Assembly: GCA_028753945.1 (NCBI GenBank)
Contig: JAPNXP010000014.1
Span: forward strand, 1,984,001 to 2,048,000
DNA length: 64,000 bases
Source: Hexactinellida sp. DTS-2022
Lineage: Eukaryota > Porifera > Hexactinellida
Reading direction: 5' to 3'
Part shown: positions 1-64,000 of the stretch, in pieces
How positions within the stretch are numbered: position 1 is the first letter of the stretch
Layout: each line of letters starts with the position of its first letter
The notes under the pieces: generated by a model
What the model saw: the letters and a program-made list of their open reading frames with translations, nothing else
What the model was told of the DNA's origin: nothing
Databases searched by the model: none
Position numbers and translations under genes: made by a program

Positions 1-41
1 ACCAATGAAATTTACTTGAGTATAATTGTTTATAATGAAAA

Positions 42-1104
42 ATGACATGTATATTTTCATTTCTTAGTGCTATTATCATTATCATACTCTTCTCTTTTCA
101 TCTAAATGGCAGGAATGATTCCATTGTTTTTAGCAGAAGAATTGGAAATTCTCTCGCTCGAGAGAGAGTGTTCAGAGATCGTAGTGATCCTTTGGAATTC
201 TATGATCTAGAATTGGTGCAGCGTTACCGCTTCTCAAGATCAGCAATATTAATGATTAAAGACATCATAGTTGATCATCTTAATTCAACAAATAGATCTC
301 ATGCTGCACATCCACATGTACAAGTTTGTGTTGGTCTACACTTTTTTGCATCTGGGACTAAAGATATAATTTGTGGTGATGGAGTTCACGTGAGCCAACC
401 CTCAGTTGCAGAGCCGTTGCACTCGGACTACATTCGGTATATTCAAAGTTTATTAGCATGCCCGGTTCTGCTGACAAAGTTAGGATTAAGTCCCAGTTGT
501 ATGAGCTCCCGAACCTACACGGCGTTCTTGGACTTGTAGATGGAACTCATGTTCATATTCAAAAGGCTTCTGAAATTGAGGCTGATTATGTAAACAGAAA
601 TTCTACCACTCCATAAATGTTCAAGCTATCTGTCTACCTGATGGTAGATTTTCCGTATTTGGAAGCTCTCTCAGTTTGGAACATATCTGGAGAATAACTT
701 CTTGGTTGGAGATCATGTCTTAGGTGATAGTGGATTAGTGGGTATATGCTGAAATCCTATTATTAACTTCATACCGGCAACCTGCTTCAAATGTCCAAGA
801 TAATTATAATTATTCCCACAAAAAAACGCGTGTATTAATCGAGCAAACCTTTGGGAGGTGGAAGAGAATATTTCATTGCCTTCACGGAGAGATCCGCATT
901 GCTCCAGATAAAGTATGCGCTATTATTCTTACATGTGCTGTTCTTCATAATATGGTTATTGTTTGGAAGCAATCCATGTTTGGAAGATTCCATTATTGAT
1001 CATCATACAAGTATGATGGATGAATCGTTCGCATTTGAAGAAACTGGGCATTTTGCTACAAAACACTACAGGAGTCAGTTTGTTATTCATAACTTTAGTT
1101 GAAT
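42..1104 (+). pseudogene. PIF/Harbinger transposase (HARBI1-like nuclease), decayed
   Basis: This is a DDE nuclease relic of the PIF/Harbinger superfamily, the enzyme that cuts and joins element ends in the nucleus. The first frame (42-539) holds the family's N-terminal block with RDRSDPLEFYD, LVQRYRFSR, FFASG and GVHVSQPSV. A frame change follows, then GLVDGTHVHIQ with the first catalytic Asp at 539-541, HSINVQAIC at about 609-636, GDSG with the second Asp at 726-728, and IEQTFGRWKR with the catalytic Glu at 841-843, ending in LTCAVLHNMV. At least three frameshifts or stops separate these blocks, so no active protein is made. The Myb/SANT partner of the same element lies downstream on the same strand. 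I did not find convincing terminal repeats, and the 5' end may lie outside the window. Family assignment is firm; exact limits are not. Confidence 0.88.
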
Positions 1105-1175
1105 TATTAAGATTGTATTTAAACGCTACTATACAATTAATCTAATTTATATATCAAAGAGCATAAGTTGTATCC

Positions 1176-1378
1176 AGGCTTGGGGTGATTATCATTACAA
1201 TTGTAATCGATTGTAATCGATTACAACATTTTCTGTAATCGTAATGGTAATCGTAATCACTTACTAGTAATCAGCCCCAACCTAGGCTTGGGGTTGATTA
1301 CGATTACAATCGTTGTTGATTGTAATCGATTACAACATTTCCTGTAATTGTTATCACTCACTAGTGATCAACCCCAGG
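1176..1378. mobile_element. Two adjacent ~100-bp palindromic MITEs
   Basis: Two back-to-back copies (about 1176-1285 and 1283-1378) each begin with GGCTTGGGGTTGATTA-like sequence and end with its complement (TAATCAGCCCCAACC; TGATCAACCCCAGG). Their interiors are built from GTAATCGATTAC motifs. The elements share a border. No coding capacity. Confidence 0.65.
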
Positions 1379-1617
1379 TCTGGTTGTATCTAATGCATTC
1401 ATCACATAAATATTAAACAACATATAAACAACAAGTGCTTTGTATATTGTAACATGAAACAGTTCACTAAAACAAAATAAAGCATATCGACATCAAAATT
1501 TCTGCGTCATTTGCGTTACGAAAATATACAGTTTCATTAATGATTTCGTAGGTCGGCGTCTCCCGTATATATAAATTGCTGCTGAGTACTTGCATTAAGT
1601 TAACAATACCGAAAAAA

Positions 1618-2376
1618 ATGGAAAATAAACGCAAAAACAAATTGGACCAGCGAAGAAGAATGCAGTCTCATTAATGAAATTGAATCAGCAGGTGAGATTT
1701 TGAGAGGCTCAGGAAATAGTGCTGACAATAACAAAAAGAAGAAACAAATCTGGAGAGACATTGTAGTGAAACTTAATTCAGCATATGGCAATGGCAGAGC
1801 TGTAGAAAACGTAAATAAAAAATGGACTAACATTAAGCTAAACGCCAAGTCTAAAATTGATGCAAGCTTTAGGGAAGCCAGAAAGACTGGAGGGTACAAA
1901 CACTGCTGGACATGTGGAAGATGAGGATATGCTCATTATATCAGCAGATAGAGGTATTTCTGACTGTGCAGATCGGGTAACAGATGTTTCAAAACACTCA
2001 TGCTTTTAGTGGAATTTCAGGTGTTGATGATCTTTTCCAAACACCAGCTGGGAACAATGAAATCCCAATAGCATCAAATAGCTTAACAGCATCAACAGAG
2101 GGTCCCGTTGAATTTGAAGTCCGTCCAATTTTAGAGTCTCCAGAAGTTGAAATCCCGACATATAAGCCATCAAAGAAAAGTCGGAAGAGGAGGCGAACTG
2201 TTCATAACCAAGATGATTCGGTCGAGTTATTGAGAGCTGCAGACTTACTTCCATTACAGCAGGAAGTTTTCTATCCACAGATGGCTGTATTCTCAGCACA
2301 GCTTCAGTTGATAGAAGAGCAGAGGGAGTATTATAGATTGAAACGTCTAAGACTGTTGGAAAAATCATGTAAATGA
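1618..2376 (+). pseudogene. Harbinger Myb/SANT-like DNA-binding partner protein, frameshifted
   Basis: In PIF/Harbinger elements a second protein with a Myb/SANT-like trihelix binds the element ends and brings the nuclease to the nucleus. The first ATG is at 1618. A frame change is needed within about 25 bases, after which KTNWTSEEECSLINEI, IWRDIVVKLNSAYG and VNKKWTNIKLNAKSK form the DNA-binding domain with its spaced Trp residues. After about 1900 another frame change leads to 1984-2376, which has an acidic and Ser/Thr-rich stretch, a basic KKSRKRRR cluster that may act as a nuclear signal, and a Gln/Glu/Leu-rich C-terminal helix (LIEEQREYYRLKRLRLLEK). Same strand and adjacent to the nuclease relic, as expected for one element. 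At least two frameshifts, so it is dead. Confidence 0.78.
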
Positions 2377-2401
2377 TTTCCAACAGTATTGTGAATATTT
2401 A

Positions 2402-2944
2402 CACTACCGGCCAAAAGTATTTGAACAGCAATAATTTGTATTTATACATTCAAGTTTCTAGCAGCATAATAGCATTGGTAGATGCATCAACACTGCTATT
2501 TACATAAAACGATATGTAAAATATAATAAAATAACAAATTTTTGAATTTACATTTATATGGAGGTGTTAAACTCATTAACTATATAATTAGCTAATTAAA
2601 TAGATAATTCTGATCATAATGAGAATATAGAAGTTTTGATTACAGATTTGAATTCCACATGGTCGAATTACTCTAGGTGCCTAATTTCAAATCAATACGT
2701 TTATATTCTACTGGAATACAGCCACATTCCCATTTGTGCCACAAGTGGCACGTGGCAGATAAACTTATGCCACTTCATGGATATTGACTAAAATGACGTG
2801 AATTCAAAAGCTTTTTTACTTTATAACTATAGTAAGATATTTATAGTATTTTCAGAATTGTTTAAACAGCCGTTATTAAGTTACCAGACGACTATTGTGG
2901 CTGCATTAAAATTCCATTTGTTCAAATACTTTGGCTGGTTAGTG
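2402..2944. mobile_element. Tc1-like MITE, 543 bp, TA target duplication
   Basis: Left end CACTACCGGCCAAAAGTATT and right end AATACTTTGGCTGGTTAGTG are imperfect inverted repeats flanked by TA (2400-2401 and 2945-2946). CACTxxCCGGxCAAAAGT-type ends are typical of Tc1-group elements. No transposase inside. Further copies lie at 48,150-49,154 and 58,254-58,560. Confidence 0.78.
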
Positions 2945-3221
2945 TATATAAACCCTTTCTATATGGCAATGCATATTAGAACTAGGTAGGATTATACAAC
3001 ATTTCAAACAATGTAGATAAGTTTATTCATACAAGCAAGAATATTATGCTACGAATTATATCATGTGATACACACAAGAAACCCTTCAAAAATATTTAGC
3101 GTTTATTTGAAGTCTAATATTAATCAAGGTAGATTAAATGTTCGATGGAAGTAAATTTGAACAACATTTATGAAGTAATTAGTGAAAATCGAATCAAATA
3201 CAATATTTAAGACACCTCTCT

Positions 3222-3350
3222 ATGTTGCTTAAAGTTCGGTCTTAAGATCGAACTTAAATCTTAGTGAATACGACTTAAGATCGAACTTAAGACTTAAGTA
3301 CTAAGATCAATCTTAAGTTCGTTCTTAAGTTCTTAGTAAATACGGCCTCT
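3222..3350. repeat. Short palindromic repeat (AACTTAAG-type foldback)
   Basis: About 130 bases made of alternating CTTAAGATCGAACTTAAG and complementary CTTAAGTTCGTTCTTAAG, bounded by AGTGAATACG and CTTAGTAAATACGGCC. Likely a small MITE or its remnant. No protein. Confidence 0.5.
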
Positions 3351-3433
3351 TACTGTATTAATTATTTAGATAGATACTGCCTTGTAGTTTTTATAATATT
3401 TGTACAATTATTATTTTATTTTATTTAGCTCTC

Positions 3434-3874
3434 ATGTCTGCTTCAACTTTACAACTAGTGCTATTGTTCTCATGCAGCTCTGGGGTTATAGCTTACGAGT
3501 ACTGTGGGACATACTGTATAATGGCTAGCGTATTTGGACTTTTTGGTACGCTATTTTGTATGTGCGGACTATTCTGCTTTATTGGCATACTCACAATGCT
3601 AATATACTACCTAGTAGACTTATCTCGTAAAAACGTGAGCGCTCCCACTGTACATTACCAGACCCATTCGCCTCCTCAAGTCTACAATCCGCAACCACCT
3701 CAGACTCCCTCTATACAGATACAACCTCCCACACAGACCCTGCTTGCTATAGCTCCTTCTTTAGCCCAGAGCAGACCTACCTCCTACCCTATTGCGACAG
3801 AAAGGCCTCTCTCTCATGTACTGAATGACTCCTCTCAAGCTGCTAAAGATGTTATCCCACTCATTATAACATAA
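3434..3874 (+). CDS. Small membrane protein with Pro-rich tail (possible host exon)
   Basis: A clean 146-residue frame unlike any transposon protein here. Residues 1-20 look like a signal peptide (MSASTLQLVLLF...). A very short Cys/Tyr motif, YEYCGTYC, follows, then a strongly hydrophobic segment (about residues 28-60) with several Cys. The rest is a hydrophilic Pro/Gln/Thr-rich tail (SPPQVYNPQPPQTP) that would face the cytosol. The layout recalls small Shisa- or CYYR1-like type I membrane proteins, but I cannot prove homology. A T-rich tract ending TTTATTTAG (3429) just before the ATG looks like a 3' splice site, so upstream exons may exist. No AATAAA signal is evident after the stop. It could also be a chance frame, but its composition and ordered architecture argue against that. 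Confidence 0.45.
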   Translation: MSASTLQLVLLFSCSSGVIAYEYCGTYCIMASVFGLFGTLFCMCGLFCFIGILTMLIYYLVDLSRKNVSAPTVHYQTHSPPQVYNPQPPQTPSIQIQPPTQTLLAIAPSLAQSRPTSYPIATERPLSHVLNDSSQAAKDVIPLIIT

Positions 3875-4197
3875 ATTAATATGCAGAAATTGCATTTTAT
3901 TTAGTAATTAACTTTTACCGTATATGTTTCTTTAAAAAACAACTTTATTGATTCTCTTTCTTGAATATTTTCTGAATTAACTACTCTGGTTATTGATGTG
4001 CAATGTACTTTAGGGACATATGGAATATGAAAAATTATACACTCAATGTGTCTAACCTTTACTTCCGATCAAGCGATCATTATCTAAGCCCTGTTCTATG
4101 ACGATTACTTACTTTCACAGTTTACCAAGAAATTGAGATGTGAATCTATAAGTGATATGCTAATCGAATGATTTATGAAGCCGTAACAAAGACAGTT
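3875..4197. other. No feature recognised
   Basis: AT-rich spacer between the small membrane-protein frame and the first satellite block. No frame, repeat or RNA structure that I can support. Confidence 0.5.
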
Positions 4198-4642
4198 TGT
4201 AAACGGTAATGGATAGATATATTCCTGCTTATAGTAATACGTAAAGTAATATATTTACTCATAAACGGTGCGCAAAAGTACCTCTCTATAATAACATTTG
4301 TGCTTATTATGCTCCCCGACTAAGAAATATACATTTTTCATAAACGGTGCGCAAACTACCTCTCTATAATAACAACTGTGCATATTATGCTCCCCGATAA
4401 AGAAATATACATTTGTCAGAAACGGTGCGCAAAAGTACCTCTCTATAATAACAACAGTCCAGATTATGTTAACAAAAAAGTAATATATCTACTCATAAAC
4501 AGTGCGCAAAGTACCTCTCTATAATAACATCAGTGCTTATTATGTTCCCAACTAAGTAATATATTTACTAACAAACGGTGCACAAAAGTACCTCTCTATA
4601 ATAATAACTGTCCAGACTATGTTCCCAACTAAGTAATATATT
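4198..4642 (+). repeat. 79-bp satellite, small outlying block (about 5 monomers)
   Basis: Tandem copies of AACGGTGCGCAAAAGTACC, then TCTCTATAATAACAAC, GTGCTTATTATGCTCC and ACTAAGAAATATAC. Two starts at 4263 and 4342 give a period of 79. It is the same family as the large field at 27.5-47.5 kb, in what I call the forward orientation. The last two monomers carry the variant AAGTAATATATTTACTAAC. Confidence 0.85.
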
Positions 4643-4735
4643 TACTAACTAGCGCGCTTCGCATGCTAGGTCGCTTCGCGGCAGAACACAACCACACACA
4701 CCAACCGCTTAGCGGTTGGTGTGTGTGGTTTATAT
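4643..4735 (-). mobile_element. Helitron-type 3' end remnant plus perfect 41-bp palindrome
   Basis: The satellite stops abruptly at a CTAG followed by GCGCGCTTCGC-type sequence. On the minus strand this reads GC-rich hairpin then CTAG|T, like the 3' end of the Helitron at 29,832. Just beyond, 4690-4709 and 4711-4730 are exact 20-base complements around one central base. Each arm contains CCACACACACCAACC, which also occurs at the 5' end of the large Helitron. The other end of this insertion was not found, so the Helitron assignment is tentative; the palindrome is certain. Confidence 0.5.
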
Positions 4736-4877
4736 ACTTCTAAACATTGATTTAAAGCGTAAATAGGCCTAAATAGTAAAATTTAACAATGTGAAATTTT
4801 AGTGATTACGTCATCAGGCGATAATGAGTAAGGATATTGGTGATCTGGTGTGACCAACGTGTCCGCATCATTAATGT

Positions 4878-5085
4878 AGGAAGAAAAGGTCACTAAATAG
4901 TATAGCACCAAAATATACATATAGATGTCCGTGAATTAACATTCAAAGTTTGGCAATAGCAACCAGGAAGAAAAGTTCACTAAATATAGCACCAAAATAT
5001 AAAGATGTGCGTAAATTGTCTTTCAAAGATTGACAATAGCAAACAGGAAGAAAAGATCACTAAAGATAGCACCAAAATATAAAGA
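4878..5085. repeat. Tandem repeat, ~80-87 bp unit, 2.5 copies
   Basis: AGGAAGAAAAGxTCACTAAA and TAGCACCAAAATATA recur at 4878, 4965 and 5045 (periods 87 and 80). No coding meaning. The remaining sequence between 4740 and 5827 shows nothing else I can name. Confidence 0.75.
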
Positions 5086-5827
5086 GAAATTCTGGACTAC
5101 TAATTATGAACTTCCAGTCATGGGGAAAAAATTAGAGCGTTCTGAAGAACTTTCTTCGGACATCCCATTCTAACCTGCCAAAAATTAGGCTACCTGTCCT
5201 TAAGGCCCGTCTTTAGAGCACTAGGCTCCTCTATGCACGTCGGGCAAAGAAAGGAAAAGCCGAGTTTAATGTCATTATTTCCTAAATTTTTCAAGTTAAT
5301 CAGCCAACTCGTTTTGAAGGGGCAGCCAATTGAAATTCACCTTTGATCAAGAGTTTGGCTCTTCGATTATATTATATACAAGCCAAACTTAAGACCCTAG
5401 CCAAATCGCATATTGATTAGTAATCGATTGAATTCACATAGAATAGTTAGTATGCCTGTAGCATAGTTGTCAGAACTGATTTGCGTCACTTAGTATGCAT
5501 ACACGAGTCAATTTTGATTAGTCAGTCTGGAATTCCGTCATCAGAGTGGGGGTCCGTCATCAGAGAATGATCAGAATTAATTGAAACTTGAAACTAAGCT
5601 ACTGTATATAGTTGTGTTGGGAGTGAGCCTATCTTTTCAAATCTAACTGACCTGGGAACCTCACAAGAGGGTGACGAATGGGCAGTCGAAGGTAGGCAGT
5701 CGAAGTCAGACTTCAAAGGGCTGTAATTTTAAAAGTTTGTATTGTAAAGATTAGATCTAGGTCTATTCCCAATTACATATGTATTCATTAGTTTACACTT
5801 GGTCTCAACCAATTTGGAACAATTTTG

Positions 5828-6002
5828 CAGGGCTTTTCACGAGTCATTTGATTGACTCGATGACTCGCAAGTCACCATGAGTCATCGAGTCAGACTCGGT
5901 GACTCGAGTCACTGAATTTTGACACGAGTCAATTGACTCGGTGACTCGAGTCACTGAATTTTGTCACAAGTCAGATGACTCGGTGACTCATGAAAAGCCC
6001 TG
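5828..6002. mobile_element. hAT-type MITE with GAGTCA motifs, 8-bp TSD
   Basis: A 175-bp element with ends CAGGGCTTTTCACGAGTCA and TGACTCATGAAAAGCCCTG. It is flanked by a perfect 8-bp duplication CAATTTTG (5820-5827 and 6003-6010), which together with the CAGGG ends points to hAT. The interior is a series of GACTCGGTGACTCGAGTCA palindromes. A second copy lies at 48,308-48,481. Confidence 0.88.
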
Positions 6003-6010
6003 CAATTTTG

Positions 6011-7061
6011 TGACCTGACGCGCACCTAAACATTTAATTTCATTTGAAAGTGTCCTTTCATGATGACTAAGCCATTCCTAGACATTCAAATGGTCGCTAC
6101 ATCAAAACTAGAGGTCAGATTCACCGGAGATTTTCAGTGTTGCAATATTTTATAGGGTACTATCAAAAGACACTCTAAACTCAATTTCCATATTTTGTAA
6201 AGACAACTGCCTCACAGGCGGAACTGTTTTGTAACCTATAAAACGTTCAAAATATTAATACAAGAGCTAATAGTAGCGTGAATGTTAAAAAGCTAGCATT
6301 CTGAAATCATAATACTACAATAAGGAGCCAAATTTTGAATATCACAAAAATCTCTCTTTGAATCTCTTCGGCAATGAAATTCAAATTAGCTCAGTTATCG
6401 GACTTACACACGAGTAATATTTATATTTTTAATTAGTAAATAATTAATTTACAGTCACATGATCTGGCCAGCCAGTGGCTGGAATTGAGCACCTCATTAG
6501 TAGATGCTGTTTTGTATATGAAATCATCAGTATTATGAGTCCTATAAATAGGTAAATAAGTATTGATTTTCTATATTATATTACTTCAAATAGAAATAGA
6601 AAAAGCATTCCCAAATTAACAGCTATAAAAATAAAAAGTTTACATGTTAAACTAGAGGTTTTTGGGAAACAACACGATTTGAAAGCAATATGAACATTTG
6701 GTTGTTCTTAAATTTGTTTACATCAATTTAAAACAACAATTGTTAACAAACATGTAATAACCGAGTTAAAAAAAGTTTCGTAGTTATAATAACCGTTGGA
6801 AGTATGCTGATGTACCGTCGAAACCTGTTTTTTCTAGCACCGGTCATTTAATTAATCGGTTGTTGCTAACTAACTATTTATTCTGAATGTGTAAGAGATT
6901 CCAATTTTATTATATTAAAAATCTGTTTATTCTACCTTTTTGATTTTCTTACTTTATTACATGCTAAGAAAAGGTTGGAAAAAACCAGTTTTGACATGGA
7001 TATGACTGAACTAAGTTGGCAGATACGAGTAAATAAACCGATAGTTTAAATAAACCAAATA
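6011..7061. other. No feature recognised
   Basis: About 1 kb of AT-rich sequence with no reading frame above background, no clear inverted or tandem repeat and no RNA gene that I can recognise. Confidence 0.5.
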
Positions 7062-7493
7062 CCGTATTTCCCCGTATAAGCGCCCCGGCGCTTATTGTTT
7101 TCGTGAACCAAAATCATCGTGTAATATTTGTGAAAAATCGAGAATATAATATTTAGGCCGGTTCTAATGGTTTCCACCAACAGCAGTGTTTTATACAGCA
7201 ATTTGTAAATACGCTCCTAATCCTGTTCAGATCCTATTTTCATACGCTTAAATCACTGATTAATGTTAGGGAATAGGAGTATATGCAAATTTTTCGCGCT
7301 CCTAATTGATTTTTCCCTAAATTATACTCCAAAAGGAGCGTCTCGCGCACTTGGATAATTCCCTGACCAACAGTATACCTACCGATGTTGTCAAAATCAA
7401 TGGAATTATATTACAGTGATTAACTAATGTGTATAAATTTAATCATACCTTTGTCATTGTTATTAACCCGGCGCTTAATCGGGTAAAGACGTA
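7062..7493. mobile_element. Candidate MITE with ACCGTATTT...AAGCGCC ends
   Basis: The left end ACCGTATTTCCCCGTATAAG followed by CGCCCCGGCGC is roughly matched by the right end AACCCGGCGCTTAATCGGGT. The ACCGTATTT start is shared with the better defined MITE at 41,345-41,605. The pairing is imperfect, so the right limit is uncertain. Confidence 0.4.
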
Positions 7494-7983
7494 GTTTTAA
7501 AAAACGATAGTAATTAATTAAGCATAATAAATAAATAATAAGTGCAGTAAAAATTCCCGGAAAATGATAGTTAGAATTACGCGCTAACAGAAAAATCCGG
7601 TTTCAACGGTAACTGGAGCAGATATAATAGTAAACAATAAAAATTTGAGTAAACCTGCAATACAATACATTTTATGTGAAAAGAAATTGTGTCGACCGAG
7701 TGAAGAGCGAAAGAAGCGAATCCCAATTAGTTCTTATGTGACGTGATTATCCCATAGATCTCTATAGATGTGGCCAAAAACGAACGCAGTATCCATTTCG
7801 ATACATCGGAAAATATAATGGCCGATCTCGTATCTATCGTTAAAAAGGATCGCGATCATGATCCCACATTTATCTGTAGACTACAGAATCCATTGTGAAA
7901 TTTACGCGTATTAGGAACTTATACTAGGAATCGCTTATACCGCGATAGGTTATACTTTGTAGGAGTAAGCTCACTTGTCTGGG

Positions 7984-9412
7984 ATGCAGAAAATCCTAAT
8001 TAAAATCTTGTGAATCCTCTTGACCATCTGAAACATCCACATCCACATCCACATCCACAATCACTGATTTGGTACGGAAATACCTCCCTTGCGAATAACC
8101 ATCTCCATATTTTGATATTTGCTCTCTAAACTTCGCATTATTCATTTCATCTTCAGCAAAGATGTCTTTCCACCAGATTGGACTTTTTCTAGTCATGTTC
8201 CGTTTATCATCAAGCAGAAGAAATCGCTCCTTTGTGCGCATGAAAGGATTATATGGAGAAAAGCGTGGGAATATATTTTGTACAGCTTTATATCCATCTA
8301 TGCACCGGATGATGGCCGAAGCAGCACCCAGTTTTAGCGCATCCAATCCAGCTTTTTCTTTCTTCGGGACCATTTGAACAGTTTAAACAAGAGATTGTGC
8401 ATAGTTTCGTTATTCAAACAAGATTCATTCAAACAAGAGATTGTACATAGCTTCGTTATAATTTGTAGTCATTCCAAAAAATTTATATTGTTCGTCATTG
8501 TAATAGAATTGTGAGATTTGTTTAACGTGTTCAACTAATGCCACAGCTAGATAGTCAGAGTGGTGAGGCAAAGTAGAATTGTCCAAAAGTGCTCTTTTGT
8601 AGTCACACCAGCTATATATACCACCTGGGCATAATTGGTGTTCTACGGACGCATTGAGGTCATTAGCTCCAATATTAAATGGTAATGCATCTATTTCATC
8701 CTTTGCACCAGTAGGATTTCTCTCATTATTTTCTAGAGTAATACGATACTGGTGGCAAATTCTTCCAGATATCGAGGGAGCATGTATTTGATTTCCTTAT
8801 GCTGAGATTCGACTGGTGCTTCCCCCAATAATACTTATCTGCTTTTAATTAATTCGTAATAAGATTATTCATAATGGTTCTCATAACGTGGCTTAGACAA
8901 TCGATCTTCCTGATGTTCATATTAATACCCAATTGCTGATATAGATGTGTTAGGTTTTATTCAAGGATTCCACAGCATCATTATCGCCATCACTTTCGAG
9001 TGTATGAAAAACGATACCTCTCTCGTAAGCATGTTTAACTTTTCTTCACGTTGTGGTCTGCTATTATTTTGAGGGGTAATAGAGGCGTCTTTAAACTACT
9101 ATGCTCTCCGCCATGTTGTATAGTTATATCGTTCAGATCTACGTTGTCTTCTAGTGATGAATCCATACAGATGCTGTTCGGAATCAACTCCTTCAAAGAT
9201 CTGTTGTGATGAGTTTCGGAAGTAAGGATAGTACCCGAATTCTCTTTTCCGAACTGGGCACTTAAGTTGCACTCCTGTCTCTTACTTTGAGATTCTCCCG
9301 TAATGTTATTATCATTATTGACCGGATAGAGGTCTGCAAATTCAGCTGATAAACTAAATCGCTCTTGATCTTTACGCTGGACATGATGTTGTAATCTGTT
9401 TATATGAGTCAC
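7984..9412 (-). pseudogene. Mutator-like transposase relic (CPxGxxSWC type), broken
   Basis: Reading down the minus strand from about 9412, after an unassigned Ser/Asn-rich N-terminal part, there is GIVFHTLESDGDNDAVESL at about 9030-8960. A frame-shifted block with IRKIDCLSHVMRTIMNNL follows. Further on are GANDLNASVEHQLCPGGIYS and WCDYKRALL (about 8670-8590), then LGAASAIIRCIDGYKAV and NPFMRTKERFLLLDDKR at 8373-8200. The order SDGD, C-x-x-H, CPxGxxSWC, then an N/IDGYxxV block fits the animal Mutator-like transposase family I know from cnidarian and arthropod genomes. The last frame ends with a short Asp-Val repeat (DVDVDVDV) encoded by CATCCA repeats, probably local slippage. Several stops and frameshifts make it non-functional. 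I am fairly sure it is a transposase and less sure of the subfamily. Confidence 0.6.
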
Positions 9413-9569
9413 TTTGGTCCTCCCATCATAATGTCGTATTTGGATATCGATGATCCATCAACCTAAGAATTCATGCCCCTTCCCACTTATCCCGTAATTT
9501 CCGGTCTACTCTCTGTTGGATGGATAGTAGAACTATTATCACCCGTGTGGAATTTCGATATACATTGTA

Positions 9570-9996
9570 CAGTGGAACTCGCTTAGTACGTACTCGGCTT
9601 AAGACGTACTGTCAGATATTACGTACTGTTCGCTAATAACCGATTTTCTCTACTATCTGATCCATTATAAATGATTAGGTTAATACGTACTGGGATAAGA
9701 CGTACCAATTTATATTCCCAAGTCAACAAAATGTATATATTTTAATTCGGTTAGTACGTACTCTAGAAAAGTATCAGCAGAACTCGGTTATTATTTGGTT
9801 TAAGTAAGCAGGTGACAACTAAAATACTTCAACCATATCGTTAGGTATGTTATGTACTTGTATACCATACATCTTAATCATATCATTGAACAAGTCAGTA
9901 TTTCAACTTGTGGAATATCCATACGGATAAGACGTACCTCGGTTAGTACGTACCTTTTCTTGTCTCCCAAGGTGGTACGTCTTAACCGAGTTATAC
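9570..9996. mobile_element. Tigger/pogo-type MITE, ~430 bp
   Basis: Begins TA|CAGTGGAACTCGCTTAGTAC, close to the CAGTGGAACCCCG end of the autonomous Tigger at 17,921. The right end reads ...CTTAACCGAGTTATACT in the inverted sense. Inside, TTAGTACGTAC and GACGTACxxxxTTA motifs repeat in both orientations. No coding sequence. The right tip is mutated, so its exact limit is approximate. Confidence 0.65.
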
Positions 9997-10371
9997 TTAA
10001 TTGAAAAATACGCACCTCTGTCGGCATTGCTCTCTTGCAGCATGATCCTCAACAAAATCTCTTAATTTGGCTAATTTTTAGCGCAAAAATTAATAAGTTG
10101 GATCATGAGACGCAGCCACTTATAAATTACTTGGCATGCACGAATCGCGCCATACATATGTTCGAAAGGTATAACCTTTGTACTAGTATGTGTTGTTGTA
10201 CGAAAAGAGTACAACACTAGGGGAAGATATATTTCCCAATCCCAAGTGTCGTCAACATTAACACCTAAGCATTTGTAAAAGAGCTATATTGCTTCTCTCT
10301 ACTTGAGAGATTCCCTGAGGATAATAAGCTGAGGTGTGTTTTACATATTCCTCACCCTCTGCATGTTCCTT
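9997..10371. other. No feature recognised
   Basis: Spacer of about 370 bases between the Tigger-type MITE and the THAP transposase relic. I see no repeat or coding signal I can support. Confidence 0.45.
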
Positions 10372-11134
10372 TCAGCTAAGTTCATTCAGAATTGGTGCCC
10401 AGATCCGAATGAAGGAATTCTGAATGCATATTCTCGAGAATGTTTCCGTTAACAATTTTGTAATTGTTTCAGTTCTATAGTAATATTTACAAGACTTAGG
10501 GTGGTAATTACAAAGATGGAGGAGTTCATTAACAGGCTCAGAATCAAAATTATGTGTAAGTTTCTGCAAGTAAATTGGTGAGCATGTCTAAAGAGTTAAT
10601 TTTAGAGTTCACTGATTTGGTAATATAATCTGGTAGTGGTATGGAAGAACTTTGAAAACTTAGCTTAACATGCAAGTCACTAGTAATGTGAATGCAATCT
10701 TTTCCCTGAGCTATTCCTGAATATATTTCGACGTGATATGCAGTGACAACACTTTCAGTTGTACAATGAGTGAAATTTAGATATTCTCTTGCTGTGTAAA
10801 TATATTTTACAATGTCCTCAATATCAGCACACCTAAATTGATCTCGGAATAGAGGAAGTTGGTCAGACTGTACAACAAGTTTAGTAGGTGGTTTTCAGAT
10901 GGATTTAGGAACAGTTGCTTGGCTTTTAGGAATTGAGTAATGATGAATAGTTGCTATTGGATTCATTGCCATATTGAGCCTAGTTTTGTATAAATGACGT
11001 AGAATGTACTTAGATTCGAAGTGATCGATACAAATTCTTGAAGAAGAAGTAACAGAAAAACCTTCACGGTTAATAATTGGGTGCAACTTCAGTAATAAAC
11101 AACTCCAAGATTTCGTGGAGTTAGGCTAAAACGG
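10372..11134 (-). pseudogene. THAP/P-element-type transposase fragment
   Basis: The minus strand carries the second half of a THAP zinc finger: RICIDHFESKYILR supplies the C-x-x-H pair, followed by the PKSQATVPKSI end of the domain near 10,900. A long region rich in hydrophobic and polar residues continues with DIEDIVKYIYTAREYLNF, HITSDLHVKLSF and LPDYITKSVNSKI, LDMLTNLLAETY. This pattern (xHIxxDLxVxxxF, LPxxIT, LxxLL) matches residues 190-240 of the P-element transposase at 62,206, so both belong to one family. The first two Cys of the finger and the catalytic RNase H-like domain are not visible. Stops and a frame change at about 10,570 break it. Confidence 0.65.
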
Positions 11135-11829
11135 TGTATGCACACGTCTAGAACTCGCTAAATGATGAAGATAGACCAAAAGAAACCCAAAATCGGACAA
11201 TAATTGACAAAGTTACGGCCAAAATCAGTTATAAGCCAAACCCTATGGAGAAAATTGATAACATCACAGAAGCCTTTTATACTGTAAACAATGCTATTAC
11301 AGTAGTTACTCTTGTGCATACAAGCTAAATTTGACTATTACAGAACACATATCTTTATATGTTTCAATTTCAACTCTCTATTTTTAACTTTTCAAATTTC
11401 TGAAGATATCAATTTATTGACAATCATATCCTAATTATTGCCTACAACATTACTAGATATTTGAAATAATTTTTAATTGCACCACCATTACTAGTTAGAC
11501 TACCCGTATATTAATAAGAATATTGATCACTTACCAAAGTAACTTCGACAAATTACTAGTACAATTATTTGATGGGGGTACGCTACCTAAACGTAACAAT
11601 TAAATTGAAAGTTAACTGAGGTAGGCAAGCAAGCTAATCGTCTGTAATTAATAACTGTTGGAGCTGCTAATGGCGTACTATCGTACATACAAATTCCATA
11701 TATTGGTATGCGCTGTCATATTGTGCTCAACCCTCTTGGAAGCGTTAAGTAAGCTACAATTGTACATTAAAAATTAGAAATGCATTTCTCATGTAATACT
11801 TTGAGATGAATCAACTGCATTACATTTGA
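11135..11829. other. No feature recognised
   Basis: AT-rich DNA with no supported frame or repeat. Confidence 0.45.
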
Positions 11830-12503
11830 TGTCTCTAATAGTCCACTTTTTAATACTCAAGTTCTCATCTGGTCCACTTATATAATTTTACTTTGCTCAT
11901 CGTGTTTATATGAATTTAGTGATTGTATGTAGTATATGAGAGATTATATTTGAATGTACTAATACTCTGACAATACCGTATATTAGTTATATTACCTTTG
12001 ATGTTACCAAGGGTGGATACGGTTAACCGTTGCTGACATCGGTTAACGGTTAGAGATTTTATTAATCAGTTAACCGGTATGTTGAATATCAGCAGAGTTA
12101 TTGGGAAATTAATGTATAATGTATTAAATTTTTTTGAATCTTATCAGAATATGTAGTCATAAATACATTTCTCACAACCATTAATAAATTTTCTTGGACA
12201 ACATTGATTTAAATTTACCTATAAATCACGAAATTATTCATTTAATATACTTATACGGTTATACTTTATACAGCTGAGTCTTATTCTGTAGTATAATCAA
12301 ATTTTTATAAAGGATTTATTGTATTGAGTAGGATGGGCGGTTAACCGGTTAACCGTGGCGAGAAATCGAATTGTAACCGTAGCCTCAGAACGGTTAACCA
12401 ATCCCACCTTGATGTTACTTAATTAAGACTAAATTCTTTATTAGTTCATGTTCTCTAATAGTCCACCTGTGTCGTTTTCCCACTGGTGGACAATTAGAGA
12501 GAC
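11830..12503. mobile_element. MITE with TGTCTCTAATAGTCCAC ends, split by a nested MITE
   Basis: TGTCTCTAATAGTCCAC at 11,830-11,846 is matched by its near-complement GTGGACAATTAGAGAGACA at 12,485-12,503. The 404-bp element at 12,008-12,411 lies between them, so the outer element would be about 270 bp without the insert. The ATGTTCTCTAATAGTCCACC motif recurs internally near 12,445. Family unknown. Confidence 0.5.
12008..12411. mobile_element. TTAACCG-rich MITE (hAT-like ends), copy 1
   Basis: 404 bp from CAAGGGTGGATACGGTTAAC to GTTAACCAATCCCACCTTG, flanked on both sides by ATGTTAC (12,001-12,007 and 12,412-12,418). A second copy that aligns throughout lies at 30,452-30,870 inside the Helitron. 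The two share TTATTGGGAAATTAATGTA and TTTATACAGCTGAGTC blocks. The near-8-bp duplication and the CAAGG...CCTTG ends suggest hAT. Confidence 0.82.
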
Positions 12504-12856
12504 AATACAGTACTGAAGTAAATAACTACTCTAGACAGTTGAGATATACGCAGTTTTTCAGATAGCCTTTGCAAATCTGCTCACCTTTGGGTTCGCAAAT
12601 TCAACTTTTTCTTACCTAAACAATACTAAAATCCCTATTTACCTAGCTGAAGCTGAATGGATATGGGAACGATAACAAATTTGAAGTTTATATATATTGC
12701 ACCGAGATGAAAGCCTGATAATATGATATAAATATATATATACGTATATTCTATTGTGTACTCACCCACCCTTTTTGCACTTGAAGTTTTAGCCCTTATG
12801 TGTAAAGGTGAGGGCAGGCACCTGCGACGGAGAAATATAAATAATAATAATATAGG
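12504..12856. other. No feature recognised
   Basis: About 350 bases of AT-rich spacer containing a short TATATATATAC run near 12,730 and nothing else I can support. Confidence 0.4.
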
Positions 12857-13546
12857 CAGTGATTCCAATACTGGGCCACTATACTATAGTATAGTCGGCA
12901 CAGTTATAACCGTAATTAAGAAAAAGTAACGGAGTAACGGTAATGGAAAAAGTTTAACGTAGGAACGGTAATAGAATGGTAAGAGTGACTGATTAAAGAT
13001 ATTGGTAACTGATTTTCCTTATTCTTTTTTCTCCCATTACAGTTAGTTTTTCCTTTACCGTTAATGTTTTTCTCCGTTACCGTTTCCTTTTTCCGTTACC
13101 GTTACTTTTACTTCCGTGACCGGTACTTTTTCCGTTACCGTTACTTTTTTCCGTTACCGTTACTTTTTTTTCCGTGACCGTTACTTTTCCGTTACCGTTA
13201 CCGTATCAAGATGTGATTTGAGTGAATAGAGACGATTCCTCAACGCTTTAGTGGTTAGATATCCAATCGATTTTCTTTTGATGATATTGAGGTCCTCTTC
13301 AAAGCTTGTGGTGGAAGTGGTGCACAACCATAGACTAATTAAAGATAACGGCTTAAACGGTAACGGAAGAAATATAGTAATCGCACGGGAGAAAAAATTT
13401 AACGGTAACAAATGAATTAAAGTTACGGTAACGAAAGAATTATAGTAACGGTAACGGAAGAAATAAAGTAACGGTAACGGAAGAAATAAAGTAACGGTAA
13501 CGGAGTAAAGGAGTAACGGAAGATTTAGTAACGGAGGCCATCACTG
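12857..13546. mobile_element. hAT-type MITE with GTAACGG minisatellite arms
   Basis: Starts CAGTGATTCCAATACTGG and ends GGAGGCCATCACTG, a hAT-style CAGTGAT terminus. The left arm is mainly CCGTTACCGTTACTTTT repeats and the right arm is the complement, AAAGTAACGGTAACGGAAG. About 165 bases of non-repetitive core (13,205-13,370) lie between them. No clear target duplication. Confidence 0.6.
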
Positions 13547-13559
13547 CTCAGAACGAAGG

Positions 13560-13799
13560 TGTTTCTTCCTAAGACACTTGCTACTTATCCAGTGGTGTTT
13601 TGCCAAAAATTGAAAGTTGGGGGCGGTCCCCTTTCAAATTTTTCATTTTCTTATAAACATAGGTGAAAACGGCCCCCAATAATGAATTCTATGGATAACT
13701 GATAGGAAGGAGCGCCCCCCTGGGATATAAGTGCCCCCCCCTAACGAAATAAGTGGGGGGGCGCGCGCCCCCGAGCCCCCCCCCAAACATCACTGTACT
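13560..13799. repeat. G/C-run-rich hAT-like remnant
   Basis: Contains GCCAAAAATTGAAAGTTGGGG, GGGGCG and long C and G runs (13,710-13,790) that contrast sharply with the surrounding AT-rich sequence. Such runs are seen at the ends of several hAT elements in this window (24.8, 25.0 and 27.0 kb). No ends can be fixed. Confidence 0.35.
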
Positions 13800-16001
13800 T
13801 ATCTCAAAAATTACTTTGCTCTAATGAGGACCTCGACTTTAGTAGTGCTAAGGTTTGCAAAGAGATAATCGATGAGGGAAATTATTCTCATATGTGCCCA
13901 CAATTATCGCTGGATAAATTTGCGTTTCTTATTGACTCCCTTAACATTGGCAAAACTAAGTATCTAGAACTCCGACGTACTTTGGGCTCAGATGATCTCA
14001 AATTACCAGGATATAAGAGGGTAGCTGTTCATCGGTCTCAAATTAACTTGGTTGATGAGGTGCGTCTGATTCATAGGGCATTTCCGATAGGAGTAGGGAT
14101 TTCTTACACAAAACTACTCTCCCATACTGTTGAGCGCATTGTAATGAAGTCAATAAAGTCAAACAATAGTGTCAATAATCAAGACTTTCCTCTCAAAGTT
14201 AAAGTGTCCGATGGCCTAGTTGGATCAGGGTGTCATCGAGTGATCAACGACTAAGAAGTTATCCTGAGCTCAAAGCAATTTTTGTTATTTGGGTTTAAAT
14301 TAACGCCATCCTAAATCAGTGCTGCCAACCCTCCCGAATTTTGATGTTTCCTTGCTCTCCCGCCTCCCCTCTCAAACCTCCCCCTTTTTGGATGATTGTA
14401 TATGTAAATATTAGAATCTGAATTTTATAATTACAAGCAATATATTTAGAAGTCTTCAATTAAATAATTCACAATAACCCCAGAAACAAATTTATCTATT
14501 TTCAAACACCATAATGCTGTATATTATCTTGTATTTCCAATTTTCCATTCTGACACATCATTTAGGAAATTTTTATCTATTTAAATATTTTATAATAATA
14601 CAAAAATGCTCACTGCTACCTTATATTTCAATATGAGAGGGTAGATACTAATTGATAGGTAGAGAAATGTTTTTATAATGCATTTTATTCAGGTATTTAT
14701 GCTAATTTAACAAAATACTGACTGACCTGCCGCTTTTTCTCCCGCTTCTAGAGTATCAACCTCCCGCTTTTAGCTGAAACCCCCGCCACAGGTCCCACTT
14801 TTGGGATATTATATATATATCATATCTATCATATTTTAGGTTGTCAGCACTGCCTAAATGCAAACAACAATATTCTGTGGAAACCAAATAAACCTAATTC
14901 GCCATATTCTACTAGACCTCTGCTCTTTTAGCCATTCCGGGGAATGAATAAAATGTGAAGATCTTGATGGATTCACTAATAAATCAAGAGACTTTAGCGA
15001 TTGAAGAAAGCGGGTTTAGTTTACACAATGGTCATGCCGGGGTTAATATAATTCGTTCTCATTTCGACACGAAGATGACAAAATTTTAAGCGACGCTGGT
15101 GGAGCAAGTTGCCAATTGTGTACAGCTTGATTCGCTCAAATACATGACATTAGTTTTGTCAAAACTGGATATCCTGTCAATAGGACAATTCATGAAATCT
15201 TGCTTTATATTCGGAGGTTGATGAGGATTAATTTTTGTCTTTGCCATCAAATCAGAGATTCAATTTAACACTCAAGCAATCTCAGATTAAGATATAGTTT
15301 CAGGTTCTACTCTACATGCTTATCTGAGAACTTTCAGCTGGTTCTTATTATTAGTCTCCCATTTACAGTGTGGTGCTAAAAAATGGCCACCGACTTCGTT
15401 AAAAATGGTAAGTGCTAAGAAGTTTATTAACAACCTAATCAAAGAAAAAATCAATATATCGATTGACCACCATCAGTCCAGGGTGGAGCTTCAACAACAG
15501 GAAATGTTGTTCGGAGGTGTTTCACACGTAACGATGATACAGTCAAAGATTTTCTTTATTGGGTTTTGACTGGTATCCATAATTTTTTTAATAATTTGGG
15601 TGCTATTTTCAGGCTATACAATAGCAATAGAAAAATATACACTGAAGGCCTTGACAATGTATGCCGAGAGACATATGAATCAATTTTGATGAATTTTTCA
15701 TGAATACACGTCACCCCAACATTACATAAACTTCTTGCACATGCAGCTCAAATCATTTCAGATCACAATGGTGGATATGGGTTGAAATTTTATCAAAGGA
15801 ATGGTTAGAAGCTTGTAATAAGCTTGTGAGACGATATCGCGAGAGGTTGTCTAGGAAATTTAGCTTTGAAGATAACGTTTGAGATGTCTTTATCAGGCTT
15901 ATTTCCCATAGCGATCCCATTTTGTCTTCATTTTGTAATAATATGACAGAATTGTTGGAGGTAGATGTATCGGAGCTAAAAGCGATCAAGACATTCTCGT
16001 A
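13800..16001 (+). pseudogene. RAG1-like (RAG1/Transib superfamily) transposase, decayed
   Basis: Blocks that follow the RAG1 core in order are visible across several frames. First comes IGKTKYLELRRTL then LPGYKRV (14,003), matching the pre-RNase H part with its LPGY. Next is FPLKVKVSDGLVGSG, with an Asp at 14,210-14,212 in the place of the first RAG1 catalytic Asp (SCDGMGD). Then PNSPYSTRPLLFLAIPG (about 14,890-14,945) matches the PNSxxxxKPLxLML block, but the second Asp is not visible and a stop is nearby. FDTKMTKILSDAGGASCQLC follows, with the zinc-binding Cys pair at 15,110-15,121 (CTLC in RAG1). GGASTTGNVVRRCF (15,482) comes next. Finally LLAHAAQII...KEWLEACNKLVRRYR (15,745-15,825) matches LAHxxxII...NESGNKLFRRFR, keeping Glu at the third catalytic position (15,799 or 15,808). 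A MITE (14,317-14,852) and several frameshifts kill it. I see no RING or other N-terminal domain. RAG1-like versus Transib cannot be settled by eye. Confidence 0.82.
14317..14852. mobile_element. hAT-type MITE inserted in the RAG1-like relic
   Basis: 536 bp from CAGTGCTGCCAACCCTCCCG to GGTTGTCAGCACTG, flanked by CCTAAAT on both sides (14,310-14,316 and 14,853-14,859). CTCCCGC and CCCGCCAC runs lie near the ends. Removing it rejoins the RAG1-like reading frame around INAILNANNNILW, which shows the MITE came later. Confidence 0.8.
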
Positions 16002-16344
16002 AATTCACTTATTAATGAAAATCTACTGTAATTGATATCTTTAAAGTGCTTTTCCTCAAGAATTTGTACATAATATAGCAAATTTAGATAATAAGGCATT
16101 TATAGATATAATGTTCAATTGTATAAACTTTCTAATACAGATTGGGGTAACTAGAGTGAGTTAATTAGAAATTCCCAAAATATAATGTGACATTGACGTC
16201 ACAACTTTCACACCTTAAGCCAACAAAAATCTAATCATACCAATAGATTCTATGGATACGATTTCCCATATGTAAATAATATAGTTTAATCCCCTATCTC
16301 ATACCTAAATAGCTACTTCCAGGATTTGAACATTTCGTGCCACT
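16002..16344. other. No feature recognised
   Basis: Sequence between the RAG1-like relic and the hAT fragment. I looked for heptamer-like terminal repeats of a RAG/Transib element here and upstream of 13.8 kb and did not find a convincing pair. Confidence 0.4.
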
Positions 16345-16775
16345 GTGCACCTCATGTGGAAGAACAAGAGCTTAATTCAGAAGCCCTGTATCTTGTGGTC
16401 GGTAGATGGCTTTTTCGAAAATATTTAATTATTTGGAACACTTCTTCTTTAACTTCTGTAATTTGAACAACTTGTGCCAATAGATTTAGCAGATGGGCTG
16501 AGCATCCGTATGTTACCTTTGAACTTTCTTCTAACTGTCCATGTTTGCAGCATTGTCTGTAACACCGCTTCCGACACGACAATTAAATCTTTCTTGACAC
16601 ATTTTCTGCGAGCTGCGTATGGTAATAGCATAATGTTGTTAAAGTCGATTTACAACTCCTTGCATCTCCTTTTGGCACAACGTGCACTTAGCTTTCCAAC
16701 CAGATAACCCAAGAGTCTCAAACTTATCGAAATGTAACGATATAGGGTCTTGTTTCCTTCCTTCCTGCCATGAAT
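16345..16775 (-). pseudogene. hAT transposase fragment with BED zinc finger
   Basis: Reading down the minus strand from 16,775, DPISLHFDKFETLGLSGW followed by KAKCTLCQKEMQGVVNRL is the first part of a BED zinc finger (aromatic residues and the CxxC pair), a DNA-binding domain common in hAT transposases. The His pair is missing because the sequence jumps to the catalytic region. There a frame-shifted VTDNAANM (the block following the catalytic Asp) is followed by VTYGCSAHLLNLLAQVV and IIKYFRKSHLPTTRYRASG (16,540-16,370), typical of the hAT insertion-domain region. An internal deletion and frameshifts leave it inactive. No C-terminal dimerisation block is seen. Confidence 0.78.
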
Positions 16776-16977
16776 CGAAAATGATAAAATGTCCAATTAT
16801 TTAGTACTGTTGTTGTTGTTATATACAAAGGGATCTGTGTCTCTATATACTCGCATGGTAATTACTAAGTAGTAAGTTTGGACTACAATTCTCTGATTTC
16901 TGGTTACAGTGTTTTCAAGATTATACATCAATTGAATATTTATATTTGGTATATTGCACGGGGTTTTTTAAGGCCGA

Positions 16978-17636
16978 CAAAGCTGGGCACTGAACAGTTA
17001 ATCGTTAATAAATGAATTTAATTTTTCATAAACGATTTAACTTTCAAGTTAACTTTAAACATCATGAACGGACTAATTAACTTCGGCTACAAAGTCGAAC
17101 TTCCGTTACAAGTCCGTTAAAGCTTTGGTCGCCAAACTAATCCACCATAAATTGTGGATTATTTGACTTTGTGTATGTTGCAGTCAATGTGCGTCAAAGC
17201 GCGAAATGACAAGCCAAAACGCACTTTGACTGCAACAGATGTTGAGCCACCGGTTACTTAGTGGGATCAAAATTTCACAGAAATTATAGGACGAATTACA
17301 ATTTGACTATTTTCGGTTGAATGATTTCTCCGCTTAATCCGGTCAAAATAACCTGGTCCCAATGTGAATCTATTAAGCGCAGTCCATGTATATCAAAGTT
17401 ATGCTAGCAGAAATTTTTATCTCAAAAGACCCAACAAAAGCTCATTTTATAGATTAGGACTTTTAGGTGTTTTTAGAGAGAAAAAGGTGATTTTATTGTT
17501 GTTTGCAATTATAGATTAACTTTAACGGTTTATCGTTAACTTCTGTAACATTGTTAACCAAAAACGGAGTTAACTTTTTGGTTAGCGGATTAACGATTTA
17601 CGAAGTTAAATTTTTGTTTAACTGTGCCTACCTTTG
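16978..17636. mobile_element. hAT-type MITE, 659 bp
   Basis: Ends CAAAGCTGGGCACTGAACAG and TTAACTGTGCCTACCTTTG are inverted repeats. Flanks AAGGCCGA (16,970-16,977) and CAGGCCGG (17,637-17,644) match at six of eight positions, consistent with an old 8-bp duplication. TTAACGxTTTA motifs recur near both ends, and a small internal hairpin pairs GTTGCAGTCAATGTGCGT with its complement (about 17,178-17,232). Confidence 0.7.
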
Positions 17637-18194
17637 CAGGCCGGTTTGGTATAAATTTTGAAAACCAAGATTTTTGGGATTTGTTACCGGGGCGCTGTAG
17701 TGTTGAGTTACACCAAGGCCGCGCTGAGTTACACAAAGGTCTCAACCTTAATATACACCTGGATATTAAATGCCATTGATGAAGATTGTTGACGTTAAAT
17801 TCGACAATAATAAATGAGTACTTTATATGATATAAATCATGATTATTATTAATAAAAATAATTGATTTAATTCAATGAATTACATACAACCCTGTTCCGA
17901 ACTTTTAGGAACTTCTAATACAGTGGAACCCCGCATAACGATCAAGTCAGAATAGCGGCCACTCCGATATTCCGGGAACTTTTTAAAGTCCCGTCTGACT
18001 TCACATAGACATTAACATTGATTTATTTCATAAATACGGACACCCCGCTATTTCGAATTCCGGTCATTTGTTTTAGAACGAAACCATATTTTTAACCTCG
18101 GAATTACGGTCAATACTTTTAACAATAGGGAATCATTATTAAATGTTTGAACACGACACAATTTCTTGACAATTAAATAACAATGCATTGTATT

Positions 18195-19260
18195 ATAGTG
18201 GCGTCAAAAATTAAGGTTCCGTGACCAACCTCTGGCTAGTTAAGTTTTATGCCAGATTTTCATACTTTAGGATATAACTCGCGATTTAAGCTCCCATGCC
18301 GCTCTGGAAAGTTTGGGAAAACTTTTTTATAGCGACAAATTCAAAGGGCCTCCGGCACCATTTTGAAAAATTAAGGCCCCTCTCTGAACAATTCATAAAT
18401 TGAGATTATAGTATTTTTGAACAGTATGCAATAAGTACTAGCTGCACTGAGAATTTCAACTCAATCGGGACTATACTTTTAATGTAATAACCTTTTGAAG
18501 ATTCTTACGTCATTTGTAACCATGGGAGGTCCACTCTTTAAACTCTTTTTTTAAGGGATTTGGAAATTTCTTATCCTATTTACATGCAATAACCTTTTAA
18601 CTCGCTATGTAGTATATCTCCATGTAAATCTCGGGATTAGACCTAAATTTATCACTTTGACTCTTCGGGAGATCTTACATGGGGGTGACGAAGCCAAAGA
18701 AATTGACCCATAATCGTTTTATTCGGAAACTTTATATATATAATTATCACAATTTTGACTTCAAATGACTGGATTTTTTAATTTTGGTTTTGTCAAAGTG
18801 GTAAATTTAGGTCTATTCCCTATATTTACATGGAGACATACTACATAGCGAGTTGAAAGATTATTGCATGTATATAGGATATGATATTTTCCAAATCCCT
18901 TAAAATAAGAGTTTATTGAGTGGAACTCCCATTGTGACAAATGACGTGAGAATCTCCAAAAGGTTATTACATTAAAATTATAGTCCCGAATGAGTTGAAA
19001 TTCTCAGTGCAGCTAGTACTTATTGCATGCTGTTCAAAAATACTCTAATCTCAATTTATGAATTGTTCAGAGAGGGGCCTTAATTTTTCAAAATGATTGC
19101 CGGAGGCCCTTTGAATTAGTCGCTATAAAAAAGTTTTCCCAAACTTTCCAGAGCGGCATGGGAACTTAAATCGCGAGTTCTATACTAAAGTATCAGAATC
19201 AGGCATAAAACTTAACTAGCCAGAGGTTGGTCACGGAACCTTAATTTTTGACCCCACTAT
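18195..19260. mobile_element. Long foldback element, ~1066 bp with ~470-bp arms
   Basis: The sequence from ATAGTGGCGTCAAAAATTAA is repeated as its complement ending TTAATTTTTGACCCCACTAT. The arms pair over about 470 bases with few mismatches around a ~120-base centre (about 18,670-18,790). The RNA or single strand would form one very long hairpin. No reading frame. It lies between the Tigger 5' end and its transposase start. Confidence 0.88.
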
Positions 19261-19273
19261 TAGTAACCTATAA

Positions 19274-21439
19274 ATGCAAAAGCATATTACTTTGTCAGTA
19301 ATTCACAAGTTATTAATGGCATCAAGCAAACGCAATCAACGGGATCTCAAACAAAAAGTTGAAATAATTAAAAATTCTTCTGGTCAATCGCATCGGCAAT
19401 TGGCAGAGAAATTTAATATAGGAAGAACCCAGGTATCCTCCATACTTAAGCGAAAAACAGACTATTTGACAGCTTATGAGGAAAATCAGAGTGGAAAAAG
19501 GAAGCAGCATTGTTATTCCAACGAATATAATATTCTATACACAGTTATGTGGGACTGGTTACAATCTGCACGCTCAATAAACATACCCCCCTCTGCACCG
19601 TTGATTCAAGAGAAAGCATTAGAATTCGCAGCATCTTTAGGGATTGACGAATTTAAAGCGTCAAACGGCTGGCTAAATCGCTTTAATAAACGTCATAATT
19701 TAGTGTGTGGAAAAATAAGTGGAGTACGAGGATCAGTTGACGATGATACAGTAATAGAATAGAAGGAGAAACTGCCATCTATCATATCAGGGGGGAAGCT
19801 GCATTTGTCCGAATTTTGTTGTATTCCTTTGTCCGAATTTTGAAGTATGTATCTGTCCGACTGACGTATGCATTTGTCCGACTGGAGTATGCATTTGTCC
19901 GAATTTACATTGATGTAAGCATTTGTCATTCATATGATATTTTGTCACTAAGACACTTAGAAATGCGAGTGTTTTATCAATAATCAATACAAGGCACTTA
20001 GAAAGTTGGTGTTTTCCCAATGATTACGTAGACACTGAGATTTTCCACCAGGGCACCATACCCATACGCTTAAAAAGGGCGCGCTTTCCCCCGAAATCAT
20101 ATATACGCACTTAGAAATGCGTGCGTTTTAACAATAAACCATAAAATCACACTTAGAAATGCGAGTGTTTTATCAATGATCCTTAAGAACTTAATGACAA
20201 ATGCTTACTTCTTTTGGACAAATGCATACAACAAAATTCGGACTAATGCATACTCCAGTCGGATAAATGCATACAACAAATTCGGACAAATGCATACTCC
20301 AAAATTTCGGACAAATGTATACCAGAAATTCGGACAAAAGCATGCGCCCCATATCAGATTTCAATTGCACAATATATTCAACATGGGTGAGACAGGTATA
20401 TTTTCCCTTCCAGACAAGACTATGCATGAGCGAGCTAATGAATGTACTGGAGGAAAACGTTCGAAGGATCGAGTCACTTGCTAACTTTGTGTTAATGCTT
20501 TGGGAGACTATGAGCGGATATTGATTATTGTACACTCTCTAAATCCTAGATGTTTTAAGAACTTCCCGCCGTTTTATTTCCCCTAACATATCGTGCAAAT
20601 ATTAAAGCTTGCATGACTAGCGCACTATACCATGAGTGGCTAAATGCTTTTGACGCCAAAATGCGCAATCATAATAGGCATATCTCTTTGTTTTTAGATA
20701 ATTCACCATGTCATCCACCAGGAAATTCTCTAACCTACATAAAATTGATATTTTACCAGCAAATACCACTTCTGTTCCACAACCACCCGATCAAGGTATT
20801 ATCGAGTGTTTGAAGTTGCATTATCGAAAACTTCTTCTCCGTCGTGTGATAAGTCAAATCAATAATGGTAGCGGAGCTGAAACAGTATCTCGAAGCGTAA
20901 ACATCCTAGATGCTTGTCAATGGATAGCAGCTGCAATTAAGGAAACACGTCTTAGTACTGTACAGAAATGTTTCTCCAAATGTGGACTAAATTTGAAATT
21001 CGAAGATGATATACCAAATAACGATGATGAAGAAATCGAAACAGTTAAAGAATTGCTTAATTAAGCCTCGGATCGTACATTTGTGATAATATCATTATAG
21101 ATCCTGAAGCATATGTCCACATTGATTGTGAAATTCAAGTTAATGATAACTTAGAATGGGAATGGGAATCGCGTATCCTGGAAAATTCACAAGAAAATGA
21201 AACTTCCGAAGATCTCTCTGATGAAGATGAACCAATTGAGCAGCCAGAAATCAAGAAATTCACTTTCATCGATGCGTTATCCAGTATGGCGTATTTCAAG
21301 GTATTCTTAAAAGACCAGTCAATGACTGATGACCTTACCGTGATTGTCTTCTCTTGAAGATAAAGTCATCCCAATGGTCATTTCCGCACATTTTCCAGGT
21401 CATCAGAAGCAATCTGATTTAGATGCGTATTTTTATTAG
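19274..21439 (+). pseudogene. Tigger/pogo transposase, interrupted and mutated
   Basis: Residues from about 19,320 form an N-terminal Psq/CENP-B-type helix-turn-helix (KRNQRDLKQKVEIIKNSSG, LAEKFNIGRTQVSSILKRK). The second CENP-B/Tc5-type domain follows (IQEKALEFAASLGI, FKASNGWLNRFNKRHNLV). A stop at 19,762 and a MITE break the gene. The DDE domain resumes at about 20,370: FNMGETGIFSLPDKTM shows Gly where the first catalytic Asp of the usual DETGLF motif belongs. GGKRSKDRVT and LNPRCFKNF follow, then LFLDNSPCHP (second Asp, near 20,700), a frameshift, and LPANTTSVPQPPDQGII (third Asp). An acidic tail ends in QSDLDAYFY (21,410-21,436), which fits a PCNA-binding PIP box, a feature reported for Drosophila pogo. 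Dead through loss of one catalytic residue, frameshifts and insertion. Confidence 0.88.
19800..20345. mobile_element. MITE with TTTGTCCGAATT repeat arms, inside the Tigger gene
   Basis: The left arm repeats CATTTGTCCGAATTTTG at least five times with spacers GTATG and TTGTTGTATTC. The right arm is the complement (ATTCGGACAAATGCATAC, again about five times) ending at about 20,345. The interior has CACTTAGAAATGCGAGTGTT copies, some inverted. It splits the Tigger frame between the DNA-binding and catalytic halves. Confidence 0.75.
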
Positions 21440-21576
21440 TAATTATGTTATAGTATGTTCTAATTGGTATAGTATGGTTAATGTTAATGGAATATGGTTT
21501 TTATCAAAAGTTTTCACAATTACGGCCATTTTTCTCTGTCCCAAGGGTGACCGTAATTACGGGGTTCCACTGTACA

Positions 21577-23500
21577 TTAACATGTAATATTTGCAACGAT
21601 CTTGTTCAACAACTTCCCTTTCCGACATATATAACAAGAATTAACAAATTCCGTTACTGCCAGTTGCGTTCCAACCCAATATGCTTTCATTTTAAATATA
21701 TCCAATGTCTTTTCTACACCTTGGTGCCCTCCTTTATCATGGGCACGTTGCAGGAATTCTGCTTTCATTTGCTCAGGAATAACGACATCACTATGAAGAT
21801 TCGAATATGACTGTACCTTAAAGATCCTAATTAAAACTCCATCTACTAGAAATAGCTCTTTATTAATTAGTTTAAACCTTTTATACTCTGACATTCCACA
21901 ATTTTACCGAGAACTGCTTATCTGATGGAACGACTTCAATTTCCGCGATAACTTACTAGATATCCTGTCGATAATTTGAAGCTTTCTAATCAGCTCAAAA
22001 TCCAATTCCAGAAGGGAGCTCGTCATAGCACAATTTTCTACTCCATTAACACAATTCAACCGAGATAACGCATCTAGGACGGTGCGAATCAGCCATCTAT
22101 AATGGAGAGCTCTGGTGCGAAAAAGCAGACTCGATAACGCAGAGTTTTGGAACCTGATGTATATTTTCCAAAGGAGAAAGAAATGTTATGGTTACCATCG
22201 GTGAGGCCAAAGCCTGAAAGTAGTCATTCCATTCAAAAGCAGAACTTTTCAGAAAATTAGTAGCAAAAACGTGTGACAACAAGAAATCTAGATATTCATT
22301 GATGTCACTGGGCATTTAGAATCGTTGAATCCAACATTCGGATACCATGCTCAAACTCGTCAAGGATTATTTGATGACCATTGGGCTTCTTTTCATATGT
22401 ATTCGAAACAGGGTTACGACGAGGAATCTAATATATCTGGCAGAGAAAATGGATTGCAAGCTTAGGTTTTTACAAAAAGTCCTAAAGCCCTTTACCTATA
22501 CTGCTTTGGGCTGTTGTATGCCAGAATGACTCGCATGCTAGAATGACCAACCCATGGATATTCACTTTCTATGCTAGAAAGACACACTCTAGTAATCATG
22601 ATGATGCTTGTTTTCACATCACAAGTTCCTAAGTTTAATTTAGGCAATTACATTTCACTTTCTTATTGTTCTGAAAAGATAAAAAATCATAGCAAAGTAT
22701 TGTAAGTTTGTCCCTTGGCTAAGTCATGATTTTACTATGCCAAAATGCCTCGCATGATAGAATGACGCACAACAAGGATATTCACTATCCATGCTAGAAT
22801 GACACAAGGATTGTGTTTTCAGAACAATAAGAAAGTGAAATGTAATTGCCTAAATGAAACTAGATGTGAAAACAAGCATCATCATGATTACTAGAGTGTG
22901 TCATTCTAGCATTGATAGTGAATATCCATGGTTTGTCTAATTCTAGCATGCGAGTCATTCTGGCATACAAATGGACATCAACTCAAATTAGTTGTCCAAA
23001 ATTCTTAGAAAACCATTCCGGAAGTAGCAATCGCTCTATTGCTTATGACGCTGGTTGAAATTATCAAGAACTCCCCATCTGCATTGTAATTTTGTTTACA
23101 ATTTATATACTTTATGTCGAAATCAACTCCTGGATCAGCACTGCCCATCGACATAATCTACCCACAGTTTTTTTTAGGTGTGAAACCAATCCAAAGATTT
23201 GTGTTCCGTTAATATATCGATCTTCCTCCCAATCAAGTAATGTCTGAAAGTTTCAGAGATTCGACAATAGCAAGGCATTCTTGATCTATCGTGCTGTAAT
23301 TTGGTTCACCAATTAATAAATTTCTACTGAAGTATGCAATTACATGACGTTCTTGTTCGAGAATTGCACCCAAGAATGTCCCACTGGCATCTGTGGCCAA
23401 CTGGAACTTTTTGTTAAAATCTGGACCATAGAATTCTAACACACTACGGCAATGGCACTCATGTTTTTGGAGCATAGATTGGTTAAACGAGTTAGTATAT
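21577..23500 (-). pseudogene. Ty3/gypsy-type retrotransposon fragment: RNase H and integrase N-terminus
   Basis: On the minus strand from 23,475, FQLATDASGTFLGAILEQ and HVIAYFSRNLLIGEPNYSTI, DQECLAIVESL are the RNase H domain that follows reverse transcriptase in Ty3/gypsy polyproteins. After a frame change FRHYLIGRKIDILTEHKSL and GRLCRWAVLIQEL continue it to about 23,050. A MITE (22,514-22,970) interrupts. Then LDALSRLN at about 22,060 marks the usual linker, and the integrase zinc-binding domain follows at 21,894-21,577 with HDKGGHQGVEKTL, AYWVG and CYICRKGK (H-H-C-C). The reverse transcriptase, the integrase core, gag and LTRs are not visible. A truncated and frameshifted relic. It is the only retrotransposon coding remnant I see here. 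Confidence 0.82.
22514..22970. mobile_element. Foldback MITE, 457 bp, inside the gypsy fragment
   Basis: TTGTATGCCAGAATGACTCG at the left is repeated as CGAGTCATTCTGGCATACAA at the right, and pairing extends well inward, including TCATGATGATGCTTGTTTTC and its complement. Internal CATGCTAGAATGAC motifs are repeated. No coding capacity. Family not recognised. Confidence 0.82.
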
Positions 23501-23851
23501 AGTATTCGATAATATAGCTATTATACACTCCCCTACCAAAGGTATTCGTACTCCAAAAAAATCGGACAACACTGAGAAGTTGGTTACAAAATCATTGCGT
23601 TTTCCTCAGGAAATAAATCATTCAGAAATCCTATTGCTGATAATGGTAACTTCCAGCATTTCAATTACCAACAATTGTACTAAATGCTTACTTCCTTCTT
23701 CTTAATAAAATATAGCTCTCCATCTCGTACGAAAAACCTTTTAGACTTTTTGCAGATAATCCACTTCAAAATATGAGGTCATTGGGATACGTTTTCTGAG
23801 TTAGATATAGATACACTGATTCCATTAAATCTGCCTCAGAATTAAGGGATA

Positions 23852-24219
23852 CAGTTGAACCTCCTCAATCCGGGCATCATCGTCCGGAGGGTGCCCGGAT
23901 CTCGGAAATAATCATAATTTCTATTGTATAATCAACTAGTAGTATGTTCTGATGTCTCAATACCTGTTGTCTGACCTGATACGCACCTCCGACATCTAAT
24001 CTTGGTATAAGTTTACCCAAAGAGTTAATAAATTTCGAATTTGAATCGTATATAAAGTAGCGAGATTACCATAAGGCCAAATCCAAACCAATATTTACCG
24101 CTCAGATAAGGGTGTAAACTATATTTGGGGCTAATTCCCAGAAAAATAGCGAATTAATTTTGAACTTATACAAAAATGTTTCCCGGTTCTGAGAGGTCCG
24201 GATCTGGGAGGTTCTACTA
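23852..24219. mobile_element. Tigger-type MITE, ~368 bp
   Basis: Left end TA|CAGTTGAACCTCCTCAATC and right end GGATCTGGGAGGTTCTACTA|TA are inverted repeats of the classic Tigger CAGTxGAACCTCC type. TCCGGA and CCCGGATCT motifs lie near each end. No transposase. Confidence 0.75.
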
Positions 24220-24988
24220 TATATAATTCTAGTAATTAAAAAAATGTTTTTCGTCGGGATTTAATAGGATAGAAATTTGTTGACTATATTGTGAGTTTAA
24301 GCAATATACGTATTAAAAAAATGATTTTCCAATACAATTTCGCGCTAGTGGGAGGTCTGTTAGCGCAACTATAGTGCAATCTAAAAAATAATACACTTTA
24401 ATGTGCAAAGGTCTAGGCCGGACCTATTTTAGCAAGCTACTACCATTTATTGGCGGTCAAAATTAGTTCCGGACCATTTATGGCGGGCCAAAATTGGCTG
24501 ACCCGACAAGTTTTGGCCCGGACCAATTTTTTCGCGACACGCCAACGCATTTTGCTTTGTGTACTCTCTGCCCCAAACTGTCCTCCTCCGTAGCTTGACC
24601 CACTTACTGACTTTAGAAGTGCCTTGTCTCTGTACAGCTTGACAAGTTACATTCTTTTTCTTTCTCATAGGAAATTAGACTTATTCTTGGAGGTTCGTGA
24701 AGATTCCAACTTAATAGCAGTTTGGAAATAGACTTGTAGACCTGAAGAGGAGTTAGTCGAAAGTCATACATTAAACTGAAGTGTATTAGTAGTCCTCAGA
24801 GGCGGATCCAGGGGGACCCAGGGGGCCTGGGCCCCCCCTTCGAAACTGAAATTGACTTAAATTTAGGCAAAATTGACCAAAAATTAAGAAACTTCAGCCT
24901 TCCAGTTTGAATTATGGCTCCTTATAAAGAAATTAGCGTTTAAAATGACTTCTGAGTGTATATAACTCCAAAGAAATCTGGGGGTTAC
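24220..24988. other. Mostly unassigned; a hAT-like end at 24,795
   Basis: Around 24,410-24,540 GGTCxGGACC motifs recur. At 24,795 CAGAGGCGGATCCAGGGGGA followed by GGCCCCCC resembles a common hAT terminus, but its partner was not found. Otherwise nothing I can support. Confidence 0.35.
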
Positions 24989-25120
24989 CAGGGACGTCGC
25001 CAGGATTTTTCATCTAGGGAGGGCGGCAAAATTACGAGGGGGGGCTGCCCCCCTCCCCCCCCCCCCCCCTCACAAAATTCGTACCAACGAGAGTCGATTA
25101 TAATATGAAATTATCAAGTT

Positions 25121-25720
25121 TCTATCTTATATATTAAATCTAAATGGTTTGTTTTTTCGTAATTTATTGAGAAACTGGGTAAGAGCTACAGACTTGAAAT
25201 TTGGCAGGGAGGTGGCTTTCTACGTATCTAGAAACAACTTCTATTATCTAAGAAAATACTCACATCTTCAATCTAAAATGGTAACAAAACCTTTGACCAA
25301 TTAAATTCGATCGTGGCACTGTATGGATAAGCAGCTAGCATTCAATTAGTATAAATTGATTTAGTGTCTCTTTTCATTTGTTAAGCGTGCATTATAGAAT
25401 GCCAATCTGAAACTGCAATTTAATTGGGCGAGAGAAAATTAATAAATCCAATCAATTATTTGTAATTTAAATGTTTAAAGGGTCGTGTCCGCTTACTTCC
25501 AACGACTATATATGGAGTAATTAAGTAAGCTGATTCCAAATATGATGTTGTTAACAACCCATGTGTATATATTTGTTTTTTAGATCTAGACGTTATATGG
25601 AATTTACAAAGGTTACTTCTATTATTTGTTGATTGCGATATATGAGGACCAGAAGGGTGCTTTCTGCAGCCGCGCAGCGAAAGCAAGCGAAGTGCGCTTG
25701 TATACATAATAATAATAATA
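25121..25720 (+). mobile_element. Non-autonomous Helitron relic
   Basis: Aligns with the element at 41,644: both share a TCTxATATxTTAAA-type start, GCCAATTAAATTCGA-type sequence, TTCAATTAGTATAAAT (25,345-25,360) and AATCCAATCAATTATTTG near 25,450. The 3' part ends in a GC-rich stretch (GCAAGCGAAGTGCGCTTG, about 25,682-25,699) able to form a small hairpin, as in Helitron 3' ends. The exact end is not determined. Confidence 0.5.
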
Positions 25721-25902
25721 ATTTTAATAAAAAACCCCTCACAGACGGGATGGGAGTGTGCTCCTTCTGATTACACTTCCCCAATGTTTAATTTAACTAG
25801 AATTTCAATATTCAATTTACATTTCATCTTTATGTAATACAATTTAATTAATGTTTGAATTGTGTAGACTTCAAAAATTAATTAAATTAATTAAGGCCCC
25901 AA

Positions 25903-26248
25903 GAAATAAATTACTTGTTTATCATCCATATTTTTCGAGGAAATTGGGACGGCGGACGGGATTTAATTATATATTTTATTCCTTCCATGAATATGCAAAT
26001 AACATCATCCTATGCCAAAATAAATATAAATATTTAATTTAATTAAAAAATAAAATTACAATGCCGAAATAAATAAAGTAATGCTCTAAAATATAGAACT
26101 TATTATTAATTTATGTATAGTAAGTACTTTACACAAGTTTATTGCTTATATTTTGTATGATTATGTTCATAAGATAATAATAAAATATATCCGGACGGAT
26201 AGTAAAAATTGGGGCGGGCGGGGATGATAAACAAGTAATTTATTTATA
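25903..26248. mobile_element. MITE with AAATAAATTACTTGTTTATC ends
   Basis: AAATAAATTACTTGTTTATC then ATCC at 25,904 and GGATGATAAACAAGTAATTT then ATTTAT at 26,222 are near-exact inverted repeats 24-26 bases long. CGGACGGG-type motifs stand next to each end. The centre is very AT-rich. Confidence 0.65.
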
Positions 26249-27259
26249 CGACCAAAAGATTAATTATTACAAATATAAATTATGAATACGTGCTACTATT
26301 GACGTAACAATCCTGAATAATAAATTGACATTTCATCAACTTGTAAAATATTCCAACTTCTAAGTGTTTCAATTGCACTTGTATGAAACACATATTCACT
26401 TATAAACCAATCAATAACAGTCATTATCCTAGCAGATAGTAGGCTTATGTAATATGTTCTATTATATTGAGTATACTGTAGAGTAATTACAATATGGAGA
26501 AGATGGCTGATTTATGTAAATAATCGTTAATAAAACGTAGAATTGATTAGCGACCTAATAATTTTAAATGATATATGGAAAGAACATCCTTAGGAGAATA
26601 CAACCTCTACATTTTCAATAACTAATTCGAATTATTAAAGAGTCACTGGACCAGAATACAAATTTCGATATAACTGACGAACAAAAGCGACATTAAGAAA
26701 TCAGGCTTCGAGGTGATCATCTCCAGGAAATTATATATCTACTGTCAAAATTTTAAATCTCTATCACCAATGGTTTAGTCAGGCCATCGCTTACGGCCGG
26801 CCAGCCGGAAGTACGACAGAGGTTAATTCAATAGTGTGCACTTATAGTATAAAACTATAGTAGGACCCTACTATAACGTTTTTACTAGAAGAAGCACACT
26901 AATAATAATAATACACATACAAGGTTATTTGGAAATAATTTAGCAGGGGGGTATGTCCCGGGACACGAAATTTTACCAGGGGGGGCATTACCCGGGGCGA
27001 TGATTTCTACCAGGGGGAGCATTGCCCCCTATGCACCCCCCGTGGCGACGTCCCTGTGACTAAGCCGTGAGAGTTCTTCTTAAAAGGCGTGAGATTTGGA
27101 ATTTCAGCATCAAAATGTACTGATGAGAAGTAAAAATATCGTGAGATCTGATTTGCGAAAAACCATGAGTCTACCAGCAAACCCGTGAGAGTTGGCATCG
27201 CAGTAAATTAATAAACATGAAATTTGAAGCAAAATAATATCAATGTAAAAAAAAAACAA

Positions 27260-27503
27260 GTACAAGTTCATTGGAGGGGTATCATTTGAGGGGAACCACC
27301 CTCAAATGTAGCTGAGGCTTCATGAAGTCATCCCAAAAGTACTGGAAAAATTGATAGATTTGGGGAAGTCACCTCCAAACTTGGGGAGATTCCCCCCCAA
27401 ATGCATTTGATAATTTACAGACTTGGGGTACCCCCCAAAATATAATTGAAAATTAGCAGATTTGGGGGGGTCCGTCACAAAATTTGGGGAAACCCCAAAT
27501 GAA
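27260..27503. repeat. GGGGxxxCCCCAAAT short tandem repeat block
   Basis: About four degenerate units of ~50 bases each containing ATTTGGGG and CCCCAAA(T/A) motifs, just before the satellite field. Unit boundaries are imprecise. No recognised family. Confidence 0.5.
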
Positions 27504-29831
27504 ACTCTATAAGCTTTATTAGCACAGTTGATTATAAATAAATGCTTTTGCGAACCGTTTGTGACTAATGTATATTTGTTAGTAGGGCAGCATAATAGCA
27601 CAGTTGTTATTATAGATAGGTACTTTTGCGCTCAATTTATGACTAAAGTATATTTCTTTGGCGGACAGAATAATAAACACAAGTTGTTATTAATGAGTAT
27701 TTTGCGAACCGATATGACAGGGCCGGATTATGGCATAATCTAATTAAGCTATAGCTTAGGGCCTCACAAGTTTATGCGGCCTTATTGAATTGGGGGGTGG
27801 GGGGGCCTCAGAAGTCAATATAGCCTAGGGCCTCACCATTGCTTAGTCCGTCCCTGGAAATGACTAATGTAAATTTCCTTAGAAGCAGAGCATATTAAGC
27901 TCAGTTGTTATAAAAGAGAGGTACTTTTGCCCACCTTCTATGACTAACGTATGTTCTTTGTCGGGGAACATAATTTTCACTATGTTTATTATATTGAGTT
28001 ACTGTTGCGCACCGTCTAAGTCTAAAGTATTTCTTACTCAGGGAGCATAAGAATTACAATTAATATTCTAGAGAGGGAATTTTGAGCGCAAGTTTATGAC
28101 TAATGGATATTTCTTAGTTGGACGGCATAATATGCACTGTTGTTATTATAGAGATGTAATTTTGCGCATCGTCTAAAACCAATGTGTATTTCTTAGTTGG
28201 TAAACTTTATATGCACAGTTCGTATTATTGATAGGTACTTTCCCGCACTTTCTTAGACTAATGTATATTTCTTAGTAGAGAAGCATAATAAGCACATTTT
28301 GTTATTATAGAGAGGTTCTTTTATGCGCCGTTTATGACTAATGGATATTTATCAGTCGGACAGCATAATATGCACAGTTGATATTATAGTGAGGTACTTT
28401 TGCTCACATTCTATGACTAATGTATATTCTTAGTCGGGAAGCATAATAAGCAAAGTTGATATTATAGAGATATACTTGGCGCCGTTTATCACTAATGTAT
28501 ATTTCTTTGTCGGACAGCATAATAAGCACAGTTGTGATTAAAGAGAGGTACTTTTGCGTACCATTTATGACAAATGGAAATTTTTGCTTGGCAGATTTAT
28601 AGCACATTTCTTATTTTAGTGAGCTACTATTGGGCACCTTATATGACTTATGTATATTTGTTTTAGGGCAGCATAATACGCACATTTTGTTATTTTAGAG
28701 CGTTACTTTTGCGCAGCATTTAAGGTTAATGTAAATTTCTTAGTAGGAGAGCATAATATGAACAGTTGGTATTATAGTGACGTACTTTTGCGCACCTTCT
28801 ATGACTAACGTATATTCTTAGTGGGACAGGATAATAAGCACAGTTGTGATTATAGAGAGGTACATTTGCACGCCGTTTATCACTAATGTATATTTCTTAG
28901 TCGGACAGCATAATCAGCACAGTTCTTAATATAGAGGGGTACTTTACGAACCATTTATGACAAATGTTTATTTCTTTGTGGCCAGCTTGATAGCACAGTT
29001 CTTATTGTAGTGATGTACTATTGGGCATCGTATATGACTATTGTGTATTTCTTTTTAGGGCAGCATAATAAGCACATTTTGTTATTTTAGAGCGGTACTT
29101 TTGCGCAGCATTTAAGATTAATAATGTACATTCTTTAGTTGGAGAGCATAATATGCACAGTTGGTATTATAGTACGGTACTTTAGAGCACCTTCTATGAC
29201 TAACGTATATTCTTAGTCGGGAATCATAATAAGCACAATTGTTTTTATATTGAGGTACTTTTGCGCACCTTCTGAATCTAATGTATTTTCTTCCATAGGG
29301 AGCATAAGAATTACAATTGATATTCTAGAGAAGTAATTTTTGTGCCGTTTATGACTAATGGATATTTCTTAGCTGGACAGCATAATAAGCACTGTTGTTA
29401 TTATAGAGAGGTAATTTTCCGGATCATCTAAAACCAATGTGTATTTCTTTGTTGGTAAACTTTATATGCACAGTTCGTATTATTGATAGGTACCTTCCCG
29501 CACCGTCTTAGACTAATGTATATTTCTTAGTAGAGCAGCATAATATGCACATTTTGTTATTATATAGAGTTTCTTTTGCGCGCCGTTGATGTCTAATGGT
29601 TATTTCTCAGTCGGACAGCATAATATCACAGTTGATATTATAGTGAGGTAATTTAGCTCACCTTCGAAGACTAATGTACATTCTTAGTCGGGAAGCATAA
29701 TATGCAGAGTTGTTATTATTGTGAGGTTATATTCTTCACCGTTTATGATTAATGGATATTTCTGAGCCGGATTGCATAATAAGCACAGTTGTTATCACAG
29801 AGAGGTACCTTTTCGAGCCGTTTATGACTAA
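27504..29831 (-). repeat. 79-bp satellite array, reverse orientation, part 1
   Basis: About 28 diverged monomers read here as GACTAATGTATATTTCTTAG, TCGGACAGCATAATAAGC, ACAGTTGTTATTATAGAGAG and GTACTTTTGCGCACCGTTTA. This is the complement of the block at 4.2 kb. Monomers differ by substitutions and short indels, so the array is old. A small hAT-type MITE sits at 27,718-27,856. The array ends exactly at the Helitron 3' tip. Confidence 0.9.
27718..27856. mobile_element. Short hAT-type MITE in the satellite
   Basis: 139 bp from CAGGGCCGGATTATGGCATA to CTTAGTCCGTCCCTG, with TAGGGCCTCAC motifs inside. Flanking GATATGA(C) and GAAATGAC resemble one another, and the satellite monomer continues on both sides, which fixes the insertion. 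Confidence 0.65.
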
Positions 29832-30451
29832 CTAGCCGAGTACCCGCGCTTCGCCGCGGTATTCAAATTCACGGGATGTCTTATAATGAGTAATAATCCT
29901 ATTTACATATGTCATTGATAGTAGCCGAAGTGCCGACCTCCGCCACAAAAAGGCTTCTTGGTAGTTCCTGCAAAATATAATTATGTTCCAAATAACTTGT
30001 TATATCTGTACCTCTTGAGTGGTATTACCACTTGGGAAGTACAGAAGATAACTGTATATTCGAAGTATCATTTGTCAGTATTGGGGCTTAGGGTGTTGTA
30101 AAAATGAACTTGAAATTTACGTGCTTCCTGACCTGACAGTACCCAGAATTGTGCAGGGAAAATTAATCTGTCCTGTATAGTTAGATTATTTGTAAGCTGT
30201 GAATTCCAGTTGGTTAGTATGTTGTTATGTTTTGCCTCTGTATTATGTCATGGTGTCCTAGTTCTGGCATATATTACGATCTCTGATGAATCAGATATAG
30301 AAAGTGAATTCCAGTGGGTTTAGTTAGTATGAGTGGCGTTTCGCCGCGGCAATAATTGTAATATTGTAAGGAGTAAATAATAATACTTGTGTTTAGATAA
30401 CATGCTGAAGACTTAGTATAGAGCTACTGGATATACAACATTTCTCATAAC

Positions 30452-30870
30452 CAAGGCTGGATTCGGTTAACCGGCTAACCGGTTAACCGTTGCTGACATC
30501 GGTTAACGGTTAGAGATTTTATTAACCATTTAGCCGGTCTGTTAAATATCAGAAGATTTATTGGGAAATTAATGTATAATGTATTAAATATTTTGAAATT
30601 TAGCAGAATATGTAGTCCTAAATCCATTTCTCATCACCACTTAATTAATAAATTTCTTAGACAACATTGATTTATATTAACCTAACGCACGAAATGTATC
30701 AGTTAATATGCATGCGGCTATACTTTATACAGCTGAGTCGTATTTTGTAGTATAATCAAATTTTTATAAAGGATTTATTGTATTGAGCAGGATGGGCGGT
30801 TAACCGGCTAACCGTGGCGAGAAATTGAATTGTAACCGTAGCCTCAGATCAGTTAACCAACCCATCCTTG
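30452..30870. mobile_element. TTAACCG-rich MITE, copy 2, inserted in the RepHel 3' end
   Basis: Aligns over its length with the 12,008-12,411 element and has the same AAGG...CCTT tips and GGTTAACCGxxAACCG motifs. It lies between codons of the RepHel C-terminus (CILAPNQCTS before it, NVVYPVAL after it). A degenerate flank match (TACGAG/TATGAG) may be the old duplication. It is younger than the Helitron. Confidence 0.88.
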
Positions 30871-33800
30871 CTCGTACATTGGTTGGGGGCTAATATACAT
30901 AGTTTTTTGGAACTTCCTAATCTAGATACTGCCACGTGGAACATGCCATGAGTAAAACATGGAGAGGAGAGGTCCACCCCAATGGATTTGAATGTCTGAC
31001 CCTGTGATTTATTCACCGTCATGGCGAAGCATGGTCTTATTGTAAATTGAAGGCGGCGGAACTGAAAGGGCAGCTCTGTATCGGATGGTATTAGTGGGAT
31101 CCTTGGCAATAGAACCACCTCGCCTTTCTAAGGGCCGCAGGAGATAGTTGCCTCAATTAGGTTCTGGTGCAATCGTGGCACGACGCAGCGGGTGCCGTTT
31201 GTTGTCTTGGGCGGCTCCAAGGACCTGAGAACCATGATGGGGGATCCCACCTTTAGTTTGAGGATGTGGCTTGGCATCCCAGTCAGCTCCAGGGAGTTGA
31301 GGAACTCAACTGGGTACTGTACCGCCTCATTGTCGTTCATGGCACTGTCCTCAGACGCATATTCCTTTTCCTCTCCAGGAAATTCGTTCATCAGCCAAGA
31401 GTTGAGTTTGTTAACGTTAGTGTTTAATGGGGAGACGATCGCCCGCTCAGCAAGCCACTCTGGCTTGGTACTGTTGACATCCAGGTTGGATAGACTTGAG
31501 CCTTGAGTTCCTCCAGGTTGTTCACACTCTTGCACAGCTCTGTTGGGATGGTGATGGTGTCCGGCTTTGCAAACAAAGGAACACGTCCGTCCCAAATTGA
31601 AAGGAGGAGTCTGGCGAAGTCAGCAGCACCTACGTCACCACTCTGATAGGCCCTCATGTTAGTATTGAGTTTCATAATCCTGATTTGGCCCCACAGGTGA
31701 GATTTTTTCAGGCTGGCATTTACGATATTAGCCCTTGCCCCATTCTTGACAACCGATAGAATCTGCCTAAAGTCACCGCAGAGAAGGGTTGGGATGCCGC
31801 CCATGGGTATCTTGCGCCCTGTGATGTCCTGCAGAGTCCGATAGAGAGCCTCAAATGCAGACTTGTGCGTCATGGGTGCCTCGTCGACGATGATAGCAGC
31901 TCCATCACGAATAACTTTAGCCATGGGTGAGTTGCCAGTGATGCGGCAGGTGGGTTGATCCATTCTGTGCGTCCTAGGAATACTTTGAAAGTGCTGTGGA
32001 GAGTTCTTCCGCCTTGCAGGAGGGTGGCAGCAATGCCGCTAGAGGCTGTTGCCAGCACGATCTTGTCTTGGGACCAGATCTTGTAGAGGATGAGGTTGAT
32101 GAGGTATGTTTTACAGTGCCACCCGGTGCATCGAGAAACATGATATTCTTGTTGTTATTGGTGGTATCGTTGTCATGCTCAAGCATTTCGAGGAATGTGT
32201 TGTAAACCTTGCGCTGGTCGTTGGTAAGGTTGTCTTGTAGATTTTCAGTCCGAATAGCCAACTCATCATGGTCGTAGTCCACTTCTCTATGGTATTCTCT
32301 TGCTAGGCGGTCTTCGGTTACTTTCTCCGGGGCAGTCAGGCCATAGACTGGAAGTGGCTCACCACCCATCATATTTACTTTGTCTTCCAGTGAACAAAGC
32401 GCCTAAAAGGTAAGAAGGTTAAGAATATGTCTTGCAGGATCAATAGATCACGCTAGGTCACTGAAAAAATTATGCTCATGGTTGTATATATCATTATTGT
32501 CTTTGGCCTCTTGATTGTTGATTCTGCGACTGTGCTGGTGGAGGAAATCCTCAGACAGCTGGTCTTTGAAGAGGATCCACAACTCTACAGGATTGCTGGG
32601 CATACATGTAGTGAGGATGATGGCCAGGAGGCTCCTTAGTTTGGCAGGAGACTGGGTAACAGTGGGCTCCTCCATTGCCAGGCTAAGGTGTTGGTCATTT
32701 TCCAGGAGTCCTCTGGCCAGGCAGGCTTCCCGATATGTGTGATTGGTATCGTTGTTGACTGTCTGAGGTATTGAAAACAAGTGGGGCCGGATACTTCGTT
32801 AAGCAAGAGCGCAGGTAGTAACATTATCCCGCCCTTCGACTAACTGTATATATCCTACCAATGGCATGCACCTTCCGTTTATCGTCACCTTGATCCTTCT
32901 CCGTCTACCAATCTTCCTCTCTTACGTCGCTGCCACTGCTTGATACACTTGTTCCAAGTGTAGTCTCGGGCAACTCTGGGTACTTCAGGATCTTGGCAAA
33001 GTTGTCCGTGGTGCACAGTTCAAAGAAGGCTGTCAGGGTAGTTCCTGGAGGTGTACTATGTGCTCTCTCCAATGCGTTACTTTCGGTGAACATTACCCTC
33101 TTGCCGTTCTCCACATGCACTGCCAGGCCAACCGCGGGTGGGAAGTGTTCGTGAGTGGGATGTTCAAGGATACGCCAGGATGCCTCACTCACCAGAATGC
33201 CAGGGCATTCTGGAAATGGTCGATCTCGTCCACTGCCTTGGACTGGGTTGTTTGCTGTCTGTTGTCCGCCTATTCGGTGTTCTGCAGTTGGAATACCGCC
33301 TGGTCCGTTCCCTTCGTGATATATTTGTGGTCATATCTTATACTGTTAATGCTGCTGCAGATTTCCACGTTGATGTGGCAGTTAAACTGGCGCAGTAGGA
33401 AGGGATTGTATGGTACTACCCACTGGTTGGTGGCCTCCTGCTCAACCTGTTTGCCATCCTGGCGCATCATTATCTTTCCTGTCCTGCCACCATCTTCTGG
33501 CTTGCGGCGGCGATATTTGGGGTAGCTGTCATTTCCTTGTTCTGTGCTTTCGAGGAACTGCTTTGGGAATCCCTTGGTGCACTGTCGGTCAACCATGCAG
33601 GGTGAGTTCCTGTTTAGAGGGCCGCATGGACCGTGTATCATGTGTGAGAGGACCATCTTGTGCAAGGTTATGTCTTCCTCCTTATCGGGGATCTCTGCAG
33701 TAATAACCAGGTCTATTTCTTCGGGCCAACATAGAAATTATATAGAATCAACATCCTAAATGTTGTCAATTTTTAGATTTCAAATTTTATGGAGTAATTA

Positions 33801-35269
33801 ACACCCCTTATTTTTTCCTCCGGGTACAGCCAGGTCAGGATATGAGCATGAGGAAGTCCACGTTTTTGGTACTCGATTGAATAAAGTCATGCCTCTACTT
33901 TGCCGAAGGCGCCCTTCTTGATTAAGGTAATCATTTTTCTTTGCTTCTGTCGAAACACCTGGCCACTAAGTTTGGCATATCCTGGGACTTCTGGCCAATC
34001 AGCAGGTTATCCACAATCTCGGGCCACTTTGGATTGCATGTCATAGTAATGAATAAGTCCGCGCGTCCCATGCGTCTGACGTAGGACATGGCATCGCTCT
34101 GTTTTTCAAGCATGTACCTCGGTCCACCTGTGTAAGTTGCTGTGAGTACCACCCTCTGGTCGACTTGGCTGGGATCACCATCTCCAGTTAGTTGGCTGTC
34201 TCGCAGGCTCGTGTAGTTGTCCGCTCTTAGGGTCTGCTGCTCACGCCTTAGGAACTGCAAGCGCTCTGTCTCAATCTTGCAGTAGGCATCAATCAAGTAC
34301 TGCTGGAGAGGCGCGCACCCTGTAGTAGGTAGTTTCCGTCCCTGACCATGATGTGGAAACTGTAGTACTGCTGTTGTGTAACCTTGCGTCCGTACTTCCC
34401 CTGCATATATATATGATAGCCATCAGTACCATGTGGGAAGAGCAACGGGTATTGTATCGGATCGTATCCTGGGTGCAGTTCAGAGATGCGCTTAAGGTGG
34501 CCATCCTTGAGGCGGATGATGATATCTCTGGTCTCTGTCGGTTCATTATCCATGAGGATTGCCACTTCTGCAGCCTTCTGGATATTATAGCGTCGCTCGT
34601 GTTCACCCTGGGGACCTCTGTCGTCTCGGATCACGATCTTACGCATTTCGATGTTGCCCTCCTCGATGACGTCCTTTGCAGTCTTTAGCTCACGAAAGTA
34701 ATGGTTGTTGTGATGGAACCATTCGGTAATATTTCTGAGGATTTGTTCGTTTAATCCTTGACCCCCGCTAACAGCAGCCTGTTCAGCAAAGGAATCCAAG
34801 AAGTATACTTGTAGGAACTTGGGTTGAACTTCCTCGGGTGGAAGAATGCAACCTATATGGTGAAACACCTACAAAGTTTATATCATTATATGACTACGAT
34901 CGTGAGCGTCAATATATTTGTAATAACCTGGCCTTGGATCCTGAAGCTCGGTTTCCAGCCCTGTACGGAGGCTTCCTGGTGACCAAAGCTGGTCATGGCG
35001 AAGCAACCGTTGTATTCGATAATATGTGCTAGGAACAACTTGCTTATTGGGCCTTCTCCAGAGAGCAGTTCTTGGAGTAGTGGTGGTGGTGCAGGGAATG
35101 CTTCCAAGCTCACTTTACCTCCAGAACAGCAGATGCCTAGAGTCTCTCCCTCAAATTTGTTTGCCTTACAAAAGTTGCAAATTTCTACCATTGAATTGAT
35201 TTGCAGAGCTGGATGGTTAGCTGAAGGCAATATGAATAAGATCTTCGGGCTTCTTAGATCTAGAGGATG

Positions 35270-35610
35270 CAGTAGTTGTCCTTTGTGTTTGAATGCGGGA
35301 TTGTCTTTGCTCTTCCGATTCGTTGTACGAATTGATGCAGTAGCTGTTCTTTTTCTTTTGAGGCGCAGTTCTCTCTGCTCCTTGCATTCGTTGCTACGAA
35401 TTGATGCAGTAGATGTTCTTTTTCTTTTGAGGCGCAGTTCTCTCTGCTCTTCGCATTCGTTGCTACGAATAGCAGCAGTAGCTGTTCTATCTCATTCAAG
35501 GCGCTGTTCTCTAGGCTCCTCGCATTCTTTGCTACGAATAGCTGCAGTAGCTGTTCTATCACTTTCGAGGCGCTGTTCTCTCTGCTTCTCGCATTCGTTG
35601 TCTCGTTTTA
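35270..35610 (-). repeat. 66-bp in-frame tandem repeat in the RepHel N-terminus
   Basis: Five units of about 66 bases (starts roughly every 66 from 35,330) encode variants of RSNECEEQRELRLKRKRTAT, a charged, probably helical segment. Helitron proteins often have an Arg/Glu-rich repeat (RxxExxxQRxxRL) here, so expansion of a native motif is likely. Confidence 0.75.
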
Positions 35611-36330
35611 GACGCTTTCCTGCTGTATTGCATCTTGTTTTGGAATTGTTGGACACATGCGAACGTTTCTTGAGTGGCATTTTTTATGATTTGAAATATG
35701 ACGATGTATAATGTGAAATATGTGAAATATGTGAAATGTTAAATGTGAAATATGTAAAAATATGTAAACAGTTGTATTAATATTACGGGGATCATAGGAA
35801 TGAGACTATTGACAACTCAAATGCAAGCTGAAATTTTATTGGTTAAATCATATAAGCTAGCGCAGGCGAGATTCAATTGTTGTTTCTTTGACCCATTGAA
35901 TTATAAACCAATAAAACTCGAGTCAGAATAATGTGAAAACTCTGCAAATCTGATAGGTCAAGGTCGATCCCCTCGCAAAGTGTGAAAAATGTGCATATGG
36001 TAAATTGCAAATTATGCATTATATGGACTTTAAAATATCATATTTGGATTCCTCATACATTAAAACCTAGATTGCACTTTTGAAATGTTTTTCTAGCAGC
36101 ACTGTGAACTATTGATAATTCCCATTGAAATGTATGGAAAGTGTCAAAAAATCACATATTTTGAGTTAACTTCGCGAGGAATGTAAATATCTCTTAAAAA
36201 TTCCTTATTCAGGGTGGTGGAGTAACTCCTAGATAGTATACAAATTTAGGTTCAGTTCTGATGTGAACTCTCGGAGGAGACGTGATGACAGACAGACACA
36301 CACACCAACCTACTACTTTATATATATAGA

Positions 36331-39300
36331 TGTATATTTCTTAGTCGGATAGCATTATAAGCACAGTTGTTATTATAGAGAGGTACCTTTGCGCATCGTT
36401 ACGACTAGAGGTATTTCTTAGAATGTAAGCTTTACAAGAACATTTCCTATTATACAGAGCTACTTTTGCGATCCATTGTTGACAAATGTTAATTTATTTT
36501 TAGGGCAGCTAAATAAGCACATTTTGTTTTTTAGATCGGTACATTTGCGCAGCATTTAAGGATAATGTATATTTCTTAGCCGGAGAGCATATTATGCACA
36601 GTTGGTATTATAGTGAGGTACTTTTGCGCACCTTCTATGACTAATGTATATTCTTTTCGGGAAGCATAATAAGCAAAATTGATATTATAGAGATGTAATT
36701 GACGCGCCGTTTATCATTTATGTATATTTCTTAAACGGACAGCATAATAAGCACAGTTGTGATTATAGAGAGGTACATTTGCACACCGTTTATCACTAAT
36801 GTATATTTCTTAGTCGGACCGCATAATCAGCACAATTGTTATTATAGAGAGGTTCTTTTGGGCTCCGTCTATGACAAATGCTATTTTCCTTTTAGGGGAG
36901 CATAGTACCCAGAGTTGTTATTATAAAGAAGTTCTTTTGCGTACCGTTTATCACTAATGTTTATTCGTAGTCGGGAACATAATATGCCTTGTTCTTAATA
37001 TAGAGAGGTAATATTGCGCACCGTTTTTGACTAATGTAATTTCTTAGTTCGGAGAGTATAATAAGCACAGTTGGTATTATAGAGAGGTACTTTTGCGAAC
37101 CATTGATGACTAATGTTTACTTCTTAGTCGGACAGCATAATATGCACAGCTGTTATTATAGAGAGGCACTTTTGCGCATCGCCTTTTACCAATTTGTATT
37201 GCTTAGTTTGTGAACTTTATATGCACAGTTCGTATTATTGATAGGTACTTTCCCGCTACTTCTTAGACTAATGTAAATTTCTTTGTAGAGTATCATAATA
37301 AGCACATTTAGTTATTATATAGAGGTTCTTTTGCGCATTGTCTAATTCCAATGTGAATTTCTTAGTCGGGAACATAATATGCACAGTTCTCAATATAGAG
37401 AGGTATTATTGCGCACTGTTTAAGACGAATGGATATCTCTTAGTCGGACAGCATAATAAGCACAGTTGATATTATAGTGGGTAAGTTTCGCAACTTCTAT
37501 GACTAATGTATATTCTTAGTCGGGTAGCATAATACGCACAGTTGTTATTATAGAGAGGTTATATTGCGCACGGTATATGACTAATGGGTATTCCTTAGTC
37601 GGACTGCATAATAAGCACAGTTGTTATCATAGAGGGGTATTTTTTCGTGCCATTTATGTATGTATATTTCTTAGTCGGACAGCATAATAAGCACAGTTGC
37701 TATTATAGAGAGTTACTTTTGCGTATTGTCTAATTCCAATTTGAATTTGCTATTAGGGGAGCATTATACACAAAGTTGATATTATAGAGAAGTTCTTTAG
37801 CGTAACGTTTATCGTTAATGTTTATTCCTAGTCGGGAACATAATAAGCACAGTTCTTAATATAGAGAGTTAATTTTTCGCACCGTTTAAGACTAATGGAT
37901 ATTTCTTAGTCGGACAGCATAATAAGCACAGTTTATATTATAGTGAGGTACTTTTGCTCACCTTCTATGACTAATGTATATTCTTAGTTGGGAAGCATAA
38001 AATGCACAGTTGTTATTATTGAGAGGTTATATTGCGCACCGTTTATGACTAATGGACTTTTATTAGTCGGACAGCATAATATTCACAGTTGTTAGTATAG
38101 AGAGGTACTTTTGCACATCGTCCAAGACAAATGTGGATTTAGTAGGTAAGGTTAATATGCACAGTTGTTATTATAGAGATGTACCTTTGCGCACCGTCTA
38201 AGAGTAATGTATATTTCTAAGTAGGGGACGACAATAATCACAGTTGTGATCATAGAGAGGTACTTTTGAGTGCGGTTTATCACTAATGTATATTACTTAT
38301 CCAGACAGCATAATAAGCACAGTTGATATTATAGAGAGGTTATATTGCGCACGGTTTGTGTCTAATGGGTATTTCTTAGTCAGACATCATAATAAGCACA
38401 GAGATATTTTAGTGTGGTACTTTTGCGCACCTTCTATGACTAATGTATATTTCTTATTCGTACAGCATAATAATCTCATTTTGTTTTTATAGAGAGGGTT
38501 TGTTGCACGCCGTTTATGACTAATGGATATTTATTAGTCCGACAGCATAATATTCACAGTTGTTATTATAGTGAGGTATCTTTTCGAGCCATTTATGACT
38601 AATGTATATTTCTTAGTCAGACAGCATAATAAGCACAGTTGCTATACAGTGTGGCACTTTTGCGCATTGTCAAATTCCCATGTGTATTTTTTAGTAGGAA
38701 GCATAATAAGGACATTTAGTATTTTAGAGTTGTACTTTTCCGCAGCATTTATGGTTAATGTATATTTCTCAGTAGGAGAGCATAAAATGCACAGTTGGTA
38801 TTATAGTGATGTACTTTTCCGCACCTTCTATGACTAATGTATATTCTTATTCGGGTAGCATAATATGCACAGTTGTTGTTATAGAGAGGTCATATTAATC
38901 ACGGTTTATGACTAATGGATTTTCCTTAGTCGGAATGCATTATGTGCACAGTTGTTATCATAGAGAGGTATCTTTTCGGGCCATTTATGACTAATGTATA
39001 TTTCTTAGTCAGACAGCATAATAAGCACATTTTGTTGTTATAGAGAGGGTTTTTTGGAGCCGTTCATGACTAATGGGTATTTCTTAGTCAGCCAGCATAA
39101 TAAGCACAGTTAATATTATAGTGAGGTACTTTTCAAGCACCTTCTATGACTAATGTATATTCTTAGTCGGGAAGAATAATAAGCAAAGTTGATATTATAG
39201 AGAGGTACATGACATGCCGTTTATCACAAATGTATATTAATTAGTCGGACAGCATTATAACACAGCTGTTATTATAGAGAGGTACTATCGCGCAACGTCT

Positions 39301-39715
39301 AATACCAATGTGTATTACTTAGTTGGTAAACTTTATGTGCACATTTCAGTTTAATGATAGGTACCTTCCCGCAACGTCTAATACTAATGTATATTTCTTA
39401 GTAGAGAAGCATAATAACCACATTTTGTTTTAATAGAGAGGGTCTTATGAGGGCCGTTCATGACTAATGGGTATATCTTAGTCAGACAGCATAATAAGCA
39501 AAGTTGATATTATAGTGAGGTCCTTTTCAAGCACCTTCTATGACTAATTATATTCTTAGTCGGGAAGAATAATAAGTAAAGTAGATTTTATAGAGAGGTT
39601 CTTTTGCATGCGGTTTATCACTAATGTATATTACTTAGTCGGACAGCATTATAAGCACAGCTGTTATTATAGAGAGGTACTTTTGCGCATCGTCTAATAC
39701 CAATGTGTATGAGTA
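36331..39715 (-). repeat. 79-bp satellite array, reverse orientation, part 2
   Basis: About 42 monomers continuing the array interrupted by the Helitron, in the same orientation as 27.5-29.8 kb (TATATTTCTTAGTCGGACAG, AATAAGCACAGTTGTTATT). Some monomers share extra features such as GGTAAACTTTATATGCACAG (37,210, 39,330), suggesting local multi-monomer duplications. Orientation changes at about 39,715. Confidence 0.9.
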
Positions 39716-39921
39716 ACTCATCGAATAACAAATGTTCATATTATGCTTCCCGAACTGAATACACATTATAATAGAATGTGCCCAGAAGCACCCTCTATAA
39801 TATACATTGTGCATATTATGCTTGCGGACTAAGAATATACATTATTAGTTATAAAATGTGCAAAAGTACCTCTCAACTATAGGATCTATACTTATTATGC
39901 TCTCCTACTAAGAAATAAACA

Positions 39922-40348
39922 TCTATATTATTAAATCTCGATTGTTGTGTGTGTGTGTGTGTGTGTGTGTCTGTGTGTGTGTGTTTGTGTTTTTGTTAGT
40001 TTGTTTGTCAGGAATGTATTAAGGTGATGGGGGAGTAGAAACCGCATTAATATATAAGATATAAACTAACTTTCAAAAGTTATAATTTTTAAACAAATGA
40101 TATAATAAGTAAACAATATGCTGAACACGAATTTCGCATTTATAAAATTCTAATATGAGGATTTGTGTTGTTGTTGTTGTTCAATGTTTACACAAATAGG
40201 TAAACAAATTAATGAAAATTCAAAATGATAACGTCCCTTTCTCCCATTGTCCATGCCAGAAAGTGTGAGGAGTAAGGCCGAACAGCTGCCGTTAACTTGA
40301 GGTGAGTTTCACCGATCTGTCGCAAATCGACCGAAACCGAAGGGCTCG
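39922..40348 (+). mobile_element. Non-autonomous Helitron, 427 bp, clean A|T insertion
   Basis: Starts TCTATATTATTAAATCTCGA and ends TGTCGCAAATCGACCGAAAC then CGAAGGGCTCG. The GTCG...CGAC hairpin lies just before the tip. Host A precedes TC and T follows the end, and the flanks rejoin to a normal monomer (AAATAAACA + TTAGTCATAAACGG). The tip is CTCG rather than the usual CTRR. A (GT)n tract lies at 39,947-39,988. No gene inside. Confidence 0.8.
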
Positions 40349-41344
40349 TTAGTCATAAACGGTTAGCAAAAGTATTTCTATATAATAACAACTCTCTTAT
40401 CATGCTGCACTAAGAGAAAATATACATTAGTCATAGACGGAGCCCAAAAGTACATCTCTATAATAACAACTGTGCTTAGTATGCTTCCCTGAAAATATAT
40501 ATACACTAATCTTAGACGGAGCGCCAAAGTACCTCTCTATAATAACAACTGTGCGTATTATTCTCCCAGACCAAGAAATTACATTAGACTTAAACGATGC
40601 ACAAAAGAACCTCTCCATAGAAACAACTGTGCTTATTATGCTCTCCGAATAAGAATATACATTAGTCATAGAATATGCGCAAAAGCACCTTTCTATAATA
40701 GGATCTGTGCATATTATGTTCTCTCTCATACTAAGAAATATGCATTATTCATAAACGGATAGCAAAAGTACTTCTGTATAATAACAACTCTGCTTATAAT
40801 GCTGCACTACAAGGAAATATACATTAGTCATATCCGGAGCCTGAAAGAACCTGTCTATAATAACAAAATGTGTTTATTATGCTCCCCTACTAAGAAATAT
40901 ACATTAGGCTCTGACGGTGCGCGAAGCTACGTCTCTATTATATTAACTGAGCTTATTCAGCTAACCAACTAACAAATATACATAAGTATTAGACGATGCA
41001 CAAAAGTACCTCTCCATAATAACAACTGTGCTTATTATGCTCTCCGACTAAGAAATTTCCATTTGTCATAAAAGGGGCACAAAAGTACCTCTCTAGAATA
41101 ACAACTGTGATTTTTATGTTTCCCGACTAAGAATATACATTAGTCCTAGACTGTGCACAAAAGTACCTCTCTATAATATGAATTGTGCGCTTATTTAGCC
41201 TACCTTCTTAGAAATACAGATTAGTCTAAGACAATGCCGCAAAAGTATCTCTCTATATTATAATTTGTGCGTATTATGCTTCCCGACTAAGAATATACTT
41301 TAGTCATGAAATGTGCAAAAGCACCTCTCTAAAATAGGATGTAT

Positions 41345-41605
41345 ACCGTATTTATTCGAATAGTAGCCTCTATTCGAATAATCGCCTACCTCCAATAATC
41401 GCCCCCCTAAAGTAGCAAATAAAAATTTATTACCTCTACCCGGAGTAAACATTACATCTAATATAACTCACAATGCGATTATCAACCGATTATCATAATT
41501 AAATTGTAATAAAATGTGATATTTTAGAAAATTGCTCAAAATTATTGGTCGAAAAGTGGAGTAAAAAACAATAATCGCCTAGGCTACTATTCGAGTAAAT
41601 ACGGT
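41345..41605. mobile_element. MITE with ACCGTATTTATTCGAATAGT ends, in the satellite
   Basis: ACCGTATTTATTCGAATAGT then AGCCT at the left and AGGCTACTATTCGAGTAAAT then ACGGT at the right are inverted repeats of about 25 bases. TA flanks on both sides and the continuing satellite fix the insertion. Internal AATAATCGCC motifs are near both ends. About 261 bp. Confidence 0.8.
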
Positions 41606-41643
41606 ACTTATTATGCTCTCCTACTAAGAAATATAAATCATTC

Positions 41644-42195
41644 TCTATATTTAAAGAGCAATTGTTGTGTGTTGTTTGTTTGTTTGTTTGTTTGTTTGTT
41701 TGTCCAGAATTTAATTGGAAAGACTACGAGTCCTAGAAAGCTGAAAATTTGTATACAGGGGCAATTTTGTACAGCGATAACGATCTATTGTATTTTGAAG
41801 AGAAATATTCACATTTGATGGTGACAAAATATGTTAGCCAATTAAATTCGAGGGTTTATTAGTATGGATCAGCTAACTTATTCAATTAGTATAAATAGCC
41901 TGTGCCAAATAGAAAGATTTTATGAGGCTGCAATCTGATTGATTGAAAATAAATTCATCTAACCAATCAATCATTTGTCTATTCTATAGACTGTTTTTCT
42001 TTTAGTTTTATTTGGAATCGAGCAATCCTTATCGTGCAAATGAAATTTATTGAGTTATGAGGAATATATTTACTACACCACAGAGATGTATAATTATAAA
42101 TGATTAGTTTCAAGGCGTAGTAAGGCCGCGAAGCGGTCGTCAATTGAGGCGTGAAGGGCCGAACCGTCGCAAAGCGACCGAGACCGAAGGGCTCG
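41644..42195 (+). mobile_element. Non-autonomous Helitron, first of a tandem pair
   Basis: Begins TCTATATTTAAAGAGCAATT and ends ACCGTCGCAAAGCGACCGAG then ACCGAAGGGCTCG, with the same hairpin as the 39,922 element. The interior resembles the 25,121 relic rather than the 39,922 one. A (TTTG)n run lies at 41,669-41,702. The 5' junction with the satellite is not clean. Confidence 0.7.
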
Positions 42196-42379
42196 TATTT
42201 TTAAATCTCGATTGTTGTGTGTGTGTGTGTGTGTGTGCGTGTGTGTGTGTGTGTGTGCAGGAGGATGTCCTCATATCTCAAAAACTTGTCCTCGTATCTA
42301 TAGATGTGAGGACAAAAACTTGGATATGAGGACAAAAATTTGGATATGAGGACAAAAACCGGATATGAGGACATTTACC

Positions 42380-42431
<52 letters not shown>

Positions 42432-42903
42432 TGTGTGATTGTATGTTTGTTTGTTTGTTTGTCATGATTGTATTAAAGTGATGTGGGAAAGGAAACCGCA
42501 TTAATATATGATATCTAAAATAACTTTCAGATGTTATAAATTGTAAACAAATGATACAATAGGTAAACAAGTATGCTGAACACGAATTTAGCATTAATAA
42601 ATTTCTAGTATGAATATTTGTTGTTGTTTACACAAATAAATAAAGCTTTCAACGTGTATTATAACTAAACAAGTATGCTAAACACGAATTTCGCATTTAT
42701 AATTTTAATATGATATTTGTTGCTGTTGTTGTTGTTCAATCTTTACACAAATAGGTAAACAAATTAATGAAAATTCAAAAGGATACCGTCCCTTTCTACG
42801 ATTTTCCGTGGCAGAAAGTGTGAGGAGTAAGGGCGAACAGATGCCGTTAACTTGAGGTGCATAACACCGATCTGTCGCAAAGCGACCGAGACCGAAGGGC
42901 TCG
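42196..42903 (+). mobile_element. Non-autonomous Helitron, second of a tandem pair
   Basis: Begins TATTTTTAAATCTCGATTGT directly after the CTCG tip of the preceding copy and ends GATCTGTCGCAAAGCGACCG then AGACCGAAGGGCTCG before satellite TTAGTCATAAACGG. The interior matches the 39,922 element (ACCGCATTAATATATxxGAT, AACACGAATTTxGCATT), partly duplicated. It also holds (GT)n tracts near 42,216-42,258 and 42,381-42,429 and an 18-base repeat, ATGAGGACAAAAACTTGG, at 42,300-42,375. Confidence 0.7.
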
Positions 42904-45900
42904 TTAGTCATAAACGGTTAGCAAAAGCACTTCTTTATAATAACAACTCTGCTCATCATGCTGCCCTAAGAGGAAATATACATTAGTAATAGACGAAGCC
43001 TGAAAGTACAGCTCTATAATAAATCTATGTATTAAGCTAACCTACTAAGAAATATACATTAGGCTTAAATGGTGCGCGAAAGTAACTCTCCATAATAACG
43101 ACTGTGGTTATTATGCTGCTCGACTTAGAAATATCCATTAGTCATAAATTGGGCACAAAAGTTCCTCTCTAGAATATCAACTGTGATTTTTATGCTACCA
43201 GACAAAGAATATACATTAGTCCTAGACCTTGCCCAAAAGTACCTCTCTATAATATGAATTGTGCTTATTAAGCTTACCTTCTAAGAAGTACAGATTAGTC
43301 TTAGACGATGCCGCAAAAGTTACTCTCTATATAAATAATTGTGCCTATTATGCTTCTACTAAGAATATACATTATTCATAGAATGTGCGCAAAAGCACCT
43401 CTCTATAATAGGATCAGTGCATATGATGCTCTCTCTCTCATACTAAGAAAATATAGATTAGTCAGAAACGGATAGCAAAAGTACTTTTATATAATAACAA
43501 CTGTGCTTATCATGCTGCACTACAAGGAAAGATACATTAGTCATAGCCGGAGCCTGAAAGAAACTCTCTATGAAAACAAAATGTTCTTATTATGCTCTCC
43601 TACTAAGTATATTATACATTAGTCTTAGACGATGCACAAAAGTACCTCTCTATAATAACAACTGTGCTTATTATGCTCTCCGAATAAGAAATTTCCATTT
43701 GTCATAAAAGGGGCACAAAAGTTCCTCTCTATAATAACAACTGTGCATATTATGCTCTCATACTTAGAAATATTCATTAGTCTTTGACGGTCCACAAAGG
43801 TACCTCTCTATTATACCAACTGTGCTATTATGCAGCCCGACTAAGAATATACATTGGTACTAGACGGTGCGGAAAAGTGCCTCTCTATAATCACAACTGT
43901 GCTTATTATGTTTACCTGAAAAGAAATATACATTAATCTTAAATGGTGCGCAAAAGTACCTCTCAATAATAACAAATGTGATTATTATTCCTTCCGCCTA
44001 AGAATACACATTAGTCTTTGACGCTGCGCTTAACTACCCCTCTGTAATAACCACTGTTCTTATTAAGCTTACCCACTAAGAAATATTCATTAATCTTAAA
44101 TGGTGCGCAAAAGTACCTCTCCATAATAACAAATGTGATTATTATTCCTTCCGCGTAAGAATGCACATTAGTCTTTGACGCTGCGCTTAACTACCCCTCT
44201 GTAATAACCACTGTTCTTATTAAGCTTACCCACAATGAAATACACATTAGTCTTAGAAAATGCACAAAGGTACCTCTCCATGATACAAGTGTGATTATTA
44301 TGCCTTCCGTCTAAGAATACAAATTAGTCATATAATGTACGCAAATGTACCTCTCTATAATAACATCAATGCTTATTATGCTCTCCTACTAAGAAATACA
44401 CTTTAGTCTTAAATGGTGCGCAAAAGTCACTCTCCATAATAACAACTGTGATTATTTTGCCTTCCGAATAAGAATAGAAATTAATCTTAATCGGTGCGCT
44501 TAAGTACCACTCAATAAATAACAACTGTGCATATAATGCCTTCCGCATAAGAATACACATTAGTCTTAGAAGCTGCTCATAAATACCCCTCTATAATAAT
44601 AACAACAGTGCATATTATGCTCTCCGACTAAGAAATATCCATTATTCATAAAAGGGGCTCAAAAGTACATCTCTAGAATAACAAAAGTGATTTTTATGCT
44701 ACCCGAAAAAAGAATATACATTAGTCCTAAACTTTCCGCAAAAGTACCCCTATATAATATGAATTGTGCTTGTTAAGCTTACCTTCTAAGAAATACAGAT
44801 TGGTCTTAGACAATGCGCAAAAGTACGTCTCTATAAATATTATTGTGGTTTTTATCCTTCCCGACTAAGAATATTGATTATTCATAGAAGGTGCCCAAAA
44901 GGACCTCTCAATAATACCATCTGAGCTTATTATGCTCTCCTACAAAGAAACATTCATTAGTGATAAACGGTTCGCAAAAGTACTTCTTTATAATAACAAC
45001 TCTGCTTATCATGCTTCACCTACCAGGAAATATACATTAGTCATAGACGGAGCCCGAAAGAACCTATCTATAATAACAAGTGTGCTTATTATGCAGTCCG
45101 ACTAAGAAATACACATTAGTCTTAGACGATGCGCAACGGTACCTCTCTATAGTAACAACTGTGCTTATTATGCTTCCCGATTAAGAATATACATTAGTCA
45201 TAGATGGTGCGCAAATGTCTCTCGCTATAATAGAACCTGAGCTCATTATGCTCTGATACTAAGAAATATACATTAGTCTTTGACGCTACACAAAATTACC
45301 TCTCTATAATAACCACTGTACTATTTTGCTGCCCGAAAAGAAATATAAATTAGTCATAAACGGTTCGCAAAAGTACTTCTGTATAATAACATCTGAGCTT
45401 ATCATGCTTGCCCAAATAAGAAATGCACATTAGTCATAGACGGATTTCGAAAGAACCACTCTATAATAACAACTGTGCTTATTATGCTTCCCGACTAGAA
45501 TATACATTAGTCATAGACGGAGCTTGAAAGAACCTCTCTAGAATATCAACTGTGATTTTTATGCAACCAGACTAAGAATATACATTAGTCCTAGATCTTG
45601 CCCAAAAGTACCTCTCTATAATATGAATTGTGCTTATTATGCTTACGAATCAGAAAATACATTAGTCATAAACGGTTCGCAAAAGTACTTCTGTATAATA
45701 TCAACTCTGCTTATCATGCTTGCCCTAAGTGGAAATATACATTAGTCATAGACGGAGCCCGAAAGAACCTCTCTATAATAACAACTGTGTTTATTATGCT
45801 GTCCGACTAAGAAACATCCATTAGTCATAAGCGGCGCGCAAAATAACCTTTCTAGAATAACAACTGTGATTTCTATGCTACCCGACTAAGAATATACATT

Positions 45901-47520
45901 TGTCCTTGACGGTGCACAAAAGTCCCTCTATATAATAAGAACTGTGCTTATTATGCTTCCCGATCAAGAATATACATTAGTCACATAAGTTGCGCTTATT
46001 ATGCAGTCCGACTAAGTAATATCCATTAGACATAACGGTTCGCAAAAGTACTTCTTTATAATATCAACTCTGCTTATCATGCAGCCCTACTAGGAAATAT
46101 ACATTAGTCATAGACGGAGCCCGAAAGAACCACTCTATAATAACAACTGTGCTTATTATGCTGTCCGACTAATAAATATCCATTAGTCATAAACGACGCG
46201 CAAAATAACCTCTCTAGAATAACAACTGCGATTTTTTGCTACCCGACTAAGAATATACATTAGTCCTAGACGGTCCGCAAAAGTACCTCTCTATAATAAG
46301 AACTGTGCTTATTAAGCTTACCTTCTAAGAAATACAGATTAGTCTTAGATTATACTCAAAAGAACCTCTTTAGAATAACAACTGTGCTTATCATGCTTGC
46401 CGACTAAGAATATACATTAGTCATAGAAAGTGCGCAAAGGTACCTCTCTATTATAACATCTGAGCATATTATGCTCACCTACAGATATATACATTACAGT
46501 CGAAATCGGGTTTTTTTGCTTATTGGGTTTTTTTGCCTCCTTTTGTCGTGCATTTTGGGGGGCAAAAAAACCCGATTTCGACTGTAGTCATAAATGGTTC
46601 GCAAAAGTACTTCTTTATAATAACATTTCTGCTTATCATGGTGCCCTACAAGGAAATATACAGTATTCATAGACGGAGCCCGAAAGAACTTCTCTATAAT
46701 AACAACTGTCCTTATAATGCAGCCCGACTAAGAAATATACATTAGTCTTTGACGGTACACAAAAATTACCTCTCTATTACAACAACTGTGCTATTATGCT
46801 GCCCGACTAAGAAATATACATTAGTCATAAACTGTTCGCAAAAGTACTTTTGTATAATAACAACTCTGCTTATCATGCTTGCCCTACTAAGAAATATACA
46901 TTAGTAATTGACGGAGCCCGAAGGAACCTCTCTATAATAACAACTGTGCTTATTATGCTGCCCGACTAAGAAATATCCATTAGTCATAAACGGCGCGCAA
47001 AATAACCACTCTGGAATAATAACTTTGATTTTTATGCTACCCGACTGAAAATATACTTTAGTCATAAACTGTTCGCAAAAGTACTTTTGTATAATAACAA
47101 CTGTGCATATTATGCTCAGTTACTAAGACATATACATTAGTCTTAGACGGTGCCCAAAAGAACCTCTCTATAATAACAACTGTGCTCATTATGTTGCCCT
47201 ACTAAGAAATATACATTAGTCATAAACCGTGCGCAAAATACCTCTCAATAATAACAACTGTGCATATTATGCTCAGTTACTAAGAAATATACATTAGTCT
47301 TAGAGGTTACCCAAAAGTAGCTCTCTATAATAACAACTGTCCTTAATATACTCCCCTACTAACAAATACACATTAGTCATAGACGGTGCCCAAAAGAACC
47401 TCTCTATAATAACAACTGTGATTATTATGCTCCCCTACTAAGAAATATACATTAGTCTTAGACGGTGCCCAAAAGAACCGCTCTATAATAACAACTGTGC
47501 TCATTATGCTGCACAGAACA
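42904..47520 (+). repeat. 79-bp satellite array, forward orientation, part 2
   Basis: About 58 monomers of the same family (AATATACATTAGTCATAGAC, GGAGCCCGAAAGAACCTCTC, TATAATAACAACTGTGCTTA). Variant classes alternate in a semi-regular way: GGAGCCxGAAAG, GGTTCGCAAAAGTACTTCT and GGCGCGCAAAATAACC types. This hints at higher-order units of several monomers. Near 44,090-44,230 a two-monomer segment (TCTTTGACGCTGCGCTTAAC) is repeated almost exactly. Ends at about 47,520. Confidence 0.9.
46497..46584. mobile_element. 88-bp hairpin MITE (CAGTCGAAATCGGG), TA duplication
   Basis: CAGTCGAAATCGGGTTTTTT then TGC at the left and GCAAAAAAACCCGATTTCGA then CTG at the right pair as near-perfect arms. TA at 46,495-46,496 and 46,585-46,586 and an uninterrupted satellite monomer after removal fix the insertion. 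The ends suggest the Tc1/mariner-pogo group. Confidence 0.88.
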
Positions 47521-47544
47521 GAGTATTATTAACTAAGAACCCAA

Positions 47545-48060
47545 ATATTCAGGATATGTGTCTCATGGGTTATAGAAGTGCACCTGGGTTCAGAACTTTT
47601 TTATTAGATTTATTTGGACACATTTTTGCACCTGTTTAATATTGAAACAGGAACAATACATAGTACCCGAATATTCAATTTATGTGCATTCGATAGATAA
47701 TTAAATTCTACACCCTTTCACAGTGCACGAACTTTTAAATTGTGTTTCGTTTTTGCCACAAATGAGTTACAAATTCCCTTTTTATTAACACTTCAGTTCA
47801 AATCCAAGTGTTAATTAAAATTCTATTGTTTCAACTTGTAATAATTATACTGATTTAACTTGTGAGTTCGAAGTAGGCTTCTATTTTCTAATCGAAAACT
47901 AAGATATTACATTCCTTAACAACGACAGATTATGTGATTATATTTACTGCAGGAATACGGTTGCCCTTTAAATATATTGACGTAATTAATTATAATTAAT
48001 TCAGTCAGTACACGGTATTTAATTTATCCCAATATGATTCCTTGCTTGTAAATTTTTTCT
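47545..48060. repeat. Single arm of the giant palindromic element
   Basis: Aligns with the complement of about 60,640-61,070. Shared blocks include GGACACATTTTTGCACCTGT, AATTCAATTTATGTGCATTC, AACACTTCAGTTCAAAT and GACAGATTATGTGATTATAT. Only the centre and one arm are present, at the right border of the satellite field. No coding sequence. Confidence 0.75.
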
Positions 48061-48149
48061 TTGTATAGTAGGAGCAGGTTTACTAAACATTCATCAAAGT
48101 AGAAATAATTACATTCCGGAGGTCATATTTCCGGCATCTTGAACATTTC

Positions 48150-49154
48150 AATTTCTGTCCAAAAGTATTTGAACACATGTATTATATGAATTCATATGTT
48201 CAAGCTTCTAGCAGCATATTAACATTATCATATGCTTCAAAATGGAAGTTGACATAAAATTATATGTTAATTATAATAAAATGACAAAATATTTGGATTA
48301 AATTTGTCAGGGCTTTTCATGAGTGACCGAGTCATTTGACTCGTGATAAAAGTCAGATACTCGAGTCACCGAGTCAATTGACTAGTGACAAAATTCGGTG
48401 AATCGAGTCACCGAGTCTGACTCGATGACTCGTGCTGACCTGCGAGTCATCGAGTCAATCAAATGAATCGTGAAAGCCCTGAAATTTTTAAGGACGTGTT
48501 TGACTCATTATCTACACAATTAGCTAGTACTGATCATTATATATAATTTATGATAATTATGAGGCAATTACTATTATAAATTATGATTTCAGAATTGAAT
48601 AATTCATCAGGGGCGGAATACCCGGGCGACTGGTGCGGCGTGCGCTGTACCACTTTAAGGTTGGCTAGCATTAAAATACTACCTCTATCTGTTCGAAATT
48701 ACAATTCATTGATAATTTAATGATTTAATGAAAGCCGGATCGCATTCAAATACCTGGTGCAGCGTCGCCGGACCATAAACAAATATCTTGTCCGGCGTGG
48801 CCGGACCACATTGAAATACTGTAAAATTCTCTCCCGTACCACTTTTCGAAAGGATGTGCCGCAAATGTTCAGTCTAATTTCGCTAGATGCACAATTTCTA
48901 ATCATTACGATCGTTTCCACTGAGATACAGTCAGATTCTAATTTGTTCCGCTTGTGCACAAGTGACTACTGACAGGGAGACATGCCACTTCATGGATATT
49001 GTAAATATTGACTTAAAAAGTTATGTATGAAGTTTAGAACTATAGTAATATATTAAAATCATTTAAGAGTAGTTTATATAACCTTAAATAACTTCTTGAA
49101 ACATATTGGTCTGGAATACTATTCCTGTTTTCAATTACTTTTGGCCGGTCAGTG
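48150..49154. mobile_element. Tc1-like MITE, second copy, with two insertions
   Basis: CCAAAAGTATTTGAACAxxT and TTCTAGCAGCATAxTAxCAT at 48,157-48,230 match the 2402 element. The right half (GCCACTTCATGGATATTG at 48,983, TACTTTTGGCCGGTCAGTG at 49,136-49,154) also matches. Between them lie a hAT-type MITE (48,308-48,481) and a CAGGGGCGGAATACCCGGGC segment (48,609 to about 48,965). Confidence 0.7.
48308..48481. mobile_element. hAT-type GAGTCA MITE, copy 2
   Basis: 174 bp, ends CAGGGCTTTTCATGAGT and TCGTGAAAGCCCTG, with flanks AAATTTGT and AAATTTTT (seven of eight). It has the same GACTCG/CGAGTCA interior as 5828-6002. Confidence 0.85.
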
Positions 49155-49689
49155 TATCTCTATTTACCCAGATGCAATAGTTTAATTTAACATATGTTTC
49201 TCCTTTTATCAGTTGTACACTGACACAAATGACATTTTCAGATTGTAGTGCGGTTTTTTGCACATATCCAATGGTGATCATTATATATTATCTAAAAAGT
49301 TTGTTTTCTACATCATGGCGATTTGGTCACATACACCATGGGCGAGGCATCTTTATTAGTTTAATATTTCTGGATATCCAACGGTTACTAAAAGCGTGTT
49401 TGCGTCCAAAATGTAGTACAATCTGGACATCCAATAGTTATACGTGAAAATATGGTGAACAAAGTGAACAATAATTATACGTGAAAATTTGGACTTTTGG
49501 ACATCACTTCTATGTATTTTAGATGAGAATAAACTTGGTTAATGATTCAGAAATAATAGTATAATAAAGTTTCATATAATAACTTTATAATAACTTATAA
49601 ACTTCAATAATGAAATATAATCAACTTAGGCATTCGTTACTTCCCTACTTTTTATTGCGATCCCCGGAAAATAATCTGCGACCCCTATG
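49155..49689. other. No feature recognised
   Basis: AT-rich sequence with no supported frame or repeat. Confidence 0.4.
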
Positions 49690-49805
49690 CGCCCCTAGTG
49701 AAAACACCTGGCGCCGCCTCTAGTCTTTTTTGGAGGAGTCGCAAAGGTTTGAAAATTGTGTAATTGGGTAGCGAAAGAAAAGAAGTTGAGAACCACTGCC
49801 TTAGT
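49690..49805. mobile_element. hAT terminal remnants
   Basis: ACACCTGGCGCCGCCTCTAG and, further on, AAGAAGTTGAGAACCACTGC look like right-hand ends of two different hAT elements (CAGTGGTTCTCAAC type). Left partners were not identified. Confidence 0.45.
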
Positions 49806-49917
49806 GTATCATTTATTTTGAAAGTTTATATAGTATATATACTATATGTTTTATTGTTCAAATAGGTGGATAACTCTACACTCCCCTACCAAAAGTACTC
49901 GTACTCCATCAACTTCC

Positions 49918-50187
49918 CAGGGCCGTAGGAGCAGGTGCGGCAGGTGCGGCCATGGCCGCACCAATAATTTTGGTGACCAGACAAATATTCGGGACAATTT
50001 TAACTCACCGACAACTATAGGTGCGGCATAATGGTATTGGTAAACACAACTGATACAGGTGTGGCATAGGTGCTGCTGGTACCTCCAAACTGTTCGGTAC
50101 CATTATAATATATAGTATTTGTAACCATTAGATTATTTAGTGACGTCACTATGCCGCACCAATAAATGTTGGCGTGCTACGGGCCTG
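49918..50187. mobile_element. hAT-type MITE, 270 bp
   Basis: Ends CAGGGCCGTAGGAGCAGGTG and GGCGTGCTACGGGCCTG are inverted repeats. GGTGCGGC and GCCGCACCAATAA motifs recur inside. Flanks show CTTCC on both sides but not in the exact register of an 8-bp duplication. Confidence 0.65.
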
Positions 50188-50771
50188 CTTCCCATATAAA
50201 ATAGTAATATAGTGAGTCTTTAATAATGTGTATTATTACTATATATATGGGATATTGCAATTTGATGTCATATTTGTATTCTATCATAGCCTACTAAACA
50301 TAAGGCCATTTCACTGAGCCAAATGCGCCTGGACCAGGGATAAGATGAAGGCGATTTTCTTATATACCCATAATGTAAATATATATATTTTGATTAAAAC
50401 TACAGATGCTTATCTGGTTTAAAAAAATAGTTAACAAGATTCGTCTGTAAATATTAGCTATTCTAATTACAAATTCTCTTTAATTCAATCATACTTTGCC
50501 TTTATAATGCTAGCTCATTGTTTATTTATATCCTGAACTCATGCCCAACTCTTGTTCTGCTCCCAGATGTGCTACTGGATACTATAGTGACCATAGTGGT
50601 GTTGCAGTATTTCACAATCCTTCTAGGCCGCAAGACATCGTCCATAAGTGGAAAAGTTTTCTGCATAGAGATGGTGAATATGCTTTACTAGTTGGACATA
50701 CTTAATTAATTAATTACCAGTTTTCCTTTAAGCTTAACATCACTTACATACTTTAATTAATAAATAACTTC

Positions 50772-50920
50772 TATGTAGACCGTCTAATTCTAGACCAGGT
50801 TTTCTTACATATACATTAGTATTACCCATAGACGGCAGGGCTTTTGGTCTACAGAATTTATAGACGGTCGACAATTTTTTGGCTTATTTGTATGGGCTTT
50901 TTATATAGACTGTCTACATA
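50772..50920. mobile_element. Small MITE in the P-element intron
   Basis: TATGTAGACCGTCTAATTC at the left and ATAGACTGTCTACATA at the right are inverted repeats, with ATAGACGG copies inside. About 149 bp, lying between the two THAP half-exons. Confidence 0.55.
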
Positions 50921-51221
50921 TAAGGATGCTCTTTAATTAATCATACGTAATTATGTAATTATATGCTAGATCTTCACACACTGAAAGACATTTTCGTTTG
51001 TGCTAAACACTTTGATCCTGATGATATCATTGACACACAAACTTATCTTGACTTTGATGGCCAAACGAAGATACGACCAATAAAAGCTACATTGAAGAAA
51101 GGCGCAATACCTAAATACCTAAATACCTTCCTGGTGGCCCTGATCGTCTTAATCACACCATCAAGTATCAGCGGCTTGATAGAGACAAAAGGAGCATGAT
51201 TACAGATCCAAGTATGTCAAG

Positions 51222-51681
51222 CAGGGTTGTATCAACTCATTTTGAGTTGGCAAAACAACTCATTTTTTGTCTACCAACTCATTCAAATTTCCTTCACCAA
51301 CTCATTCAACTCATTTATTTTGCTGTTACCAACTCATTCAAGAAAATGAGTTGATTCTGCCAACTCATTTTTTATTAAATTAATTGTAACTAACGTATAT
51401 CATAAATCTTCAGTTTGCTAATACATTTACAGCTGCGTAGGTCGGATCTCAAAAGTGATCCGGCAAATTTAGATCTCCCTACGCATTAATGTTACGACAA
51501 AGTGAAAGTTGTCTGGCCATGGTCGGAAGTAGGGTTGTATCAACTCATTTTGAGTTGGCAAACAACTCATTTTTTGTCTACCAACTCATTCAACTCATTC
51601 ATTTTGCTGTCACCAACTCATTCAACTCATTCAAGAAAATGAGTTGATTCTGCCAACTCAAAATGAGTTGATACAACCCTG
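51222..51681. mobile_element. hAT-type MITE composite, perfect 8-bp TSD
   Basis: Begins CAGGGTTGTATCAACTCATT and ends AATGAGTTGATACAACCCTG, flanked by ATGTCAAG on both sides (51,214-51,221 and 51,682-51,689). A second AGGGTTGTATCAACTCATTT start at about 51,533 with the same downstream CCAACTCATTCAACTCATTC repeats shows that one copy has landed in, or been duplicated inside, another. It interrupts the P-element transposase. Confidence 0.88.
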
Positions 51682-53002
51682 ATGTCAAGTTGTGCTAAAT
51701 GTAAAAGTTTTGTATTTCAACATGTTGTATGTTATTGTATATAGGAAATGAAACAGAGTGAAGACTTGTACGAAGAAGAACAGAGAAAATTCACTGTCTC
51801 TAATTCATCTGACATTAAGATCTCCAAAGATTGTTTTTGGCACCTTGATATCACATTTATATTGTCAATAAGACATCAAATATTGTCATTTCAGTCCAAA
51901 ACATTGTTACTATTGACAAGTTTCTTCAAGTTAGAGTGTTATAATCGTGGAACCCTTGCGAATCTCTCAATCAGCTGGATGTTTGAAAACCGATAGATAT
52001 GGACATTGATTGATTAATCAACACTCTTGGAAGGGAGTTCGTGTCAAGGAACGAGATTACAGATGTAAAACTACAATGTATTGGTTCGTCAAGTCCTGGA
52101 AAATGAGAGGGCACTTAAACAGTCTAATATTCTCAAGTTGTATAATAGGAAAGATTATGTCCATAAAGATAGAGATTCGTTTATGGAATTTATCAGCAGC
52201 TTCGAAGTTCGAAAACCATGAAGATTATCTTTATCGCAGCCTTCCGGAGAATTGTGATTTCACACATAATGTCTGTGGCCACTCTTTTGAAGTTTTTTTT
52301 CCTGAATTCATACACAAGACAACCTCTAGCTTTTATCGGAGGATATGCTGGCTTTCTTATTAAGGAAATTGTCTAAAATCTCAGATTTGTACTCCGATCG
52401 TTGTTCAGTACTCACTGAAAATATACGGAATTTAATGGAAATTGAAGACCCGAATTTTAACTTTTGCCTTTTGATTGGCCTTTTTGATCGTGGCTGCTTA
52501 AATGGCCCTTCCAATTACGTGCTAAATGTGGTGTTTACACCTTGGAAAGTGTTTACAATTATGTTTTCCATCGGATTTAAGCAACTCCCCCTCCTAAAAC
52601 TCGATAGTTAAAAGTGCTAATACTTCGTTGATGAGTGTATAGATTGCTTAGTACAGAAGGAAAATCCATTTATTACTTTAAATTTTAACAACAGTAGCCA
52701 ATTGTTACTTAACAGCAACAAGGCAAAGAACCATATTGTATTATTGTTCCTACTACCTGCCCCATTTAAAATCACGAGATATTCCTCTAGATATTTGCTT
52801 AGTTTTCATAATTATACTATCTAGTTTGCATGTAATAATAATACTTGAGCTTGAATTTATGTTGGGAGACCACTATGACCCATATATAAAACTTTGATAT
52901 GTGTAGTTGATATAATAAGTCTAGTATTAAGGAGATAGAATATTGCATTAATATATATTATAAAAAATTGCAAAATTCTTATTTATGCATTTCAATTTTC
53001 CA

Positions 53003-53283
53003 ACAATACTTTGATACTCTATCTATCCAATTCCGAAAGAAAATTTCGATTCGGACATTTTTTGACATTTTCGACGTCCCCCAAGGTCAGAATCATCGTC
53101 CTATAGAAAAATATGGCCATAGAATCCTGAATTATTGTCAATTATTGAAAAAGGATAAATTTTTGTTAAACCACTCATAGCTATACTTTGACATGCTATC
53201 TATCCAAATCCAAAAGGAAAATTTGATTCGGACATTTTTTCTACCATTTTAACGTCACTAAAGGTCAAAATCACCGCCATTTT
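53003..53283. repeat. Direct duplication, ~100 bp, two copies
   Basis: ACTTTGAxxxxCTATCTATC, CGATTCGGACATTTTTT and CAAGGTCAGAATCAxCG-type blocks occur at 53,003-53,103 and again at 53,185-53,283 with about 15 percent differences. No coding meaning seen in this stretch (52,613-53,640) otherwise. Confidence 0.6.
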
Positions 53284-53871
53284 GTACAAATACATTCCGT
53301 AAGAATTTCCTGGGAGTGACCTTGATTATGTAGGGGATATCTCAAAAAGTATAATTCGTAGAGAAAAAAAACTATCCCTCAAAAATGATCCTTATCAGTA
53401 GAGCTACCAGATCCGCAGCGTCGATTTTCAACTGTAATACAAAGTTATAGAGTTAATAATTAATCAGAGCCAAATATTGGTAAAATTTGAGCAATTATTT
53501 GAAAATCTATAGAAAAAAATAATAAAATTGTTTCTGACAAATGTACGTGGCGGATCTGATGTAACTAATAGTAAAGAGTTAAATTAGCACTAATACAGAA
53601 CTTGCGCCTAATAGAGTAAATTGCTAGCTTTTACATTCGTTAACGGAAAATTCGTCGCAGGAAAATTCGTCGCAAGAAAATTGGTCGCGGAAAATTGGTC
53701 GCCGGAAAATTAGTCGCCGGAAAATTCGTCGCATAGAAAATTTGTTGCACAGACAAAAGTAAACCCAAAATTTACAACATAAGCACAAAAATCCAGTTTT
53801 AACAGTATTGATTCCCGAATCTAAAGTTATACGATTTGTCGCATGATACCTTGTATATTCTTCGTATTAAG

Positions 53872-54330
53872 GGCATACCTAATTTCCGGGAAGGGACGGG
53901 ACGGAACCGTCCCGGAAAATCCAGGTACCTAAAGTACGGGACGGGACAGGTAGTAGTAAATTATTAATTACGATTACATGGGCTAAAACAGTAGTTCTTA
54001 ACTGGTGGGGAATGGATCCTTTGTATAAAATATAATTTCTGAGAAATATTTTATATAAATTCTACGTGCTATAGTATTATTGTCGAGCCTCCTCACGATT
54101 ATGATCAAAGCTAAGTTCGAAACAAATTAGAGGAAAACACTTTCACTGGTCCTCACATAGCCAAGCTTGCCCAGTAAACAAGTGCAACTATTTCATTAAG
54201 AATTTTAGAAATATACACATTAGGTGATCTATATGGAAGGTTTCGCACTGTCCCGTCCCGTACTTTAGGTACCTGAATTTTCCGGGACGGTTCTGTCCCG
54301 TCCCGTCCCCTCCCTGAAATTAGGCATGCC
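53872..54330. mobile_element. GGGACGGGACGG MITE inside the MULE
   Basis: GGCATACCTAATTTCCGGGA and its complement TTAGGCATGCC at the right, with ~80 bases of paired GGGACGGGACGG/CCGTCCCGTCCC and GGTACCTAAAGTACGGGACG sequence. Flanks CGTATTAAG and CGTATAAG resemble an 8-bp duplication with one extra base. The GC-rich arms contrast with an AT-rich centre. Confidence 0.8.
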
Positions 54331-54391
54331 CGTATAAGAAGTGTATAGTTTAATGAAAGGACAATGCTAAAAAATGAAAAACTATGAATTA

Positions 54392-55813
54392 TTATATGTT
54401 AATATTATATGCTATCCCCCTTAAGTAATCTAGAAGATTGCGATTTGAGTAGGCAGCAACTAATGTGAAGATCCTCTCTTCTCTCTTTAGGGACAGCTTG
54501 GAAATTTCTTTGTGTTCTCCCCCTTCCCATTTCGAGTAAACTGCCTCCTGAAGTGATTGTTCCCGCTTCAAATGTTTTAGTAATTTTGGTAGGCTTGGGT
54601 GTGAATGAGAAATTCCAGATCCAAAGGCGTTGTGCCAGCCTTCCACAGAGTTGTTGGTACGCGCTTGCTTGCTGATAATTTGCATATACATATTCCATAC
54701 CCTGATAGGAAATGGAGGCATTCTTCTGGAATTATTAGGTAGCTTCTTTCCTATATACGTATTCTCAAAGTATTTAGCTACTCACATAGCTGATTGTGGA
54801 TATTCTTCCATTATCATATTGAATGAATCAATAACATCATTCTCAGGCACAAAGGCCAAACAAGGTAACATCTTGAGTTTCAGAGCAAACTCTTTATCTT
54901 GTTGGTACCTTGTAGTTAAGCCCTCGGCTTGAACTTTTCTGTAAACACTCTGAGCTAAGTGGAAGAAGCAGCCAGATACTGAAGCATTGAAGTGATTTTC
55001 GAAAGAATTTATTGCGGCTTTCTCAAAATCTATCATAATGGATTTCGGATTTAATTCGGGCCCTAGTTCGAGTAGTTTGAGATTCATTTGATCATAAGTT
55101 CGTTCATTCTTAGCCTCAAGCAAACCATATACACAAGGGAATATGTAACCATCTTTTTCGGCATGGATTGTATATATCTGAAAGAAATGTTCGGGTACTA
55201 CTTTGAAAGTTCCATCACAAAACCAGTTTGAACTTTCTTTTAGAATAGATAGAAAGTTGGGAGTTCCAAAAAGAATGAGTCTGTGTACATCGCCTTCCCC
55301 AGAATCAAAAAGTAAGAAACTATCTCCCTTGTGAGAAAACTTTAGAGAATTTGGAATGATCACTTCAGCACAACAAGAAGGATTGCCAAAATATTCTTCC
55401 GCTGTACTTTTGCAATTTCGTATTGTTCGTTTAACAGATGCAAGTTTCGGAAGTTTAACTATGCTCTCTGCAGACATGTTTTGAACTGAGTTGGCAAGAA
55501 GGTTCCTAGTACTTGTTTCTGAATTCTTTGCAACTTCTTTGAGATTGTTATAACCTCTTAACATTTCTACCCTAGACATGTCAGGGCTATGTGAATGTTG
55601 ACAATATATCTCAGACGAATTGTGTGGTTTAATGATATCATTGTTAGATGTATGTATTCTAGCTTTGCAACTTCCTCGTTTTTCACAGACCCAGTATTCG
55701 ATGCCATTCGCAACCCTGTTCAAAGTGTAAATATATCCGTGTGTAGTTGCCTTGTCTTTATTTATTTCGCTTTTGATCCTCTCAATAGTTAAGTCGGGTA
55801 AGGAGGTCGCCAT
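54392..55813 (-). pseudogene. MULE transposase with FLYWCH zinc finger, one in-frame TGA
   Basis: A 473-codon frame on the minus strand starting MATSLPDLTIERIKSE. Residues about 24-75 form a FLYWCH-type zinc finger (GYIYTLNRVANGIEYWVC, CKARIHTS, then a CQHSHSP pair), which binds DNA. The MULE catalytic domain follows: FCDGTFKVVPEHFFQIY with the first Asp codon at 55,213-55,215, FPCVYGLLEAKNERTYDQM, and SIMIDFEKAAINSF with the second Asp at 55,028-55,030, then CFFHLAQSVYRKVQ. After YPQSAM a TGA at 54,782-54,784 interrupts, but the same frame continues VAKYFENTYIGKKLPNNSRR to RTNNSVEGWHNAFGSGI and stops at 54,392. This tail is standard for the family, so a single nonsense change is the only visible lesion. 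It is the best preserved DNA transposase here apart from the P element at 62 kb. Confidence 0.9.
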
Positions 55814-56720
55814 TATTGATGAAACTTAAACCAAAATAGCCCATATTTATATGTTCTCATGAATGCATTATCCAGGAGTTTGTTAACAAACAAACACATC
55901 TTAGTAGTGCTCTGAAACATGTCAATGAAAATTAAAAGTGAAAAATGATAACAGCTTTGTCCTTCCATTAAACTATATTCACACTTCTTATACGAAGAAT
56001 ATACAAGGTAGCATAGGACAAATCGTATAACTTTAGATTCGGGAATCAATATTATTAAAACTGGATTTTTGTGCTTATGTTGTAAATTTCGGGTTGACTT
56101 TTGTCTGTGGCTCTGTGCACACAAATTTTCTATGCGACGAATTTTCCGGCGACGAATTTTCCATGCGACTAATTTTCTGGCGACCAATTTTCCGGCGACG
56201 AATTTTCCAAGCGACGAATTTTCCGCGACCAATTTTCCGGCGACGAATTTTCTGGCGACGAATTTTCCGCCATTCCTTACATTATCTAGTATGGATTCAA
56301 AAGCTAAACTTTGACTATGAATGTATAATTCAAATTTTTCAATTTTTGAAATTCTGAGTCTCTACGTCCTTCTTAGAGACTTAACTAGAACTGTTCAAAA
56401 ATGCAATAATAATTGGGGTTCATCGGGTGTCGAAAATGCGATATTCTATCTCCTTAGTATTAATCAGGTAATTGGTTACAGTTAGAAAAATAAACCCGCC
56501 TTTATCTTATCCCTGGTCCAAAGCAGTGAAATGGCCTTTATATAGTAGGCTATGGTTCTATGCATTCGAAGTATCCATACCAAAAGATTTTAACTCTATT
56601 ATCTGCTGATAGGCTGAAAATTATTATCGAATGCCACCATGTGCCACTTATTCCCATCTTGTAGCATGGGGGCAATTGGAAGAAGTGGTACATGGTGACA
56701 TCGGGTGATAATTTAAAACC

Positions 56721-57207
56721 ACCTTATTATAGGAAATTCACGCGCCATGAATTTAACGCTCCATGAAATTAACGCGAATTGGAGCTGAACATTTTCAAAT
56801 ACATGAAATTAATTAACGCGAATAAATTTTAGAAAAAAAATCAAGATTATTAATCTCCTGATTAAAACTATTTATTGTGCCCAAATAGACTTCCAATCTA
56901 TTTGATAGACATGGTATATCCTTTCAACTTAGTTGCACATCTGAAAATATGTAGCTCGGAAGTTAATCCATCCATTGTATAATTTCATTTGTAATAAATA
57001 ACTTCGCTACTTTCTACCGATGGAGTTTTTTTCATAAACATAAAAAAACAATCGGTAGGAAGTAGCGAGGTTTTTAATACAAACGCCGATGATCGGTGGA
57101 TAAGTAAAGTCTTATGCTAATTAGCAGGAAATGAATGTCATGGAAATTAACGCGATTTAGAGAAATTCGCGTTAATTTCATTGCGAGTTAATTTCCTATA
57201 ATAAGGT
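56721..57207. mobile_element. MITE with ACCTTATTATAGGAAATT ends
   Basis: ACCTTATTATAGGAAATTCA with ATGAAATTAACGCG is mirrored by CGCGTTAATTTCAT and TTTCCTATAATAAGGT, 487 bp overall. A second hairpin inside (CTTCGCTACTTTCTACCGAT with its complement, about 57,002-57,072) may be another tiny element. No coding sequence. Confidence 0.78.
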
Positions 57208-57515
57208 ATTCAAATTGTAGTTGAGTTGAAATCTTTTACTATGGTTTTTTCGGAGGCATAGAATACGATTCTGAACCCAAAGTGGCGACATTTCATAGTA
57301 TTTGCAGAATATAAGCGCTAAATATTAGACTTATATAGTACTACGTGTTACCATAGGAGATTTTTGGGTTTGTTTGGGGAGTGCAAATAACAAATTACGC
57401 ATAATATAATTATAGTTTTCAAATTAAATGTGTGTTTATAACAGAGATTACCATTCCCCGCCCAAATTGATACACTAGGCTCTGAATAGTATCGGAATTT
57501 TTGATATTAATTCAA

Positions 57516-58010
57516 AGGCCTGTTGCGTGTAAAATTGAGGCACATGTAATTTTGAGTCAAATGCATTAGTGGACCATGGATATTACTTGACCGTGTAATT
57601 TTGAGTCAAACCAAGTTCCTTTTGTGTAATAATACATACATTCCGACTCCATCTTATTTTGACAAATATAATTTTTAAGATTGTATTAATTTGATTGAAT
57701 GATTTAACAATTGACTATCAATTAAAACTCAATTCAAGAGCTCAGTTGGAACTCGTTTTTCTAGAAGTAGTCAACCAATTACCGGGGCTAATAGTAATTT
57801 CTAAATATTCAGATAAAATTGAACAAAGAAACATTTATAAATTCTATAAGTATTTATAGAATCCGCTCTAGTGATAACATTGGACTGTATGTATTATTAC
57901 ACAAAAGGAACTCGGTTTGACTCAAAATTACACGGTAAAGTAATATCCATGGTCCACTAATGCACTTGACTCAAAATTACATGTGCCTCAATTTTACACG
58001 CAACAGGCCT
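57516..58010. mobile_element. Foldback MITE with ~125-bp terminal repeats
   Basis: AGGCCTGTTGCGTGTAAAAT at the left and ATTTTACACGCAACAGGCCT at the right. Pairing continues inward through ATGTAATTTTGAGTCAA, GGACCATGGATATTAC and AGTTCCTTTTGTGTAATAAT. 495 bp. TGTAATTTTGAGTCAAA occurs twice in each arm. Confidence 0.85.
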
Positions 58011-58253
58011 ACATGGAACTTCAAACCCGAAAGAGATTCTGTAAAATAATTATTTTCTTTGAAGAAATTCTGCCGGCCGCAAAAAGTAATTTGCCGGCCG
58101 CATGCGGCCTGCAAATGAGCGGTTGCGAAACACTGCTCTAAAGAACTTTAAATGCAATTATTTGTAAAAACTTTACCCTGATATATTAATTTATGGGTCT
58201 TCCTTATCGAAACCCAAATTAGTGTGTACTTCTATTGAAATGTTGGCAAATGT

Positions 58254-58560
58254 ACACTAACCAGCCAAAGTATTTGAGTAAAATATTTTTAGTGCATACT
58301 CAATATTCGTCTAGTAGTACTTATTGACGGCTGTTTAAACTACTCTGAAATGACTATATATATCTTACTATAGTTATACATTTAAAAATATTATGATTTA
58401 TGCCATTATCAATTGTCTATTGTGTGGCATAAGTGTCTCTGTCACGTGCCACTTGCGGCACAAGTGTATTGTGACTATATCTCAGTTACCTAGAAGCTGG
58501 AAATACTGTAATAATCTGCAAATTATATTTTTATATACTATATTCCATGAATAATTCCTT
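58254..58560. mobile_element. Tc1-like MITE, third copy, 3' truncated, inverted
   Basis: CACTAACCAGCCAAAGTATT, then GACGGCTGTTTAAACTACTC, TCTTACTATAGTTATA and CGTGCCACTTGCGGCACAAG match the complement of 2690-2944. The other end is not seen. Confidence 0.7.
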
Positions 58561-58594
58561 AAAGTTGCTAAAGTAGACAATCTCTTGTTTACTA

Positions 58595-59160
58595 TTGATG
58601 TATACACATGGCCCGCTTCCAGAAATATTGGCATATTATATGACATTTTTAAATTTTATCCTTATAAATCTAGGTGTTTTCAACACCCTTTGGAATATAG
58701 CTGTTAACATTTGCTATGGAAGACATCATCCTCCAACTGGCTCAGCTATTCTCTTAATGGTACTGAAATTATTTAATCCATCAGCAACTGTTTGATCACT
58801 TTCCGAACCAATGTGACCTATTGAAGCGAGGAATGCTGCTATTGCTAATACGGTATTTACTGCCGCAATTAATCGTGTAGGTACTGAAATCTTCCTAACG
58901 AATTTATTTCAGGTGATGGAAAACCGGCTCATAATGATTTGGTCATTTTTATGGTTCTAGTTACGTTTCGGCTCCTGATGGTAGTAGAACACCCGAGGTT
59001 TCTAGATTAGATGATGGGTTATTAATAACTCAATTAGATCTAAATCTCATCAGGCAGATAAAAGATAATTGGGGATTTCAAATGACTGCTCGTTATGAAA
59101 TTTATGCTGATCTGCTTACACGCTACACTAAGCCCACTTTTAAGAAACATTTGAATTAAT
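58595..59160 (+). pseudogene. Unidentified coding remnant
   Basis: A frame with FNTLWNIAVNICYGRHHPPT and GSAILLMVLKLFN stops at 58,795. After frame changes, RLDDGLLITQLDLNLIRQIK and DNWGFQMTARYEIYADLL, TRYTKPTFKKHLN end at about 59,159. The second part looks like the amphipathic C-terminal region of some protein rather than random sequence. I do not recognise a family. Given the surroundings a transposon protein is likely, but that is inference. Confidence 0.3.
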
Positions 59161-59622
59161 ATATTTACTTGAACGATTTAGTAACTTATTAATTGGACAA
59201 GGAAATAAATTTATATTGTACTGAGTTGATTAGATCTATAATTTTGATCATCACTAAACTTTCCTTGACTTTTATATTTTTTTAACGCAATCAATTGAAT
59301 TTCTTTTTTGGAAAATTATTTAAACTTTGATTAAATTGTCTCAAATATTTATGCATAGTACTCATGTCAATTCGAGGAAATCTCATGTTTGGGGAATAAC
59401 TACAAATTGACCATTTGATGCTGTTGTCTTATCTTCAGGTTCAAAAATAAATCCCCCTCTACTACAAGTTAAATAGAATTCTGATATGTAACTATATTTT
59501 TATGAATTTATATTTAATTGATGATGGGAAATTGCTACCACACTTCGTGATCTTCGAATAAAAGGCCATACCACTGATTATACCATGGATTACTTAAAGT
59601 CCATTGATAAATAGGTTATTTA
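59161..59622. other. No feature recognised
   Basis: AT-rich sequence, no supported frame or repeat. Confidence 0.4.
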
Positions 59623-60196
59623 CAGGGAATGAAAGGTTCACGCACGAACTTGTTGAACTTGAACTGAACGAACTGAACGCAATGCTTTTAAGGGATTCAC
59701 GGTGAACGAACTGAACGAACGCCAACTGTTTCCGAACGGCAATTGAACGAACTGAACGAACTGAATTGAACGAATTGAACGGATTGAACGAACTAAACTG
59801 AATAAAGATAAATTATTAATATAGATCCATTAAATATAAAAGGTGACTGCAAGTGCTAATTCCGGACATCCCTAGTGGACTCATGTCTCTTAGCTTAGAT
59901 TCTAGCTTCTTAACCTGAACTTCAATAACAGCTTGGAGAATCGAACAGTCTATCATAAACGGAATAGTTCGACCTACTCACTGTACACTGAACGAACTGA
60001 ACTAATTGAACGAACTGAACGAACTTAATTGATCGGATTGAACGGATTGAACGAACGCTGGTTAGCCCGTGAACGAACTGAACGAACGCTGGTGGAGCTG
60101 AAGTTAGGAGGTGAACTTGAACGAACTGAACGTGCGTCAATTTAAGATGAACTGAATTGCGTCAATTATGTCCGTTCGTGAACCTTTCATTCCCTG
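59623..60196. mobile_element. hAT-type MITE with GAACGAACT repeats, perfect 8-bp TSD
   Basis: 574 bp from CAGGGAATGAAAGGTTCACG to CGTGAACCTTTCATTCCCTG, flanked by GTTATTTA on both sides (59,615-59,622 and 60,197-60,204). Much of the interior is TGAACGAACTGAACG-type repeats, which produce spurious reading frames on both strands. Confidence 0.9.
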
Positions 60197-60234
60197 GTTA
60201 TTTATATTTATCTCCATAACTAGTAATGATAGAC

Positions 60235-61790
60235 GACAACCAACCCATTCGAATTATATAATTCACAAAATTGTAACATTCGAAATATAGAATTCACATA
60301 ATTGTAAAAACACATTTTTTTGACGATGTAATCATCACCTCAAGGTGTCAAGACCCATTTGTAGAGGTGTTATGTGGCATAAGGATCAATTGATACATTT
60401 GAAATTTATTTCTATCTTCTATAATCTCCGAGATTTATGATATTTAATTAATTAGTCTAAATACTTATTAATAATATTTATAATATAACACCAATTTCAA
60501 TGTCAACTTACAATTATTAAGTAGATTATTTTGTCATAAATAATTAATTAATTAATTTGGCTATCAAATTTCAATTCCGCACACTCGATAACCCCTAATA
60601 AACAAATTGGAAGCATCTATATAAGTAATATACTGACTGAATTAATTATAATTAATTACGTCAGTATATTAACAGTGCAATAATATTCTCGCAGAAGTAA
60701 ATATAATCACATAATCTGTCGTTGTTATGAAATATATAATCTTTTTTTTCAATTGGAAAATTGAAGCCTACTCGATCTCACAAGTTGAATCAATATAATA
60801 ATAACGAGTTGAAACAATAGAATTAAATTAACACTTTCAATTGAACTATTAGTCAACAAAGAAAACTTGCAACTCAATTGTGGCACAAACGAAACCCAAT
60901 TTAAAAATTCGTGCACTGTGAAAAGGTGTAGAATTTAATTCTCTATCGAATGGATATAATTTAAATATTCGCGCACTATTTATTGTTCCTGTTTAAATAT
61001 TAAACAGGTGCAAAAATGTGTCCAAAAATTTTTAATCAAAAATCGTGACCCCAGGTGCACATCTGTTCCATCACCAACAATAAACAGTGCGCGAAAATTC
61101 AATTTATATGCATTCGATAGAGAATCTAATTCTACACGTTTTCAGTGCACGAATTTTTAAATTGGGTACGTTTGTGCCACAATTGAGTATCAAATTCCCT
61201 TTGTTTACTAACACTTCAGTTCAAATGAAAGTGTTAAATCTGATTCTATTGTTTCAACTTGTGAAAATTATATTGATTTAACTTGTGAGATCGAGTAGGC
61301 TTCTATTTTCCAAATGAAACTAAGATTTTACATTCCACAACAACGACAGATTATGTGATTATATTTACCTCTGCTTAGAATATTCTTGCACAATGGATAC
61401 ATGGCATTTTTAATTCTAATTAATTCGCTGTGTTTAACTTATAGAGATGGTTCCAAATAGATTATTGGGGTTATCGAGTGCGCTAAATTCAAATATTATA
61501 GTGAAATTCGATTTAAATTAATAATAAGTGCAAATAATTGAACTTAATTTATTTTTCTGTACATAATAATGGTGTTAAATTATTAATTTATTAATTAAAT
61601 ATTTATACTAATTAATTAAATATCATAAATCTCAGAGATCACAGAAGATAGAAACAAACTTTCAATTTATCAATTGATCCTTATGGCACGTGCCACCTAT
61701 ACAAGTGGGTATTGACACCTTGAGGTGATGATGACATCGTTAAAAAAATGTGTTTTTACAATTTTTGTAATTCGATATTTAAAATGGGTT
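60235..61790. mobile_element. Giant palindromic (foldback) element, ~1.55 kb
   Basis: The left arm (about 60,235-60,967) and right arm (about 61,087-61,790) are complements with roughly 10-20 percent divergence and some indels. Paired blocks include CCAACCCATTCGAATTA with ATATTTAAAATGGGTTAG, CACCTCAAGGTGTCAAGACC with its match near 61,710, and GACAGATTATGTGATTATAT with its match near 60,705. The centre (60,968-61,086) holds TGCAAAAATGTGTCC. No reading frame with protein-like character. Part of the same element occurs at 47,545-48,060. Divergence of the arms implies age. Confidence 0.82.
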
Positions 61791-61857
61791 AGTTGATTTT
61801 GGGTGATGACCCAACACTCACATAAAAAATGCTGAGTCATCAGCTATTATATTCTAC

Positions 61858-64000
61858 CATGAACTACTATACATAAGGACTGGAAACCACAATTGAAAAC
61901 TGGACCATGGACAAAATAGAAGTGCATCGATTTTTTTGTCTATTACTACTAATTTTGAACTTTAAACGTGAATACGTTGGTTTTAGGTGGATTCAAGACT
62001 AAACATTGCCTGGAAGTGCATTTAAATTGTTTATATTTAAGGTATTATTAACGACCCATAAACATTGAAACTATATTTTAGTATATGTATTTGCTTTCGT
62101 AGTATGTTTAGATTTACTTTTTATCCGGGATTCTGCTGGCAATAATTGTTACCCTGAACTACTACGTACTAACTTTAATTTATTCTGATTAATTTAGCTT
62201 GTCACATGCCTAACACATGTTCTGTTTTCGGGTGCAAGACTAATTACAGAGGCCATCCTAGTGGTACAGTTTTTAAACTTCCTAAAGGTCCACCTGATGT
62301 AGTCCACGCTTGGATTAGAGCCCTCCATAGAGAGAAAACAGAAGATCTGTTAACGGATAAAATTTTTATCTGCATTCACCACTTTAGAGAACATGACCTA
62401 ATAAGAGTCGACAGAATTTTACAAGCTAATGGGACTTACAGCGAAATACCAAATGAAAGACCTAGTTATCGTCCTAATGCAGTACCTGTAATTTTCAAAG
62501 ATTGCCCATCTCATTTCACCTCAACTGCTGAGACATCTAAACGCTTTAGTAGAGAGTCAAAGGATGAGGAAAATTTTGTTAAGAGCCTCAAGGAAAGTCT
62601 AATAGAGGAACAACGAGAAAAAGCGCGTTTTTCCTTGGATTCTTTTGAAGACTTCAAACAAAAACTATCCATGACAAATTTGAAATACAATTGGGCAATT
62701 TTGTATTCTTCATGTAATACACTACATCTCATCAAGCCTCAGTTGTCTAAACTGTCTGTCAAGATTGAATCAACAATAACGATCAATAAAGATTTAACCG
62801 TTTCAGCGATTAGTTGCGAACAGCAAGTACAGTTGCCTTTTAACAAAATCACGGACCTACGACAAATAGAACACCTTCTTGACTATATTCAAGATTTCCA
62901 GCCGAATTTTGATGTATTAGAAATTGATCCTGTTCTCAAAAACATCAGAGAAGCATCAGAGAGTTTACGATCAGCAATTTCTATTTTAGAAAGTTCACTA
63001 TCCACAGATGAATTTTTTGAAGAACCTCGTAATACATCTTATTTGCCCAGTCTATATTTCCTAATTTGTCAACTCGAAAACTTGCTTGTTCCCGTGAATT
63101 TATTAATTTTAAATTTATAAATTAATTTCATTTTGTTTTCAATTTTTAGACTATTGCCTTGAAAGCACATTTAATTTCACCTGCCTGCTACAAGTTTCTT
63201 CAATCATTAGACAGTCTCATTCTCCCGACAACAAGATCTCTTCGTCTCTTATCTTGTATTGGATTGGAGAATGACTATTCAATTATACTCAAAAACTTAA
63301 CTGCCAACTTTTCAGAGAGGGAGCGTCATGTTGTACTCAATATGGATGAAATACACGTTACATCAGATATTTCATACACAGGTGATTTATAATAATAGTA
63401 CTCAAGACCCTGTTTACTATATACATAGTTACTGAAAACTTAGCACCTTCATCATTTGGGGGGAAAGATTATTGGAGACATAGATCCTACAGCTCCAACT
63501 AAAAAAGTATTTGGTCTAATGGTATATAGCTTATTCAAGAAATGGTCACAAGTTGTGAGACTTTGTCCCTCCAATTTTTCTACTGCAGATGAACTTTATC
63601 CGTTTGTGAGATCTATTATAATAGATATCGAAAGATGTGGTCTATTCATTGAAGTACTCATTGCAGATAATTTTCCAATGAATGTCCGTTTATTTAAACT
63701 TTTTTCCTCAGATAAAAAGACTCTAGCCCCTGAAGTTCCACATCCAATTAGTTCAGACCGACTACTCTTTATTCTTTTTGATTTTGTACACATACTAAAA
63801 TCGATACGAAACAACTGGCTGAACTTGAAAGATCATGATCGTACATTTATATATCCCGACATCCTACTCTATCCCTCGTTCAGTGAAACTAATATTTTGA
63901 ATAAGGCCAAGTTTAATGACATACGATTATTGTACAAGTATGAGGAACACTTACCGTTAAACAAGCTCATAGGTTAAATTATAAGGCCTGCTGGCCTACA
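61858..64000 (+). mobile_element. P-element, 5' part, running off the window
   Basis: CATGAACTACTATACATAAG and ACTGGACCATGG at 61,858-61,912 resemble the left end of the P element at 50,285 (CATAGCCTACTAAACATAAG, CCTGGACCAGGG), in the same position relative to the transposase start. The transposase follows at 62,206. The right end is outside the window. Confidence 0.65.
62206..63977 (+). CDS. THAP9/P-element transposase, N-terminal two-thirds, probable introns
   Basis: A cut-and-paste transposase. The start at 62,206 follows AATTTAGCTTGTCAC. Residues 1-97 are a THAP finger: C5, C10, W36, C56 and H59, ending PNAVPVIF. A charged linker and a helical region follow (ITDLRQIEHLLDYIQDFQ). GTGAAT at 63,094 and TTTTTAG at 63,149 bound a 56-base phase-0 intron; without it the frame continues TIALKAHLISPACYKFL. 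The RNase H-like core begins with VVLNMDEIHVTSDISY (Asp at 63,345-63,347). A second intron likely starts at 63,382 and ends at TTAG (63,443), after which FGGKIIGDIDPT, IEVLIADNFPMN (Asp at 63,666-63,668) and LFDFVHILKSIRNNWLN follow. The phase fits only if one base is removed from the G run at 63,458-63,463. The frame stops at 63,977, shorter than a full P transposase, so more exons probably lie beyond the window. Confidence 0.82.

Follow-up and report, generated by a model that had tools for sequence, protein, structure and literature searches.

Transib transposons are cousins of the enzyme that rearranges antibody genes, and both the Transib of Helicoverpa zea (HzTransib) and RAG1 act by a nick-hairpin, cut-and-paste mechanism. 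The ends of Transib elements follow the consensus CACWRTG, and heptamers are called RSS-like below by comparison with the RSS consensus. Tao et al. (2022) distinguished a Transib Subgroup I, which has asymmetric ends, a CTT1 tail, and an α11–α12 region and is closer to RAG1L, from the remaining Transibs, Subgroup II (PMC9435367). AanRAGL, which carries RAG2L, has two-block ends with spacings of 4 and 13 bp (PMC9435367). RSS spacers are given as 12 and 23 in one account (PMC8355894), and the CTT* knuckle is described in another as Cx2Cx3GHx4C (PMC7204232).

Against this background we analyzed a window of 64,000 nucleotides from Hexactinellida sp. DTS-2022, in which the initial annotation had described a RAG1-like transposase relic at 13,800–16,001. 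The six motifs on which that description was based (LPGY, DGLVGSG, PNSPYSTRPLLF, CQLC, GGASTTGN, and LEACNKLVRRYR) are all present there, in that order and in three forward frames. They are not a chance string, since the region is matched in tblastn by intact transposases from this genome (15 of 15 queries, E down to 1.7e-46); at E ≤ 1e-3, these 15 queries gave no match elsewhere in the window. With a probability of roughly 95%, we judge the relic to be what is left of a dead Transib DNA transposon. The proposed limits were too narrow, as the relic begins with an inverted N-terminal piece and extends to the 3′ terminus (approximately 13,203–16,347) and is in pieces, one of them inverted, with two unrelated insertions (Table 1).

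Table 1. Parts of the transposon relic, in window coordinates. L041 is an intact relative; L010, L025, and L068 are other loci of the same genome.
Feature	Position	Strand	Remarks
N-terminal transposase piece	13,203–13,328	-	Residues ~102–155 of L041; orientation opposite to that of the other transposase pieces
Short coding piece	13,544–13,589	+	blastn match to L010 3187–3231, 87% over 46 columns
Unrelated repeat inserted in relic	~13,585–13,795		86% match in L025, beside another relic
Transposase piece with first catalytic block	13,796–14,316	+	50% identity to L041 over 13,784–14,302
MITE insertion	14,317–14,852		Ends CAGTGCTG / CAGCACTG; flanks CCTAAAT
Remaining transposase, three frames	14,853–16,031	+	tblastn pieces; PNSPYSTRPL, second Asp, CQLC zinc pair, GGASTTGN, Glu
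3′ terminal inverted repeat	16,308–16,347	-	Second block GGAAGTAG ~20 bp from heptamer
3′ terminal heptamer	16,341–16,347	-	CACTGTG, which is CACAGTG read inward; same 3′ end as L041
Right-hand target duplication, probable	16,348–16,352		CACCT; from AGGTG of L010/L068

The N-terminal piece is recognized by tblastn in frame -1 (13,327–13,169, E 1.1e-8); unlike in the window, the corresponding stretch of sister copies adjoins the next piece in the other orientation. The short coding piece has the normal orientation and, in sister copy L010, comes after the stretch that is inverted in the window. CCGTTA-type tandem arrays of opposite orientation (13,013–13,204 and 13,356–13,519) flank the inverted piece, which possibly arose between them, with the opposed arrays as a possible substrate for inversion. 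The MITE had been delimited correctly: sister copies are without the insert, and their alignments to the two sides overlap by 7 bp, CCTAAAT, the sequence that borders the insert on either side in the window. It is repeated elsewhere in the genome. The conserved C terminus of the transposase, QDILVNSL, lies near 16,031.

How much of the active site remains? In the family, the first catalytic block reads DGLDGSG, and its invariant Asp is the second D (D291 of L041), which aligns with that of RAG1L and HzTransib. In the relic this block is DGLVGSG, the first catalytic Asp having become Val (codon 14,219–14,221, GTT). The second Asp, which the initial annotation took to be lost, is kept within SHFDTKM (codon 15,066–15,068), so the missing residue is the first; the catalytic Glu is also kept (codon 15,808–15,810). 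Val at the first position is shared with L010, the sister copy on C2, while the other sister copies examined have GAT. We compared 21 locus records, several of which cover one place more than once: Val occurs in three, all from the C2 place, and Asp in the remaining 18. D291 and D394 (L041 numbering) are invariant among 15 proteins and E651 is nearly so, with one of the 15 ending before it; all three catalytic columns are invariant in a seven-protein set that includes HzTransib and BbRAG1L. The LPGY motif had been equated with that of RAG1. It is present in the intact L041 protein but is probably not the corresponding site, as in the sole alignment that covers this part of RAG1 (weak, -1.9 bits) the RAG1 LPGY pairs ~19 residues further on.

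Alignments to several sister and intact copies end at or beside 16,347, and a CACxxTG-type end, which the initial annotation had not found, lies exactly there. Since no second end was found in the window with exact CACAGTGG or CACAGTGT, the 5′ end is lost, altered, or relocated. Nor did we find a left-hand copy of CACCT in the window. On the reading that its 5′ terminus has been clipped, the element of L010 and its 5′ neighbor L068 has AGGTG at both ends, so that CACCT was probably the target duplication first made by the window copy. The window relic is 93% identical to L010, which it also matches past the 3′ end in the right flank, and 86–91% identical to seven further copies over 0.7–1.2 kb. 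The window and C2 copies share both the lost Asp and the right flank, and they thus look like the products of a segmental duplication that followed the loss of the Asp. As neither the MITE nor the inversion is present in the C2 copy, both would postdate the duplication. With the first Asp lost, frameshifts and stops in the coding region, one piece inverted, two insertions, and a 5′ end that was not found, the window copy is dead: it is an ordinary, decayed transposon fossil, incapable of transposition by the nick-hairpin route.

Profile searches with the window translation itself, which the initial annotation had named as a check and whose failure it had named as a refutation, found nothing: six fragments gave no match in Pfam, and the first piece gave none in the PDB. 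The pieces thus score nowhere on their own, and the link to RAG1 and Transib goes via relatives in the same genome. A profile of 15 family proteins, used to search the PDB, matched Helicoverpa HzTransib at 2.7e-53, amphioxus RAG1L at 6e-26, and vertebrate RAG1 at 2.3e-18 at best. In a tree of 20 proteins from this genome and three from the PDB, RAG1L and RAG1 split from the rest (100/100); HzTransib and a zebrafish fragment form long branches whose exact place is unsure. Outside the transposase, there is no frame of at least 90 amino acids in 11 of 12 representative elements, and L055 has one further frame of 127 amino acids beside the transposase. The HzTransib match, the tree split, and the single frame together identify the family as Transib, and its CACAGTG ends (16 of 20 regions) fit the CACWRTG type. 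One scan of genome contigs and two of viral contigs found no bacterial or viral relatives. A literature search for Transib in sponges (Porifera), judged by titles, found no paper on such a family, and one for Transib in Xenoturbella found no paper at all.

Could the relic instead be a RAGL element, whose parent transposon had a RAG2-like gene as well? At E ≤ 0.001, the Pfam RAG1 profile (PF12940) has 33 matches in the 112.4-Mb genome, of which 15 exceed Pfam's cut-off (one being the window's sister relic on C2, at 25.5 bits), and it matched none of 14 control genomes. The CACAGTG ends, the tails of 10 of the 20 proteins, which contain a zinc knuckle resembling the RAG1L CTT*, and the longer stretch that separates the two zinc regions, also seen in RAG1L, would also suit such an origin. 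These features have to be set against the much better match to HzTransib, the 100/100 split in the tree, and the lack of a second frame of this size in 11 of the 12 elements, on which grounds we rejected RAG1L identity. In addition, a Pfam scan of four intact proteins detected the RAG1 core in all four and no RING, the rest being below cut-offs. A search of the genome with PF03089 (RAG2) gave no match, but the control was equally silent. We therefore regard a RAGL origin as very improbable. What stands of the claim that this genome hosted a RAG1-like DNA transposon is a transposase of the RAG1/Transib superfamily with many relatives; its RAG1-like (RAGL) flavor does not.

HzTransib (PDB 6pqn) is the best solved relative of the family and has the same catalytic residues, but has ~35 positions fewer between the zinc regions and lies on a long branch. 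In this stretch, which may correspond to the α11–α12 region, 48 profile positions face 13 residues of HzTransib, and RAG1L aligns through. With amphioxus RAG1L/ProtoRAG (PDB 6b40) and vertebrate RAG1, the family shares the catalytic core, the CxxC zinc pair, and an RSS-like heptamer; unlike them, it shows no RAG2-like partner, no RING was found, and the sequence match is weaker.

The relatives are numerous and many have decayed. The N-terminal piece of the window copy has at least 151 protein matches in the genome, with a few places counted twice, and many copies contain stops. Twenty regions, selected for long frames, were fetched, and each has a stop-free frame of 580–757 amino acids. In a search that used the CACAGTG heptamer itself, 16 of the 20 have it at both ends, and exact 5-bp target duplications surround 14 of these 16 elements, the exceptions being L041 and L058 (19 end pairs were listed; for loci with two pairs, the fitting or nearer pair was taken). 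One recognized end is absent in the other four (L043, L047, L054, and L060). CCATA flanks the sister relic L012/L069 on either side. Copies on different contigs can be nearly identical (L047/L048, 99.8%; L049/L060, 99.7%), which suggests that the family moved recently. The 3′ end pattern of the window subfamily occurs at 24 places in the genome, compared with none for the reversed control. Seven of these places were fetched, and an exact-heptamer search revealed an element of 1,452 bp, complete and flanked by a GACAC duplication, at one (L067) and no second end within 1.4–1.5 kb at the other six. The L067 copy, which has the same ends, is non-autonomous. Of the intact copies, 5-bp duplications, and RAG2-like partner for which the initial annotation proposed to search the genome, the copies and the duplications were found; no partner was seen. 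Several long intact frames might suggest that the relatives are not transposons but a family of domesticated host genes; this is more improbable still, given the terminal repeats with target duplications, the near-identical copies on different contigs, the many copies with stops, and the non-autonomous copy with the same ends.

One divergent intact transposase (L054:1716–3809, + strand; 698 amino acids, 28% to L041) deserves separate mention. Its region has the best Pfam RAG1 score in the genome, and it is closer to RAG1L than the one other protein that was searched individually. The 3′ end consists of CACAGTG and GGAAATAGG; no 5′ end was found in the fetched region.

The two ends of the elements are not alike. 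When 5′ and 3′ ends were compared without restriction, the second block was shifted by 9–10 bp for most elements, and the best block lay at shift 0 or a negative shift for L041/L056 (9-mers only), L042, L046/L048, and L053. In a restricted test, which was devised after seeing this result and which considered only blocks inside the end, the second block of the 3′ end lies deeper by 9 bp in 8 of 12 representatives and by 10 bp in 2; L059 has a shift of 14, and L053 has no clear shift. At shift 9 the mean best match was 7.3 of 10, compared with a shuffle mean of 3.75 and a highest shuffle value at any shift of 5.25 (1000 shuffles). As non-cognate ends often match at the same offset (of 53 such pairs that agree in 8 or more of 9 positions, 25 are at shift 9–10), most of the block is shared across the family. 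The L044 ends have 11 and 20 bp between the heptamer and GGAAGTAGG. Asymmetric ends of Transibs have already been published (PMC9435367; PMC8355894), and the principle is therefore not new. AanRAGL likewise has two-block ends that differ in spacing by 9 bp, but it carries RAG2L and the block sequences differ.

The C-terminal tails vary. A knuckle resembling CTT* is present in L044–L050, L053, L059, and L060 and was not seen in the other ten proteins. L041 and L042, which are nearest the window copy, are without it. The L057 frame stops before the tail, and L051:1523–3754 (-) and L052:1372–3618 (-) have other Cys-rich C-terminal ends after the conserved LVNSL motif. The knuckle spacing is mostly Cx2Cx3GHx5C, none of the proteins having exactly x4 before the last Cys, and on the tree the knuckle needs two changes. 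In its features the family resembles the published Subgroup I Transibs: it has a single transposase gene, asymmetric ends, a type-I-like tail in 10 of the 20 proteins, and extra residues between the zinc regions. It differs from them in that the knuckle mostly has the x5 spacing and that the other proteins lack the knuckle or do not show their tail.

What the family displays, therefore, is one-gene elements with CACAGTG ends, 5-bp duplications, asymmetric ends, and intact transposases with three catalytic residues. By analogy with HzTransib and RAG1, the transposase would pair one short-spacer end with one long-spacer end, nick beside the heptamer, and then make hairpins; the excised element would be inserted with a 5-bp stagger. 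A more tentative idea, which we think could be true but would not favor, is that a RAG2-free Transib swarm keeps the RSS heptamer and an end asymmetry of ~11/20 across subfamilies that differ in the second block and in the C-terminal tail. If so, one-turn discrimination between ends needs neither RAG2 nor a CTT1-type knuckle and must reside in the transposase core or the N-terminal DNA-binding part. Why V(D)J recombination joins a short-spacer to a long-spacer signal is an old question. The present genome contains RAG2-free relatives that are intact and have apparently moved recently; they have the RSS heptamer and ~11/20-bp spacing and belong to subfamilies with and without the knuckle. They make it possible to test if the RAG1-type protein by itself sets the pairing rule, and the family may be useful for asking if a 12/23-like rule can exist without RAG2.

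A single Antp query gave three homeodomain matches in the genome, the best at 46% identity and none Hox-like. This argues against Xenoturbella, as X. bocki has five Hox genes, and perhaps against bilaterians; the G+C content published for X. bocki, 43% (PMC11521371), also differs from the ~36% of the window. A search for let-7 found nothing, as did its control. The window, which gave no match in an Rfam search, contains several other features. A frame at 19,274–19,762 (+) has CENP-B_N and Tc5 DNA-binding domains, and a 347-amino-acid frame at 54,782–55,825 (-) has FLYWCH and MULE transposase domains. At 62,179–63,977 (+), a THAP domain is followed by a TNP-like RNase H fragment; the first frame of this stretch had no match in the PDB at E ≤ 0.001. 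A broken Helitron, with PIF1 helicase and Helitron_like_N domains in separate frames, occupies a stretch of higher G+C content at 31,128–34,868 (-). Finally, a 79-bp satellite forms large arrays at 27,860–29,831, 36,330–39,710, 40,349–41,336, and 42,904–47,512, which have one orientation to the left of ~40 kb and the other to the right.
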